Assembly (NCBI GenBank): GCA_018806915.1
Contig: JAGKQI010000069.1
Coordinates: 558,001-622,000 of the forward strand
Direction of reading: 5' to 3'
DNA from: Phytophthora colocasiae
Lineage: Eukaryota; Oomycota; Peronosporomycetes; Peronosporales; Peronosporaceae
Length of the DNA stretch: 64,000 bases
Shown here in pieces: positions 1 through 64,000 of the stretch. Positions within the stretch are counted from its first letter, which is position 1. Each line of letters starts with the position of its first letter. Below the pieces are notes generated by a model. That model saw nothing but the letters and a program-made list of their open reading frames with translations. It had not been told where the DNA came from and did no database searches. Made by a program: the position numbers and the translations under genes.

Positions 1-767
1 TAGAACCCTCCTTAATCGGATGGAGAAGCTCCTACAAAGCGACTCTGAGTCTCGGAAAAGCTCTCGAAGTTCGTCAAGTTCTTACGGTTCCAGACTTCTA
101 AGCTCAACTATTATCCCAGTGCGCAAGTTGCGGGTATCGCGACTTTGGATAAAATTCAGTGCGTGGCGGCGACAACCAGTGAGTATTATCCAGCCGTTTT
201 CGCCGTCTTGTACCTTCGTACCTCCACCTCAAGGTCGAATTTCAGAGAAGAAAAATACCCGAAGCAATTCGCTCGTATTTTATCACTCGAATATCCTTCG
301 TGATGGTCTGGAAGCTCTTTTCACGTCCGAATGTCTCGTTCTAGCGTCATATTTACACACAAGTGTAGCGATGTTTTACGCTACTTATATTGTGGTGATG
401 GTTTATCTTCCGAGTGCTCGCTACCACACCGAGCTCCGAGGTGTTAATCGTGAAAATGTTGCAGCTACAGTGGAGTCCGTTTTTATCTTTGGAGCTTTCG
501 AATTCGTCTCTTTTGCTCTACTCGCAGTGATGATGCGGCATAAATACGGAATGAACGCGCTCTACCAACTCGCATTTGTTCTTGAGACCCAAGCCACTCT
601 AATCCAGAGCAAAGTCATGATGTGGATGCTTATTATCTTGGCATTTCGAGTCGTACATTTTGGTACGATCACTTGTTAGATTTTATCTGGAAAAAACTAA
701 TTCTTGGTTGGTGACTATAGGTGTCGACTTTACTCTTCATTTTGCGTGGATGAAAAGTGCCAACTAG
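1..767 (+). CDS. Oomycete multi-spanning membrane protein, 3' part (family A)
   Basis: Partial at the window edge: the frame starting at base 2 is open to the edge, so the true start lies outside. Exons are 1-662 and 721-767; the 58-nt intron 663-720 (GT...AG) interrupts the Gly codon of the motif FRVVHFG. After splicing the protein ends VDFTLHFAWMKSAN. The C-terminal 120 residues align closely with the gene at 21233-23026 (shared blocks EALFTSECLVL, YHTEL/YHNDL, ALYQLAFVLETQ, FRVVHFG|VDFT), which has an intron at the same codon and phase. At least two hydrophobic membrane segments are visible. I do not recognise a characterised family and assign no function. The Ser/Arg-rich stretch before the conserved part is probably a cytoplasmic linker. 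Confidence 0.75.
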
Positions 768-849
768 TAGAATTTTGGCGCTGATCTACGATGAATGACT
801 CTACTGTAGATAGGCCGTGAGTACCAAACACTCAGTCGTGTAGAGAGAG

Positions 850-1160
850 CGCTTCCAGAGTCTCTAGTAAGATTGTCGAGTGTTCGATTAAGTCCGTGGG
901 GACCTGAGCCTTCTCTTGGGGATAATAGACCTCTTTTCTACTGTACGTACATGTTTTTCATAGTTCATTTGCCGAACGCTAAGTACCACACAGAGTTGAA
1001 GAGCGTCACCCGCCAGTTCGTCGAGTATACCGCTCAGGTGATTTTCCTCCTCGGTTCACTGCAACTGTTTTGCTCATTCTACTGCGGGATGCAGATCTAG
1101 TACAGGAGAAGCTGATGATTTGGATGCTGGTGATATTAGCTTTCCACTTTGGTAAGCACT
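850..1160 (+). pseudogene. Decayed fragment of membrane protein family A
   Basis: The frame at 873-1100 reads VHLPNAKYHTELKSVT and a GSLQLF segment, matching the family A block LPNVKYHNDLEGIT...GALEIV. After an in-frame TAG at 1098-1100 the same frame continues LVQEKLMIWMLVILAFHFG, which matches the family's LVQDKIAIWMLMTMAFRVVHFG with an internal deletion. The ALYQLAFVLETQ block is missing. It lies about 100 bases after the end of the previous gene, so it is most simply a tandem duplicate that lost function. No ORF here is likely to be translated into a working protein. Confidence 0.7.
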
Positions 1161-1443
1161 TGGTTCTGTCAATTAAATGTCTTCCAAACACAAAACGATA
1201 GAGTCTAATGACAGGTGCCGACTATTCCTTACTTACCAAGAAACTTTTAGCAACATGATAGAAATACACGTCGAGCATTTGTCGAAACGTCTGCAAAATC
1301 TCCCTACAGCTATTTTTTTCGCTTACCTGGCAACGGAAACTGCCCAGCGGCACCTTGTCGAACAGCCTTCGTAGCATTTTATAGGCCCCCAGGCAATGCC
1401 CCGATACTTCTCGGTGGCATCTCGGTAGAGTCGACTTTCCCAC

Positions 1444-4400
1444 ATGACGCGCCTTTCGACGATGCGGGACCGAATTTCCGTCATGAATCCGACAGGGGGC
1501 GACTCGAAGACGGCGTCTTGGCAACAACCGGAATGGAGAGGCCCCTTCAGTAGAATACAGCGGTTCTACCGCAAAAGACGACGCGGGTTGTTCGTGGGGA
1601 TGATCATCGTCGAGTTATTCTACGTCTTCGTGTCCGTCCCGCTCCGAATCGGCTTTCTGTACGACCCGTACCCGTCCGCAGACTGGGGAACCGGGTGGAC
1701 TGAAGACCTCACCGTCTTCACAGCTTTAGATGTACTGGCAGATGCTGTAGGATTCACTAGTTTACTAGATATCTTTGCTTCACAACGGAGAGAACAGGCT
1801 GCAGTAGCTGCAGATGCCACTGGAGCCATTGGAACAAGAAGACAACGGACGACACAGGCAGGAACAAAGACGGTAGAACGGAAGACGTCGGTGCTGTCCA
1901 AGTTAAGAGATTCCATGGTTGTCGCGTGGTCTTTAAACACAATTATCCCTGAAAGTCACGGCCACGAAGGCATCAGCCGTCCGGTTGTGCTGGAATTGCT
2001 GTCGATGGTCCCTTTAGAGCTGCTCTCGATCGCCTTTGGACCCAATTCGCTCCATTTATTACGGATCCTCAAACTACTACGACTGTATCGTGTACCTAAC
2101 TGCTTACGAGAGCTCAAGCACATGTTCACAAGCTCCAGTATCGTCCAGATGCTCGAGTATACAGGCAACGCAGTACTGTTCAACACCGTCATGTTAGGCT
2201 TAGCGAGCTGCCACTTAATCGCTTGCGGGTATATGACGGTGGCTCATTTGGAGTGTGGAATCGACTTTATGCTGTGCTCCAAGGCTCACACAGTCTTAAC
2301 GACAATACCTGAAGCAGGAGAAGGAGGAATCGCAGAAGGAATCACAGCAGTCTCACCCACTGGAGATGGCTCAGGCTACACTTGCTGGGCTATCGATGAC
2401 TATTTAGTGGGCACAGGCGTTGGTCGGCAATACGGACGAGCTGCATACTGGGCTTCTCGCTCGGTCACGACTGCCGGCTTCTACGATGTCGCAGCTTCGA
2501 CGAATGCTGAGACGCTTTACGTCATTTTCGCGCAGATCATCGGCGCCATCTTCAGTACCGCAGTGCTCGCCACATTCCTCTTTATTTTTCGGTATCGCAA
2601 CGCGAGAATGCAGGAGTTTATGGCCCATGTGGATAGTGCTAAAGAGTACATGCAAGTACGGCATTTTCCAGAAAGCGTACGGGAAGGAGTGGTAAATTAC
2701 TACAAAAACGCGTGGGCGACGCATCATGCGCTCCACCATGACGAAGCTATCGAGCGTTTACCTGGACATTTACGTGTGAGTGTGTACAGCGTTCTGAAGG
2801 CTCAACGGATCCAGAACGTGGCGTTCCTGGCTAAAGAGAATATTGAATTCGTCAATACGTTGGCTTTACGGATCGAGTACTGGGTCTATTCCCCAAAAGA
2901 TTGGATCATCGAGAAGCTACCGGACGGAATGTACTTTGTACTAAGAGGAAGTGTTCAACTGGATGGTCCCAGTCACCCGCAAGTACATTTCGCTAAAGCT
3001 GGAGATCATTTTGCAGAGGGATGTTTGGTCTTCCCTGGACGCTCGGATGAACGAGCAAGAGCACAGACGTTCTGCGATCTGTACAAGCTCCCACAGCGCA
3101 GTTTCTACAAGACAATGAAGATTTTCTATCGAGAAAACACCGAGCAACGTCTGGAGAATATGCGCTCAATGCACGCGAGACACGACCAACAAGAGCAAAA
3201 GATGAAGCGAATGCTCGGACGATCCGCAGACAACGCCATGTCTAGTAACCAGATCTCCAGCACTGGGCGCCACAGTGTCAGCTATGGAGGAGATGTACGC
3301 AGCATCAAGAAGCAGAAAATCCCGTGGCGAATGCCAGGCTCCAACTTCCGCAAGTGGTGGGAGCACGCTCGACTCTTCTCGTTGGTTTTCGTGGTATTTG
3401 AGGTGCCGCTCTACTGCGTTTTCGACGCGGATACGTTCCCGTTTGGCCATAAATCCGTGTACTCGCTGCAGTCCGTGACTTCCATCCTCGTGGAGTTATA
3501 TTTCGTGGCCGATTTCGTCTGTCGAGCTCGCTTCTTCGCGTACGTGGATCAATTAGCGCTCATTACAGTGAGCGACGCTAGTTATATCCTGGATGCGTAT
3601 CGAGAGAACGGGTTGTGGCTTGATTTACTTGCAATTGTACCTGTTCCGCTGGTAGTGGAGTTTGTTGTTGGTCGTGGCGGTGGTTCGACGATGTGGCTGC
3701 ACATGACGCGCCTTGTTCGTCTCATTCGGTCTCGATATCTCCAGCATACGATCCAGGAAGTCTCGCATCTCCGTGGTTTATCGTCGAAAGTGCAGCAGGC
3801 AGGGACGATGCTGCTGTATGTGACTCTAACGCTTCATGTTGCTGGTTGTTTGTGGTTTTTGATGGCTCGCTTGAGCGTGTTGGAGGGTGAGTTCGAGCCT
3901 ATCGAGGAAGAATTCACTCGAGATCGCTGTCTTCGAGATGCAGGACTTCACGGCAACTGTTCATGGACAATGTACGACGCGTACGGACAGATCGGCACTA
4001 CGTTTACAGTACAAGACCCGGATTCGATCTACACGGTGAAAATGGCGTATCTCCGCTCAATCTACTGGGCCATTGTAGCGCTTACAACGGTTGGTTATGG
4101 AGATATTGTGGCGTTTTCAACATACGAGAGCTACTTCGCAGCAGTGTGGGTTTTTGTGGGGGCTATCATCAACTACGGCGTCGTTGGAGCCATGTCCAAC
4201 ATCATCTCGAACCTTACAGCCAGCAGTCGACACCACTCAGAAAAGATGAACACTGTGAACGTCACTTTGGGGCATTTCCGCATCTCGGAGAGCGTTCGGG
4301 TGAGGATTCGGCAGTTCTACCACCAGCAATTGTACGTGCAGAAAGTGACGTCCGAGGTTCAACTGCTTGAAGGTCTGCCCAGTCAACTTCGACATCGGAT

Positions 4401-7400
4401 TTCCAGTATTCTCCACGCAGAATCAGTGCGTAAAGTCCCGCTTTTCATCGACGCACAGAATGAGCGATTGCTGTACGAACTCACTGGCCTTTTTCGACGC
4501 CAACTCTTCCAACGAGGCGATCCGTTCTTCGCTGAAGGAACTCTGTGTGAAGAAATGTACGTGGTCGTGAATGGCAGAGCCAACATTTACAGTAAACGGG
4601 TTGGAAGTGTTCCAGTAGGGGCCCTTTCAGCTGGAGATTGCTTCGGTGTGTGTGAATTACTACTGCAAAAGAGTTTCAGCACTACAGTGATAGCTGCAAC
4701 TGTGGTAGATGCCTCAGTCATCACCCACGCAGCTTTCGTCTCGAAGATTGAGCGTTATTTCCCAGCCGAGATGGAAACACTGCGAACTCAGGCGACTCAG
4801 CAGCACATCTTCGACATGCTGACGCTGGAAGCTGTGATTGATAACATCAAATCTCGATCCACACTGGCGAAATTCACGGAGCAGTGTACCAGTATGTTCG
4901 AGGAGAAGGAGAATTGGGGGCAACAACGGATCAAAATGCGCCTCCGACTCTACTGGGACCTCATCGTGCTAGCGCTGGACATTTACAACGCCTTCCAAGT
5001 CACTTTTCGCATCGGATTTCTAGCTCATCCGTCCAGTGGGGCACGTTTGGTTCTTGTGATCTCCGATTTCGTAGGTGATGCCTTACTCCTCGCAGATATT
5101 TACCTCAAACTGTACTACTTCGAGTGCGAAGGTGTCGGCTTGGGCAACTTGATATCACGAGAAGAACGCAGTGCCAAGTATATGGGGCATGAGCTCCGCT
5201 GGGACTTGCTGACCAGTCTTCCTCTCTACTACGTGGGCAGTAGTTTTCTAGCTATGAGCTTGTGTCGATTACCGAGGTTACTTCGCCTTCGTCAAGTGAC
5301 GGATATGATCGATTCACTCATTATGCGCTTGCAGCAGCGCTTCTTCTCTGGCGGGAACATCTCGGCCTACCTGAGTCCGATTAAGCTGGTGCTGATTCTA
5401 CTGTTCACAGGCCATTTAGCAGCCTGCATCTTCTACCTCATCTGCCACACCGACCATAACCCGAAGAGCTGGACTCACCACGACCCCATCGTGCATATGG
5501 AACACGAATCTACTGGAGTTCTCTATCTCCGTGCGTTCTACTGGGCGTTGACAACGGTACATGCTCGGAATTTTGTTTGTTTGTGTTTTGCGTTCTCTAA
5601 TTTGTGTTTTGTCTAGTTGACACTGGTAGGATCGAGAGAAATTGTACCGTTGGGAATACCTGGCACGATCTGGGCCACATTCACGTGCTTGTGCTGTGCT
5701 TTCATTGTCGGTCACATCGTTGGTGAACTCTCGGAATTGATTCTGGAAATGGATAAAACGAAAAAGGAGTTGAAAGAACGTGAGTCACATTTCGACCAGT
5801 TCGCAAAAGATCACAATTTACCGGCAAGTATTCATACCCGAGTGCTGCACTACCTCAAGTTCCAGCATCATTATCTCAAAGGGATGGACATCTACGCCAC
5901 TTTCAGTGATTTATCGCCCAATTTGAGGGTTCAGCTGATGATGGATCTCCATGGAGATACGCTGCAAAATCTGTGCATTGCACCCTTTTTGAACCAAACG
6001 CAGATCAACGGACTCGCAGTTCGGCTGAAATCCGAGCTATATATCCCCGGTGATACCATTATTGTTGAAGGAGATCTCGGTCACAAGCTGTATATCGTGA
6101 AAGGAGGCACCGGAATGGTCCTCTGGAAGTCCACAGGCACTGCCGTCGCCACTCTCACCGCTGGAAGTCTTTTTGGAGAAGTAGCGTTTTTCCTGCGGGG
6201 TCAACGACGAATTGCTTCTGTTCAAGCAACAACTTGCAGCGAATTACTTGTACTTGGGCGTCGCGCCTGGGAGGAATTACTTGCGTCCAGTCCGCGAGAA
6301 GAGGCTGAAGCAACGGAGCGTTCACTGATACAGTGGGTCCAGTATTGCCTAAAGGGATACAACATTGTGACCGTCGAAATCGTTAAAGACATCAAGTCCG
6401 GGGCCTCAGATCATGGAGATATGAAGCCAAAACAGATTGAGGAGCTACGTGATCTCACTGCAAAGCCGCAAAGACAACACGACGCACCCGTTGTTGATCC
6501 ACTCCGGTATGTTTCGGCTTCTGCACTCGAAGAGAGGAGAGTACGTCAGTTATTGCGGAAGACTGTGGGCTTTGGTGGAAGTAGCAAACAGGTCGAGGCC
6601 GCTGCAACGAGTCCAAATCCTCTGGTGCTTGTGTATCACTGGCTGCGAAACAATTTGCTTCCAGGAGGACGCAAAGCAGCAAAAATGGGGCGAGTTTATG
6701 CGGATAACACTCTCGATTCCGGGAGCGAGCATCGATCTGTGACCATCATGTCGTCAAAACCTGACAATCGTCGCCTTTTCTCCTGGCACACTGCACGAAA
6801 TGCGTCTGCAGGTTTATCCCTGGTGAAAGGCAAGTCCTTCAAGAACGGCACCTCCGTCCAGATCAACCCTGTCAGCCGCAGTATGCGCGAGTATTATCGC
6901 TACGATCAGCTCGTGGAGATGGAAGAGGAATGCTGGCGTCGCTACAAAGTGTCCTTGTTCATGGCGGATGCGTACACAAGCGATGCCGTTGCGAAGGCAG
7001 CCCCAGCACAACAACAGCCACAGCCACAGCAGCTAATCCAGCCACAACAGCAAAAACCACAAGTTAGTGTCATTGCTCAAGGAACTACAAGAAATGAGGA
7101 CGACAGTGCTCCAACAGCCTCGAAAACTGCTCAAGGTATCCGTGTGTCTCGTAAAACGTTTTGTGGTGCAACCATGCCCGGTGCAGGTCCCCAACGCGTT
7201 CCGCGTAGCTTGGTTACAACTGATGGCATGCGCTTTCTAGCCAACTACGAGTCTCGCAACCGTCCCAGTGAACGAGGTCTTCGTCGAAAACGCCAACCTC
7301 GTGGTAGTATTACCATGCAGAAGGCTGGAAATGGGCATGGGCACGAGATTCATCAGTCTTTCGGCTTGGCAATGCTGCCCTCCGGTGCCGCTCGAGCTCA

Positions 7401-9456
7401 TCGACGACAACGAAAGCTTAAACGTAGTCAGTCACTGCCACTTTTTGATCGGCATTTCGCTGACATGATTCGAGGTGAGCTGCAGGACTCGAATGCCAAG
7501 GAATCGGACAGTAAACTCAATCTAGGGTTCGAGTTGCTCCAACGATGTCGCCAGCCCGAGTTCTCGTCGCTCTTCCGCGTGTATTTGTCGTGGCTAAAAC
7601 GACGACAACGATGGATCGACTGGTATACTCAGAAAATGCAGCGCTTCGAGTGGTACAATAGCTTGTCATCTTCGCGCTCGAGCATACCAGAAACAACATC
7701 TCCGCGAACACGCGGTGTCTCGCTCCTCCATGAAATTGGACACGGAGAAAACGCCTTGTCGTTCGCCCCTGAAAGTAATCCAAGTAGTACCCCAACCAAA
7801 GCCGAAGACTTTATCAACTTTCTCTCTCGCTGCTACCGCTTCTGGGAATGGATCATTGTCAACGTGAGCTTGTTTTACGCCGTGACGATCCCGTTCTTCG
7901 TGTGCTTCGCCTCGGATATGGCCACTTTCCACGGAGAGATGGATGAACACGACTCCACCTTGGACCACTGGGAGCGGATTGTGGTTTGTATCGATGTAAT
8001 CTGCATCGCTGACCTCGCTGTCAAGCATTCAGCCTTTCAACGAGTGCTGCATCTCAGTGCTGGTGGTGGCTCCGACATCCCAAAGCCAGCAAAACCGAAA
8101 ACTTCCACTCCTCCGCCACTTTCGACGTCTGGAAGCATGCGAGCTCTTTCTGCTATTAGCACCAAGGCAAAGAAGTCTCGGCGTTGGTGGAAGAAGTTCA
8201 AGACTCACTTTTGGGTGGACGTGGCAATATCCATCCCTTTGGACCTGCTGCTGTATCTGCCACCTTTATCAACCTCGACAATAGCCGACTATCGATGGTT
8301 TAACATGTCGCTCTTGCAGCTGAACAAGTTACCTCGTATATGGGAGTCCATCGAAACGAGCGAGAGACTGACGCAGTTCCTGGGAGCAGACCTGAACTTG
8401 CCCTTTAGTGAGAGTCGACTTCATTTTTTCCGTACAGTGATCGTCTACGTGCTTTCAGGTCACTGGATCGCCTGCCTTTGGTTTCGTCTGGGTTTACACG
8501 CGTACCACTTGTATGGAGACTCGTGGCTTTCGACGTACAAGATGCTGGCAGTGGACAGCTTCGGCACATTCAGCGAAATCCCCACCTCGAGACGGTATCT
8601 TCGTTCGTTGCACTTCGCTATCGGCTCCATCACCACCGTCTTTTATGGTGACGTTGTCAGTATGAACGTCGTGGAGACAGTAGTGGAGATCGCGTTCATT
8701 GTCGTGTGTATCTTGATCTTCGGCGTGTTGGTAGGTGCTCAGGGTGAGATGATCGAGTCCAACTACAAGCACAAGATGTCGTTCGAGCAGAATCTAATGG
8801 AGCTTTACCACTTCCTCAAGAATAACGACGTACCTCGCGACGTCCGCCATCGTCTACGGCTCTACTACACCAACACATGGCTGAAATTCCACGGTCACGA
8901 CGATCTGGAGGGTGTGCGAGGACTGTCAACTCTGCTGGTTGAGGACATTTTCCAGTATACTCTGCGAGATTTTGCCAACCGTGTGTCAATCCTCAAGAGC
9001 TGCGATGAAAGCTTCCTGCGTTCACTATTAACCTGTCTGAAGCACATCATCTGCTCGTCTGCTGAGGCAGTGGTGCGCAAAGGTGACGTCGATCGCAGTA
9101 TGTACTTCATCGCTCGAGGCAAAGTATTGGTTCAAGGACCTGGCTTTGAGCTGGTAAAGCACGAAGGAGATTTCTTCGGGGAATTATCCCTACTGTATGG
9201 GATCCCTCGCTCAGCTACATGTTCGTCCTTAGGCGTGTCGTTGCTGTACGTACTCGAATGGGAAACATACGAGAAGCTGCTGGCCGACTACCCAGAATAC
9301 CGCGAACAGAACCGCCGCGAGTGGGTTATCGTGAGTACCGTGCTGAAGACTGGCGAGTCTCGCTTCCGCTCTATCATCGACATCGTCGCACGCATGGAGA
9401 AGGCCAATTGGGTCCTAGTAGACGAGATCATCCGTAAGGCTAAGAGCCTCAAGTAG
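1444..9456 (+). CDS. Giant four-module cyclic-nucleotide-gated-type cation channel (4 x 6TM + CNBD)
   Basis: ATG at 1444; exons 1444-5556 and 5617-9456, joined across a 60-nt phase-0 intron (GTACAT...GTCTAG) to give about 2650 residues. Four CNG/EAG-like units follow one another, each with S1-S6, a pore loop, a C-linker and a CNBD-like beta barrel. Filter lines are TTAGFYD (residues 343-348), TTVGYGD (881-887), TTLTLVGSRE (1370-1379, crossing the intron) and TTVFYGD (2377-2383); only the second is the standard K+ signature. S4-like arginine repeats are clear in units 1-3 and sparse in unit 4. The phosphate-binding cassette looks intact only in unit 4 (FGELSLL...PRSAT), partly in unit 3 (FGEVAFF...RRIAS) and lost in units 1-2. 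A Gln/Pro-rich linker (bases about 7003-7060) separates units 3 and 4. One chain could form a whole pseudo-tetrameric pore, probably at a membrane; ion selectivity and ligand cannot be read from sequence. Confidence 0.88.
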
Positions 9457-9509
9457 GAAGAGTGATGGTCATAAAAGGCAACTACAAGTTGAGTAACACA
9501 TTTTGGCAA

Positions 9510-9527
9510 CCAATCGACAATGATTGG
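9510..9527 (+). promoter_or_regulatory. Inverted CCAAT-box pair upstream of T protein
   Basis: CCAATC (9510-9515) faces GATTGG (9522-9527) across 6 bases; a further CCAATCG follows at 9542-9548. This is the NF-Y type core in both orientations, about 90-110 bases before the T-protein start. Binding is inferred. Confidence 0.4.
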
Positions 9528-9594
9528 ATGCGCATTTTCAACCAATCGTATCGTGCCACTACCGACTCGTCATCAGATTTATCCGCAACCAGTA

Positions 9595-9609
9595 GCTCAT
9601 TTACCAAAG
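9595..9609 (+). promoter_or_regulatory. Oomycete initiator-like core promoter of the T-protein gene
   Basis: GCTCATTTACCAAAG resembles the known oomycete Inr (GCTCATTY...) and lies about 20 bases before the ATG at 9620, which would give a very short leader. Confidence 0.5.
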
Positions 9610-9619
9610 TCTTAACCAA

Positions 9620-10807
9620 ATGTTGCGTCCTTCCTTGACTCGTGTGCTGCGTCGTAGCTTCTCGTCCTCTGCGGAGCTTAAGAAGACTCCTCTGTATGAT
9701 CTCCATGTGTCTCTAGGTGGTAAGATGGTACCATTTGCTGGGTACTCGATGCCTGTGCAGTACAAGGCTGGAGTGCTCCAGTCGCATCTGCACACTCGTG
9801 AACAGGGCAAAGCCTCCCTCTTCGACGTCTCCCACATGGGACAACTGAGAATCACAGGCAAAGACCGACTTAAGTTCCTAGAGAGTGTCGTGGTGGGAGA
9901 CCTGGAGGCTTTGAACAGTGGAGAGGCCAAGCTCAGTCTCATCACCAACGACCAGGGAGGAATCATCGACGACTGCGTCATCTCCCGTTACGATGATCAC
10001 GTGTACATGGTCGTGAACGCTGGCAACCAGGATGTAGACCTTGTGCACATGCACAAGCTGCTCAATAGCTTCAAGGGTGACGCTAACATTGAACAGATCC
10101 AGGATCGTGCTCTTGTGGCTCTGCAGGGCCCTGGAGCTGTGGACGTTGTGGAGACGTTGAACCCTAATCTGAACCTCAAGGACCTGGAGTTCATGCACGG
10201 TGTCTACACGCCGCTGAAACTGAAGGATGGCAAGCAGGTGGATGTGATCCTCACTCGTTGCGGATACACTGGTGAGGATGGCTTCGAGATCTCGGTGCTG
10301 AGTAAGGATTCGGAGACCTTTGCGCGTGCATTGCTGGACGATGAACGTGTGCTTGAGGCTGGTCTTGGTGCTCGTGACAGTCTCCGTCTTGAGGCTGGAC
10401 TCTGTCTTCATGGCCACGATATCAACGCGGAGACGACTCCTATTGAGGGAACTTTGGCCTGGACCATCGGCAAGCGTCGTCGTGAGGAGGGAGGCTTCCC
10501 TGGTCACGGTATCATCATGGACCAGCTCAAGAACAAGACGGCTACCAAGAAGCGTGTGGGCTTTGTGGTGGAAGGTGCTGCCGCACGTGAAGGTGCTGAG
10601 CTCTTTGATGCGGACGACAACGTGGTGGGCCACGTGACGAGTGGTACCTTCAGCCCGTCGCTCAAGAAGGCCATCGGCATGGCCTACGTCAACAAGAGCC
10701 TCGGCAAGATCGGCACGGAGCTGCACGTCAAGGCGCGCAAGAAAACACAGAAGGCTGTCATCACCAAGATGCCCTTCGTGCCGGCCAACTACTACAAGAA
10801 GGAGTAA
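9620..10807 (+). CDS. GCVT: Aminomethyltransferase, mitochondrial (glycine cleavage system T protein)
   Basis: Uninterrupted 395-residue ORF of normal family length. It transfers the methylene group from the aminomethyl-lipoyl H protein to tetrahydrofolate, releasing ammonia, as part of the mitochondrial glycine decarboxylase complex. The first ~20 residues (MLRPSLTRVLRRSFSSS) are Arg/Ser-rich without acidic residues, a typical matrix-targeting peptide. The folate-binding GCV_T domain follows, with the recognisable blocks VPFAGYSMPVQY, FDVSHMGQ, GYTGEDGFE, and RDSLRLEAGLCLHGHD; the C-terminal barrel carries GHVTSGTFSPSL and IGMAYV. An initiator-like motif just upstream supports the ATG. The MTHFR gene at 34685-36777 acts on the same one-carbon pool. 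Confidence 0.95.
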   Translation: MLRPSLTRVLRRSFSSSAELKKTPLYDLHVSLGGKMVPFAGYSMPVQYKAGVLQSHLHTREQGKASLFDVSHMGQLRITGKDRLKFLESVVVGDLEALNSGEAKLSLITNDQGGIIDDCVISRYDDHVYMVVNAGNQDVDLVHMHKLLNSFKGDANIEQIQDRALVALQGPGAVDVVETLNPNLNLKDLEFMHGVYTPLKLKDGKQVDVILTRCGYTGEDGFEISVLSKDSETFARALLDDERVLEAGLGARDSLRLEAGLCLHGHDINAETTPIEGTLAWTIGKRRREEGGFPGHGIIMDQLKNKTATKKRVGFVVEGAAAREGAELFDADDNVVGHVTSGTFSPSLKKAIGMAYVNKSLGKIGTELHVKARKKTQKAVITKMPFVPANYYKKE

Positions 10808-11034
10808 GGCGAGAGCAAACCGGTAAGGACATTCCCCTTTGGCTCTGTTCTGCAGACCCGAAGCAGACGCACTAAAACCGTAATGTGAATCGCACGACAA
10901 ATCCCTTTTCATTTGCAGCGGGCTTCAACATTTCGCCGGAATCGACTAATCGACTAAAGTACAGTGTATTGTGGTGAGCAGCAGCTTCCTGTATTATCTT
11001 CTCCAGCCACGCGTCGTACGTTTCTTTTGTTTTA

Positions 11035-12234
11035 TCATAGGAGAATGAACTTGAGACTGAGCTGCTTGCTACCCCTCGTGAGTGCTGACTCTGACGTGGT
11101 ACCTTGCGGATCCAAGCCGAGCTCCGAGAAGGGGGAAATGAGTGCTCCCTCCAGCACAGTAGCCACGTCCTCTGCATTTTTCAGCAGCCGGAAAAAAGCA
11201 CCGGCAAAGTCGATGTGCTGATCCAGCTTCGTGACCTTGGCGTGTGCGTCAAAATGAAATTCAGCTGTGAACTCTGGCTCGATCGTCTGGCCCACCACGC
11301 GTTGAGTTATTCTGTCATGATGACGAAGAAGATGCGGGTATACCAGCATTAGTGTGTCCCGTGAAATCCTGAGACTCACTCTGCCCTTCGCCACGACAAC
11401 CCACGTGAGTTTCTGCTCTTCTCCTTGGCAGTCCAGTGACTTCTTCGGAGCATGCACCATCTCCACATCCTTTGGCCGTACGTCAAATGTGCCATGGTAT
11501 GATGTATATCTCTTGAGTTGCAGCAGCACAGCCTCGACACCATCCGATGTGGCACCTTGTGTCACAATGTCTGGAGCACACACGAGTCGTACAAAACTCT
11601 CCTGCAGTGAACTGGACTCGGTCGAATGCAATGCAAAACCTGATCTGAATGCCCGAAGAAAGTGTTTCGCCACTAGCATTGGTCTGTCATCGTGCCAGAC
11701 GCTGTATTCTTGGAAATAACTGCACAGAAAATCCCGGTAGTCCTGCAGGTCCTGCATATGGCCATTAAGTCCTTCTGTCTCCAAGGATAACGTACTGATA
11801 AGTCCTCTTTGTCGAGCTCTGTATCGACGTTGATTTAGTTTGCATTGGGCCTTGCGACGTGCCTTACGTTGCTCCTCATCGTGCAACAAAGGGCGACGTC
11901 CTCGTTTCTTCGGTGGTGGCTTTTCCTTCTTCTTCTCCTTTAGCTTTGGCTTGGTACTTTGGTTTTCTGTAGCTGGTGGTTTAGGACTGGAAGAAGAAGG
12001 GACAAGTGCAGGCATTTTCTCCTCCTGAAGAGACATCGTAAGCGTTGGCATTGCACGAGTGAAGAAGAAGAGCGAATGACTTTGGAGATGATCAGGTGAG
12101 TGATCGGGAAACGGTGAGGACATTCTGGTACTGAACTTTTGTATGGTGTCAAAAACAGACGACGAGTTATTATTTGATCCATTATGATTGGTTGATGCTG
12201 CTGCCAGACCACCGTCATCACCGTCCACCGACAT
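11035..12234 (-). CDS. bZIP transcription factor, Cys-variant basic region
   Basis: Single-exon ORF, 399 residues, ATG at 12234. A Lys/Pro-rich stretch (KEKPPPKKRGRR) leads into a basic region RRKAQCKLNQRRYRARQR followed by leucine-type heptads. Canonical bZIPs have Asn-x7-Arg; here the Asn position is Cys (CKLNQRRYR), a variant described for oomycete bZIP families. The C-terminal ~220 residues have no motif I can name but resemble the long regulatory part of other oomycete bZIPs. It is expected to act in the nucleus; the altered base-contact residue predicts altered site preference. The start is only 31 bases from the divergent release-factor-like gene. It ends 227 bases from the convergent T-protein gene. 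Confidence 0.82.
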   Translation of the reverse strand: MSVDGDDGGLAAASTNHNGSNNNSSSVFDTIQKFSTRMSSPFPDHSPDHLQSHSLFFFTRAMPTLTMSLQEEKMPALVPSSSSPKPPATENQSTKPKLKEKKKEKPPPKKRGRRPLLHDEEQRKARRKAQCKLNQRRYRARQRGLISTLSLETEGLNGHMQDLQDYRDFLCSYFQEYSVWHDDRPMLVAKHFLRAFRSGFALHSTESSSLQESFVRLVCAPDIVTQGATSDGVEAVLLQLKRYTSYHGTFDVRPKDVEMVHAPKKSLDCQGEEQKLTWVVVAKGRVSLRISRDTLMLVYPHLLRHHDRITQRVVGQTIEPEFTAEFHFDAHAKVTKLDQHIDFAGAFFRLLKNAEDVATVLEGALISPFSELGLDPQGTTSESALTRGSKQLSLKFILL

Positions 12235-12265
12235 GTAGTACAGTGTATTACTATTGTCGGTTATT
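12235..12265. promoter_or_regulatory. 31-bp gap between divergent start codons (shared promoter)
   Basis: The bZIP ATG (12234, minus) and the release-factor-like ATG (12266, plus) are separated by 31 bases, so promoters and leaders must overlap the neighbouring gene or be shared. No clear initiator motif is visible inside the gap. Confidence 0.4.
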
Positions 12266-12895
12266 ATGGCGTTCCTGCTCCGTTTGCTACCTACCGCGGC
12301 CGCTCTCCGTCCACCAAGCGGTTGTTTGTGGCGCTGTGTGAGCGCTTCCAGCTCTAATGACCGACCTCGACAGCGGGTTGAAGTTCAGCTGAAGGAGAGC
12401 GATCTGACAGAGTCGTTTGTTAAAGGATCAGGTATATTTTTGTTATATTATTGCTACAGACTCGAATGCTACATGTAGTTTTATACTAATTCCATTATCT
12501 TTACAGGCAAGGGCGGACAGAAGATCAATAAGGTGCGCAATTGCGTGCTATTGACGCATATCCCCACTGGGATCCAAGTGCAGTGCCAGAAGACGCGATC
12601 GCTGGATGGCAACCGCCGTGCTGCTCGGAAACTTCTGCTGCAGAAGTTGGACGACCAGGTGAATGGCAATTTGAGTAAACGCAACGAGAAGATTGAGAAG
12701 CTGCGGCGTCGGAAGGCCAGACGAAGTGCAAAGTCCAAGCAGAAATACGGCAAAACGGAGGGAGTATCAGAGCAAGAGGAAGAAGAAGAAGAAGAAGAGG
12801 AGGACGAGATGGATGAGGAATTTGAAGATGACGAGGAACTGGCTGATATCGATTTGGCAGAACACAGATTTAAGGCCAAGAAGAAGAACAAGTGA
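12266..12895 (+). CDS. Mitochondrial class-I release-factor-like protein (GGQ domain, MTRFR/C12orf65 type)
   Basis: Exons 12266-12431 and 12507-12895; the 75-nt intron (GT...CAG, phase 1) lies just before the catalytic loop. The splice gives SGSGKGGQKINKVRN, the GGQ motif of peptidyl-tRNA hydrolysing release factors. The protein is short (184 residues) and lacks the codon-recognition domains of full RF1, as in the MTRFR/ICT1-like rescue factors, which free peptides from stalled mitochondrial ribosomes. The N-terminus (MAFLLRLLPTAAALRPP) looks like a mitochondrial presequence. The tail is Lys/Arg-rich and then strongly acidic from a GAA/GAG run (bases about 12777-12840). A TTG four codons upstream is in frame, but the ATG at 12266 is preferred. 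The stop is 29 bases from the convergent Elp4 stop. Confidence 0.85.
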
Positions 12896-12924
12896 CATCA
12901 GGGTATTGGAGAGTTAAGAAACAC

Positions 12925-14064
12925 TTAGAATGCCAACGGGTCGGTGCCGTTGTGTCCTGAACTCGATGTATTGCCGCCACAACTGCTCGAGTTGCTACTT
13001 CGAGAACCTTCCGGAGGTAAATGAAATTTCTCGATCTTGAGCTTACGACGTCCACGTTTCACTCCGAATCGTGTATTACTGGGTGCGTGACAAGCGAGGG
13101 CATGCACTCGAGGCAGCTTCTGCAGCGTGAATGACCCTTGAAACTCTTGTAGCTCATCAGGTAACAGATCGAGCGAGCCAGCAAAAGAGTTTAACGCCAA
13201 TACCGTATCACTTACATGTCGAAGCTCATTGAGGAACGGGTCAGGGAACGCGGTCACCACATCACTACCAAGAGCAACGAGACATACAGTCCCTTTTGAC
13301 TGAACGACCAGAGAGCGAAGTTGTCGAACAAATTTGAACAACGCCGCCATGTGTGAGGTATCTGCAGGTCCCAACAATGGTGATCCGAGCCCAATTAAGC
13401 CCAGACGCAGCACTCGATCTCCATTTTCCTTCTGCTGCATCACGATTCCCTCCACAGCGAGATACAGACGCTCGTACACTTCCCCAACCGTATTTCCAGC
13501 CCAATTGAGCAAGTTAATAGCAATTGGCTCATTGGCACTCAACATTTCTCCGTGCATCGTCTTGGACAGGTCAAAACTATGGCAGAATCGGCCCTTCATC
13601 TGCTGTTTCTGTTCGTATTTGCCGTACTGCCAGGCGATAGTCAGTGGATTCTCCTTGTCATTGTCTGCAATCTGCTGCTTCACCTGTCGTTGGGCGATAC
13701 TGAGCTCCAATGGTAGTTGATACTTCACAAACTCCAAAGCATCAGGTGCTACCATAGCAGCACGCTGACCACCAGCGACGCCTTCAGCGACAAAGTACCG
13801 TAGTAGATCGACGGCCATCGAATCAGAGGCCCCAGCGCCAACATCAAGGCTCGAGTCCGACTGGGTTTCCACCATATTGAGAGTACCCAGCATTAGCCCA
13901 CCACCCAATGCAGCGTCCAGTTCACTTAGACCTGAAGACACGAGCGTTTGGCCATTGAGAAAGGGTTTGGTGCCGCTACCCAGCGAAGACGTAGGTGTCT
14001 TTCGTCGGAAGCTCATTTTCGACTGGTTGCGATAAAAGTCCAGGAATTTCGAGTATTTTCGCAT
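12925..14064 (-). CDS. ELP4: Elongator complex protein 4 (Elp4/PAXNEB family)
   Basis: Single-exon ORF, 379 residues from the ATG at 14064; an internal ATG at 14016 (MSFRRKTPTSS) is an equally plausible start. Family blocks are GTKPFLNGQTLVSSGLSELD, the RecA-like ALGGGLMLGT, and a later LLDP-type core GLGSPLLGP. Elp4 forms a hexameric RecA-like ring with Elp5 and Elp6 in the Elongator complex, which modifies wobble uridines of tRNAs. The P-loop lysine typical of true ATPases is absent here, as is usual for the Elp456 ring. The Ser/Gly/Asn-rich C-terminal 30 residues look disordered. Confidence 0.88.
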   Translation of the reverse strand: MRKYSKFLDFYRNQSKMSFRRKTPTSSLGSGTKPFLNGQTLVSSGLSELDAALGGGLMLGTLNMVETQSDSSLDVGAGASDSMAVDLLRYFVAEGVAGGQRAAMVAPDALEFVKYQLPLELSIAQRQVKQQIADNDKENPLTIAWQYGKYEQKQQMKGRFCHSFDLSKTMHGEMLSANEPIAINLLNWAGNTVGEVYERLYLAVEGIVMQQKENGDRVLRLGLIGLGSPLLGPADTSHMAALFKFVRQLRSLVVQSKGTVCLVALGSDVVTAFPDPFLNELRHVSDTVLALNSFAGSLDLLPDELQEFQGSFTLQKLPRVHALACHAPSNTRFGVKRGRRKLKIEKFHLPPEGSRSSNSSSCGGNTSSSGHNGTDPLAF

Positions 14065-14169
14065 GGAGATTTGTCATTTTACTATCAATGAACAAAATTG
14101 CCACACACTTTATCAAACATCTTTTATTCATGGGACTGATCTACGTTCGCGAACAATGCGTTGACGAAC

Positions 14170-17100
14170 CTAGTTGAGCCAGAACTCGTCCTTGGTGCTA
14201 ATTTCTCTTTCCTTGAGCTTCTTCCACCTCTCGTGGGTCTCAGCTACGATCTGAATGGCGGCCTCTGCGGAAGTCGGCTTCTCCTGTGAGAACACGTTCT
14301 CCGACTTGCCCTCCGGGATCTTATACTTCTTGAGCCAGTCCACCAGAGCATCTAACACGCCGGGCTTCACGTTTTGTAAGTCACTCACGCTATTAATCTT
14401 GTCGGCATCCTCGTCGGCGAGGGAAATCACCAGGATCTTGTGATCTACCTCACCCTGGTCAACAAGCTCGATGCTACCCAGGATCTTGACCGGGTTCACA
14501 GAACCCATGCGGAGCTGTTTAGCACCAATCTCGATCACATCCAATGGGTCGTTGTCGCCGCCGTTGCCGCTCTCATCCTTCACGCTCGGGTCTTCCCACG
14601 TCTGGGGGAGCAAACCATAGTTGAAGAAAGGCACGCCGTACAGATAGTCACGGCCACGAGTGCCGTTATGCGTCGTATCCTGCATAATTGGGTTGTAACG
14701 CTCCTCCTTGTTCACTTCCATCTTGTGGGCAATGCCCTTCGGAATCTCGACAATAAAGTTGTAAGAGCTGTTGTCCTCCGAGTCAGCTGGGTGGAGCGGG
14801 ATGTCGTGCCACGGAGAGATCTTTTCGCCCTTCTCGTTCTTGAAGTGGAGCTTGTAGTCGGTGCGACCGAACGTTCCCTCCGACGAGAACGAGCGAGACG
14901 TGTCCACTACAGGCTTCGAGAACTGCGTAGCAAACGGAATCCAGCGCGGGCTGTTGATGTTCTGGTAGTAGTCAATCATGATGTCCCAGCCAGACTTGAC
15001 CATAAAACCCTGAGGAACACACGTCGGTTTGTCTTCCCATCCAGTGGGAATTTTGTCGCCTTCACATTTCTGTAGGCCCTCGCGAGCCATCTTGCGCATT
15101 CGAGACCCCGAGATCGACAAAAAGTCCTGCTTACGGCTGCTGTCCATCGGCTTCATCTTGTGATCTTGCACGTCATAATAAACCTTCGAGAACGACAGGA
15201 TGTTGAAGTCCTCCATGCCAGGAGCCATGTGCAGTACAAAGCGGCCGTGGTCACCAGCGTAGATGTCATCCTTGTCACCAGCCGAACGCTTGATACCAGC
15301 AGGGTCACGTCCTACAACGAAGAAACTCGCGCCAGCGTTCTTACGGCTCTTGGCGTGCCACTGCACTTCACGGGGGCCAGCATAGATCATTGGGGAAGGC
15401 CATATCGCAAGCACTGTGCTCTCCTTGTCCAGCATGCCGTCGCGGAGAATAGCTTCGTGCTGGCGAACACGCACATCAAGAGGCACATCGTCCTCCTTCG
15501 TCCACCCACCAAGAGGAGACAACCACAACACCGGGTTTTTGTAGCCCTGGGCTATCAGCTGCTCGCGGGCGTTGTTCATGAGGTATGCATGGCCAGCGTG
15601 CGTCGGGTTTCTTGTCTGAAAAGCGAGCACCACATCAGCATTCATCTCCTCAAAGCGCTTGCGTAATTCCGTAGGGGTTAAGCGGTACTGGTCCAGGTCA
15701 TCGTTGTACTTAACGCGGGTGAGCAGTTCAATCTCACCACCGAGAAGGTAATCACCCGACTTCAGGATCTCGGCAATATACGGGTGGCCATCATCCATGG
15801 CGCCAAACGTGCGCGTGATGCGCTCCTCCTTGCGGTGGTCATAAACTTCAGGGTCATTTAAAAGCGCCAGCTCTTCACCAGAGGGACTGACCAGCACAAC
15901 CTGTTTGAACTCACCAATACGATTCTTGGTAGCGTCGTTGACTGGGAGGACGATTGGCACTGGCATATTCACACGTTGGCCCTTGGACACGAACTCATTC
16001 GAGTATTCAGAGAAGTTGGTAGGCTTATGGAGAGCAAGGTGGCCGTCAGTCAGGTTATCCGTATCGTACAGCACGCTGCTGAAGTGGAGGGACTGCAGGT
16101 AGACGCCCTCGCGCATGAATCCACGCAGAGGAGCAGCCCAACCCTCACCGATGACCTGGAGCCAATGAACGTCTTCGTCGCGAAGAAGCACACGGGGCAG
16201 GGCATCGTAGTTGTCTGGACGGGAGGCATGCGGTTGGTCTGGGAACAATGTCGGGAACGTGGCGACGGCATTACCACCATCAGCCACAGCGACGCCAGGG
16301 TATCCACTAGGAGGCTCCTCTACACCAGTCAGTAGACCGTCAGCCTCCAACTTGTCCAGGATCATCTTCACCTCATCATCAAGTGACTGACTTGAAGCGT
16401 TGAGGTGAATCTCCGGGTTCAGCGGCTCTTCATAAGGCGACGAAATACCCGTAAAGTCCTTGATTTCTCCCTTGATAGCTCGTTTGTAAAGCCCCTTAAC
16501 ATCTCGATCAGCAGCAACTGACACGGGCACATCCACAAACACTTCGTAGAAAGGAATGTTCATCTTCTTATGAAGATCGCGAACTTCATCTCTCCGGGCG
16601 CGGAAGGGAGACACCAGAGCCACAAGAGTAATCACTCCAGCTTCAGAGAATAGAGTAGACATTTCTCCCACTCGGCGCACGCTTTCTGCCCGGTCCGTCT
16701 CTGAGAACCCCAGATCTCGATTCAATCCAATGCGCACATTGTCGCCGTCAAGACGGTACGTGTGCACACGGCGGCGCAATAGCTCTTTCTCCAGTGCACG
16801 ACCCACGGTGCTCTTACCACTTCCAGACAGGCCTGTAAACCAAAGTGTGGCTCCTTTTTGCTGTAGTGCAGCGTAGCGTTGAGGTCGAGAGAGCAGCGAC
16901 GAGTCGTAGTACACGTTACGCTGCATGTCGAGCTTCTGCAGACGTTGGTCGGCGCACACTTGATCCACCTGAGTCTGATTCGCCAGATCTGATACCGCAA
17001 TGACCGGAGTGTTGGCTCTGGGGCTGCCCACACCAGCGAAAAGCGCGATGAGCACCAGGTAGGGCATCACGACGAGAGCAGCCAGCACGAACTTCTTGAC

Positions 17101-17211
17101 CAGCGCGCGACGCTCGTCGTAGTCCGGACCGCGCGAGAACACGCGGCTGGCAGTGCCGTCGTTGCACTCGAGGTCGTCCTGCTTCACGGAGGCGTACAGG
17201 GCGTCGCTCAT
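14170..17211 (-). CDS. Trifunctional APS kinase-ATP sulfurylase-inorganic pyrophosphatase fusion
   Basis: 1013 residues from the ATG at 17211 (an in-frame TTG at 17250 is not needed). Order: N-terminal acidic stretch, one membrane segment (residues about 37-57, KKFVLAALVVMPYLVLIALF), APS kinase with P-loop GLSGSGKST (about 124-132), ATP sulfurylase with QTRNPTHAGH (about 530) and GRDPAG, and a class I pyrophosphatase with DNDPLDV (about 885). ATP sulfurylase makes APS plus PPi, the kinase makes PAPS, and the pyrophosphatase removes PPi and pulls the unfavourable first step. Such fusions are known from heterokont algae and oomycetes. The membrane anchor could tether the enzyme to an internal membrane; the targeting is inference. 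No intron is seen. Confidence 0.95.
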   Translation of the reverse strand: MSDALYASVKQDDLECNDGTASRVFSRGPDYDERRALVKKFVLAALVVMPYLVLIALFAGVGSPRANTPVIAVSDLANQTQVDQVCADQRLQKLDMQRNVYYDSSLLSRPQRYAALQQKGATLWFTGLSGSGKSTVGRALEKELLRRRVHTYRLDGDNVRIGLNRDLGFSETDRAESVRRVGEMSTLFSEAGVITLVALVSPFRARRDEVRDLHKKMNIPFYEVFVDVPVSVAADRDVKGLYKRAIKGEIKDFTGISSPYEEPLNPEIHLNASSQSLDDEVKMILDKLEADGLLTGVEEPPSGYPGVAVADGGNAVATFPTLFPDQPHASRPDNYDALPRVLLRDEDVHWLQVIGEGWAAPLRGFMREGVYLQSLHFSSVLYDTDNLTDGHLALHKPTNFSEYSNEFVSKGQRVNMPVPIVLPVNDATKNRIGEFKQVVLVSPSGEELALLNDPEVYDHRKEERITRTFGAMDDGHPYIAEILKSGDYLLGGEIELLTRVKYNDDLDQYRLTPTELRKRFEEMNADVVLAFQTRNPTHAGHAYLMNNAREQLIAQGYKNPVLWLSPLGGWTKEDDVPLDVRVRQHEAILRDGMLDKESTVLAIWPSPMIYAGPREVQWHAKSRKNAGASFFVVGRDPAGIKRSAGDKDDIYAGDHGRFVLHMAPGMEDFNILSFSKVYYDVQDHKMKPMDSSRKQDFLSISGSRMRKMAREGLQKCEGDKIPTGWEDKPTCVPQGFMVKSGWDIMIDYYQNINSPRWIPFATQFSKPVVDTSRSFSSEGTFGRTDYKLHFKNEKGEKISPWHDIPLHPADSEDNSSYNFIVEIPKGIAHKMEVNKEERYNPIMQDTTHNGTRGRDYLYGVPFFNYGLLPQTWEDPSVKDESGNGGDNDPLDVIEIGAKQLRMGSVNPVKILGSIELVDQGEVDHKILVISLADEDADKINSVSDLQNVKPGVLDALVDWLKKYKIPEGKSENVFSQEKPTSAEAAIQIVAETHERWKKLKEREISTKDEFWLN

Positions 17212-18379
17212 GGTTCCTTCCTCCTTGCTGCCTCTGATGCAGATTGGCAAATGGCAATACAGAGTGCGGAATGGATTGAAGGAGTGATGGTCAAGTGCTT
17301 TTCACCTAGACCTAACCGTTGATTTGTATGGAGGTTTTGTATGGAAAAATTGCAGAGACGCGGCAGAAAATTTAAGTTGACTATCGAAATCGGGCCATCC
17401 CTACACACCGGCATGGGCCAAAAAGCAATGGTGCTCAGCCTGATCAGAGGTAGAGCGCAGCTATCCTTGATGAACTCATAGAGATGAAAAGGTTGGCAGT
17501 GCTTGACCTCGGCGGGGGATTACGTGGGCAGGTTGTGCAGATGGACTTCGGTCTCTTATTGCGTCGAGCAATACTTCAATTTGAGTGGTAGACATCAGAG
17601 CCAATCACGATTGCTCTTCAACGTGCGTCGATGCAATTTCGGTGGTATTTAAAAAAAAGATCGCGATAGATACTTTCTTTTCAATGACATGCATCGAAGA
17701 CTGCAGTATGAGAAGCAAGGGATTGCATTCTTGTGCGTGTATTGATTCGAAAGTAGCATAAGGCTTTCTAGCCTTTTGTACGACCAATTGTTTTCTACTG
17801 GTATCGTGCTCGCAAACACCAGCTTCTATCTCCAGTGGAAATACTCCACTCGCTTATTACCTGAGCTAGTTGCACGTCGTCTCTCCTCGCACCACCACCG
17901 GATTGATGACAAGCAAGCACAGCTCACTCTGACTGGTCCAAGTTGGAGAGGTGCTATAAAAAGGCTAAAATCGTTTTAAGATTCCTTCCTGTAGAAATTC
18001 GTTCTCGTTTTACTGTTGGTTTATTCAGTAAAACTTAAACAAGAGCACTTAGAGACTGACGAGCTACGTGTTGCCGAATCGCTCCGTGTTTGCCAGGCTA
18101 ACTGTCTCCCGTGTAGACAGATACTGTAATACACAAATCTCAGGTTGCCGTTATACGTTTCGAAAAATGCATTAGTTTCTGCGCTTCGATGTCAGAACGA
18201 GTGCCTCCTAACTTGTCGACTGTCGAAGTTCGAGTCGAACAGCATGGGGCGGTTCGCCATCATCTCACAAGCGTACAAGGTTATCCTGGACCTCAACAAC
18301 CGAGCAATATCACGATCTTCCCTGCTCGGGGGCAAAATGCTCGTGCCATTCTCCAACAGCGTTCGCATAGCACAAGTCA
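17212..18379. other. Intergenic region, 1.2 kb, between divergent genes
   Basis: Holds the upstream regions of the minus-strand sulfate-activation fusion and the plus-strand DUF1295 gene. No ORF here has coding character and I see no RNA gene or repeat. An open frame from 18189 runs into the DUF1295 gene but probably is leader sequence. Confidence 0.5.
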
Positions 18380-18386
18380 CCACTTT
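18380..18386 (+). promoter_or_regulatory. Initiator-like motif before the DUF1295 gene
   Basis: CCACTTT fits the oomycete YCAYTYY initiator and lies 31-37 bases before the ATG at 18417, in a pyrimidine-rich stretch. It supports that ATG over the upstream in-frame ATG at 18189. Confidence 0.35.
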
Positions 18387-18416
18387 CTCGTCTCCAACAA
18401 AACTACTCGTACAGCC

Positions 18417-19385
18417 ATGGGGTTCTCTCAAGACCTGCGTGAATTGCTGAGCTGTATGTCTATCGTTGCAGTAGTTGGCTACGTCACCGACCTGCAGTTT
18501 TTCGCTGGTGTCTGTGTGGGTATCCAGTGGCTGTCCGCCATGTACGGCATCCCCAACAAGACCGAGCGGTACTTCGACCTCACGGGATCCACCACCTACG
18601 CCATAGTCTCCATATTGGCTTACATACACACCGAGTCGGCTTCATGGTGTGACACTCTCCTCACGACTTTCGTGTGGCTTTGGTGTGTGCGTCTCGGCTC
18701 GTTCCTGTTCTGGCGGGTCTGTAGAGATGGCAGTGACAAGCGCTTCGCCGAAATCATCGTGAACCCGCTGTGCTTTTTGGCCGCCTGGAACATCCAGGGT
18801 CTTTGGGTTTTCTTCACACTGCTCGCCGTGCTACTCAGTGTTGTTCACGGGACCAGCGATCCGGAGGTGCAGCCCTTCGACATCATCGGCACGAGTCTGT
18901 GGGTTGTTGGCTACGTCATTGAGCTCACGGCGGACTACCAGAAGATCAAGTTCCGCTTGGATACGCGCAACAAGGACCAGTTCATCTGCTCCGGGTTATG
19001 GAGCTACAGCCGTCACCCGAACTACTTTGGTGAGATCACCATGTGGGTTGGCGTCTTCCTGGTGGCAGTACACACGCTACCGAGCTTCGCTCTGCAATGC
19101 ACCGCAGCTATCAGTCCGACGTTCATGGCGTTGCTGATCATTTTCAGATCAGGTATTCCGCTACTAGAAGAAGACGCGGATCAGCGGTGGGGGAAGCTCA
19201 AATCTTACCAGAAATACAAACTGCAGACGAGTGTGTTGGTGCCATGCCCAAACGCAAACTACCCCAGCTCGAGCGCGCCAAGATCGCGTAAGTTTTTAAG
19301 TTTTACACACGTCACAGACGCAGTTCTCGTCTTTAAAATCTACGTTGCTATTCCTGTCCAAGGGGAACAGAGCTCGTACTTCTAA
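18417..19385 (+). CDS. DUF1295 / steroid 5-alpha-reductase-like membrane protein
   Basis: From ATG 18417 (MGFSQDL) the protein is about 322 residues with five to six membrane segments and the DUF1295/ICMT-like signature SRHPNYFGEI followed by a W and a C-terminal YQKYKLQTSVLVP. The family is placed with NADPH-dependent sterol reductases and isoprenylcysteine methyltransferases by this RHPNYxGE motif; the substrate here is unknown. A longer form from the ATG at 18189 adds 76 residues without membrane or targeting character. After TSVLVPCP the frame looks poorly coding, while a neighbouring frame reads MPKRKLPQLERAKIA and stops at 19291, so the last ~45 residues given here may be wrong (frameshift or unrecognised splice). 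Confidence 0.75.
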   Translation: MGFSQDLRELLSCMSIVAVVGYVTDLQFFAGVCVGIQWLSAMYGIPNKTERYFDLTGSTTYAIVSILAYIHTESASWCDTLLTTFVWLWCVRLGSFLFWRVCRDGSDKRFAEIIVNPLCFLAAWNIQGLWVFFTLLAVLLSVVHGTSDPEVQPFDIIGTSLWVVGYVIELTADYQKIKFRLDTRNKDQFICSGLWSYSRHPNYFGEITMWVGVFLVAVHTLPSFALQCTAAISPTFMALLIIFRSGIPLLEEDADQRWGKLKSYQKYKLQTSVLVPCPNANYPSSSAPRSRKFLSFTHVTDAVLVFKIYVAIPVQGEQSSYF

Positions 19386-19437
19386 AATACTTCCTCCACC
19401 TTCTTCGTCAAAGTCTGTGTATTTAGCAAGAATCGTT

Positions 19438-21060
19438 ATGAACAAGCACTCGAGTTCTTCGCTAAAGCAGCTAGGAATGGGCAATCGCGCCAAGGCGGTG
19501 ACTCTCTTGCTTCGAGTAAGACTAAGTAGAATTCAATTTTCACTACAGCAAAAGTTCCCTAACTAGCGCTTGAACATTTTTTTTCAGGAGGAAATGAAAA
19601 GTGATAGGCGACAAGCTGTAGCCAAGGCTTTGACGGCCAAGTTGACAGCAAAATATGCCAAAAACGACCCAACGTTCGCTTCCTCCATCGCCAACATGGC
19701 CAATCGGCTGTTGCTGCACTCGGAAAAGCGCATCATGGAGGCAGATATCGTCGCTCTCGAAGCGATTGTTAAGAAAATGAGTCTGGAGCGCCAGAAACTC
19801 TCGCAATCCGGCCATAACAGTGACAGCAGAGGAAGTAGTGCTAGAAGTGGGGAAAGTCGAGAGAGGGTTAGATTCGCAGTCGATGCAGGAGAGACAGGGT
19901 GTAAAGGTTCACCAGCCAACTTGGACGCTTTGAAGGATCAGGACGAGTGGGTACTGCTAAATGCTCTTAATCTTGTGGAATTCGAGAGCGACCAGGCAAA
20001 GGAGAAGGTGAAACTAGTGGAGAAGAAACGGATGCAGAAGGCTTGGCTTGACGCTCAACAGAATGAGAAGATCAAGTATCGCGACTCGGAGAAGCAAATG
20101 AAGGCCGCAGCTTTCCAGTACCAACAGCAAGATATAAGCAATTGGCAAGCACAGGAGAACGCCAAGCAGCAGAGTCAGCATGAAAGCATCATGAAAGTTC
20201 GTCGTGAAAGGGACGAGCAGCTTCGCCAGCAGAAACTCGCACTGGAACAGCGCGAATATCAGCGTAAACAGGATGAAGCGGCCGAGGTGGAGCGTGTTCA
20301 AACCGAGTTGAAGCGCCTGGAGATTGACGCTCGTCAACGCCGTGAAACCGAGCACGCTCGCATGAAGAAACTACAGGCTGAAAATGCACTGGTACAGCAG
20401 CATAAAGGTCGGGCCAAATTGCAGGAGCACCTGGAGGACGTGGAGCTCATGGAAGCCTATGCTCGTCGACTGGCTCGAGAGGACGAAGAGCGTATGCGTC
20501 GATTGCAGATGAATCTACAGCGCCGCGACCATAGGATGGGAATCGCTGAGAGTATGCAGAGTCAACTGAGACAAAAAGCACTGGAAGATGAACGTCGAGC
20601 TGAAGAATACCAGAAGAAGAAAGAGGCGGCTGAAATCCTACAGCAACAGCTAAAGGAGGACGCAAGACACAAAGAAGCTCTGGAACGTCAGCAGTTCTTG
20701 TTGCAGCAAAGAGAGCAGAAGAAGCAACGCGAACGTCAAGAGGTGGAGGATGATCTCACGTTTGCCCGTCAGTATCACTCGGAGGGCCTAGCTGCGATTG
20801 AGGCCCAACAGCGCCAAGCTCGAGGTGTGCGTCAACGGAACAAGATCTTCCAGGAGAAATTGATCGTCCAAATGGCAGAGCAAAGGGAGGGACAGCCCAT
20901 GTCACCGCTGCATTTGCCCCGATCGCTCATGAACAGCCGTGAAAGGCACTTAAACGCCAAGTTACTGCAGAAACTGGAAGACCCCGGCGTGGGGCAGAAG
21001 GTCGTGGAGAAACTCAGTCCAACTAAAGAAGCCCCAGTGATAGCCACCAGTTTCTATTGA
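19438..21060 (+). CDS. TPH-domain (trichohyalin/plectin-homology) coiled-coil protein, probably flagellar
   Basis: Two exons: 19438-19515 (MNKHSSSSLKQLGMGNRAKAV...LLLR) and 19588-21060, joined across a 72-nt phase-0 intron ending in a T-tract and CAG. The product is about 516 residues. After a short globular N-terminus (residues 27-100) and a Ser-rich linker, residues about 130-470 form nearly unbroken Glu/Gln/Lys/Arg-rich coiled coil with repeats such as RRERDEQLRQQ and AYARRLAREDEERMRRLQM, typical of TPH proteins (CFAP45/CFAP53/MNS1 class) that line ciliary doublet microtubules. A role in zoospore flagella is inference from the family. The start assignment rests on the clean splice and continuous helix across the junction. 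Confidence 0.72.
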
Positions 21061-21232
21061 ATGAGCAGAAGATGACGAAGAGATTGGATTGATGCAATAA
21101 AAACAAGTTGACTTCTATTGTTGTTCGCTTAGTAATGAAAAAGTTACCTTACTTTTATGTAAGCTAAAAGTACATTTCGATTCTCTATTTTTATGACTCA
21201 AAAGTTGTAGTACTAGTTATTGTTTGAGTAGC

Positions 21233-23026
21233 ATGAAATCACTGACAGCAGTGCCCAGTTCCAAGCCATCTCCTCCTCGTAACAAATGGATAATTCACTG
21301 GGGGAGAAGACTTCTTTGCTCGTGGTTCAAGGTGCAACTGAGTCATCACGGTGGTAAATATTCTCTGGAGCGACTTTTAGCACTGGAGGAATACACTCGA
21401 ACCGTGAGCTTGACTCGAGTTGCGTTGGTGTGCGTGGGTACCCCTTTACCTATGATGATTCTTGTCATTTTGCAGGAATTGATCCCTCTACAAGACCCAG
21501 CAAGTGGTCCTCTTGCCAACTACGGGTTCTGGATTCGAGTAAGTCTTCTGACTGGAGTTATTGCTCATACTGCTGCTGGACAAGCTCAATACCTTGTGAG
21601 TAGAGTTAATTTCACTCCAACTCAACTTATGCTTATCTTCTGCTGTGTGGCCATCACATTCCCGATTATACTGATGGGCGTCGCGTCTGCGTTGGTGTTT
21701 CCTATCCCATTCGTTGTGATTTCATGCGTCCCCATTTTCTACCTGGTAATGGTCGCATCGTTTCGGGCAGTAGCTGGACCAAATATCTTCAAAGACATGC
21801 TGGCCAATACATCTGAACTCTGGAGATATGTCGCGTTTATCCTCTTTCAGGCGCTCATGGTGATTGTGTATCCTGGTTATCAAACGGTATTCACTGCAGC
21901 GCTAGGAACTTGCTACGAAGTGCCAGTTATTTTACTGCTACCCTTGATTAAAGTGATGATGAAGTATCTGCTATCCATTACAACGTCTCACGTAGAAGAT
22001 CTGATGCCTGAGGCGGTCATTTTCACTGCCGAGTTCTTTAATTCGTTGTATCTCGCTACTTTCATGCAACGGACCTCAGCGCCAGCCACTTTTATCACGA
22101 TGGTGGCGATTGATTTCTGCCAAATCTCAGTTGGCTTGTACCAATTCCACGCCCAGACAAATACCATCACAATGAGCATTGAGCACATTGTTGGCGTTCG
22201 AGATCAACGAAATGTGCTGCTTTCCACCTGTTTACTGTGTCGGAAACCTGGCATCTACCAGAATCAGATCCGGAATGGAGTCCGTGTTCACTCCCATTTC
22301 CAGCACCAGCTTCAAGACTCGTCAAGGAAGCTCCTTGACTCGCTAGCTGGTATTGTGGCGGACAAAGCTATGAAAGTTTCCAGCTCGAAACGAATGTATC
22401 GAAAAGTTCGCTTCAAAAACCAGCAATTTAGTGGAATCCTAACTACCCCACGGATAATTCGCTCAGCCAGGATTCAACCCTCTGTACCCGATACAGTTAA
22501 ATCTTTCTCGCACACAGACAACAGTGTCCCAGTCTCCAAGTCGTCAGCTCAACACTCGCTCATTTTACAGGAGACTCTTGAAGCGCTCTTTACGTCGGAA
22601 TGTCTCGTTCTGACGGAATACTTGGAGTTTCTCGTGCCTGTTTTCTACGGCTGCTTCTTACTGGCACTCGTTCGTCTTCCAAATGTGAAATACCACAACG
22701 ATCTGGAAGGAATTACAGTTGAGAACGTGCACACTACAGTGGAAGGTGTTTTTGCTCTTGGCGCACTGGAGATAGTTTCCTTTATTGTCGTTGCAGTCGT
22801 TTTACAGAGAAATTGTGGAGTCAAAGCACTTTATCAACTGGCGTTTGTGTTGGAGACTCAGAGGATGTTGGTTCAAGATAAAATAGCTATCTGGATGCTG
22901 ATGACGATGGCCTTCCGAGTCGTTCATTTCGGTACGAGAGCTTCCTATCAATGCTTTGTTCTTTAAACTTCTGATCATCTCTCATTTTCAGGCGTAGATT
23001 TCACATTTCAGTTCGCTTGGCTTTGA
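21233..23026 (+). CDS. Oomycete multi-spanning membrane protein (family A, full length)
   Basis: ATG at 21233; exons 21233-22931 and 22992-23026 with a 60-nt intron at the HFG|VDF codon, identical in phase to the gene at 1-767. The product is 577 residues. An N-terminal Lys/Arg-rich segment is followed by about seven hydrophobic segments (roughly residues 55-260), a long polar loop (residues about 310-440, with LCRKPGIYQNQ and KRMYRKVRF), and a C-terminal pair of membrane segments around ALVRLPNVKYHNDLEG. The end is VDFTFQFAWL. I do not recognise a named family. Its relatives at the start of the window show it is a multi-copy family, two members and a fragment within 23 kb. Confidence 0.75.
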
Positions 23027-23234
23027 CGGCAATCGAGCTGTTGATTTAGTTTGATTCTAAGAAGGGAAGATGAGAAACAATTGAATGCACCCTGGATGGA
23101 CTCGGGTCGGACAAGGCTTATCATGTCTCCTCACCCCATTCCGGGGGTACGACAAGGCTCAAAGGCACCCACGGAACAGCTTCAACATCGTCCTTCATCC
23201 TGTTCATCGTCCATAGTTCCCCCACCTTTTGCTC

Positions 23235-23250
23235 GCATTCACTTTTCAAT
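23235..23250 (+). promoter_or_regulatory. Oomycete Inr/FPR-like core promoter of catalase
   Basis: GCATTCACTTTTCAAT has the YCAYTYY initiator directly followed by a CAWTTT-like flank, and lies about 50-60 bases before the catalase ATG at 23298. The match is to the known oomycete start-site consensus. Confidence 0.5.
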
Positions 23251-23297
23251 TCGCAGTGTGCCAGTCACCTCCAAAACCACCAAGTACTTCAACCTCA

Positions 23298-24845
23298 ATG
23301 GCTCCTGCTGTTCCGCCAGTCGCCACCTCCAGCAACGGGGCTCTACTGCCTCCTACGGGTCTCACTGCGTCTGCAACTGCTGGTCCTCGTGGCCCCATCG
23401 TCCTGCAAGACTTCGCTCTGATCGACCACTTGGCGCATTTCGACCGCGAACGGATTCCCGAACGCGTCGTGCACGCCAAAGGAGCGGGTGCTTTCGGCTA
23501 CTTTGAAGTGACCCACGACATAATCCCAAAGTACTCGACCGCTAAACTATTCGACCGAGTGGAGAAACGCACCCCCGTGGCAGTTCGCTTCTCGACAGTC
23601 GGAGGGGAACTGGGCAGCGCCGACACCGTTCGAGACCCTCGAGGTTTCGCCATAAAATTCTACACGGAAGAAGGCAATTGGGACCTGGTGGGCAACAACA
23701 CTCCCATCTTCTTCATCCGCGATCCGATCCTGTTCCCGAGCTTCATCCACACACAAAAACGGTTGCCTAGTACGCACCTCAAAGACGACAACATGATGTG
23801 GGATTTCTTCTCTCTACGGCCTGAAACGCTACACCAGCAGACCTTCCTGTTCTCAGACCGCGGGATTCCTGATGGATACCGTCATATGAACGGATACGGC
23901 AGTCATACGTTCACCAATGTCAACGCTCAAGGTGAGATCACGTACGTCAAATATCACTTCAAAACGGACCAAGGGATCCGCAACCTGTCGGTGGATGAAG
24001 CCGCCGATCTCGCGAGTTCCGACCCGGACTACGCCATCCGCGACCTGTACGATGCCATCGAGCGCCAGGACTTTCCTACGTGGACGTTGTACATCCAAAC
24101 GATGACACCGGACCAAGCAGCAGCTGAGAGTGTAAACCCGTTCGATGTCACGAAGATTTGGCCGCACAGCTCGTACCCGTTGCAGGAGGTTGGGCGGTTG
24201 GTACTCAATCGCAATCCAAATAACTACTTTGCTGAGGTAGAACAGCTTGCGTTTTCTCCATCGCATATGGTGCCGGGGATCGAGCCATCACCGGACAAAA
24301 TGCTGCAAGGACGTTTGTTCTCCTACCCGGACACGCAGCGCCACCGTCTAGGGGTGAACTACCAACAGATACCAGTCAACAAGCCATTGAATGAGGTGCG
24401 GACATACCAACGCGACGGATTCATGACGGTCGATGGTAACATGTCAGACGCACCAAACTACTTCCCGAATAGCGTGGGTGGTTCACTTGAAGCCGACAAT
24501 ATGCGCTACCACGCGTACAGTGGCGACCATTCCGTGGTGGACAAGTTCTCGACTGTAGACGACGACAATTTCTCTCAAGTGGGCGAATTCTACCGCAAGA
24601 CGTTGGATACAGAAGCACGTGAACGACTCACGGAAAACATCGCCGGATCGTTGGTGAACGCTTCCAAACCCGTGCAAACTCGTGCCATCGCTAACTTCAC
24701 TAAGGCTGATCCAGACTACGGACTGCGAGTGCAAGAGAAACTGGACGTGCTTGAGAAAGTGAAAGCTGAACAACAGAAAGCGAAAGTCCGGGTGACAGAG
24801 CCTTTGAATCCCCCTCGAAAGGCTTTTAAGGCAATGGCGGCGTAG
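23298..24845 (+). CDS. Catalase (haem, small-subunit type)
   Basis: 515 residues from the ATG at 23298 ([12 protein letters not shown]). It breaks down hydrogen peroxide to water and oxygen. The distal His is H59 in [12 protein letters not shown], the Asn is in VGNNTPIFF (133-134), the substrate channel block is [15 protein letters not shown], and the proximal haem Tyr lies in [14 protein letters not shown] (about residue 344). Length fits clade 3 catalases without the flavodoxin-like domain. No signal peptide and no clear C-terminal peroxisome signal (ends KAFKAMAA), so location is open. In oomycetes such enzymes are commonly linked to handling the host oxidative burst; that is inference. 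An in-frame TTG at 23229 is upstream of the start-site motif context and is not preferred. Confidence 0.95.
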
Positions 24846-24939
24846 GTTTACTATGGATTGCTCAATGGTGCATTCACAAATACTCCGAAACAAAACATCC
24901 AATGTTTTTTTTTACTTCAATCAAGCTTATAGGAAGCAC

Positions 24940-26652
24940 TTAAGGCTCCATCACAGGAGTGAACACGTCGAAGAAGTCCTCACCAAGCCAATAAGCAGTC
25001 AAGTTCGAATACAACGCGTCGCCCTCCTCCCAATTCGCAGCGTCATTCATGTCACCCGATCCAGTGTACTTCGCCACGGACGGGTACGGATACGCCGGAC
25101 GCGTGCGGTTCACCGTACTGGACGAACCTGAGGCTGAGCTGTCCTCCGTCGATGTCATGATCTCATGCGGAGCCGAACCCGCTTCAATCCAGTTCAGCAT
25201 GGGGGTCAGTAGGTCAAACGACGCCATACCCTCACCACTTCCGCAATGCCACACACCAGGGAAGAGGTAGAAGCGGTTGAAGTCTTCTACGGCATCGGCG
25301 CCCATCGTATCAATCAGCTTTTCATGGTACTGGATTGTCGTACGTGGTGAAATGTGTTGGTCAGCCCACCCATGCCAGAGAATGAGTTTTCCACCAGCCT
25401 CACGGAAGGCCGATAGATCTGGACTAACAGCGTCCAGTAGGGGGTGATGCGGGCGGAATAGATCAATGGTAGAATTGGCAAAAACAAAGTCGTCGAGTGT
25501 GTAGTTCGGTCCCGGCGCGTCCTCAAAGATCAAATATCGTAGAGCAGATAGCGCGATCATTTCACTGGCTACGCTGCCACCATCAACCGCTGGGATACCG
25601 ACACCAACCCAAGCGTTTTCGGATCCGTATTGGAGTTCACCAACTGTGAGATGTTCGCCACTTGCTTCATCAATTGGACCTGTGTAGAACTCATAAGCCA
25701 CTTGTGCTTCAGCTGCCGTCAAGCAGGTGGCATTGTCCGCGTCGTTGGTGCACTGGATGGTTCTCGGGTCGAACGAGCAGATTCGAGGATCGCTCATCAG
25801 ACCGTCCTCGACTCCGTCCAACGCGTCGCAAGCAGCAACGACGGCATTGTACAGGATTGGGATACGTGACGGATTGAAGATCGGTTCGTCGTTGGCATCC
25901 AAGTTGCTGTGCGCCACCCACGCGTGGTGAAAACTGTTCTGGAACTGGAACAGGAAGGCCGGAGCACCGGCAACAATCCCGTTGAAGTCTTCCGGGTAGC
26001 GTAGAGCCTCCATTACAGCCTCGCGACCGCCATCCGAACAACCATTGAAATACGCATACGCTTGCTCCTGGCCGTAGTATTCCTTGATAAGAGCCTTTGC
26101 AATTTCAGCAGTCGAGTGTACTGCCAAGTAAGCGAAGTCAATCAAAGCGTTTTCATCCAGAGCGAAAGATCCGTCGGTGCCTCCGTCCATATCCGTCGTA
26201 GCAACAGCAAAGTGGCCGTTCTCATATTGTGTCGAGCCCTCGGCAGCGACAACAGACAGCGTCACTTGATCAGCTCCGCACAAACCACCGCATCCAGCTT
26301 GTAGATAGCGCTGCGTCCAGGTTGAGATGGGTAGACGCATCATCCACTTGGCTTGAGGTGGTAGATAACCCTCCAAGTAACAATACGAGATTCCGTCCAC
26401 CTCAGTCTCCATTGCTTCCGTGATATTAGATCCACTTCCACCGATCGAAGTAATATCCACGGACAGTAGAGAGGAGCAAGACATAACAGGCTCCACAACT
26501 GCGAGGCTTTCACCACTGTCGACTGAAGTTGAAGCAGTTGAGGTCGAGGATTGAGTTGTCGATTTGCCAGTGGTAGCGTCAGCACAGTCGTCGGCAACGA
26601 TGCACTGTGCAAGGATTGCAGCTGTGATGAATGGTGCGTAGAGGACCTTCAT
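24940..26652 (-). CDS. Secreted tannase / feruloyl-esterase family hydrolase
   Basis: 570 residues from the ATG at 26652. MKVLYAPFITAAILAQCIVA is a good signal peptide, followed by a Ser/Thr-rich linker. The alpha/beta-hydrolase core has nucleophile GCSDGGREA (about residue 202), Asp in GWADQH (about 429) and His in GVWHCGSGEG (about 468). The Cys next to the Ser and to the His form the CS-D-HC arrangement known for tannase-family esterases. Several Asn-linked glycosylation sites (NIT, NAT, NYT, NST, NLT) are visible. It likely acts outside the cell on feruloylated or galloylated plant esters; the exact substrate cannot be told. The 3' end faces catalase, 94 bases away. A decayed copy lies upstream at 27490-28730. 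Confidence 0.9.
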   Translation of the reverse strand: MKVLYAPFITAAILAQCIVADDCADATTGKSTTQSSTSTASTSVDSGESLAVVEPVMSCSSLLSVDITSIGGSGSNITEAMETEVDGISYCYLEGYLPPQAKWMMRLPISTWTQRYLQAGCGGLCGADQVTLSVVAAEGSTQYENGHFAVATTDMDGGTDGSFALDENALIDFAYLAVHSTAEIAKALIKEYYGQEQAYAYFNGCSDGGREAVMEALRYPEDFNGIVAGAPAFLFQFQNSFHHAWVAHSNLDANDEPIFNPSRIPILYNAVVAACDALDGVEDGLMSDPRICSFDPRTIQCTNDADNATCLTAAEAQVAYEFYTGPIDEASGEHLTVGELQYGSENAWVGVGIPAVDGGSVASEMIALSALRYLIFEDAPGPNYTLDDFVFANSTIDLFRPHHPLLDAVSPDLSAFREAGGKLILWHGWADQHISPRTTIQYHEKLIDTMGADAVEDFNRFYLFPGVWHCGSGEGMASFDLLTPMLNWIEAGSAPHEIMTSTEDSSASGSSSTVNRTRPAYPYPSVAKYTGSGDMNDAANWEEGDALYSNLTAYWLGEDFFDVFTPVMEP

Positions 26653-26672
26653 GGCGATGTGAACGAGGCAAA

Positions 26673-26688
26673 GCAAATCGAGGAATGG
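26673..26688 (-). promoter_or_regulatory. Initiator-like motif of the tannase gene
   Basis: On the minus strand CCATTCCTCGATTTGC starts with a YCAYTYY match and lies 20-36 bases before the ATG at 26652. Confidence 0.35.
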
Positions 26689-27489
26689 AAACCTCAGCAG
26701 AAAAAAACTCGAGTCAGCGACTTTGAACGCTTCAACCTATAAGCGCTATGTCCGCCAGGGAATCATCGCTGCGAGGCGGTGATTACCCTCTCCAACAAGT
26801 GGTTGAAGTTACCACGATCGGCAGGAAGTAAATCCACTGCAAGCTGCTTATCCAAACTGCCTTTAGCTTTAGTACTTTGCGAGGTATTGCTGATATCAAG
26901 TTATACCCCCAACGTTATGAATATGATACAAGCACTAAAGTGGAGTGTGTGCATGCAGATTCTTCATCAACGATTGTTACACGTTATCTTCGATACACTA
27001 CCGAGCTACAATAGTTTGTGCTTCTACTGCCAAGATCAGTCCGTGTTCATCACATCCGCCTGTGGTTGACGGTTCTAAGTTTTTCGTACAGAACACATAA
27101 GCTTAGTTGTCATGCTGCAGATGCCTGCCGATCATAAATCAAGTAGGTACAACTGCGGTGCTAGTACTTTGCGTCAGTTAGGTTTATTGATTTCCATGAA
27201 GATGAAGGCTGGTAGTACAAAACCTACCTTATTATGCAGTTTAAAGAGATAGGTCTTGCCAAGCTGCTCACGCGCCTCTGGCGTCTTTGACGTTGGTCAA
27301 ATTGTTGTTCTTCTTGCCGGTTGTAAATGATGAATTGTTCTCTTTTATGACTACATGAGCATCTTTTGGTATTGCTTGCATGAGAACTTTAACACTTGTG
27401 CTGTATGGCAAAATCAACATTAACTTCTGAGGAAAATCAAACGTAGAAGCGATTCCTTCTCTACCATCCGATCACTTATAGCTCTATTA
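26689..27489. other. Intergenic region without recognised genes
   Basis: About 800 bases between the tannase gene and its pseudogene. A frame open at 26779-27069 lacks coding character. I see no RNA gene or repeat. Confidence 0.5.
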
Positions 27490-28730
27490 GGGAGTGAACA
27501 CGTCGAAGAAGTCCTCTCCAAGCCAATAAGCAGTCAAGTTCGAATACAACGCGTCGCTCTCCTCCCGATTCGCAGCGTCATTCAGGTCACCCGATCCAGT
27601 GTACTTCGCCACGGACGCGGCAGTGGTGAGGGAATGGCGTCGTTTGACCTACTGAACTGGATTGAAGCGGGTTCGGCTCCGCACGAGATCATGACATCGA
27701 CGGAGGACAGCTCAGCCTCCGGTTCATCCAGTACGGTGAACCGCACGCGTGGCGTATCCGTACCAGGGAAGAGGTAGAAGCGGTTGAAGTCTTCTACGGC
27801 ATCGGTGCCCATCGTCAGGGGGTGGTGCGAGCGGAGTAGATCGATGGTAGGATTGGTAAAGACCAGATCGCTCAGCGTGTAGTTGGGGGGCATCCTTGAA
27901 GAATAGGTTTCGAAGTGTTGAAAGTGCCATGGACTCGCTTGGAACGCTTCCTCCATCGGTTGCTGGACACCAACGTCGATCTATCAGAGCCGACCTGCAT
28001 TTCACCGACAGTCAAGTGGTCCACTGGCTTCGTCGATTGGAAATTGAAATTGTTGCGGTTTAGTCGGTTACCTACACTCGAAGACGCGCACAACTGCATC
28101 GTCGATTTGGCTGGAGTAAGTGCGCGGCCACTTGCGTCTCAGCTGCAGTCAGACACGTCGAGTTGTTCGTATCGTCCGTGCATTGAATCGTAGTAGGGTC
28201 AAACCCGCAGAGGCGAGGGTCAGTCAAGAGACCGTCGATACCGTCCCGGCATCCACAGCGATAGGCACGTGTGGGAGGGGGGGGGGGGGGGGTGCAGGGC
28301 GTCCCAAGCGTGATGGAAGCTGTTCTGGAACTGGAACAGAAATGTCGGACGATACCGTTAAAGTCCTCCAGTTCGAAAGTAAGCATACCGCTGCTCCTAG
28401 ACATAGTATTGCTTGATCAAAGCCTTGAACACCGCGGACGTCTTGTGGACTGACAGATACGCAAAGTCAATGAAAGTGTCTTCATTGAGTGCGAAGCCGC
28501 CGTCCGTGCTGCCGTCCATGTCTGTACTTGCCATGGCGAAGCGACCGTTCTCGTACTGTTCGGAGCTTTCGGCCGGTCCACAGAGTCCCCACAGCCAGCT
28601 GCAGGTGGCGCTGTGCCCACGTTTCAATCGACAGACGCAACATCCACTCGGCGACCGGGGATAGATAACCTTCATGCCATCAACTTCGGTCTCCGGCGCT
28701 TTAGTGATGTTCGTATACCACTTTTCGTTG
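27490..28730 (-). pseudogene. Rearranged tannase/feruloyl-esterase pseudogene
   Basis: Blocks match the intact gene at 24940-26652 in the same order and orientation: the C-terminal coding end (27490-27610), DAVEDFNRFYLFPG (about 27770), NYTLSDLVFTNPTIDL (about 27870), an LTVGE block (about 28010), SFDPTTIQC-like and CLTAAE blocks (28140-28210), and the N-terminal STDMDGSTDGGFALNEDTFIDFAYLSVHKT block (28430-28540). Frames change repeatedly, the nucleophile GCSDGG region is lost, and a segment at about 27617-27758 is inverted relative to its surroundings. A 16-G run interrupts it at 28277. It cannot encode a functional enzyme. It arose by duplication of the neighbour. Confidence 0.85.
28277..28292 (+). 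repeat. Poly-G run (16 bases)
   Basis: Sixteen consecutive G inside the tannase pseudogene; a G-quadruplex-prone, length-unstable tract. Confidence 0.9.
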
Positions 28731-29090
28731 TTCCGATGAACACCCTGCCACGCGCTTGAAGTCCGATTGGGGCTACTCGTTGTCGAAGCGGGGCGCCATG
28801 GTAATACCTTGAGCAGTGGGAGGGCGTCCTCAGTCAACCTCGTTCATCTAACTTAGCAAAACTGATGAAATGTAATCTCGAATTCCACTTTCCCTTAGAA
28901 CCTAGTGAAGCTGTCGGAATCTATAGAAACGAGAACGTTGGCCCGGGCTATACGGCGAAGAGCGCTTCGACGCATTGCATTATGTCCGCTTTATGGCAAG
29001 TTGCCTTCTGAGCCACCCACCACAGTTTTCTTACATTTGCACCCCTGTTCAATACCGCCCCCCTTCGCACGAACAGAGTCCCTTGTGCAG

Positions 29091-29747
29091 ATGTACACTC
29101 CTGTGGTAAACCCACCCACCACGCAGCATGATACAGCACACATGTACAAGTCGGTCAATGGGCAATCCAGAGACGTAGGATTCGACTGGGGCTGGTTTGA
29201 AGACTTCGATAAAGACGAAGATGGGAGTCTCTCGGACAATAACGCCTTCCTATCGTCAGGTGAAAGCACCCTCTCACTCTCCAATTCGCCGCTACCGAAC
29301 TCATTCAGTATGTGCGGAACGCTTCCGCCATTGCGTGACCAGTACGACACCCCATACCACCGCAGTAAGTATCCGTGGCTTCGTGTCCTGCCATCCCACG
29401 GATACATCAAGGCCAGCATCCAGATATCCGACTTTCGCGTTGTGGAAACGACGGACCTGGAGACTGAGCACGCCGAGTATTTGATTCAGATGCGGCTGGA
29501 CGGAAGGTACTTCAGTCGCTGGCGTCGCTTCTCTGCGATCGCGCGCTTTGTGGGTTTGTTGAAGGAGAAGGAGTTCCAGCGATCCCTTGGGGTCTGGCAA
29601 GTCCTCGAGGCAGGTAGTCGCTGGTTCTATCGGCTGGAGATCGACTACTTGCACAGAAGGTGTCAACTATTGGAGGAATTTGCACTCGCATTGCTAGCTG
29701 AGTGCTCCAACGCCCACTTGCTCGCTGAGCTCTTGGAATATTCATAG
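29091..29747 (+). CDS. PX-like (phox homology) domain protein
   Basis: 218 residues from the ATG at 29091, the first ATG in the frame (the frame opens at a GTG at 28905 with no coding signs). The N-terminal ~100 residues are acidic and Ser/Asn-rich (DEDGSLSDNN). From residue about 103 the pattern ASIQISDFRVVE...EYLIQMRLDGRYFSRWRRFSAIARF matches the beta-sheet and the conserved Arg/Tyr region of PX domains, which bind phosphoinositides on endosomal membranes. The rest is helical (LLEEFALALLAECSNAHLLAELLEYS). The PX call is by pattern only; similar short PX-like proteins are common in oomycetes. Confidence 0.6.
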   Translation: MYTPVVNPPTTQHDTAHMYKSVNGQSRDVGFDWGWFEDFDKDEDGSLSDNNAFLSSGESTLSLSNSPLPNSFSMCGTLPPLRDQYDTPYHRSKYPWLRVLPSHGYIKASIQISDFRVVETTDLETEHAEYLIQMRLDGRYFSRWRRFSAIARFVGLLKEKEFQRSLGVWQVLEAGSRWFYRLEIDYLHRRCQLLEEFALALLAECSNAHLLAELLEYS

Positions 29748-29972
29748 CAAACCATACATGTATCCATTCACCTTCAACTATCGGGTACACTTCTGCTTGG
29801 TGTCTACGATCAAACGACCACTATATCCCTCCCTGGCTCAGCTGAGGCGCTGGCGGCAAGAGCCGTTCACATCTGCATGGCCCTCTTAGCTAAAGACAGC
29901 AAAAGGAAAACAAACGCTACCGCTGAAAGGGACTACCGACTGTCGGTGACTACCTCCAAGGCCGCGCACTGC

Positions 29973-32201
29973 TTACTCATCGGCCGCCTTAGTGGTCTCC
30001 AGGTCCTTGAACATGGCAATAGCCTCCTCCAGCGTCTTGGTTCCAGTCACCTTGTTGTCGCGCGTGCGGATGTTGACCGAGCGCGACTCCTTCTCGGTCG
30101 CGCCTACAACCAGGATGAAGTTGTAGTGAGCCATCTGGCCCTCACGGATTTTCTTGTTCAATGTCTTGCCCGAGTCGTCGATATCCACATCGAAGCCGGC
30201 GCGGAACATCGCGTCCTTGACCTCGTAACCGTAGTCGACGAAGGCAGCGCCAACCGTAACAACGAGGATCTGACGCGGCGACAGCCAGAACGGAAACTTG
30301 CCGGCGTAGTGCTCCACCAGAACGGCAACAAATCGCTCAAGCGAACCGTAAATGGCGCGGTGGATGATCACCGGACGCTTAAAGTTGTCTGCGTCGTCCG
30401 TGCGGTACTTCAGGTTGAAGCGAATGGGCAGCTGGAAGTCGAGTTGCACCGTAGCGCACTGGTGCTGGCGCTTCAGAGCGTCCGTGATCATGATGTCGAT
30501 CTTGGGACCGTAGAAAGCGCCGTCACCCGGGTTCACGACCCACTTACCAGCACCAACGAACTCATCCAGAGCCTCAGAGAGCTGGCTTTCAGCACGCTCC
30601 CACTGCTCCAGCTCGCCCATAGCCTTCTCGGGACGGGTCGACAGCTCCAGGTTGAACTCGATGCCGAACACGTCGTACACGTACTTCATGAAGGTCAGGA
30701 AGTCCAGCACCTCCTTCTTGATCTGGTCGTCGCGGCAGAAAATGTGGGCATCGTCCTGCTGGAAGCGACGCACACGCGTAAGACCCGTCAGCGCACCACT
30801 CAACTCGTTACGGTGCAGCACACCGCAGTCCGCGAAACGAAGAGGCAGTTCACGGTACGAGCGCTGGCGGAAGTCAAACAGCAGCGACGCGGCGGGGCAG
30901 TTCATGGGCTTCAGCGCGTACTCCTGTCCCTCAACGTCGAACACAAACATGTTCTCCTTGTAGTGCTGGGCGTGGCCCGAGATGTTCCACAGCTCCATGT
31001 TGTAGATGTTAGGAGTGATGACTTCCGTGTATCCACGCTCACGGTACTGCTCCCGGATGAACTTGAGCAGCTTGAAGTAGATGGCCGAGCCGTGCGGCAG
31101 CCAGAAGCCGCTGCCAGGACTCAGCGAGTGGAAGAAGAAGAGCTCCTCGCTCACTCCAAGACGACGGTGGTCGCGCTTGGCTGCTTCGGCCTGGAAGTGC
31201 TTCCATTCCTTCATTTTGTTCTTGTCCGGGAACGAAATACCGTACACACGCTGCAGCGTGTCGTTGGTGGTCTTGCCCAGCCAGTAGGAGCTGGAGGAGC
31301 GCGTGACAGCCAGAGCCTTGATCTTGCCAGTGTGAGGCACGTGCGGGCCACGGCACAGATCAATGAGCGGGCCGCAACGGTAGGCTGTGGTCTTGCCTCC
31401 GTCCGGGATCTTGGTGGAGATGATCTGCGTCTTGAAGACGTTGTCCGCGAACATCTCGAGTGCCTCCTCCTTCGTCAGCACGATGCGCTCGAACTTCTGC
31501 TTGTCCTTGACGACCTTCTGGCAGGCCTTTTCAATGACGCTAAGGTCGCTCTCAGGGACCGTCTCCGTGCCCATGTACGAGTCGTAGTAGAAACCTCCTT
31601 CAACAGGGGGGCCAATGGTCAGATGAGCACCTTTAAGAGTCTCCAGACTTTCACCCAGAATGTGAGCGCTCGAGTGCCAGAAGACCATGCGGCCTTCCTG
31701 GTCGTCGAACTTGAGCAGTTCCAGTCTGCAGTCGCCAATCAGAGGACGGAAGACGTCCCAGAGCTCCGCTGAGTCGGCCACAGCACCGCAACAAGCCTCA
31801 GCCTTGTCACTGGCTTCATTACCGTCCACATCGGCAGCCGTAACACTGAACGGGTCTTCGGGTTTGCCACGGTACGTCACGCGAGCTACGACGACCTGGT
31901 CGGCCAGACCCTGGGAGATCCCCAGAGCCACGTCCAGCGGCGTCGTCTGCCAGGCCAGTCCCTCCTTCACAGCTCCGTCCGGTAGAGTGATCTTAATGGG
32001 CGTCTGTTTAGCTGCCAACTCTTCCAGCTGCTTCTTCTGTCCCTCCATAATGCGATCGTACACAGCCACACGAGACGCCACAAAGGGAGGGTTGGGCGTG
32101 AGTGTGAAGGGGCCACCGATCTTGGCTTCACTGGCTGCACCCGTCACCTTGGGGCCGCTCTCCTGGGTCAGACGCGTCTGTACACGCGCGGGTTCGCTCA
32201 T
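29973..32201 (-). CDS. Threonyl-tRNA synthetase
   Basis: 742 residues in one exon, ATG at 32201. It charges tRNA-Thr with threonine. Order: N-terminal extension, TGS domain (residues about 65-130, IKITLPDGAVKEG), editing domain with HSSAHILGES and CRGPHV, then the class II core with the zinc ligands in NCPAAS and the following His residues, motif 2 RVRRFQQDDAHIF (about 477), and motif 3 HRAIYGSLERF, then the anticodon-binding domain (RQILVVTVG...). The editing site is complete, so Ser-tRNA-Thr can be cleared. No clear mitochondrial presequence at this start, so this is read as the cytosolic enzyme. Strong GC3 bias leaves a 631-codon open frame on the opposite strand, which is a shadow. Confidence 0.96.
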   Translation of the reverse strand: MSEPARVQTRLTQESGPKVTGAASEAKIGGPFTLTPNPPFVASRVAVYDRIMEGQKKQLEELAAKQTPIKITLPDGAVKEGLAWQTTPLDVALGISQGLADQVVVARVTYRGKPEDPFSVTAADVDGNEASDKAEACCGAVADSAELWDVFRPLIGDCRLELLKFDDQEGRMVFWHSSAHILGESLETLKGAHLTIGPPVEGGFYYDSYMGTETVPESDLSVIEKACQKVVKDKQKFERIVLTKEEALEMFADNVFKTQIISTKIPDGGKTTAYRCGPLIDLCRGPHVPHTGKIKALAVTRSSSSYWLGKTTNDTLQRVYGISFPDKNKMKEWKHFQAEAAKRDHRRLGVSEELFFFHSLSPGSGFWLPHGSAIYFKLLKFIREQYRERGYTEVITPNIYNMELWNISGHAQHYKENMFVFDVEGQEYALKPMNCPAASLLFDFRQRSYRELPLRFADCGVLHRNELSGALTGLTRVRRFQQDDAHIFCRDDQIKKEVLDFLTFMKYVYDVFGIEFNLELSTRPEKAMGELEQWERAESQLSEALDEFVGAGKWVVNPGDGAFYGPKIDIMITDALKRQHQCATVQLDFQLPIRFNLKYRTDDADNFKRPVIIHRAIYGSLERFVAVLVEHYAGKFPFWLSPRQILVVTVGAAFVDYGYEVKDAMFRAGFDVDIDDSGKTLNKKIREGQMAHYNFILVVGATEKESRSVNIRTRDNKVTGTKTLEEAIAMFKDLETTKAADE

Positions 32202-32231
32202 AGCGGTTTAAACTCTTCTTGGCTCTAAGGG

Positions 32232-32247
32232 GGAAAGGGAAAAGTGA
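32232..32247 (-). promoter_or_regulatory. Initiator-like motif of the ThrRS gene
   Basis: On the minus strand CTCACTTTTCCCTTTC contains TCACTTT (YCAYTYY) in a pyrimidine tract, 31-46 bases before the ATG. Confidence 0.35.
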
Positions 32248-32410
32248 GTGAGTGGATCTCACACTTTGCTTGAGTACAGTGAAGGAGGAAAGATTGAAAC
32301 GGATGGGATGGATTAAATATTAGAGGGAAAGTATGGATACTCTATTAGAGTGAATTCGGTACTGCGCTACGTACACTACCTACAGTATGTGCAAAGAAGT
32401 GCTGTAATGA

Positions 32411-32460
32411 AACTCTAGCAATCATGGAGACGACTGCCAAGAGAAGTTTCTGCGGCAGAA
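32411..32460 (+). repeat. Repeat flanking the Crinkler-like pair, left copy
   Basis: AGCAATCATGGAGAC followed by GAGAAGTTTCT-like sequence recurs at about 34408-34456, on the far side of the two tandem genes. It marks the duplicated unit. Confidence 0.6.
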
Positions 32461-32653
32461 CATGGCTATTCCAGACAAACAAGTTACAATCAGCACAACC
32501 CAACCACTAGCGACGTTTACATATTACTAACCTCCCATTTTTTTACAAAGAAGAAGACGCTGTCTATTTGAGCTTGTTATGAGCCATCACTCAGTAGTAG
32601 TCGTAAAAGAAGATGTAGATCTACCATCTACCATTTGCGAATTTGCTGCCAAT

Positions 32654-33145
32654 ATGGATGCTCGTCTAGTGTGGTTTCAACTGGTAGATGTAGAAGGCAA
32701 CAACTGGGGTACATTTGACCGTGTGAAGGGGCTGTCCGACGAAGATCTCGTTGTTGATCTCCAAAATGAACTGAAGGTAAGGCTCAGAGATAGTGTCCTT
32801 GCAGGCATTCCCCCGTCCGACCTCAATATTTTCGCGAACCGGGAGGCATTCGTCGAGAATCGGCCGCTCAACCCATCGTCATCACTGAGAGGCCTCGGAA
32901 TGGAAGACGCCGACAACCCGGTCATTGTGCACCCGGTCATTGTTCAAATGCCTGGAGGTGTGTAGTATGTGCTTTGCTGATACATGTAACTAGCTTACAT
33001 TCGTTGTTGCTAACTAACTAACTTGTTTCTGATTGAGATAGGGATTACTTATTGGATAAGCCACAGCGTTTCTTCTTCGCTTTCGTTATTGTCTTCATTT
33101 CTGACGCCCTCGGACAAGATCCAAGCGTCCAAGAAGGACGTTTAG
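32654..33145 (+). CDS. Crinkler (CRN) N-terminal-domain-like protein, copy 1
   Basis: Exons 32654-32957 and 33042-33145 (84-nt intron, phase 1), about 135 residues. The ubiquitin-like header LVWFQLVDVEG ... IPPSDLNIFANREAF ... LRGLGMEDADNPVIV...VQMPG matches the pattern of the WFQLVD-type Crinkler N-termini of Phytophthora, where LxxFxNRxAF stands at the place of the LQLFLAK motif. The start is set by alignment with copy 2 (MPRSVWFEVVD); an in-frame ATG at 32579 would add 25 residues. No large C-terminal effector domain follows; after the intron there is a short Ser/Leu-rich hydrophobic tail ending ASKKDV. It may be a truncated member; secretion is not evident from the sequence. Confidence 0.5.
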
Positions 33146-33575
33146 TACTGTAGTTCATCTTGTTGGCGGACTATTTTATCGGAGTCTACTAACTCGCATA
33201 AATGCATAACTTTTTCCTTGTCTCCTTTCTTACCAGCGACCAGAGTGTGACAGGTAATCGACGTTACCTGCAATTTAAGATGTCCTTGCCCAATGAAGTT
33301 GCTGGCACCTTCTCAAGTGCGTCAGCTGGAAGCTTTGTCTAGATGTCGGGCGATGGAGCCATATTGACGTCGTGCAGATGCCAAGACGATGCTTAGCTTT
33401 ATACTATGTACCACGTTGTCAGCCCAAATAGACTTAATTCGGTGAAGCCTGTCGAAGGAGAGACAGTGATGGTTTCTCCAGCAAGCCAAAGTGTCGAAAT
33501 ATGGCCCCATCAATCAGCGAGTCGTAAATCTGAACTGCCTGAGGTTGGACAGCCATTTGCGATTTTGCTGCCAGG
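33146..33575. other. Gap between the two Crinkler-like copies
   Basis: 430 bases without an ORF of coding character. The bases just before copy 2 (CATTTGCGAT..TTTGCTGCCA, about 33554-33573) repeat the bases at 32631-32650 before copy 1's inner ATG, showing the duplication reaches upstream of the start. Confidence 0.5.
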
Positions 33576-34253
33576 ATGCCGCGCTCTGTGTGGTTCGAGG
33601 TGGTGGACATTCAAGGTAACAAGATACTCGAAAGCCACGTGGATGAGCTGTCGGATAAAACATCGATTGCTGAATTCCGTGACGTGCTGAGGGCGAGATT
33701 CAGCGATGATCTCCCCGCAAACCTTTCCCCGATGGAGATCGCTTTCTTCGAGAACCGTGTGGCTTACGACGCGAAGCTTCCGCTTGCCTGTAACTCACTG
33801 TTGGGAGATCTGGGTCAAAACGATGCCAACGCACTCATAGTACAAATGCCTGGTGTGGGCAACGGTAGGTTATCCTCTGCGTTTGTGAATACCGTTTGCT
33901 GATAACTAACTCGATTCGTTTGGTGAAGCCTGTTGGGATTTCTGGATGGCTATACTGTGGTCCTTCGCTTTGATCGTCACGATCACTGTTGGCACCATTT
34001 TGTTTGCTCGAGGACAACTCTGCTTCTCAAACGGAGGTGGTGAAGCGTATGTTTTTATTTTGGGCTTATTTTGGCCCAATAAAGGATATCACTCGCGCAT
34101 ATTATGGAATCACGTGTTCAAGAAAAAAAACCGAGGCAAGAAAACATGAAGAAGATCGAGAGCAGGGAGAGCCTGGAGAGTCTCGAAAGTATCTCGATTG
34201 CCGAGAGCGACGGAAGTATCGATAGCATCGACGAATTTTATGAAATGGTGTAG
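33576..34253 (+). CDS. Crinkler (CRN) N-terminal-domain-like protein, copy 2, with membrane-type tail
   Basis: Proposed exons 33576-33864, 33929-34046 and 34085-34253, about 191 residues. The header VWFEVVDIQGNKI ... LSPMEIAFFENRVAY ... LLGDLGQNDANALIVQMPG parallels copy 1. Exon 2 encodes a clear membrane segment (WMAILWSFALIVTITVGTIL). Exon 3 gives a charged tail with repeated ES/ESLES units ending DEFYEMV. The first intron (64 nt) is at the same codon and phase as in copy 1. The second intron would be only 38 nt (GTATGT...AAAG); without it the frame ends at 34149 in a Lys-rich tail. Header plus single membrane anchor is not the usual Crinkler layout, so function is open. Confidence 0.45.
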
Positions 34254-34399
34254 ATTGTTAGCAGTTTACTTCTTATCGGTGCAATTCATAGTGATGTTTC
34301 ATGGGCAATTGGTGTCATCGAACTCCATTTTCCTCCTCCTTCATGTACTTTAGCCCTCCTGCAAGCGTTTGCGAAGGAAGTTTTGGCAAATGGAACTAG

Positions 34400-34456
34400 C
34401 TCTACAGTAGCAATCATGGAGACAAATGGCATGGCGAGAAGTTTCTAAGCAGCCAA
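34400..34456 (+). repeat. Repeat flanking the Crinkler-like pair, right copy
   Basis: Contains AGCAATCATGGAGAC and GCGAGAAGTTTCT, as at 32411-32460. The rest of 34254-34684 holds no gene that I can see. Confidence 0.6.
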
Positions 34457-34684
34457 GTTGATGCGACATTGCTTTCATTCATTCTATCGACAGTTCTACA
34501 GAGCCCAACACACACACCAACAAAGCAGAAAGACAATCGGAATCTGGCACTTGGGAGGGGAGACAGACAGCAGGTAGGTGCAGCAGTGGAAGTAGAAAGC
34601 TGCAGCTACACGGGTCTCCCGTCCGATACTTGTTGCGACTGTTGCCTTGTGCTGGTGAGGGGTCTGGTCTTCTTCATGAACGGC

Positions 34685-36777
34685 CTACAGCGACGCTAGT
34701 GCGAGTTGACCCTGCAGCTGACGAACCTTCTCCTTCAGCTGGAGGTTTTCCGTACGCACATCCGCGAGCTCCGCGTGCGCCGCCTGCAGCTCGCCAGTGA
34801 GATCCTCCTGCAAGGTCTGGAAGGACGCCAGCGTGTCGAACATTTTCTCGCGACGGGTTTCCAGCTCGAGGACACGTGCACGCAGCTGCTCCTTGTCCAT
34901 GGCCTCCGTGATGATCCGCGTGAAGATGCTGAAGATGTCCGACTCATCTGGTAAAAACAAAGGTTAATAAAAGTTACTCCGATATCACACTGCAGGATAA
35001 ACTCACCGTTAGCGTAGTCGTTGTCGACGATGTTGACAAGGAAATACGTGTCGTAGATTTGCTGGATAACTTCGTGAGAGCGCGAGTCCTCAGGGTAAGC
35101 GGACGCCCACTGGGTCTGCCACAGCTCGAACGCCTCATCCTTCCAGGCAGCGAACGAGTCCGAGTCCACGACTGTAGGCTGCACGATCTCAGTACCGGGG
35201 AAGACACCCCACGTGACGGCAGTGACGCTGTGCAGCGGCGTGTTGCGGTGTTCGTCACCCTGGCGGTTGAAGGCATGGAACGACAGCTGAGGGTAGTCGC
35301 GCCTCATGACCTTCACAAGGTGCGCGATCTTTTCAGGTGCCACGAAGAACTCCACGTACGCCTTCTGGAACACGACACCATCATCGCCACCCCATCCAAC
35401 GGATGGATCGCTTGAGGAAGCACCGTTAACACGCGGCTGGCTATTGATCGTCAGGAAGCCGTTGGAGTTCAGCCACTTCAGGTTTTCGCGAATGGCAGCG
35501 CTCTCGAGCGACAGAGACTGTTCGCACCAAGGGAGCTGCTTCACGTGGCCGTCAATGAAGCGAACGAACACGTTCCACACATCTTCCTCGGTCTGTGGAG
35601 TGCCCCACAGCTCGGCACGCTGCAGCTTCGGTCGCTTGAAGGCAAGGTAGTACTCCGACAGCTCACCGTAAGCAGGACTCGTGCGGTCTCCCCAGCGTCC
35701 GTTAGGGAACTCGTCCCAAGCAGCAGTACGTGCGATGTAACTAGCCTGGCGGTTCGACCAGAAGATCGGACGCACCTGCTCACCCTCGACGGTGGAGCGC
35801 TGCAGCGTTGATTGCCACGGCAATTCGCGCTGGTTGCGCGCAGGAAGCAGCTGTAGACCCTCAAGCACCTGCGTGACCGTCGCGGCCAAGTTCATCGTGT
35901 AGAAATGCAGCGAGTTCACGCCAGCAGCCAGCAGACGCTCGCAGGTTTCCACTGCAAGCTGCGTACCGTAGCGACGCACAGCCGCATCGTCGTTCTTGAT
36001 AGCGTCCAGCGCCAGTGACACATTCTCAGGCACTCGGGTCTTGCACCAACTCGTGAACTTGCAGAAGGAGCTGTAGTTCTGGATCGGTAGGTAGCCAGGA
36101 AGGATGGGGATCGTAATTCCTTCATCCTTGCAGTCGGTAATCCACTGGATCATATTGTCCACGTCGAAAAAGAACTGCGTAATAATGAAGTCAGCACCTG
36201 CGTCCTGCTTGGCCTTGAGTCGTTGCAGATCAAGAGCACGTGCTTCATTAGACGGTGGCAGGTCGGGGTGATTCCACGATTCCGTGTGCACCTCAGCGTA
36301 ACCTGCACAGGCGATACAGAAGTAGTCTCCGTGTTCTTCACGGATGAGTTTAATAAGGTCTACAGCATTGCTGAGTCCTCCCTCCACTGGGGACCATTGC
36401 TCAGCGCCAATGGGCGGATCTCCTCTCAACGCCAAAATGTTGCGGATACCGGCGGCACGAGCGTTCTTGAGGATGCGCTTGAGCTGTTCCGTGGGCAAAT
36501 GACACGTGAGATGCAGCAGGACGTCGAGCTGAAACTTGTTCTGGATGTGGGCGCCAATGCGCAGCCACAGCGCCTCGTCCTTGAAGGCCGAGCGCCACGT
36601 GAGCGTCACGAACGTCGGCTGCAGCGCCAGCCCCATCTCCTCCACGCGCGTCAGCAGGTTAAACACTCCTGCATTCGTTTTGGCAGGGAAGAACTCGAAA
36701 GAAACCGTCGGCCGTGCAGACGCATCGTCCTCGCGCGCCGCGTACGCGCTTCGGATCGACTCGATGATTTTGCCCAT
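34685..36777 (-). CDS. Methylenetetrahydrofolate reductase with C-terminal coiled-coil extension
   Basis: Exons 36777-35007 and 34947-34685 (59-nt intron, phase 1), 677 residues. It reduces 5,10-methylene-THF to 5-methyl-THF for methionine synthesis. The catalytic barrel (residues about 1-300) has VSFEFFPAK, ILALRGDPP and FFFDVD; the eukaryotic C-terminal regulatory domain (about 320-590) has FPNGRWGDRTSPAYGEL and TWGVFPGTEI. After the intron come SDIFSIFTRIITEAMDKEQLRARVLELE and a heptad-patterned helix to the end (about 70 residues). The usual family member ends near the start of this helix, so the coiled coil is an extension encoded by exon 2. It may aid oligomer formation; that is inference. 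Confidence 0.93.
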
Positions 36778-36941
36778 TATTGTCCTATACTGCTAATGTA
36801 ATGGAGCAGAAGCCACACGACAATTGGACACACAAGTCTTACACCACTTTACTAAATGTCTTTTTTAAATAATTTAAAAAGAAGAGAAGAAAAACTGGAG
36901 AACCATGTATTTTGAGATAGAGAAGTTTGCCTTAGACAGAT

Positions 36942-38161
36942 CTACGCGCTGTCGTCTGCTGGCTTCTCGGAATCTTTCGCCCACTGGTGGAAAACGGATT
37001 CGGGCAGTTGCAGCACTGCGTCTCCGGACACTGCGACTGCTGTTTTCTCCAAGCACACTGTGGCTACCTGCTGGCGGTGAACGTCCTCCATCGACGAGTA
37101 TGCGTATGTCTCTGTTTCTCCATCTAATGCACGAGCACGTTTCATCTCCTCTCGCAGATCGTGGGTCTTCTTAACCGAATCTGTGGCCAGATGCAAATTC
37201 TTGGTCAAACCGGCGATCTCTTCGTCAGAATCAGGTCCGTCAGTTTGGAATCCGTAAGTCTTGTCTTTATAGAGCTGCTCTTCCTTCTTAGGCTCGTCGA
37301 TTGCATCTTCCTCCACAGCTACTGGCTTTTGACGTGGGATGATGTTTCCAAAGCGGTCAAGCTCTGGTTCCTCCTCTTCTTCTTCATCATCATCATCGTC
37401 TTCATCACTTTCCAAGCTAGGAAGATTCATTCGCTGCAAACGCTCCTCATGCTCCGTCTGGCAAGCCGCCAAGTAGGCGTTCTACACTCACAAACCAACA
37501 TGTTAGCAAACTCTCAACAGAAACAACACACCAACGTTCTGCCTCTTACCTGAGCCTCCACCACTTCTTCGCTGTTTTCACAGGCCGAGTAGGCTTCCAG
37601 ACAGTCGGCGTTAATCTTGAGGAACTCTTGTCCCCACGAGAACTCGTCCATGAGCTGGATGGCCTCCTGCTTGAGTCCCACAATGTACAGCGTGGCTGCA
37701 ATTGCTTCCGCACACGACAGTTTGTGTGGTCGTCCATAGTTCACAGAGTTTGCTGCCACCAGGAACGGCAGCAGACGGTGCACGCCAGAGCGAAGCTGCT
37801 TGTACGGCAATTCCTGCACCTTGGCCCAACTGCAGTCGATCACCGAGATACCCGATCCCTCTACGATGCCTTTGTCTGCCGGAGAGACGATATGTTCACC
37901 CGCAGGAGACAGTACAAGGCCTCGGAAGTGCGCGCCAGGCTTCATGCTCTTGATGTATCCCAGGCGGCAGAGTTTACGTCCCGTGCAGCGCTTCGAGTCA
38001 CATTGCTGGAAGTCCCACATGCGCAGCGTCACAGGGAACGCGCGACGTCGGTAACTGGTCTCACTCTCCTCCTCTCCACGCACGGGGGCGGCTCCACGTC
38101 CCTTGTCGCGGCCGCGGTCCTTGCGCGACGGCGGGCCTCGGTCCACCCGCTTCTTGCCCAT
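36942..38161 (-). CDS. TSR3: 18S rRNA aminocarboxypropyltransferase (Tsr3)
   Basis: Exons 38161-37550 and 37481-36942 (68-nt intron, phase 0), 383 residues; ATG at 38161 (MGKKRVDRGPP) rather than the GTG at 38185. Tsr3 transfers the acp group from S-adenosylmethionine to the m1-psi base of 18S rRNA in late cytoplasmic 40S maturation. The RLI/DUF367 core is clear: MWDFQQCDSKRCTGRKL, GLVLSP, SVIDCSWAKV, RLLPFLVAANSVNYGRP, LSCAEAIAATLYI and FSWGQEFLKIN. The C-terminal 170 residues are very acidic (a GAT/GAA run near bases 37376-37410) as in other eukaryotic Tsr3. It diverges from CCZ1 across 101 bases. Confidence 0.94.
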
Positions 38162-38262
38162 TGCTACTGTGGAAATGGCACACACTGATTAGCCAACAGT
38201 CTTGTAGCTTTACCTACAAATGGTGTCCTTGTAGGTTATCCTACAACGTCTTTACATGTATC

Positions 38263-40738
38263 ATGCAGGACAGTGACGTGCTGCTGCTGTGGCACGAGGC
38301 GCTAGGATCGGATGATGAACAGGCGGGGGAAGACGAGCTTCTTGCACGAGTTTTATATTCTCAGGAGTCCAATAGAGATGATGGCAAGGGATTGCTACAG
38401 AGTCTGCATTTGGTGCAGGGACTACTGACGTTCGTGCGGATGCTCCGTCGCAGTCGGGGGGGAGAGAAGGTGAAGAAGTTTAACCCCATTGACTGGAAAC
38501 CCGAGTGGGCGAGTGTGACTTTGTCCAGGAGGAGGTTCTTTATTCTGGAGGTGGAGCCTCAGATATTCATGGCGCTGGTACGCATTACGTAGAGTATCAT
38601 GAATCCATTTCCTGTGGTTGACTGTTGTTTTTTTCTACTCTAGGGCGTGCACCCCACAGTTGAAATTGTACGGAATTATTGTTTCTAGTGTATTTGAGAC
38701 TGATGTCTTACTGCTGTAGCTGTGGTAGAAAACCCACAGATTTGGATATGAAGCTCTTCTTCGAGAGATGCACGGCATGTTCCGGTTGTTTTTCGGAAGT
38801 ATCGACAGGTATCTAGGCTGTCAATCTGCACATTTTAATCCGATTCTAACAGCTTTTACAGCAATTTACGGATGTTGCCTTCAGCTGACCTGGACAACAG
38901 TGAGATCACGAAGAAATACACCGACGGAATGGACCTCTTATTGGACATTGCTGCAATGCGAAAACGGTTGAGGAAACTTCTGCTGGCGATTGATTCTCAT
39001 GCGCATAACCACCCTAATAAGAGGGACACAAAGGACGAAGACAACGTGATGAAACAGTTGCAGGAGGATAAACTGGCAGTTGATGAAGAGCTTGGAACTT
39101 TAGTGGCGCAGTCCCCAGCAGTTATACTCCAGAACAAATGCAGCGGGTTCTTTCCTACACTACTCCAAGCGTTGGATGCTCGTGGAACTAGTGGACTTTC
39201 AGAGCTTCAAGGCCTTGGGTATTTTCCGATGGATCAACCCACGTTCTTAGCACTGCAAACCTTTGTGAATAGCTTCCACACAGAATGGAAGTTATCAGAC
39301 GGGTGTAATAAAGCGGACAGCTCAGCGTTGTTCTTCAAAGGGAATTTATTATGGAGCTCGATGGAAACGCCTACACTTCAGCTGCTGTATAAATTCCTCC
39401 GGCTTCGTGAGGAGCGTGGAATGACTGTGATACAAAGCGACGAAGTTGAAGCACTGAATGATGATGTGGCGATGAGTACTGACGAGTCCGAACTCTGGAT
39501 GCGCGATGGATACGAAGACACGTTCCTTCCTGTTTGGTCCAGCAAAGTTTCGTACGCAGAATGCGATGCTGTCTCCCGAACAGATAATGGTCCATCTCAT
39601 TACCGTAAAGCTGCTCGTTCGCTGCACAAACAGCATCCCGTTTCACTGTCAACTTTCACGTCCGAAGCACCGTCGTCTTCAGGGGGCAGTGTTAGCCTGT
39701 TAGCCTCTTCCCCAACTCCACGTTCGATGACTACTGCAGAATCTTCTCCATTCGGTTCACCCTCTCACTCTCCTGCTTCTTCAGCTCACTTTGGCGGACC
39801 CCGGAGCAATGGAGCGAGTCCAGCGCGTTCCGGGAGTGCGATAAAGTCACGAGCACGTTCAGTCTCGTTCCGAAATGCTGGTTTATTGCTGAAGAATGGC
39901 TGCTTTTTGAAGTTGCTCCATGCGAACCGGGGGAATTTGTCTGACAGCGCATGGGATCCAGTCTGGAGCCCACTTATTTTCCCTGTGTCCGCACCTTCCG
40001 AAGAAAAGGTAATCAAGCATCGAGTAGTGATCTGGCACGAAGCAGATCTCACGATGCTCATTTTATTCCGTCTGGATGGAACGGAGCTAGACTCGCTGTC
40101 AACAGACGCAACGCAAAAAAAATTGAAGGCAGTCACACTTGAGCGCTTAGAGGACTACCTCGAAGGTCAGCAGCGGTTCCAAAGTCTGGCACAGCTGATC
40201 CTCACGCGATACAACGCTTTCTTCGCTCCTGAGAAAAGGTACGTGCCCTCCGATACGTTTTTGTTTGAGAAATTGATTGTGCTTGTTGTTGTAGTGCCCC
40301 GAAACTTCACTCGCTACCTCCATTTCTGTACATCAACCGCATTAACCTTGCGTTTCGGATGCAGCATGTGCCGCGACTTCTGAAGAGAAAAGACGATGAC
40401 TTATTCCCCGTCCCCGTCAAACTGTTACCGCATTATTTCCCGGCGTCTACACTGGCACTAGTTAACGAGCTTCACGCGGAACTACACAAATCTTCTAGCA
40501 GTGGCAACCGCGAGATCTGTGTTCGCACTCGACACGCTGGATGGATACTCGCTAAGAAATCCGAGACTTCCCATCGCGAGCTGTACATCTTCTTCGACAG
40601 CAAGATCACATCAGTCTATGACTTATCAGGCAAGTCTTCTACTACTGAGGGATTTGAATAGGTGTCTAACGTTGTATTGTTGGTCTAGATTCGCTGCAGA
40701 TACTGCTGCACGACCAGTTTGGGAACGTTCTCTTCTAG
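38263..40738 (+). CDS. CCZ1: Vacuolar fusion protein CCZ1 homologue
   Basis: Six proposed exons: 38263-38577, 38644-38667, 38729-38808, 38862-40238, 40295-40629, 40689-40738; 726 residues with all junctions in frame. CCZ1 pairs with MON1 as the Rab7 guanine-nucleotide exchange factor for late endosomes, vacuoles and autophagosomes. Family marks are the first longin domain (HLVQGLLTFVRML..., RRRFFILEVEPQIFMAL, LREMHGMFRLFFGSID), the second longin start (LFFKGNLLWSSMETPTLQLLYKFLR), and the C-terminal longin domain (ELYIFFDSK...LQILLHDQFGNVLF). A Ser/Pro-rich disordered insert lies at bases 39640-39860. Exon 2 is a 24-nt microexon and the last intron starts with GC instead of GT; both are inferred from frame continuity. 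Confidence 0.82.
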
Positions 40739-40895
40739 CCATATTTGGATTTCAAAAGCAGATTAATGCAAAGTGTCATCTACTTACCGTATCTTGCTAT
40801 CGCCGTTGGTACCGTCTTCCCCCGCACACTGCGACTATGCGCTATGTCCAAAATCGGGAATTCACACACAAATGTTCGAATAGAGCACATAGCAG
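40739..40895. other. CCZ1 3' flank up to the retrotransposon
   Basis: Short AT-richer flank. Its last bases GCAG (40892-40895) are repeated right after the far LTR. Confidence 0.7.
40892..40895 (+). repeat. Target site duplication, left (GCAG)
   Basis: GCAG directly before the 5' LTR equals GCAG at 50899-50902 directly after the 3' LTR. Confidence 0.75.
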
Positions 40896-41781
40896 TGTAA
40901 TATGCCTGACTTGCAGATGGGTGTGAACCTGGGTTCTGACATCCCACAGCAGCCAGTGAGTGCGAAAGATCTTAGCGGAGACCTTGAAGTGGATCGCAGG
41001 AGCACCAATGAGAAGAACGCTCACGAAGATGTACGAGGACAGGCCCATGTTGAAGATGCGACTGACTGGGATGCCAGCCGGACGCAATGAAGGACTTCCG
41101 AATTTGCCGAGCAGAACGCAGTCCGGAATTTGCCGCGTAGGGCACACTTCCGAAATTGCCGTGTGAGACGCAAGTTCCGAGTTTGCGGAGTGAGACGCAG
41201 TACGAGTAGACGAGCGAGAAGCACTTCGAGTTGGCGGTGTGTCAGCTACGAAGGGAGTTGAGACAACAACGAGTGGAGACCGGAAGGACCACTTTAAACG
41301 ACGAGGACCAGTGGTGGAAGCTGGAAGTGGAGACAACCACGAGCAGGTCAGGGACCAGCTTACAAACGACGAGGGGCAGCGAAAGCTGTTGAGGAGAAAG
41401 AGAGAGACGTTGAGACAACAACGGGTGGATATAAGAGATCCCCATCAAACGACGAGGGTCCGCAGCAAGAGCTGTTGACAAGTGGAGACAACCACAAGTG
41501 GTGTTGCGAGAACCGCTTACAAACGACGAAGTGGCAGCGAGTTAGCTGTGAGGGACCGCCCGAAGAAGCGGAACAGAGGAAAGTAGTGTATATCATTACA
41601 TTAATATAAGTAGGCAGTTCTCGTTGACGAACGACGAACGAGCCGGCGCGGTGAACCGAGCCAGGAGACGAGTAGCTAACGTTGAAGAGTGTCCTTTGAC
41701 ACCCGATCCTTGGGCACACCACCCAGCGCAGCACACGAGCGACGACCCGCTGACTGGCAGTGAGAGAGTAAACCTGTTACA
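40896..41781 (+). repeat. 5' LTR of the intact Gypsy element
   Basis: Begins TGTAATATGCC and ends CTGTTACA; matches 50013-50898 base for base with an offset of 9117, except one substitution noted. Short ORFs inside it are not considered genes. Confidence 0.95.
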
Positions 41782-41843
41782 TGGTGGTCATACAGGGGCC
41801 TCATCTTATTGTCGCACAACAAAAGAAACGGTTACGTACGAAG

Positions 41844-44237
41844 ATGGCGAATAAAACGCAAGAGACAGCACGGAAACGGGTCACGAGGAAGAAAGCGACG
41901 CGATCGCAAAGCTCGAAGAGAGGACAATCGCGACATCGCGAGGAGGCTATTGCCGGGGGCGACCAGCACAGCAGCAATGAAGCAACGATCAGTCCTGAGG
42001 AATACGAAGATAAAAGTGCTGTACCCGCAGAAGTAGAAGAAGAATCAGCAGTCATGACGAGGAGCCAAGCACGGAAGGAGTGGAGAGAAGCAGAACGCTT
42101 CTTGGCTAATGCTGCAGCTTCGGGAGAAGGGCAGACGGCATTTCGCAGTGGACGAGAACTTATTAGCGCTGTACTTGGAGAACTACCGATGCACACGGAA
42201 GACGAGCAGCCGCGAGTAGTACGACTGGATGCCGCCCCGGGCTCTGGACGACAAGAGACCGCTAACGTTGCAGCCGAGGAACATGGCGACGATGGACCAG
42301 TACGCGAAAATGCCCCACATGCAGCTGAAGATGAACCTGAGGAAGAGGCACAGGAGCGACAACCAACGGAGGTAGAGACCATGGCAGCCGCACTCCAGGA
42401 GCTTCGTGAAGAAGTTCGACGGCTACGGTTAAGACGTAATGAACCGGGGCCTCGTTACGAAGAGCAGCAAGCTGCAGAAAACGAAGATCGGGACCGGCAG
42501 GCACACCAACCCCTCCAGCACAACATTAGACGAGCTGATGACGAAGATGCCCGACAACCCAACCGACGTAGGTCGCGAGAACGGAGACGGCAAGGAGGAT
42601 CTCAAGGTCGACGAGAGCCGCCACCCCGGCGACAACCTGAACGGCGACGGCAAGAATCACCGGGAGATGACGACCCATCATCATCCTCTAGCAGTGGAAG
42701 CGACTCCGATGACCATGGAAGACGTGGAACCGGACGACAACAAAGGCACCGAAGCAGTTCGGAAGACAGTTCCAGTAATGAATCAGGCGAGCGTGAACGG
42801 ATCCGGCGACAACGTGAACGACGCGATCACCGAGAACCTCGGAGAGGAAGACGAGACCAACGCAGATCACCACGACGGGAACGACGTCGAGATCGTCATG
42901 AAACGCGAGGGCGACGAAGAGGAAACGTCAAGGACTTGGAACTACCAACGTTCACCCCTACGACGGGAGCGACAGTATCGACTTGGACGGACCGCATCGA
43001 CTTGGCATTGCAAGGCGCTAAAGAATCAGGACGTGGAGAATGGAGTGATCACGCTCTCTACTTTATTCTCGGGAATAAACTCATGGGTGAAGCTGCAAGT
43101 TGGTGGGTAGACTTCAATCGCAGACTGACAGACAACCAACGCACATGGACACACCTGAAACAAGCTCTGTTACGACGATACGGACCGAAGGAAGACATCT
43201 CACTAGCGGAGTATCGAGTGAACACCAGGTCGAGAGGTGCGAAGGAATCACATGCTGATTATGCAGCCGCGTTACGAAAAGCAGCAGGACGAAGTCGCGT
43301 TAGTGAACGTGTACTGATGGCACAATTCTACCGCGGCATGGACAAAACTACGCGTCAACTAGTGAAGCAACAGGAGCCGGAGAATTTGGAAGAGGCGGTG
43401 ATTAAAGCAACGGAGATCGACGACCCGATGGAAAATCTGGCACAACTGGCACCGACTAGCCAAACTACGACGGCGACGACGACCGAGACAAGCACAACGG
43501 ACGGTATAACAGTGAGATCGGTGACTTTGCCAGGCGTGGGAAGTGTGTACGTTCCGGTATCTGGTACTGCGGAAGGGATCAAGAACTATGCAGCTGTGGA
43601 TCCAGATGGCCTCGTCCTCTATACGAATCCGAAAGGAGCATGGAACATCATAACTGGAAAATACGAGTTACCGGCAGGACGAAAGTGGAATTCAAGGTAC
43701 TGGGCGGAGCCTACAACTCACAAGCGTGCGAAGGTGAAGAAGACAGAAGGTCGGCCCCGTGAACGGAAACAGCGATCGCGACGAGAAGTAGATTCGTCGG
43801 ATGATGATGAACGAGATATACCGTCTCACAAGGTGACCAAGGCACGACGAACGACGGACACCAGCGATGAGGAGTACGAGCCGAAGCTTAGGAAGAAAGT
43901 CAAATCCAAGCGTACAGTGGATTCCAGCGATGATGAGCGAGCCGTGAAACCCCAGAAGAAGTTGAAGGCCGCGGTACGACAAGTACTTGCTGAAGAAGGC
44001 AAGAAACAGCGAACGCCGACGAAGTCTCCACCCGGCGGAACTAGTTGTCGTATCTGTGGGCAGAGTGGTCATTGGGCTGCATACTGTACCATCGGACCGA
44101 AGTGTTATGCTTGCAACCAGCGAGGACACATGGCGCGAGACTGTCCGGACGCTGAAGCCAAGGCCAGGAACGACGAGTACATGGCGAAACGGAACGAGAA
44201 ACCAAAGTCGGCGGAAAACGAGAGCGGGACATTGTAA
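41844..44237 (+). CDS. gag: Gag polyprotein of the Gypsy element
   Basis: Open from 41781; the ATG at 41844 (MANKTQETARKR) is a sensible start, giving about 797 residues. Order: charged N-terminus; a helical acidic stretch; a long Arg/Ser-Asp-rich region (bases about 42560-42930, RRRSRERRRQGG and SSSSSSGSDSDD); the retrotransposon capsid domain (WSDHALYFILGNKLMGEAASWWVDF...ESHADYAAALRKAAGRS); a linker with three acidic phospho-site-like units (VDSSDDDE, DTSDEEYE, VDSSDDE); and two CCHC knuckles, CRICGQSGHWAAYC and CYACNQRGHMARDC. The 3' end overlaps the pol frame by about 80 bases in the -1 direction. Confidence 0.9.
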   Translation: MANKTQETARKRVTRKKATRSQSSKRGQSRHREEAIAGGDQHSSNEATISPEEYEDKSAVPAEVEEESAVMTRSQARKEWREAERFLANAAASGEGQTAFRSGRELISAVLGELPMHTEDEQPRVVRLDAAPGSGRQETANVAAEEHGDDGPVRENAPHAAEDEPEEEAQERQPTEVETMAAALQELREEVRRLRLRRNEPGPRYEEQQAAENEDRDRQAHQPLQHNIRRADDEDARQPNRRRSRERRRQGGSQGRREPPPRRQPERRRQESPGDDDPSSSSSSGSDSDDHGRRGTGRQQRHRSSSEDSSSNESGERERIRRQRERRDHREPRRGRRDQRRSPRRERRRDRHETRGRRRGNVKDLELPTFTPTTGATVSTWTDRIDLALQGAKESGRGEWSDHALYFILGNKLMGEAASWWVDFNRRLTDNQRTWTHLKQALLRRYGPKEDISLAEYRVNTRSRGAKESHADYAAALRKAAGRSRVSERVLMAQFYRGMDKTTRQLVKQQEPENLEEAVIKATEIDDPMENLAQLAPTSQTTTATTTETSTTDGITVRSVTLPGVGSVYVPVSGTAEGIKNYAAVDPDGLVLYTNPKGAWNIITGKYELPAGRKWNSRYWAEPTTHKRAKVKKTEGRPRERKQRSRREVDSSDDDERDIPSHKVTKARRTTDTSDEEYEPKLRKKVKSKRTVDSSDDERAVKPQKKLKAAVRQVLAEEGKKQRTPTKSPPGGTSCRICGQSGHWAAYCTIGPKCYACNQRGHMARDCPDAEAKARNDEYMAKRNEKPKSAENESGTL

Positions 44238-47200
44238 GGGGAGTACGATGTCCGACAAGTAACCGGAATCCCCAGCGACCGGAAGTAGTGGACCGGAGAG
44301 CGATAGTAACGACAACCGCGAACACCAGGAGTATACCAAGCACAGCGTCGTGTGAGGATCGGCAACAAAAGAATGATGAGAAGTCCAAGAAGGATACCAG
44401 CGAGACGGGTGACGAGACGCCGAAGAACGAGGTAATCACGGACGAACCAACGAGACGAAGGGCGGTGACGGCGGAGATACTGAAAGACGCAGTCGAAGAG
44501 GACGTTGAGCGGTCTTCCCAGTATGTGTCTACGATACGTCCGACGATGATGGCAGTACGCTACGTGCGTGCTGATCGTGAAAATGAAGAACGAGAATGGA
44601 GTGTCAACGTGACCCGCGGTGGCGTTCAGGTGGGCGTAACTGGAGGGGGCGCGAGCGAGCAGTTTGACGACGATGGAGCTAGAGATGGCTTGAATAACCA
44701 GAGAATTGATACTGAAGCCCTAAAGAAGCCAACAACGTGTGTTACGACGGGAGTGCCCGATCGACAGTTCCCTAGCGATGCAGTGGATCTAGACGAGTCT
44801 GCAGGGAGTGATCCGTCATCAACGAACAGGAGCGTTGAGAGTACCAGCAGGACGACAAAGGATCTGGTGCAGGGTCTAGATGTAAAGAGTCTTCGGAAGG
44901 CACGGAAAACCGCTAGGAAGGTTGCCAAGCGGCAGAAAGCGAAAGCACGATTGATCAGACGACGATGCGAAGACCCGGAAATCGAAGCCCAACGGAATGA
45001 TGCAGCAGCAGCCATAAGTAGTAAACGGCGAAGAGAAGCGAATGAAGCGTGGGAAGCGTTCGAACTGCGCAAACAACGACGACAACTGGACGGAGAAATG
45101 GCAGTCGAAGTCTTGCGAACTGTGGATACTGCACTAGTTAGTTTGGTAAAACAACGACAGACCGCACAAGCACTCACCAGTGAGCAGCCAGCAAATCAAG
45201 TTGAATACGTTGAGGCTGACGATGGCTTACCGACAGCTTTAATGAACGTGAACGGCGAGGGACGAAAAGTAAAGCTTGATAGTGGTGCGCGATATACCGT
45301 GGCGGGCACTGACTGGATGAAGTACGGCGATTGGGTGTCCAACCGAGCTCCTGTTGACTATGTGGAGGGCATTGGAGGATTCTTGCTTGATGTTATTGGC
45401 GTGTGGCGGTTTACCTTCGAAACAGTGTTCGGTGAAGAATTAGCGATCGATGCGTGCATTATTGCTGGCTGTGGGAACGAGTTTCTATTGGGGGTGGATT
45501 TCATGCAAGCACACGGAGCAACCATGGACTTTCAGCAACAAGAAGTGCGATATGTTGAAGAAGGGCGAACAGTAGTGATTCCATTCAAGACTCACGATAG
45601 CGATGGAGCAGCTAGGGTCGCAACTGTGCGGATGATTAGCCGGACGGAGATCGCTGGTAATACAGTGACACCAGTGGAAGTTGCCGTTCCTGCCGAGGAT
45701 GGTGAGCGAGGTGTGTTTCTACCGACGAGACACATTGGCTCGGTGCTTCTAGCAGCGACCGTGACTACTGCGAGGAATGGGAGAGCGTGGATACCAGCTA
45801 TCAATACGAACACGAAATCAGCGAAGATACCCAACAAGAAACAGCTCGGAACGTGGATACCTGTTGACGATGAGGTGGAGATTCTTACGATGAATGGGCA
45901 ACTGGATACTGAACGAGTGGAACACTGGTTAAGCGAACTAGGTGATTGCGAAACGCCACTACCGAATGAAAATGAAGTGGACATTGGGAGCGACGATCCG
46001 AAAACGAGAGAGTTGGTGCTGAAATTACTGCGGGCTTACCGAACGTTGACGGCGAACACTAGCGAGTGCCCACCTGCAACAACGTTGGACGTTCACCATC
46101 ACATTGATACCGGTTCAGCTTCACCAATCATGCTCAAACGAAGACGCCAAGCACAGACGGATGACGGCATCATTGATGAAAACGTGGAGAAGATGCTGAA
46201 GGCCGGCGTAATTGAGGAAGGAAATGGCGGATGGGGGTTTCCAGTTGTTCTTGTGCGAAAGAAGGACGGAGAAGTGCGCTTTTGTGTCGATTACAGAGCT
46301 CTCAATAAGATCACTAAGAAGGATGTTTACCCTCTTCCCCGAATTGACGAAACTTTGGAGGCATTAGGTGGTGCCTTGTTGTTCACGACGTTAGATCTTC
46401 GAGCAGGGTACTGGCAGATCCTGGTGGCGCCTGAAGACCGGGACAAAACGGCTTTCACCACCAAGAGGGGACTGTATAGATTTGTACGTATGCCCTTTGG
46501 ATTAACGAATGCACCATCAACCTTTCAGCGACTGATGAATGGAGTTTTACGAGGTCTCACTTGGTCTACTTGCCTAGTATACCTAGATGACATCGTAGTT
46601 TTTACGAGAGGCGGCATCGAACGACACATTGTAGAGTTAGCTGCGGTGTTAGAACGGTTGGAGAGAGCAGGACTTACGCTCAAACTGAAGAAGTGTAAAT
46701 TCGCGACCCAGACAATGGAGTACTTGGGCCACGAACTCAGTAGCGACGGGGTGAGACCATTGGACCGGTTAGTTTCTGCGGTACGAGACTTCCCGACACC
46801 TAGCGATGCTGTCGAAGCAAAGAGGTTTGCTCACTTGGCAGGTTACTATCGACGATTTGTTAGCGGTTTTGGTACGATCATGTCCCCTATCACGAAATTA
46901 CTACGGAAGAACGTTGTTTGGGAATGGGGAGATGCACAGAAGACAGCTTTTGAACGTGTGAAGGATATCCTAACTGCGAAACCTCTGTTAGTTTATCCAG
47001 ACTTCCGGTTACCATTTCGCGTAGTGACGGATGCGAGTAAAGTTGGATTGGGTGCATGCTTGATGCAGGACCGAGGCGAAGGTTGGCAACCAGTAGCGTA
47101 CGCGAGTAAGGTGAACAGTGAAAAGGAGGGAAAGTATGGAATCACGGAGTTAGAATGCTTCGCTGTCGTGTGGGCCATTAAACTCTTTCGACCTTACTTG

Positions 47201-50017
47201 TATGGGCGCAAATTCGAGATCATCACAGATCATGCCGCGTTGAAATGGCTAATGACGAGCACAAATTTGACTGGAAAACTACATCGGTGGGCGCTTACAT
47301 TGCAGGAGTTCGATTTTGAGGTACACTATCGCCCAGGTGCTACGAATGTTGTCGCTGATGCATTATCGAGGGCACCAGTAGCAGCTAAGGTGGGAGCAGC
47401 GGTAGGACGGCGACGACGAACACGACGAGAAAGACTACCACGAACGACTCGAAGAACTACCGGGATTACGGACGGGAACGCACAGGCGGCGGTTGCGGAG
47501 CACGAGGAACAGACGCCGAGTATTTCAGGACCAGCGGTGAATAACCAGAGCACGGACACGAGTAAGCATGACGACGATGTAGGTGCCGTGGTCGAAAGTT
47601 TAATCAGTACTATCGTGAACGAGACTGTGACACCCTTGACTTCACCCGAGGCAATGCGTGATGAACGGAAACGTCGAGCTGGACGACCAAAAGGAGAACG
47701 AACCGCAAAACCTGCAGTGAACGACGTAGAACGGCCCATGACGAGAGCTGAAAAACGCCGGAGAGAACGAATGACAATCGACGAACCGTCGGTATCGAAC
47801 GAAGCGACAGACAACATGAGAGGACGAAGCAATGACTTGACTACCAAGGCCGTAGACGAAGTGACGGTAACGACGATGACACCGAAACCAACGATGACCA
47901 CGGATGCAGTAGAAACACCGACCGCGACGACAGGAACCACTCCAGCGAGAGAGTCGACGACGAATCCGACGACAAAAGCGACGATGAGTAATAGCCCTAC
48001 CAGCAGAAGGAGACGGCAAAAGACAGTGACGTGGGCGGACGGCGTGGATTTCAATGAGAGTGAGCCACTCGTAGTACAAGCAGAACCAACGACGAATACG
48101 GAAGTGACGCGTTCTTGGACTAACAACAATAACCAGACGGACGCACGAGAATCGGGAGAACGTGGGAGTGATCCACCACGGTTAACTACGGATGATAATG
48201 CACGGGACCAAGACCTCAGTGTTAAACGACGAAAAACCCCGAGAGACAAGACGAATGAGACCTTACAGTCACGTACGAGAACCTCGAAGGAAGATTTACG
48301 GCACATGCGTGATGTAGAAGCTGTACGACACCAACGAAAGAGGGAACCAACGCTACAGTTGACCGACGCAGAGATCATGGAAGAACAATCGAAAAGCAAG
48401 ATGGTACAGCAAATGTTACGAGCTGGGAATCATCACGGACGAACTATTAGCAAGGTGTTTGGTCTGGTTGTGGTGGAGACGCCTAACCAACGAAGGATAG
48501 TATTACCACCGGCGTTATGGGCAACAGTGTTCAAGGAATGTCATGACAGTGTGTGGTCGGGACATCTCCGTGCAGCTCACACGTATGCAAGGATTGCACA
48601 ACAGTATTGGTGGCCGAAGTTGAAAGACGAAGTTCGACGATGGGTACTTGGATGCCAGGAATGTGGGAGTAGGAAAGCACGACCACGAGAAGTAGTGCCG
48701 CCATTACGAAGTATTCGTGGAGGCGATGTCGGTGACAGATGGGCACTTGATGTAGCAGGCCCGCTACCAGCAACTGACGGAGGAGAACGATATGTGATCG
48801 CAGCAGTGGAATATGTGACGCGTTACGCAGTGGCGATTGCAGTGAAGGACCATACAGCAGAGAATATCGCCGATTTTCTGATGAAGCAGGTAGTACTTCG
48901 GTTCGGGCCATTCCGAGAGATCCTGACGGACGGTGCGCCTGAGCTAGTCGGAAAAGTGATCGAAGAATTGGTGATTTTGTTGCAGGCACAGCAGATTAAT
49001 CCTGTTCCTTATAGGCCACAGATGATCGGGCTTGTAGAGAGATTTCATAGGACGTGGAAGGACTGTGTTGCTACTTACATGAGCGACGAACGACAACGAG
49101 ATTGGGATACGTGGGTGGACTACGCTGTGTACGCGTATAACTCGGGACGACACTCCACCGTGTTACTTTCGCCGAATGAACTAATGATGGGGCGACGTCT
49201 ACGAGCTCCCAATGAACTTTTGCGCGCTACACGAGTTACAGAGACTGGCGATCTCGTTAAACACCACCAGAAACTCCTGGATACGTTGAAGGATGCTCAT
49301 GAATGTGCTGAACGGGCGAGAATGCGGGAACAGCGACGACAAGCGCGTTACTATGATAGGAAGGTGCGTACGAAGCGGAACTTTGAACCAGGAGATCGAG
49401 TTTGGATGTTTCGACCTCCGAGAGGCCCTAAAGCTTCCAAGTTCGTACATCAATGGATAGGACCTCTACGAGTGGTGGAATCGGCGGGTTACGAGAATTT
49501 CTTGGTCGAACGAGAAGATGATGGACAAGAACACGAGCAATTTATAGCTCACGTTTCGTTTCTGGTGACTTACCGACGGCCGACAGTACTTTTGGAGGCA
49601 GCAGCTCGAGACTTGGAGGAGCAGCTTGAATATGAAGCCGGACGCGTACGGGAAGAGAATGACGAGACGACAGAGTCGCCTGTACGAACAGCGACGGCTC
49701 CTGTTAATACAGCCATTCCGCGACAGGGTCAGAAGCGAGACGCAACAACAGTGGCGAACGAGGGCGCAGGCGACCACAACAACGAGTTATTGGTGGAGGT
49801 TCGACGACGACGACGAAGAAACCGCGCTGGACAATACGTGTTGGAATACCAGTTGCGACCAAAGGATAACCGGGTGCGACGGCAAAGAACTGAACCAGGC
49901 AATGACCGACACGAATCAAGCGACAATGAAGGACGATGGTATTCCGTCACCGAATACGATGAACTGTTTAACCGCGGCAAGGTCGTGGAAGACCTTGGAG
50001 TGGATGGAGGCGTGTAA
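44156..50017 (+). CDS. pol: Pol polyprotein of the Gypsy element (PR-RT-RH-IN)
   Basis: The frame is open from 44156, overlaps gag to 44237 in the -1 frame and stops at the first bases of the 3' LTR. No ATG is needed if made by -1 frameshifting; GGAAAAC at 44213-44219 is a possible but non-standard shift site. Domains: retropepsin with LDSGA (about 45278); RT with FCVDYRALN and YLDD (about 46580); RNase H with VTDASK and ITDHAALKWL; a ~300-residue low-complexity linker; integrase with a zinc-binding HHCC region, catalytic DVAG, LTDGAPE and GLVERFHRTWK; then a basic C-terminal region. All catalytic residues I can check are intact. Confidence 0.93.
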   Translation, partial: SQGQERRVHGETERETKVGGKRERDIVRGVRCPTSNRNPQRPEVVDRRAIVTTTANTRSIPSTASCEDRQQKNDEKSKKDTSETGDETPKNEVITDEPTRRRAVTAEILKDAVEEDVERSSQYVSTIRPTMMAVRYVRADRENEEREWSVNVTRGGVQVGVTGGGASEQFDDDGARDGLNNQRIDTEALKKPTTCVTTGVPDRQFPSDAVDLDESAGSDPSSTNRSVESTSRTTKDLVQGLDVKSLRKARKTARKVAKRQKAKARLIRRRCEDPEIEAQRNDAAAAISSKRRREANEAWEAFELRKQRRQLDGEMAVEVLRTVDTALVSLVKQRQTAQALTSEQPANQVEYVEADDGLPTALMNVNGEGRKVKLDSGARYTVAGTDWMKYGDWVSNRAPVDYVEGIGGFLLDVIGVWRFTFETVFGEELAIDACIIAGCGNEFLLGVDFMQAHGATMDFQQQEVRYVEEGRTVVIPFKTHDSDGAARVATVRMISRTEIAGNTVTPVEVAVPAEDGERGVFLPTRHIGSVLLAATVTTARNGRAWIPAINTNTKSAKIPNKKQLGTWIPVDDEVEILTMNGQLDTERVEHWLSELGDCETPLPNENEVDIGSDDPKTRELVLKLLRAYRTLTANTSECPPATTLDVHHHIDTGSASPIMLKRRRQAQTDDGIIDENVEKMLKAGVIEEGNGGWGFPVVLVRKKDGEVRFCVDYRALNKITKKDVYPLPRIDETLEALGGALLFTTLDLRAGYWQILVAPEDRDKTAFTTKRGLYRFVRMPFGLTNAPSTFQRLMNGVLRGLTWSTCLVYLDDIVVFTRGGIERHIVELAAVLERLERAGLTLKLKKCKFATQTMEYLGHELSSDGVRPLDRLVSAVRDFPTPSDAVEAKRFAHLAGYYRRFVSGFGTIMSPITKLLRKNVVWEWGDAQKTAFERVKDILTAKPLLVYPDFRLPFRVVTDASKVGLGACLMQDRGEGWQPVAYASKVNSEKEGKYGITELECFAVVWAIKLFRPYLYGRKFEIITDHAALKWLMTSTNLTGKLHRWALTLQEFDFEVHYRPGATNVVADALSRAPVAAKVGAAVGRRRRTRRERLPRTTRRTTGITDGNAQAAVAEHEEQTPSISGPAVNNQSTDTSKHDDDVGAVVESLISTIVNETVTPLTSPEAMRDERKRRAGRPKGERTAKPAVNDVERPMTRAEKRRRERMTIDEPSVSNEATDNMRGRSNDLTTKAVDEVTVTTMTPKPTMTTDAVETPTATTGTTPARESTTNPTTKATMSNSPTSRRRRQKTVTWADGVDFNESEPLVVQAEPTTNTEVTRSWTNNNNQTDARESGERGSDPPRLTTDDNARDQDLSVKRRKTPRDKTNETLQSRTRTSKEDLRHMRDVEAVRHQRKREPTLQLTDAEIMEEQSKSKMVQQMLRAGNHHGRTISKVFGLVVVETPNQRRIVLPPALWATVFKECHDSVWSGHLRAAHTYARIAQQYWWPKLKDEVRRWVLGCQECGSRKARPREVVPPLRSIRGGDVGDRWALDVAGPLPATDGGERYVIAAVEYVTRYAVAIAVKDHTAENIADFLMKQVVLRFGPFREILTDGAPELVGKVIEELVILLQAQQINPVPYRPQMIGLVERFHRTWKDCVATYMSDERQRDWDTWVDYAVYAYNSGRHSTVLLSPNELMMGRRLRAPNELLRATRVTETGDLVKHHQKLLDTLKDAHECAERARMREQRRQARYYDRKVRTKRNFEPGDRVWMFRPPRGPKASKFVHQWIGPLRVVESAGYENFLVEREDDGQEHEQFIAHVSFLVTYRRPTVLLEAAARDLEEQLEYEAGRVREENDETTESPVRTATAPVNTAIPRQGQKRDATTVANEGAGDHNNELLVEVRRRRRRNRAGQYVLEYQLRPKDNRVRRQRTEPGNDRHESSDNEGRWYSVTEYDELFNRGKVVEDLGVDGGV
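47400..48290 (+). other. Unusually long RNase H-integrase spacer in pol
   Basis: About 300 residues between the RNase H end (ADALSRAP) and the integrase zinc region. It is rich in Thr, Arg, Asp and Asn, with no fold I recognise; it contains RRRRQKTVTWADG-like sequence near 48006. Confidence 0.7.
49999..50012 (+). promoter_or_regulatory. Purine-rich tract before the 3' LTR (polypurine tract)
   Basis: AGTGGATGGAGGCG abuts the LTR start TGTAATA, the expected place of the plus-strand primer. It has two pyrimidines, so it is an imperfect tract. Confidence 0.5.
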
Positions 50018-50898
50018 TATGCCTGACTTGCAGATGGGTGTGAACCTGGGTTCTGACATCCCACAGCAGCCAGTGAGTGCGAAAGATCTTAGCGGAGACC
50101 TTGAAGTGGATCGCAGGAGCACCAATGAGAAGAACGCTCACGAAGATGTACGAGGACAGGCCCATGTTGAAGATGCGACTGACTGGGATGCCAGCCGGAC
50201 GCAATGAAGGACTTCCGAATTTGCCGAGCAGAACGCAGTCCGGAATTTGCCGCGTAGGGCACACTTCCGAAATTGCCGTGTGAGACGCAAGTTCCGAGTT
50301 TGCGGAGTGAGACGCAGTACGAGTAGACGAGCGAGAAGCACTTCGAGTTGGCGGTGTGTCAGCTACGAAGGGAGTTGAGACAACAACGAGTGGAGACCGG
50401 AAGGACCACTTTAAACGACGAGGACCAGTGGTGGAAGCTGGAAGTGGAGACAACCACGAGCAGGTCAGGGACCAGCTTACAAACGACGAGGGGCAGCGAA
50501 AGCTGTTGAGGAGAAAGAGAGAGACGTTGAGACAACAACGGGTGGATATAAGAGATCCCCATCAAACGACGAGGGTCCGCAGCAAGAGCTGTTGACAAGT
50601 GGAGACAACCACAAGTGGTGTTGCGAGAACCGCTTACAAACGCCGAAGTGGCAGCGAGTTAGCTGTGAGGGACCGCCCGAAGAAGCGGAACAGAGGAAAG
50701 TAGTGTATATCATTACATTAATATAAGTAGGCAGTTCTCGTTGACGAACGACGAACGAGCCGGCGCGGTGAACCGAGCCAGGAGACGAGTAGCTAACGTT
50801 GAAGAGTGTCCTTTGACACCCGATCCTTGGGCACACCACCCAGCGCAGCACACGAGCGACGACCCGCTGACTGGCAGTGAGAGAGTAAACCTGTTACA
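50013..50898 (+). repeat. 3' LTR of the intact Gypsy element
   Basis: Same sequence as 40896-41781; ends TTACA followed by GCAG. Confidence 0.95.
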
Positions 50899-50902
50899 GC
50901 AG
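50899..50902 (+). repeat. Target site duplication, right (GCAG)
   Basis: Pairs with 40892-40895; 4 bp rather than the 5 bp usual for Ty3/Gypsy. Confidence 0.75.
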
Positions 50903-51280
50903 AATAGAACGCCTACTTCCTTGTTAGCAATATTGCGTGCTTTGAAATTAACCCTTAAATCACAGACGGAAGGGATGGTTGGCCAACAGAGCTCGACATT
51001 AATCTCTCTTTGTTTGCACAGACCGCATTTCAAGCACCATGGGCAAAAGCAAACGTCGAAACTACACTATCATAGGAGGGTCGGGCCTACACCATCACAG
51101 CAAAGTGAACCCTGATCTCGCCCGACAAACATTGCATTTTTGTTCGTTGTATAACGCCTAGGCGTTTAAACCGAATATTTGCTTAACATAGTAATATAGC
51201 GCCTAGTCGCAGTGTGCGGGGCAAGACGGTAGGCGCACGTGCAGGGACGGGGGGGGGGGGCAAACCAAAATATTACAAAT
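50903..51280. other. Flank between the Gypsy element and older repeats
   Basis: No supported gene. A 40-codon frame from the ATG near 51039 (MGKSKRRNYT) is too weak to call. A run of 12 G lies at 51249-51260. Confidence 0.45.
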
Positions 51281-51425
51281 GCAGCGGGGTTGCGTAGGTG
51301 TGCAGGAATTTTAGTTGCAAGGCGCTAGCCTTCGGTTCTTTGTAGTCCACTAAATACGGGACTCACAGAATCAGTGTCCCTATAATAAAGGACTGAGTGC
51401 AAACTGACTTTTATTGCCCTAATCC
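51281..51425 (+). repeat. Dispersed repeat B, shorter copy (LTR-like)
   Basis: Starts GCAGCGGGGTTGCGTAGG and ends ATTGCCCTAATCCT; the same blocks (CTAGCCTTCGGTTCT, TAGTCCACTAAATACGGGACT, CAGTGTCCCTATAATAAAGGA) recur at 58206-58414 with extra segments. The AATAAAG suggests a 3' transcript end, as in an LTR. Confidence 0.75.
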
Positions 51426-54400
51426 TAAGAGCATTCCCACCGGTTCCGACTAAACTGAAGCTATAACGCACTCGAATATCACGCCTAAATTTAGTTGATC
51501 GGGAAATCCGCACCGGTCAAGAGCATTTCAGGACAAGATCTCGCTGGAACACGAGAAGAATCTTGAGGTTGATGGAGAGCCAGCTACTTTTTTCTTGCGG
51601 TCGTGCTGGCGCTGGCAGTGGCGGCTTCCTAAACCTCCAAGACCAGCGACGAAGACGATGTACTTGCTTGTAAGCTTCTCTTTCCCCCACTTTCTGCTGT
51701 GCCGTGTGAAGCTGTGGGTTTGAATTTTCGACCAGAAGCCGCCTCCCAGGACCATCCATTGATCTGGAAGCTGATTGGCTGATATCTGACAACATTGGGA
51801 CGGGAATCTGGGAAGGTGTAAGCGTTGCGCTCCAGGAATACCTTTGATAATCTCCGGAATCAATGTCCGGCCCGGAATCCCGAGTCGACCAACTGCATCC
51901 GGAGCCCTGATACAGCTGAACCAGGTGCAGATACAGTATCCAAGTATTTCCTGTGAAAAGAGCTCCAGATGCCGGCCAAGGTCACGTGGAATCTGAACAC
52001 CAAGGGCGTTTGGAAGGGACTGGCATCCGGGGAAATCCTGATTTGTACCCAGTATCCAGTTGAAGACTCCAAGTATACTTAAGTCAAGTGATTACCGACC
52101 GACCAAGACGGCCGACCAGGATGTGCTCGGCACCAGCCAGAATTCTTCGGGCTTCGGCGACAGAGACACGCGCTCCCTGCCCCTTTCTATAGTGAAATTA
52201 AGATGTTTAGCAGAGACTTTAGCAAAATACTTATACATAAATAACAGAGAGTTCAATTTGCCACCAAGGACGCAAGTGAGTGTGCGGGAGGTTCCCACAA
52301 GCCACCACTGCCGAGAACCGCCGACCAGCCTCAAGAAGAGGGCTCGGGGTCATCTCCGCCAGCGTTAGGCCGCGACGACAGCGTACACCGCCGCGGGATT
52401 CTCCACAAAGGTCAAGACCAAGTTAGGGAAGGGATACGGAAGGCGCATCCGGAAGTGAGCTTCCTATTTCATATTCCAGTTGGTATTCCGGACTCCGGAT
52501 ACCCATTTCATATTATAACTGCGTTTTTAGGAGGTTGTTAGTAGTTAGCCCCTTGGAACTGTATTGAATTAACTACTGTGTGATAGGATTGTATATTGAG
52601 GGTTATCCGGATTACTTTCTAGTGATTCCGGATTCCATTTGATTATTGTCTTCCGGAAACCAAGTGGTTATCCGGAAGTGGTGCGCTTGTAAGAGTCCCG
52701 GAACCGAGCCAGTGTTCCGGAATCAGACTCCGTCGACTGGCATCTGGAGTGCCCACCGCTTAAGGGCCACAAAGAATAAGAGCGGCTGTATATTTGCATA
52801 TTAACTCTCTGTATTGTATTGGTTAGCCGCTAGGGGAAGACTTTGCTAATAGTCTTTCACCCATTCCAGACGACTGCATCTGGAAAGTACCTGGCATTTG
52901 TACATCTGGACCTGATCGGCATCCAGAAGTAACTCATTGGTGACTACACCGGATACGCGAAGACAAACGACACCCAAGAGGATACCACAAGGTCACACGC
53001 CAACTCTGCCTTCCGGATACCCATAGGATCCCGGAAGGTTGAGACTGACCCCACTTGGCATCTGGACGTTTTATTCTAGAATCCACCTGGACACGCACTA
53101 TACACTCTGGGCGACCGACTTCCAGTCCGGAAGCCGAAAAGTGTTCACCCACTTCGCCACAGCTGGTGCGCGTGCCCGGATTCGATACCGAGTGTATCAC
53201 CGAGTTACTTTATATTTGATTCGATTAGTTTCAGGGGAACTGAGTGCTAACTAACTTTCTAATCGTGGTTGTGATGATTGGAAGTGAAAGCGCGCGCAAA
53301 GGGAGAGACGCGGATTCTGGATCCGGTATGGCATCCAGATCGTCGCGTCGGTTGAAGGGGCAGCTGCCTGAAGAGCACGAAGATTTAGATACGATTATGA
53401 GAAGAGCTCGTCAGGCCAACGCTGCGAAGCGAAAGGCTGCCCAGGAAGCAAAGGAGTTGCCGGATCTCCAGGAGGAGGGTTCCGAATCTGCCGTTGAGGA
53501 TGCGCACCGCGCAAGTCTGGACGGAAGTGATCGGGAAGAAACTTCGGATCGAGAAGGCGACCCAGAGCAAGAAGAGTCCGGATCCGAGTCGGGTTCGGAA
53601 GAAGAGGATTCTGGATCGGAAGGTGATCTGGAAGCTGAAGGAGTTTTGGACGAGTTCGATCAGGAGGAGTCCGAAGGTGAGGAGTCTGAAGTCGTCGGGA
53701 GTGACGCTGAAGATTCCGGAAGAGAGGCATCTGAAGACGACGTTGTCGAGATTGAAGCCCCCGCGGAGGATCGAGTTCCGTATTCTCCTCCGCCGAAAAG
53801 AGTGGATCCAGATGCCATATCTGGAGTTCGAGAAGATTCGCCCCACGTGAAGCAGGAAGATCGCCCGCTGTCGCCGGTTCAGGAAGATACTGTGCTTCAA
53901 GACAATAACATGTCATCGCCAGTGATTCCAGAACTCCGGATACCAACACTGCATCCGGACCAGCCGCCGTTCCAGATGCTCTCTGAGGTGTCTCTGCAAG
54001 AACCAAGTGGATTCGACATTCCCGATTCTGAAATGGAGGAACTTCAAGATGTCCCATCTACGGCGTCCGAAGTCCAGATGACCGAAGGTCGCGCGAAGGC
54101 ATATGTGGCCGAGCAGGTGAGACGCTGGGAGCGCGATAGTTCCGAAAGGGACATTCCACCTGACGTCAGATACGACTGGCCTCCCGTGCGTCCGGATTCC
54201 GAAGCCTTCCTTCGTGCGGCTTCGAAGACTTCCGAATACCTTAGTCGTCGGATGTTGATGCCGGTACAGACAGACGCTTGGATTTCGGAACTTCAGATCC
54301 AGCGTCACACTTTTGGAACGGCCCAAGATCTACAAGCAGGCTTGATCCCGCCAATGGAATTCTCAGCTCGAGAATGTATTGCCGTCCTTCAGACTCTACT

Positions 54401-54773
54401 TTTCGAAGCCGGGTTTGGTTTCGTGAACTTGGTACCAGGATGGTTCCGGACGCGTGTCTTCAAGGTGCATCCGGATCTCGTCCGACAAGTCGTCGGTGAA
54501 GTGATACAGTTATTGACTGTGGAGATGGTCGAGTGGAGACAGTTAATGGTCCGGATGCAAGAGTATGCCCAGACCCTTGCGGACTTTAGAAGGGAAAGAC
54601 TCTATCAAGTACATCCAGAAGCCGCTTATCAAGGTGGAAGCATATTCATTTCGGATTACGAAGCTTCTCTACTGGGACGTGATTTCACTGGGCTTCTCGT
54701 GACATCCGGATTCCGGAAGTTGAGAAGTCCAAGGGATCCTGTCCACCAGGATGTCCAGACGAAACGCCTCCAA
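51426..54773 (+). mobile_element. Retroelement remnant with acidic Gag-like ORF, CCGGA-rich
   Basis: About 1.8 kb of non-coding sequence (51426-53273) leads to one long ORF, cut at 54773 by the next element. Throughout, CCGGA, TCCGGA and the related ATCTGGA/TCCAGAT words occur at very high density, in coding and non-coding parts alike. I could not find its LTR ends or a pol region. Confidence 0.6.
53274..54773 (+). pseudogene. Acidic Gag-like ORF, truncated by insertion
   Basis: From the ATG at 53274 (MIGSESARKGRD) the frame runs 500 codons to 54773, then reads a few codons into the next element's LTR before stopping at 54827. Residues 50-200 are extremely Glu/Ser/Asp-rich (EEDSGSEGDLEAEG). 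Residues about 260-500 are folded-looking and helical (GRAKAYVAEQVRRWERDSSERD, EFSARECIAVLQTLLFEAGFGFVNLVPGWFRTRVF). No zinc knuckle is present before the break. It is read as a retroelement Gag from context and composition; a host gene captured by repeats is possible. Confidence 0.5.
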
Positions 54774-55233
54774 TGTAACGGGGTTACACGTACAAGTGGT
54801 TGTACCACTTGTAACTCTAACAGTTAGGATAACTGTTAGAGGTTGGAAATGGGCCTCAGACCTTGGTGTGCTGTACACACCAATGGATACATGAGCGAAC
54901 CACATTATTGGATGGTTCGTGTGCATTTGTGCATATTATTGGTAGAAAGTAACGGATTTCTACCAATCACTGAGCAGAGTTTCTGCCAACCACACGTTGG
55001 CAGACCCTTTTAAAATAGATAACAAACAGTTTTAGGAGGTCCATAATTGGCTTATGCCAAATTCAATAACAGTTCTCATTTTACGGTATCTTGCAGTTTA
55101 ATTTAGTTATATTTGATTTAATTATACTTATTTAAATAAGTATACTTAAATTAAGTCTATTCTAATTGCACGCTTCCTCATACACGTAAGCGCACGTGTA
55201 CGCCACCTAATAGGTCTAGGTAGACCCATTACA
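54774..55233 (+). repeat. 5' LTR of the hairpin-dense element
   Basis: TGTAACGG...CCCATTACA, 460 bases with TG/CA ends and inverted TGTAA/TTACA tips. It contains perfect stems at 54791-54813 (10 bp), 54815-54841 (11 bp) and 54982-55004 (9 bp). CCTGGTAGCAC follows at once and could be the primer binding site. The end is set by the TG/CA rule only. Confidence 0.65.
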
Positions 55234-55282
55234 CCTGGTAGCACTTTGTAGTCCGTCCCACGACCGACTGCTGTTCGTTCGT

Positions 55283-56269
55283 ATGGAGTCATACGAACGC
55301 GGGGTAGAGAACTCCCCAATGGATGAGGGATCCGCTGGGACCCCTCAAATGTCCGTGACGCGCACGGACTGCGCCCACCTGTCTGATCCAGAGTGGGAGG
55401 CTCTCCAAAGACTCTCGCGAGTCATTGGAGAGGCAGCGGTAGCTACGATGCTTCGTACGCTATCGCCGACAGAGCAACACGGTGTTGCTCTGGGGTACAT
55501 TGCTAAGGAGCAACGAGATGTTGCTGCCTCGGTGGCTTCCCCTAAGCCACGCGTGGAGTCGTTGAAACTCCACGTGAGTACCTACACGGGGAAGGAGGAC
55601 GAGACCCTCCTTCGTTGGCTTGTCGAACTTGACACAGCCGTTGCGGCTCGACGTATCGTCGATCCGATGTCGAAGGTCGCGTTCGCCATGTCATGTCTTG
55701 GCGGACGTGCGAGGAGTTGGGCCTATGGGCGCCGACTCTCGGATCCTACGTGCTTCAGCACGTACGAGGTGTTCAAGGAGGAACTCAAGCTTGCGTTTGA
55801 GCCTCCGAAGAACGAGTTCAGATCGAGAGCGGAGTTTCTCGATCTGCAGCAGGGCAAGGATGATGTTCACACCTTTGCCCAGCGTGCTCGATACTTGGTA
55901 TCGAACATAGTGGCCAACCCGATCGACGAGGCGACCAAGGTCGTCACGTTCATGAAGGGACTAAGAGACGGTCCCGTCAAAACATATCTCTTCCGAGAGT
56001 ATCCGAATACTCTCGAGGAGGCGATCAGCCTTGCGATGCAAGAGGAGTTTAGCCAACGTCAAGCTAAACTCCATGCGAACGCGCCGAAGCCGGCGCGTCC
56101 TGTTGTGAAGACGGGAGGTCCGGAACCTATGGACCTCTCGAGTGCTACGACTGCTGGTCAACAGCAGCGTAGATACGGCAAGGTTCGATGTTACAAGTGT
56201 AGTAACATCGGTCACTATGCACGCGAGTGCACAGCGGGCGGGCGTTCAAAAAACGCCAAGGACCAGTAG
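55283..56269 (+). CDS. gag: Gag of the hairpin-dense Gypsy element
   Basis: 328 residues from the ATG at 55283. The capsid domain spans residues about 90-240 (LHVSTYTGKEDETLLRWLVELD, LGGRARSWAYGRR, VFKEELKLAFEPP, FLDLQQG), and one CCHC knuckle, CYKCSNIGHYAREC, lies near the end. It is intact, without stops. The reading frame is unusual in that adjacent stretches of codons are reverse complements of each other; for example the codons of the zinc knuckle lie in a 9-bp stem at 56186-56210. The 3' end overlaps the protease frame in the -1 direction (56227-56269). Confidence 0.9.
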   Translation: MESYERGVENSPMDEGSAGTPQMSVTRTDCAHLSDPEWEALQRLSRVIGEAAVATMLRTLSPTEQHGVALGYIAKEQRDVAASVASPKPRVESLKLHVSTYTGKEDETLLRWLVELDTAVAARRIVDPMSKVAFAMSCLGGRARSWAYGRRLSDPTCFSTYEVFKEELKLAFEPPKNEFRSRAEFLDLQQGKDDVHTFAQRARYLVSNIVANPIDEATKVVTFMKGLRDGPVKTYLFREYPNTLEEAISLAMQEEFSQRQAKLHANAPKPARPVVKTGGPEPMDLSSATTAGQQQRRYGKVRCYKCSNIGHYARECTAGGRSKNAKDQ

Positions 56270-56920
56270 GCGCGGGGCGTCCTACTGGTGATGCAGTCTC
56301 GCGTGTCGAGCTTGGACACGCGACGATGAGGACTGCTGCCCCCAGCGAGAAGGTTTCTCGCTATAAGCTGCAAGATGACAAGCCAAACCTTGTCATCCTG
56401 AACGTGATGTCGAAGAGAGCGAACTCTCTTCGTGCCCTAGTGGACTCGGGCGCGTCGAACAACTTTGTTCGACAGGGAAGTCTTCGAAGGTTTGACTTCG
56501 AAGAGGCCGACACGCCTCGCGGCGTGTTGGAGGTGCGGTTGGCAACAGGTGCCACCGTGAGAACTGAGAAGCGCGTAGTCCGTGTGCGCTTCTCTTACAA
56601 ACGAAGGACGTTTGTAGAAGATCTTATCGTCTTGGATCTAGACGATAAGTTCGACTTGGTATTAGGCATGCCGTGGCTTGCACGGCATGACCCGGTGATC
56701 AACTGGGAGAAGCGTACGCTCGTACGCTTCAACAACACATGCGCGACAGAGAGCGATGGCCCTGTCAGTGCTGCACATGCACCGGTCGGTGCATGTGGAT
56801 CCCCAGTTGAGGCAGCGGTGGCCGCCGCTGCCTCCGATCGCCGCCGGCGACCATCAACGACTCCGAGAGTCGTTGGGAGAAAATGTGTGTCGACTCAGAA
56901 ATCTGAGCCGAAGGGTCGCG

Positions 56921-57009
56921 GTCACATGAGTGATGGTCAGGTGAATGTGAATCACCTGACCATAAACATCTGAATGATGTTTGTCACATGAGTGATGGTC
57001 AGGTGAATG
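56921..57009 (+). repeat. 62-bp direct duplication in pol
   Basis: The 27-base block starting GTCACATGAGTGATGG occurs at 56921-56947 and 56983-57009. The 62-base period is not a multiple of three. Confidence 0.9.
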
Positions 57010-57096
57010 AGATTCACCTGAGAGAAGGTAAAATACCGGTATTACCGGTATCCTTGGAGGTACTTCAAGCCCCCAAGGGTCGCGCCGACGACGTCG

Positions 57097-57408
57097 CGTC
57101 AACTCTGGGAGTTGACGAAGCAAATAATATTCGGGGAACCGAAAGACGTGCGTCAGCTCTGGGAGCTGACGCCACTGGCGCTTCGCTGCTAGTTCCGGGA
57201 ACTAGCGATCGGTCATCAGCTCCGGGAGCTGATGAGACGTGTATAGGCGAACAGTCGCTGCTAGTTCCGGGAACTAGCGATCGTACATCCGCTCTGGGAA
57301 CGGATGATATGTGTACAAGCGAACACTCGCTAGCGCAGGAAGCTAGCGAGAGCACGTCGACTCCGGGAGTCGACGATGCGGTTGCTTCATCCGCTCCGGG
57401 AGCGGATG
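57097..57408 (+). repeat. Tandem array of hairpins with constant loop and changing stems
   Basis: Successive perfect stems with CTGGG, CCGGG or CGG loops at 57097-57117, 57150-57172, 57188-57206, 57213-57235, 57260-57278, 57326-57350 (loop differs), 57355-57375 and 57388-57408; arm sequences differ between most units. Confidence 0.9.
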
Positions 57409-58205
57409 GAGGCGCAGCGGTTCAGGGAACCGACTGCGCGGCAGGAGGTGCTGGCGGTTGCAAACGCCCAGCACCCGAACAACCTGCGTGCTCACGTGCA
57501 GCAGCGCTGCACGCGATGAGCGGCACTCAAGCCGGGCTTGATAGTGCGAGTCAGCGGAAGGAATCCGCTGACGATTGCGATAACGTCCCGTCCAAGGTGC
57601 GATGCCTTGGACGTGGAGCACCTGGAGCCGGGCTCCATGGTAGATCTTCGCGGCGCAAGCTCAGGGAGCTGCGCGAGTCTCAGTCCGGGACTGAGACGGG
57701 TGTATCTGCAGTGCAGACACCGAGTGTTGAGACGTTGAACGGCTTGACACGTACTGGTACTGGGTTACAGTACCAGAGGATGCGGTTGGAGAATCCGCCG
57801 ACGAGTGCGTCGGCGTTGACCGCACTTTCAACGATGAGTTGGAAGCGAGACTTGTACGATGGACGCATCGAACAAATTTGCATTCTCTCGGATATCGAGA
57901 GAGTGGATCGCGTAGCCGAAGAGCTGAAGCAGCTCGTCGTCGATGGGATCACTGAGGGCGATGACCCCCTCAGTGCGAAGACCAAGAAGCAACGCTTCGA
58001 GGAGCAGAGTTGGGACTCGTTGAAGTCGAGTCCCTATTACGAGATTCTGCGGGAGTACAAGGATGTACTCCCGGACGAGATTCCTTCGGAGCTTCCGAAG
58101 AATAAGGGCGTACAGCACGAGATTGATCTCGTGCCGGGCACGAAGTACTGTGTTACACGGCAGTGGCCACTGCCGCGTGAACAAGTGCAAGCGATCGACG
58201 ACTTC

Positions 58206-58414
58206 TGCAGCGGGGCTGCGTAGGTGTGCACGGCACAGAGGAAGTTGGGTTGACTCGTAGAGTCCTGCTTGCAAGGCACTAGCCTTCGGTTCTATACAAG
58301 AACCAAGTAGTCCACTAAATACGGGACTCTCACAATCAGTGTCCCTATAATAAAGGAACTAACACTAATTATGTAAAATGCAAACTGATTTTTATTTATT
58401 TTATTGCCCTAATC
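58206..58414 (+). repeat. Dispersed repeat B, longer copy (LTR-like)
   Basis: Same repeat as 51281-51425 with extra segments (for example after GTGTGCA and around AACTAACACTAATTATG). It starts exactly where the pol of the previous element breaks off and ends 5 bases before the chromodomain element's LTR. Confidence 0.75.
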
Positions 58415-58419
58415 CTGAA

Positions 58420-58613
58420 TGTAACGGATTTAGTATCTAACATACTAAATCCTAATCAAATGTAATGTGTGGCTCTGAGCTAACAGCCAGCAACTGGCTA
58501 CATGTGTGACGTGTGAGAAACACTATGTGTTGTACACGGATCTGTGACTTGTGACCTGATGGTGTATACCACACCTATTGTAGCCAAGGCGCGCAGCGCC
58601 GTAACTCGTTACA
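58420..58613 (-). repeat. 3' LTR of the chromodomain element
   Basis: 194 bases with inverted tips TGTAACG / CGTTACA and TG/CA ends. A purine tract abuts it on the minus strand. It also contains a perfect 10-bp stem (58426-58452). Confidence 0.7.
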
Positions 58614-58626
58614 CCCTCCCCACCAA
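58614..58626 (-). promoter_or_regulatory. Polypurine tract of the chromodomain element
   Basis: On the minus strand GGTGGGGAGGG directly precedes the LTR start TGTAACG, the standard second-strand primer position. Confidence 0.75.
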
Positions 58627-58639
58627 ACCGTGGATACGG

Positions 58640-60560
58640 AGTATCTACAACTGTAGACATAACTGCCTTTGTCAAGGCCTGTCACCGGCAACTTTCCGAT
58701 AAAAAGAAATCTCTCAACGAGAGTGCGCGGGTGCGCTGGCTCAACGAGCACATTCTTCAATTCTCCCCAGCGAGCCAACCGCCCTGAGGTGTCCAGTGAC
58801 CAGGCGTCTACGCCCCAGCGCCTCAGCGCTTTCCGGTCTGGAGCCCTCGGCTCCTCTCACGCTCTCCGATTCGAGTATTTCGCGGCGTCTCGCCTTCGCT
58901 ACGGAGCGATGTTCAAGGCCAGCCCTGACGTCAAGTGGTAGCGGTGGCTCACCCTTCGAGTACACGACAGCGTCGCCGACGCGCGACCCACGTCGCTCTC
59001 CCACAGAGGAAGGCGAGGTCGAAGCGGACTACGAGGAGTCCGGAACAGGGCGATGCCCATGCGTCTCCTGCTGCCCTGCGAGCCCTCGGACGACCCGATC
59101 TGAGCTGCGCCTCCACGCGATCCGCGTCGGTACTCACCCTCGGCAGCTGCGGCAGCCCAATCCGTTCCCGGAGGGACCTTCGAGCCTCGTGCTCAACGCG
59201 TTGCGCAACGCACCACCGCTTCCTGCTCGCGATGAGCCAGAGTCACTCAAGGGGAGTCGAAGACGCGATCACCAACCCTCTGGATGAGGCACAGGAGGCT
59301 TCCCTGAGCGGTGCTCCAGAGTCACGTCGACCGGTCCAACGGGACATCGTGGGACTTCGTCGCGGCGCGACTACGGCTTCGAGCCTCGCGACCCTGCCGA
59401 GCAGGTGAAGCAGCTGATGGCGCAGCCAAACCTGCATGGTTACGCCATAGGCAATCCTCCACGCGGTGGCTTTGAGACTCAGCAGCGACAGGGGCTCCAT
59501 GAGCGTTTCCTGACCCCGCAGGTGTGCACACCTCGCCGAGTATCGGCAACGCTTAGATAAGCAACGGCGACGGGAGTCTGTGCCTCAGATGAGGACTTAT
59601 CCACTCCTGCTCCAAACCGGAGAGACCACCCTGGGACTACATGGTCCATGTGGCCACCTGGGCCGAGGCTTCACGGAAGCTCGCGTCGTTTGACCGGCTC
59701 ATGGAGAGCTGCGCCGAGGTGGACGTCCGCCTCGCCCTGAGGTCTACTCTTCCAGTACGCGAAGATACGCGTGCGGCCCGGCCGCTTTCCTCGTCACACG
59801 ACGGCAGTGGCTCCCGCCTCTCAGGCCACTATCCCTGCTTCGCAGGATGCTCCTTCAGTCTCCGAGGGAGACTCGCTGGTTGTGCCAGCCACGGACCAGA
59901 GCCTGAGCTCGGCTGTTATCCGTCAGCTTCTCACACTAGTGGTGAGAAGCGGGTGTCGACCGAGTGGTCGACCCTCGAGCCCTTCGGGCGCCCCTGATCT
60001 TCGCGATCAAAAGCGTCCACGACGTCAGGGCAATCCTGCCTCAGGGACCCTTCAAACTCCCAATGAGTTTTGGGAATGAGGATATCCACGCCACTTCACC
60101 AGATACTGGTTTTGACTACGGTGGCGACGCCGCGCCATCAGGCGCTCCACGTGGTAGTGGGGAGTCCCCTGCTCATCGAGCAACGGCGGAGGAGGCCGAT
60201 TCGCTGCGGAACGCCGTACCTCGATGAGTGTGACGAGCGCCATTTGTCGCATCGCGCCTGGTACCAACTCGATCACTCGATCGGTACTCCGGAGTCAGAC
60301 TCAGTCCCTTCAAGGGAACGTCGAGAGTGTTTGGCATTCGCATGCCCGTCTCTGCCTCTGCGACATGGAGGAGATTGAAAGCCGGATGGCTTGGCCTGAA
60401 GGTCCTCAGTCCCTGACTGCTCGCCTGCACCAGCAGGAGCTTCAGCTCGCTGAGTTGCGAGGTCAGGTGACGTTGCTGCTGCAGATGACGCAGCCTGGGC
60501 ACGTGTCGTCGGTGCCAGCGCCTCCGCGCTCACCCCCGCGGGGTCCTGATATGGCTTAAG
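58640..60560 (+). pseudogene. Protein-like reading frames antisense to the chromodomain element's 3' region
   Basis: On the plus strand, successive frames give protein-like segments: EEGEVEADYEE (about 59005), DAHASPAALRALGRPDL (59055), VEDAITNPLDEAQEA (59260), EQVKQLMAQPNLHGYAIGNPP (59400), YMVHVATWAEASRKLASFDRLMESCAEVD (59640) and RLHQQELQLAELRGQVTLLLQ (60425, heptad-like). Frame changes between them suggest one damaged gene. No family is recognised. Part of it overlaps the integrase/chromodomain sequence on the other strand, so some of the frames there are shadows. Confidence 0.4.
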
Positions 60561-63470
60561 CAAGCCGACGTAGAACACCGGGTGTGTTCGCATCCGCTTT
60601 GGCAAGTCAAGCGTGTATGCCAGGCCCTTCTTGGCCACGACCGTAAATGGTCCGATGAAACGCGGACGCAATTTCGTCTTAAAGACATTTGACACTGCAT
60701 GTGCAGGTAGGTTCTTAGCGTTTAATAAAACCTGGTCACCGACCTTAAATTCTACATTGCTTCTACCTTTGTATCCGCTTGTTCCTTCTGGAACGTCTTG
60801 GCTTTCAGCCATCGCGTCACGTACACGGCGTAATACGCCCAATCTCACCGAGAGGAAGTCATCGACTTGTTTACGCACAGCAGAAGGGCTGATATCAGCA
60901 AGCTCGGAGTCGAGCGACGGCACAGCCTCTCCCCACCAAGCCCAAGGCTACCGCGTGGCGGAGTGAGCGGAACGCGCGGGTGCGCAAGGCCGTTCACGTA
61001 GAACGGGGTGAAGCCTGTCGAGGCATGCACCGTATTGTTCATGGAGAACTCAACGAGAGGGAGCATAGCGCCCAACGCTTCGGCGTTTCAGCGCATACGC
61101 TGCGGAGGATGTCCTCCAGAACGCGGTTCACGCGTTCGGTCTGACCGTCGGTCTGCGGATGGTCCGCCGTGGACATGTCCAGTCGAGTGCCCAGCACCTT
61201 GAAGACGGACGTCCAGAAGTGACCCGTGAAACGGGGATCTCTGATCCGAGACAATGGTCTCAGGCAGCCCATGCTGGCGGAAGACCCGGATCGATGAAGA
61301 TCGTCGCTGTACCAGCACCATCGACGGTGTCCGGCACAGCCGCCAGATGAGCCATCTTGCTCAGACGGTCAACAAAGACCACCACGCCCGTGTTGCCTGC
61401 CGAGTCCTTCGGCAGGCCAAACACAAAGTCCATACTTATGGACTGCCAACACCCAGAGGGTACAGGTAAGCTTCGCCAGTGGCGCAGCCGCATGCGGCGA
61501 GGGTTTAACCCGCTGACACGTCTCGCACGTGCGCACATATGTAAGGACCACTTGTACATCTTCGGCCACCAGTACATGGAGCTCACTGAGCCGTACGTCT
61601 TCTCGCGACCGAGGTGGCTGCCTGTGGGTGTGTCGTGAGCCTCTAGAGGATACGGTACTTCAGATCCTCATCGTGAGGAACTACACTCGTGGTGGGTCAT
61701 CCTGACCCGTGCTGTAGTACAGCAGACCGCCTTCTAGGCTGTAGCGTTGAGTCTCGCCTTTAGGCGTCGTGACAGAGTCACCTTTGAGTCTTTAAACTCA
61801 TCGCCCTCAGAGCTTGGAGCAACGCGACACAAGAGTCGTCCTGAGCGTACGCTGCTCGAACCATGTCCGTCACGGACGACGTCACCGAGGTGACATGAGA
61901 TAACTCATAGTACGGGTGACGTGATAACGCGTCAGCGAGGACGTTCTGCCTGCAAGGCTTGTACTTCACCTCGAAGTTATACTCCGCAAAGAAGGAGAGC
62001 CATCGGGCCATCCCCTCTGCGAGAGGTGAGGCGACTGCGTCGCTGTGCGTAGTGACGCATGATCCGTGTAGATCACAAACGGCTTGGAGCCGAGCAGGTG
62101 AACTCCTGAATTTGACGAGAGCGTACTTCATCGCAAGTAGCTCCTTGTCATGAACTGGATAGTTCTTCTCAGCAGCCTTGAGCTGTCGCGTCTCAAACTC
62201 AATGTCGCTTTCGCGCCCTTCGGCGTCCGCTTGTATAAAATCACTGCCGATGGCTAAGTCAGATGCGTCACAGACGACAATAAACGGACGAGCGTCTGGC
62301 AGCGCCAGTATCGGTGCCCTGAAGCAGGCTATCCTGATACAAGTGAGCGTATCTCGTGCTCGGCACGCCATACCCACTCGGCATCCTTCTTAAGGAGATC
62401 CGTCAGTGGCCGAGCCAACTCAGCGTAGTTCTCGCTGTACTTGTGCAAGTAGTTGGCCAAACCCAGCCACTTACGCAAGTCCTTCTGGTTCAAGGGAACC
62501 GCCAATCCACAATGGCCTTGACCTTTGCTGATCAGCACGAAGGCCATGCTTCCCAATGAAGCACCCTAGGAAGGATTTCTTCCGCGCCAAAGACGCACTT
62601 GTCTGCGTTGGCGTACAGCTTGTTCTGTGCGCATGCACTCGAGCACAGCTCTCACGTGTTCCACGTGCACCTCAACGTCAGTCTTGCCGTGTTCGGCTCT
62701 GACTGTGGACGAACACGTCGTCAAAGTACGTTTGCGTGCGAATGCCCGTAGGGGCTCTGAACAGCCTGCGTCACTAGACGATTGAACGTTGCGGGCGCGT
62801 TCGAGAGCCCTTGGGGCATGACGAGCCACTCCCAGAGCATACCGCTCAGTGCTCACCGCCGTAAGCGGAATATCACTGGCTCGCATGAGCAGCTGATAGT
62901 ACCCATCGACTAAGTCGAGTGCACTGTACATGGTGCAACCCACCATGTTGTTCTGAAGAACATCCTTCCTAGAATCGGCGTCTGCGCCGGAATCGTGGCA
63001 GTGTTGAGCTTGTTAAAAGCGTGAACGATACGCCACTTGCCATTCGGCTTTCTGACACAGAACGTTGGCGCGGAATGCGGAGACTTGCCTCGCGCACGAG
63101 ACTCCGCCGCGTGCTTCGTACGGAAGAAGGCGTCAATGACGTCGCATTGCTCTTTAGGAAGAGGCCACTGTCGGGTCACGCAGTACTTAGTTCCGGGAAC
63201 TAAGTCGATCTCATGACGAACGCCTCGGTCGGGAGGCAGGCCACTCGGTGGTTCCTTCTGAGACAACGTCTCCATATTCCTTCAGCAAGGAGTGGAAGGG
63301 ATCCGAGGGATTCTTGAGGATCTCCGATCCACCTCTGGCGTTCAACGCCTTCTTGACTTCGGCCAAGACGGACTCGTCAACGAGGGACGACGAGTTTAAC
63401 TCCTCCTCAGGTCGAACGATGACCACCTCGGCGAATTCGCCAGCCTTCAAGGCACGCCAAAGTCGGCGAA
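60052..63470 (-). pseudogene. pol: Degenerate pol of the chromodomain Gypsy element
   Basis: In order on the minus strand: linker LNSSSLVDESVLAEVKKALNARGG (about 63380); RT start HEIDLVPGTKYCVTRQWPLP (63200) and CVRKPNGKWRIVHAFNKLNT (63050); YSALDLVDGYYQ (62930); active-site YFDDVFVHS (about 62710-62745); AEWVWRAEHEI (62370); RNase H CDASDLAIGSDF (62270), AEKNYPVHDKELLAMKYAL (62150) and KQNV-like ADALSRHPYYELS (61920); integrase MDFVFGLPKDSAGN (61430), SVFKVLGTRLDMSTADHPQTDGQ (61180) and MNNTVHASTGFTPFYVNG (61030); FKVGDQVLLNAKNLP (60740); and chromodomain YLVKWRGYPHSQNS (60080). Frameshifts occur near 63250, 62960, 62850, 62390, 62090, 61310 and 60073. It is not functional. Confidence 0.88.
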
Positions 63471-63664
63471 GGACATCTCTTCTAGCTCAAGGAGCTTGTC
63501 AACACTTGGCAAGTCGTCCAGCAGGACACTGCCTTCGGCACTACCGCCCACTCCATCAACCAGAGTGTATAGCTGCCCACAGCCCTCCGGTGCGTCGGCA
63601 CTTGACGTCACGGATGACTCAGACGCAGAGCGTCTCGCCCGAAGGGCCTTTACGACGTCTTCGC

Positions 63665-63930
63665 CTAGCCGAAGATCGTCTACTCGACGGAGTACGTGCC
63701 GTCGCACAAGTGTCGGCCTCTCTCGGCCCAGTGTCAGGGACACTCAGCGATCCACCTCGGTCGACGACCGATGCCGCTCAGCGGAGTACGTGCCGCTGCA
63801 CAATCAATGACCGTAACAGGTCCAGTGTCAGAGACACTCAGCGATCGACTTGGTCCACGACCAGTATCACTCGACGGAGTACGTGCCGCCCCACAGTTCA
63901 CGGCCTGGTAAGGCCCGATGCCATCGGCAT
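63665..63930. repeat. About 94-bp tandem repeat, three diverged copies
   Basis: GGAGTACGTGCCG followed by GCACA-like bases recurs at about 63689, 63783 and 63876 (94 and 93 bases apart); between them CAGTGTCAGGGACACTCAGCGAT-type blocks also recur. It lies in the protease-RT linker region of the chromodomain element, the same place as the hairpin array of the plus-strand element. Confidence 0.75.
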
Positions 63931-64000
63931 CCAGTGACGGTCCATGACCGGCGTCACTCGGGTTACGTGAGCTTTGCCCACACGTTGACTCACTGCCAAC

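What the first reader, a model, noticed from the sequence alone, without database searches (positions are those of the whole stretch)
54774..58205. A retrotransposon whose LTR and coding sequence are built of back-to-back short hairpins
Seen: I checked perfect stems base by base at 54791 (10 bp), 54815 (11), 54982 (9), 55591 (8), 55994 (9), 56044 (10), 56186 (9), 56262 (9), 56374 (9), 56411 (9), 56566 (9), 56623 (9), 56667 (9), 56709 (9), 56933 (12), 57000 (9), 57150 (9), 57213 (10), 57326 (9) and 57388 (9), nearly all with loops of 3-11 nt, and many 6-8 bp ones between. For random sequence with equal base use, about 0.1 perfect stem of 9 bp or more with loop 3-11 is expected in 3 kb. The pattern runs through LTR, gag, protease and linker, yet gag stays open. 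Neighbouring host genes and the intact Gypsy element show nothing similar by eye. Inference: either strong selection for RNA/DNA structure (packaging, translation control, silencing escape or small-RNA generation) or a replication mechanism that copies short inverted segments.
Basis: partly seen in the sequence, partly recalled or inferred. Interest (0 to 1): 0.92.

Follow-up and report, generated by a model that had tools for sequence, protein, structure and literature searches.

The report
A retrotransposon packed with hairpins
A mobile element in a Phytophthora-like water-mould genome has its whole sequence, genes included, packed with short hairpins, far more than in any related element tested; selection likely keeps them, and they would form a folded shield against the host's RNA silencing.

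Summary
Window 54774-58205 holds 63 perfect stems of 7 bp or more with loops of 3-11 nt; dinucleotide shuffles give 1.6. Codon shuffles that keep the protein also fail: gag 13 against 0.8, protease 16 against 1.1, pol (another copy) 54 against 3. In two other insertions hairpins run on through pol into the 3' LTR, then stop. The element is a young, high-copy Ty3/Gypsy retrotransposon. Sister family F2 has fewer hairpins, at different places (0 shared pairs); F3 is weak or at chance; ten other Gypsy loci are near zero. Arms show no sign of block inverted copying. Among 41 other copies, polymorphisms shared by two or more copies avoid stems (third codon positions OR 0.35); singletons do so much less. 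Pervasive local folding is therefore very likely selected: genome-scale ordered structure, here in a transposon and above the genome means I read for viruses. Which molecule folds is unresolved, because strand tests disagree. Shielding from RNA silencing is my best guess for the purpose and is untested. Inverted-segment copying is not supported.

The parts
54774..55233 (+). 5' LTR, 460 bp, TG...CA ends; hairpins of >=9 bp at 54791-54813 (10), 54815-54841 (12), 54938-54967 (11), 54982-55004 (9), 55123-55144 (9)
   Evidence: same sequence is the 3' LTR of L066 and L067
55234..55309 (+). leader after the LTR, with hairpin 55276-55299 (10 bp)
55310..56269 (+). gag frame (stop-to-stop frame 55220-56269) with capsid and CCHC knuckle; hairpins of >=9 bp at 55470-55492, 55819-55846, 55994-56015, 56044-56072, 56186-56210, 56262-56289
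   Evidence: 13 stems >=7 bp against 0.78 in codon shuffles
56266..56973 (+). protease frame; hairpins of >=9 bp at 56299-56323, 56374-56397, 56411-56432, 56481-56504, 56566-56594, 56623-56649, 56667-56689, 56709-56730, 56774-56797, 56809-56834, 56855-56875, 56933-56963
   Evidence: 16 stems >=7 bp against 1.12 in codon shuffles
56934..58223 (+). linker and start of pol (frame 56934-58223); hairpins of >=9 bp at 56999-57021, 57097-57117, 57150-57172, 57213-57235, 57326-57350, 57355-57375, 57388-57408, 57550-57572, 57589-57613, 57677-57697, 57754-57776, 57950-57975, 58050-58073
   Evidence: match to other copies ends at about 58206
57183..57326 (+). two tandem 72-nt units (85% alike) of hairpins with CGG/TGG triloops in the linker

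Best explanation
This is a young, high-copy Ty3/Gypsy retrotransposon of a Phytophthora-like genome whose sequence, LTR to LTR, is packed with short local hairpins that selection likely built by point changes and likely still maintains, so that its single strands are predicted to fold on themselves and would be hidden from the host's RNA silencing. Shown: the hairpins, their excess over dinucleotide and codon shuffles, their near absence in ten other Gypsy loci, a weaker and differently placed set in a sister family, and the avoidance of stems by polymorphisms shared among copies. Inferred: that the excess reflects selection on folding of the element's RNA (sense, antisense or both) or cDNA. 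Inferred and untested: the purpose. [quoted passage not shown]
For:: stem excess over both kinds of shuffle; the pattern spans the element and drops outside the LTRs; predicted folding energy 37-40% (+) and 44-47% (-) below dinucleotide shuffles; 31-37% (+) and 35-45% (-) below codon shuffles; stems >=7 bp per kb F1 15-17 (5 loci), F2 2.3-7.7 (4 loci), F3 0.8 (1 locus), ten other loci 0-0.8; F1 and F2 share 0 base-pair positions; shared polymorphisms avoid stems (OR 0.41-0.48; third positions 18 of 266 against 94 of 547, OR 0.35, p 3e-5), singletons less (OR 0.83); 7 complementary double changes in register against 0-5 in 12 slid registers; protein kept while stems were built; a peak of stem length at 9, few above 10, none with a loop of 3 or more above 12. 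P. infestans has small RNAs along Gypsy Pi-1a and Albatross in both orientations; viral GORS shares non-homologous pairings and low diversity at paired sites, and structured transcripts are sensed less in cells.
Against: No expression, probing or small-RNA data were available. Strand tests disagree: single-wobble stems and shuffle-corrected energy favour the minus strand; raw energy (not significant) and stem polymorphisms (85:55 towards plus-strand G-U) favour the plus strand. Singletons are also somewhat rarer in stems at third positions (p 0.047) and in non-coding sequence (p 0.018), so the contrast is one of degree. Taking the two most divergent copies as reference weakens or removes the stem effect (L061 OR 0.94; L063 OR 0.69, p 0.07). 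Copies are related, so p-values are optimistic. In maize, miRNA-like structure in TEs goes with more small RNAs (PMC10760457). A re-stabilised mutant with equal folding energy still induced interferon (PMC3950689), so folding alone may not shield.
Confidence: 0.5

Rival explanations
1. The hairpins serve the element's own RNA steps: compaction and packaging in the particle, stability against nucleases, or pacing of translation, with no link to silencing.
For: Pervasive folding under selection fits equally; structured regions are normal in Ty1 and Ty3 RNA (PMC11381356, section read).
Against: Ty3 and Ty1 manage with a mosaic of structure; F3 and ten other Gypsy loci of the same genome do without or nearly so; positions are not conserved between F1 and F2, so no particular signal is kept.
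Confidence: 0.17
2. The minus strand is what must fold: first-strand cDNA or antisense RNA, protected from nucleases, deaminases or annealing while single-stranded.
For: Stems with one G-U are commoner on the minus strand in all 9 F1 pieces tested, which are not independent (45 against 18 for window plus L066, p 0.0009); shuffle-corrected energy is larger on the minus strand.
Against: Stem polymorphisms lean the other way (85:55); raw energy favours plus, not significantly; a stricter count on L067 is even, 12 to 11; the F2 pieces are even or mixed.
Confidence: 0.15
3. A mutational process makes or repairs the stems: reverse transcriptase switches template at hairpins and turns imperfect palindromes into perfect ones, without selection.
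For: Stems are perfect and local (loops mostly 3-11); one stem is perfect in the window copy and in none of 38 others.
Against: No arm asymmetry and no loss of second codon positions. Unbiased correction should turn about half of all stem mutations into paired changes, roughly 48 pairs by my estimate from the shared non-stem rate (203 events in 2042 sites, 485 pairs); 7 were seen. Ten other Gypsy loci with similar enzymes lack the stems.
Confidence: 0.1
4. The hairpins feed host or element small RNAs that hold copy number in check, so structure invites silencing rather than escaping it.
For: Structured TE regions in maize map to more small RNAs (PMC10760457, abstract).
Against: Perfect stems stop at 12 bp, far below a Dicer-sized duplex; the family is young and abundant.
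Confidence: 0.06
5. The stems are a by-product of composition, codon use or repeated peptides.
For: The linker does hold tandem hairpin units that encode a repeated peptide.
Against: Dinucleotide and codon shuffles fail by an order of magnitude in gag, protease and pol.
Confidence: 0.02

Closest known systems
[quoted passage not shown] PMC3950689, abstract and passages)
   Same: Many short sequential stem-loops through coding and non-coding sequence; folding energy below shuffles; pairings not homologous between relatives; paired sites less variable; long uninterrupted duplexes avoided (against passages).
   Different: An LTR retrotransposon, not a persistent RNA virus. Mean energy excess 37-40% on the plus strand, where the passage read gives genome means of about 15% for SARS-CoV-2 and 23.4% as the highest among vertebrate RNA viruses (single regions there reach higher; window sizes and shuffles differ a little). 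Stems are perfect. The host has no interferon system (recalled).
Ty3 and Ty1 genomic RNA structure (PMC11381356, abstract and one section)
   Same: Same kind of element; structured RNA regions in coding sequence.
   Different: Described as a mosaic with stable regions up to 30%; here a near-continuous chain, 46% of 8289 bases inside perfect hairpins of >=6 bp.
miRNA-like structured regions of maize TEs (PMC10760457, abstract and start of introduction)
   Same: Local secondary structure is common in TEs.
   Different: Those are local regions that resemble pre-miRNAs and attract small RNAs; here the stems are short, everywhere, and conserved among copies.
Phytophthora Gypsy elements, e.g. Gypsy Pi-1a and Albatross (PMC3522703, passages)
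   Same: Abundant Gypsy elements of the same genus with small RNAs in both orientations.
   Different: The word hairpin does not occur in that paper's main text; their DNA was not compared here.

Membership tests
Ty3/Gypsy LTR retrotransposon | Domain order gag - protease - RT - RNase H - integrase | tested here: met
   gag, CCHC, RVP_2 in the window copy; RVT_1, RNase H, Integrase_H2C2, rve in L067, pol of another copy
Ty3/Gypsy LTR retrotransposon | LTRs with TG...CA ends, target-site duplication, polypurine tract | tested here: met
   460-bp LTR, 5-bp duplications in two other insertions, GGGGGG tract before the 3' LTR of L067; not testable on the broken window copy
Ty3/Gypsy LTR retrotransposon (chromovirus branch) | C-terminal chromodomain | tested here: inconclusive
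   Chromo 21.2 bits, below its cut-off of 25.1
Ty3/Gypsy LTR retrotransposon | Place in an RT phylogeny | not tested
   no RT tree was built
GORS-type structured genome | Folding energy well below dinucleotide shuffles (threshold 3% MFED in PMC3950689) | tested here: met
   39.9% and 36.9% on the plus strand in 11 and 16 windows of 300 nt; upstream host sequence 6.4%
GORS-type structured genome | Sequential stem-loops throughout, also in coding sequence, beyond codon shuffles | tested here: met
GORS-type structured genome | Pairings not homologous between relatives; paired sites less diverse | tested here: met
   (0 of 240 F1 pairs shared with F2)
GORS-type structured genome | Genome of a positive-strand RNA virus | tested here: not met
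   it is an LTR retrotransposon; it works like GORS but is not a GORS virus
GORS-type structured genome | Folding shown by probing; lower recognition by host defence | not testable with these tools
   needs chemical probing, small-RNA data and silencing assays
Inverted-segment copying / quasi-palindrome correction | One arm a recent inverted copy of the other | tested here: not met
   arm difference 0.18 (21 stems) against 0.19 (5-95% 0.14-0.24) at random places

The most novel reading that the evidence does not exclude
A transposon has armoured its entire genome against RNA silencing by turning it, codon by codon, into a chain of about 170 one-turn hairpins, and a sister family began the same thing independently with a different set of hairpins; possibly it is the antisense RNA or first-strand cDNA that is armoured.
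Probability: 0.35. Interest if true: 0.92.

Novelty: new variant of a known kind. Interest (0 to 1): 0.8.

Why it matters
If true, pervasive RNA structure as a defence shield is not confined to RNA viruses: a transposon reached it too, above the viral genome means that I read, and apparently more than once. The genome offers a natural experiment within one clade, F1 (strong), F2 (middling) and F3 (weak or none), in the same cells. That makes the open question of what whole-genome folding is for testable with ordinary small-RNA and probing data.

Tried and rejected
Rejected: chance or composition; protein or codon constraint; inverted-segment copying; conserved individual RNA elements (F1 and F2 share no pairs; no Rfam match at the gathering threshold in 54000-59000). 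F1 pair positions are complementary in F2 and F3 in 43-47% of cases against 20-31% when slid; with about 63% identity this is what shared ancestry gives, and I do not count it as shared stems. A codon-phase test of the pairing was weak: gag, protease and pol together give 32, 31 and 20 stems in the three phases (my linker frame there was off by one base, so I leave that row out). Loop ends of 3- and 4-nt loops are complementary in 26 of 67 hairpins, somewhat more than a quarter; unexplained.

Led nowhere: DNA relatives outside this genome. Scans of viral contigs and genome contigs found none; proteins of relatives abound in several Phytophthora species (best 120 rows seen of each) but without DNA. 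A search with a P. ramorum gag returned mostly the same places again (117 of 1366 candidates scored). Strand of selection: the tests disagree. Eight literature searches, seen as listings except for the five papers named, show no retrotransposon built of hairpins; the library holds open-licence papers only.

Rows dropped: of loci L001-L065, the window copy itself (L001/L031) and one copy with 1343 mapped bases (L004/L033) were left out and duplicates between L001-L030 and L031-L060 merged, leaving 41 copies. Sites where the window letter is the rarer one were set aside (30 sites with all copies, 2 of them in stems). Only sites read in at least 15 copies were counted.
Full report
WHAT IS THERE. 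Between 54774 and 58205 the window carries 63 non-overlapping perfect stems of at least 7 bp with loops of 3-11 nt (51 of >=8, 37 of >=9). Twenty dinucleotide-preserving shuffles give 1.55, 0.25 and 0.05 on average. Host parts of the window are near chance; the second Gypsy element at 58600-64000 is modestly above it, 9/4/3 against 2.9/0.2/0.1. The stretch is the left part of a Ty3/Gypsy retrotransposon: a 460-bp LTR (54774-55233), gag with a zinc knuckle, aspartic protease, a linker, and the start of pol, where this copy is broken off at about 58206.

THE WHOLE ELEMENT. The gag protein is 96% identical to a Phytophthora citrophthora entry, and the window is part of an unnamed 92.5-Mb genome. 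A gag search there scored 125 of 1544 candidates; all 125 matched, at 91-100% identity. I read pol and the 3' LTR of two further insertions (L066, L067). L067 encodes RT, RNase H and integrase. Hairpins run at 6-12 stems of >=6 bp per 500 nt up to the 3' LTR and drop to 0-1 in the last bins. 5' flanks of six copies hold 0-1 stems of >=7 bp per 960 nt (one flank, L017, has nine of 6 bp), against 14-15 in the first 1000 nt of the element. The two insertions have 5-bp target-site duplications and LTR pairs that are 99.3% and 99.8% alike, so they are young. Perfect hairpins of >=6 bp cover 46% of the 8289 bases examined (74 in the window piece, 100 in L066). Above a background of 5-6 bp stems the length distribution peaks at 9 (48 stems), with 27 of 10 bp, 9 of 11 and 3 of 12; no perfect stem with a loop of 3 or more exceeds 12 bp.

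NOT THE PROTEIN, NOT THE CODONS. Shuffling synonymous codons (protein and codon usage kept, 100 shuffles) leaves 0.8 stems of >=7 bp in gag (13 observed), 1.1 in protease (16) and 3.05 in pol of L067 (54). A second shuffle that also keeps dinucleotides leaves 0.6, 1.8 and 6.2 (30 shuffles). A neighbouring frame shows 4 against 0.74 (at most 5 in 100 shuffles), and two of the other Gypsy loci show 0 and 1 against about 0.4. Predicted folding energy is 39.9% (window piece) and 36.9% (L066) below dinucleotide shuffles on the plus strand and 46.7% and 44.5% on the minus strand; upstream host sequence is at 6.4% and 5.4%, and the window's F3 element at about 10%. Against codon shuffles F1 pieces are at 31-37% (+) and 35-45% (-), F2 at 5-14%, F3 at 11-14%, the two other loci at about zero and the neighbouring frame at 5-7%.

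RELATIVES. Of 20 RNase-H loci taken from a family search of the same genome, five belong to this family (F1; 15-17 stems of >=7 bp per kb). Four (L072, L074, L084, L085) belong to a sister family F2 (7.7, 6.9, 5.4 and 2.3). One, L083, is of F3, the family of the window's second element (0.8). Ten others have 0-0.8; nine of these are alike at DNA level in the listing. In F2's RT region codon shuffles give 0.95 and 0.93 against 7 and 9 observed; its 5' part lists 25 stems of >=7 bp in 3 kb (no shuffle run there). On a codon alignment (about 63% nt identity) F1 and F2 share none of their 240 and 94 base pairs, while two F2 copies share 73. So the hairpins of F1 and F2 arose, or were replaced, independently. 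Relative to F2 and F3, F1 stem arms keep second codon positions as well as other sites do (0.78-0.83 against 0.79-0.81), with somewhat lower first positions (0.65-0.68 against 0.73-0.74) and amino acids (0.61-0.66 against 0.67-0.70). The two arms do not differ more than random neighbours (0.18 against 0.19). This is the mark of many point changes under protein constraint, not of a segment copied backwards.

COPIES. I compared 41 other copies with the window copy over the 5' part. Differences seen in a single copy, presumably mostly from after insertion, are nearly as frequent in stems as elsewhere (37 close copies: 0.123 per site in stems, 0.136 in other sites, 0.192 in loops; stem against the rest OR 0.83, p 0.13). 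Differences shared by two or more copies, which have presumably passed through active elements, avoid stems: 0.034 in stems, 0.073 in other sites, 0.121 in loops (OR 0.41, p 1e-6). At third codon positions, all copies, the shared counts are 18 of 266 (stem), 75 of 474 (other) and 19 of 73 (loop), OR 0.35, p 3e-5; singletons there are 35 of 266 against 103 of 547, p 0.047. In non-coding sequence the shared difference is not significant (p 0.27) while the singleton one is (p 0.018). Eight reference copies close to the family give OR 0.43-0.52; the two most divergent, L061 and L063, give 0.94 (p 0.84) and 0.69 (p 0.07). Copies are related, so these p-values are optimistic. Over 56 hairpins a median of 90% of copies keep the stem perfect, where 67% would be expected for 17 sites at the mean rate; part of this is ascertainment, since the stems were picked as perfect in the window. 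Three hairpins are perfect in under 60% of copies, one of them (56809-56834) in 0 of 38. Seven distinct complementary double changes occur in register; twelve slid registers give 0-5, mean about 1.9; five of the seven lie in the repetitive linker.

WHICH MOLECULE. I could not decide. Stems with a single G-U are commoner on the minus strand in all nine F1 pieces, which are not independent (45 against 18 in window plus L066), and shuffle-corrected energy agrees. But a stricter count gives 21 A-C against 11 G-T in window plus L066 and 12 against 11 in L067. Raw energies favour the plus strand without significance (p 0.11-0.39). Polymorphisms in stems lean to plus-strand G-U (85:55 against 169:201 outside stems). 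Both strands are strongly folded.

HOW IT LIKELY WORKS. The evidence fits continued selection for local self-pairing anywhere in the element, without regard to position. Viruses with genome-scale ordered RNA structure show the same: sequential stem-loops, pairings that are not homologous between relatives, low diversity at paired sites, duplexes kept short (PMC7642675, passages), and weaker recognition by cellular RNA sensors (PMC3950689, abstract and passages). The natural opponent in this host would be RNA silencing: P. infestans has small RNAs along its two most abundant Gypsy-type elements in both orientations (PMC3522703, passages). I infer that hairpins of about one turn cover small-RNA target sites and slow the annealing of sense and antisense RNA without offering Dicer a long duplex. 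This last step is untested, and the maize finding that structured TE regions attract small RNAs (PMC10760457, abstract) speaks against a simple version of it.

VERDICT. It is a new variant of a known kind: GORS-like folding in a retrotransposon, with three graded sister families that make the question testable.

Noticed in passing
58206-58613: Right of the break in pol the sequence carries a few more hairpins (11-bp stem at 58426-58452) and an LTR-like stretch 58419-58613 (TGTAACGG...CGTTACA by eye), probably an end of the F3 element that follows on the minus strand.
   Followed up: partly
58600-64000: Minus-strand Gypsy element (F3) with a stop-ridden pol and a modest stem excess (9/4/3 against 2.9/0.2/0.1); a relative, L083, is 93.6% identical over 1310 aligned positions and has one stop in the stretch read.
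   Followed up: partly
57097-57432: Hairpin units with NGG triloops, partly in tandem (72-nt units), that encode repeated SALGAD/SAPGAD-like peptides between protease and RT; hairpin duplication may be how this linker grew.
   Followed up: no
40000-52000: Long purine-rich stretch on the plus strand (A 0.29, G 0.29, T 0.19, C 0.23; AT skew up to 0.4).
   Followed up: no
63682-63937: Three tandem copies (69-nt matches every 93-94 nt) within the F3 region.
   Followed up: no
53244-54827: 527-aa open frame directly upstream of the LTR, without a Pfam match; the insertion lies at its 3' end and supplies the last residues and the stop.
   Followed up: no
56809-56834: A 10-bp stem that is perfect in the window copy and in none of 38 other copies tested: perhaps newly perfected in this copy or its recent parent.
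   Followed up: partly
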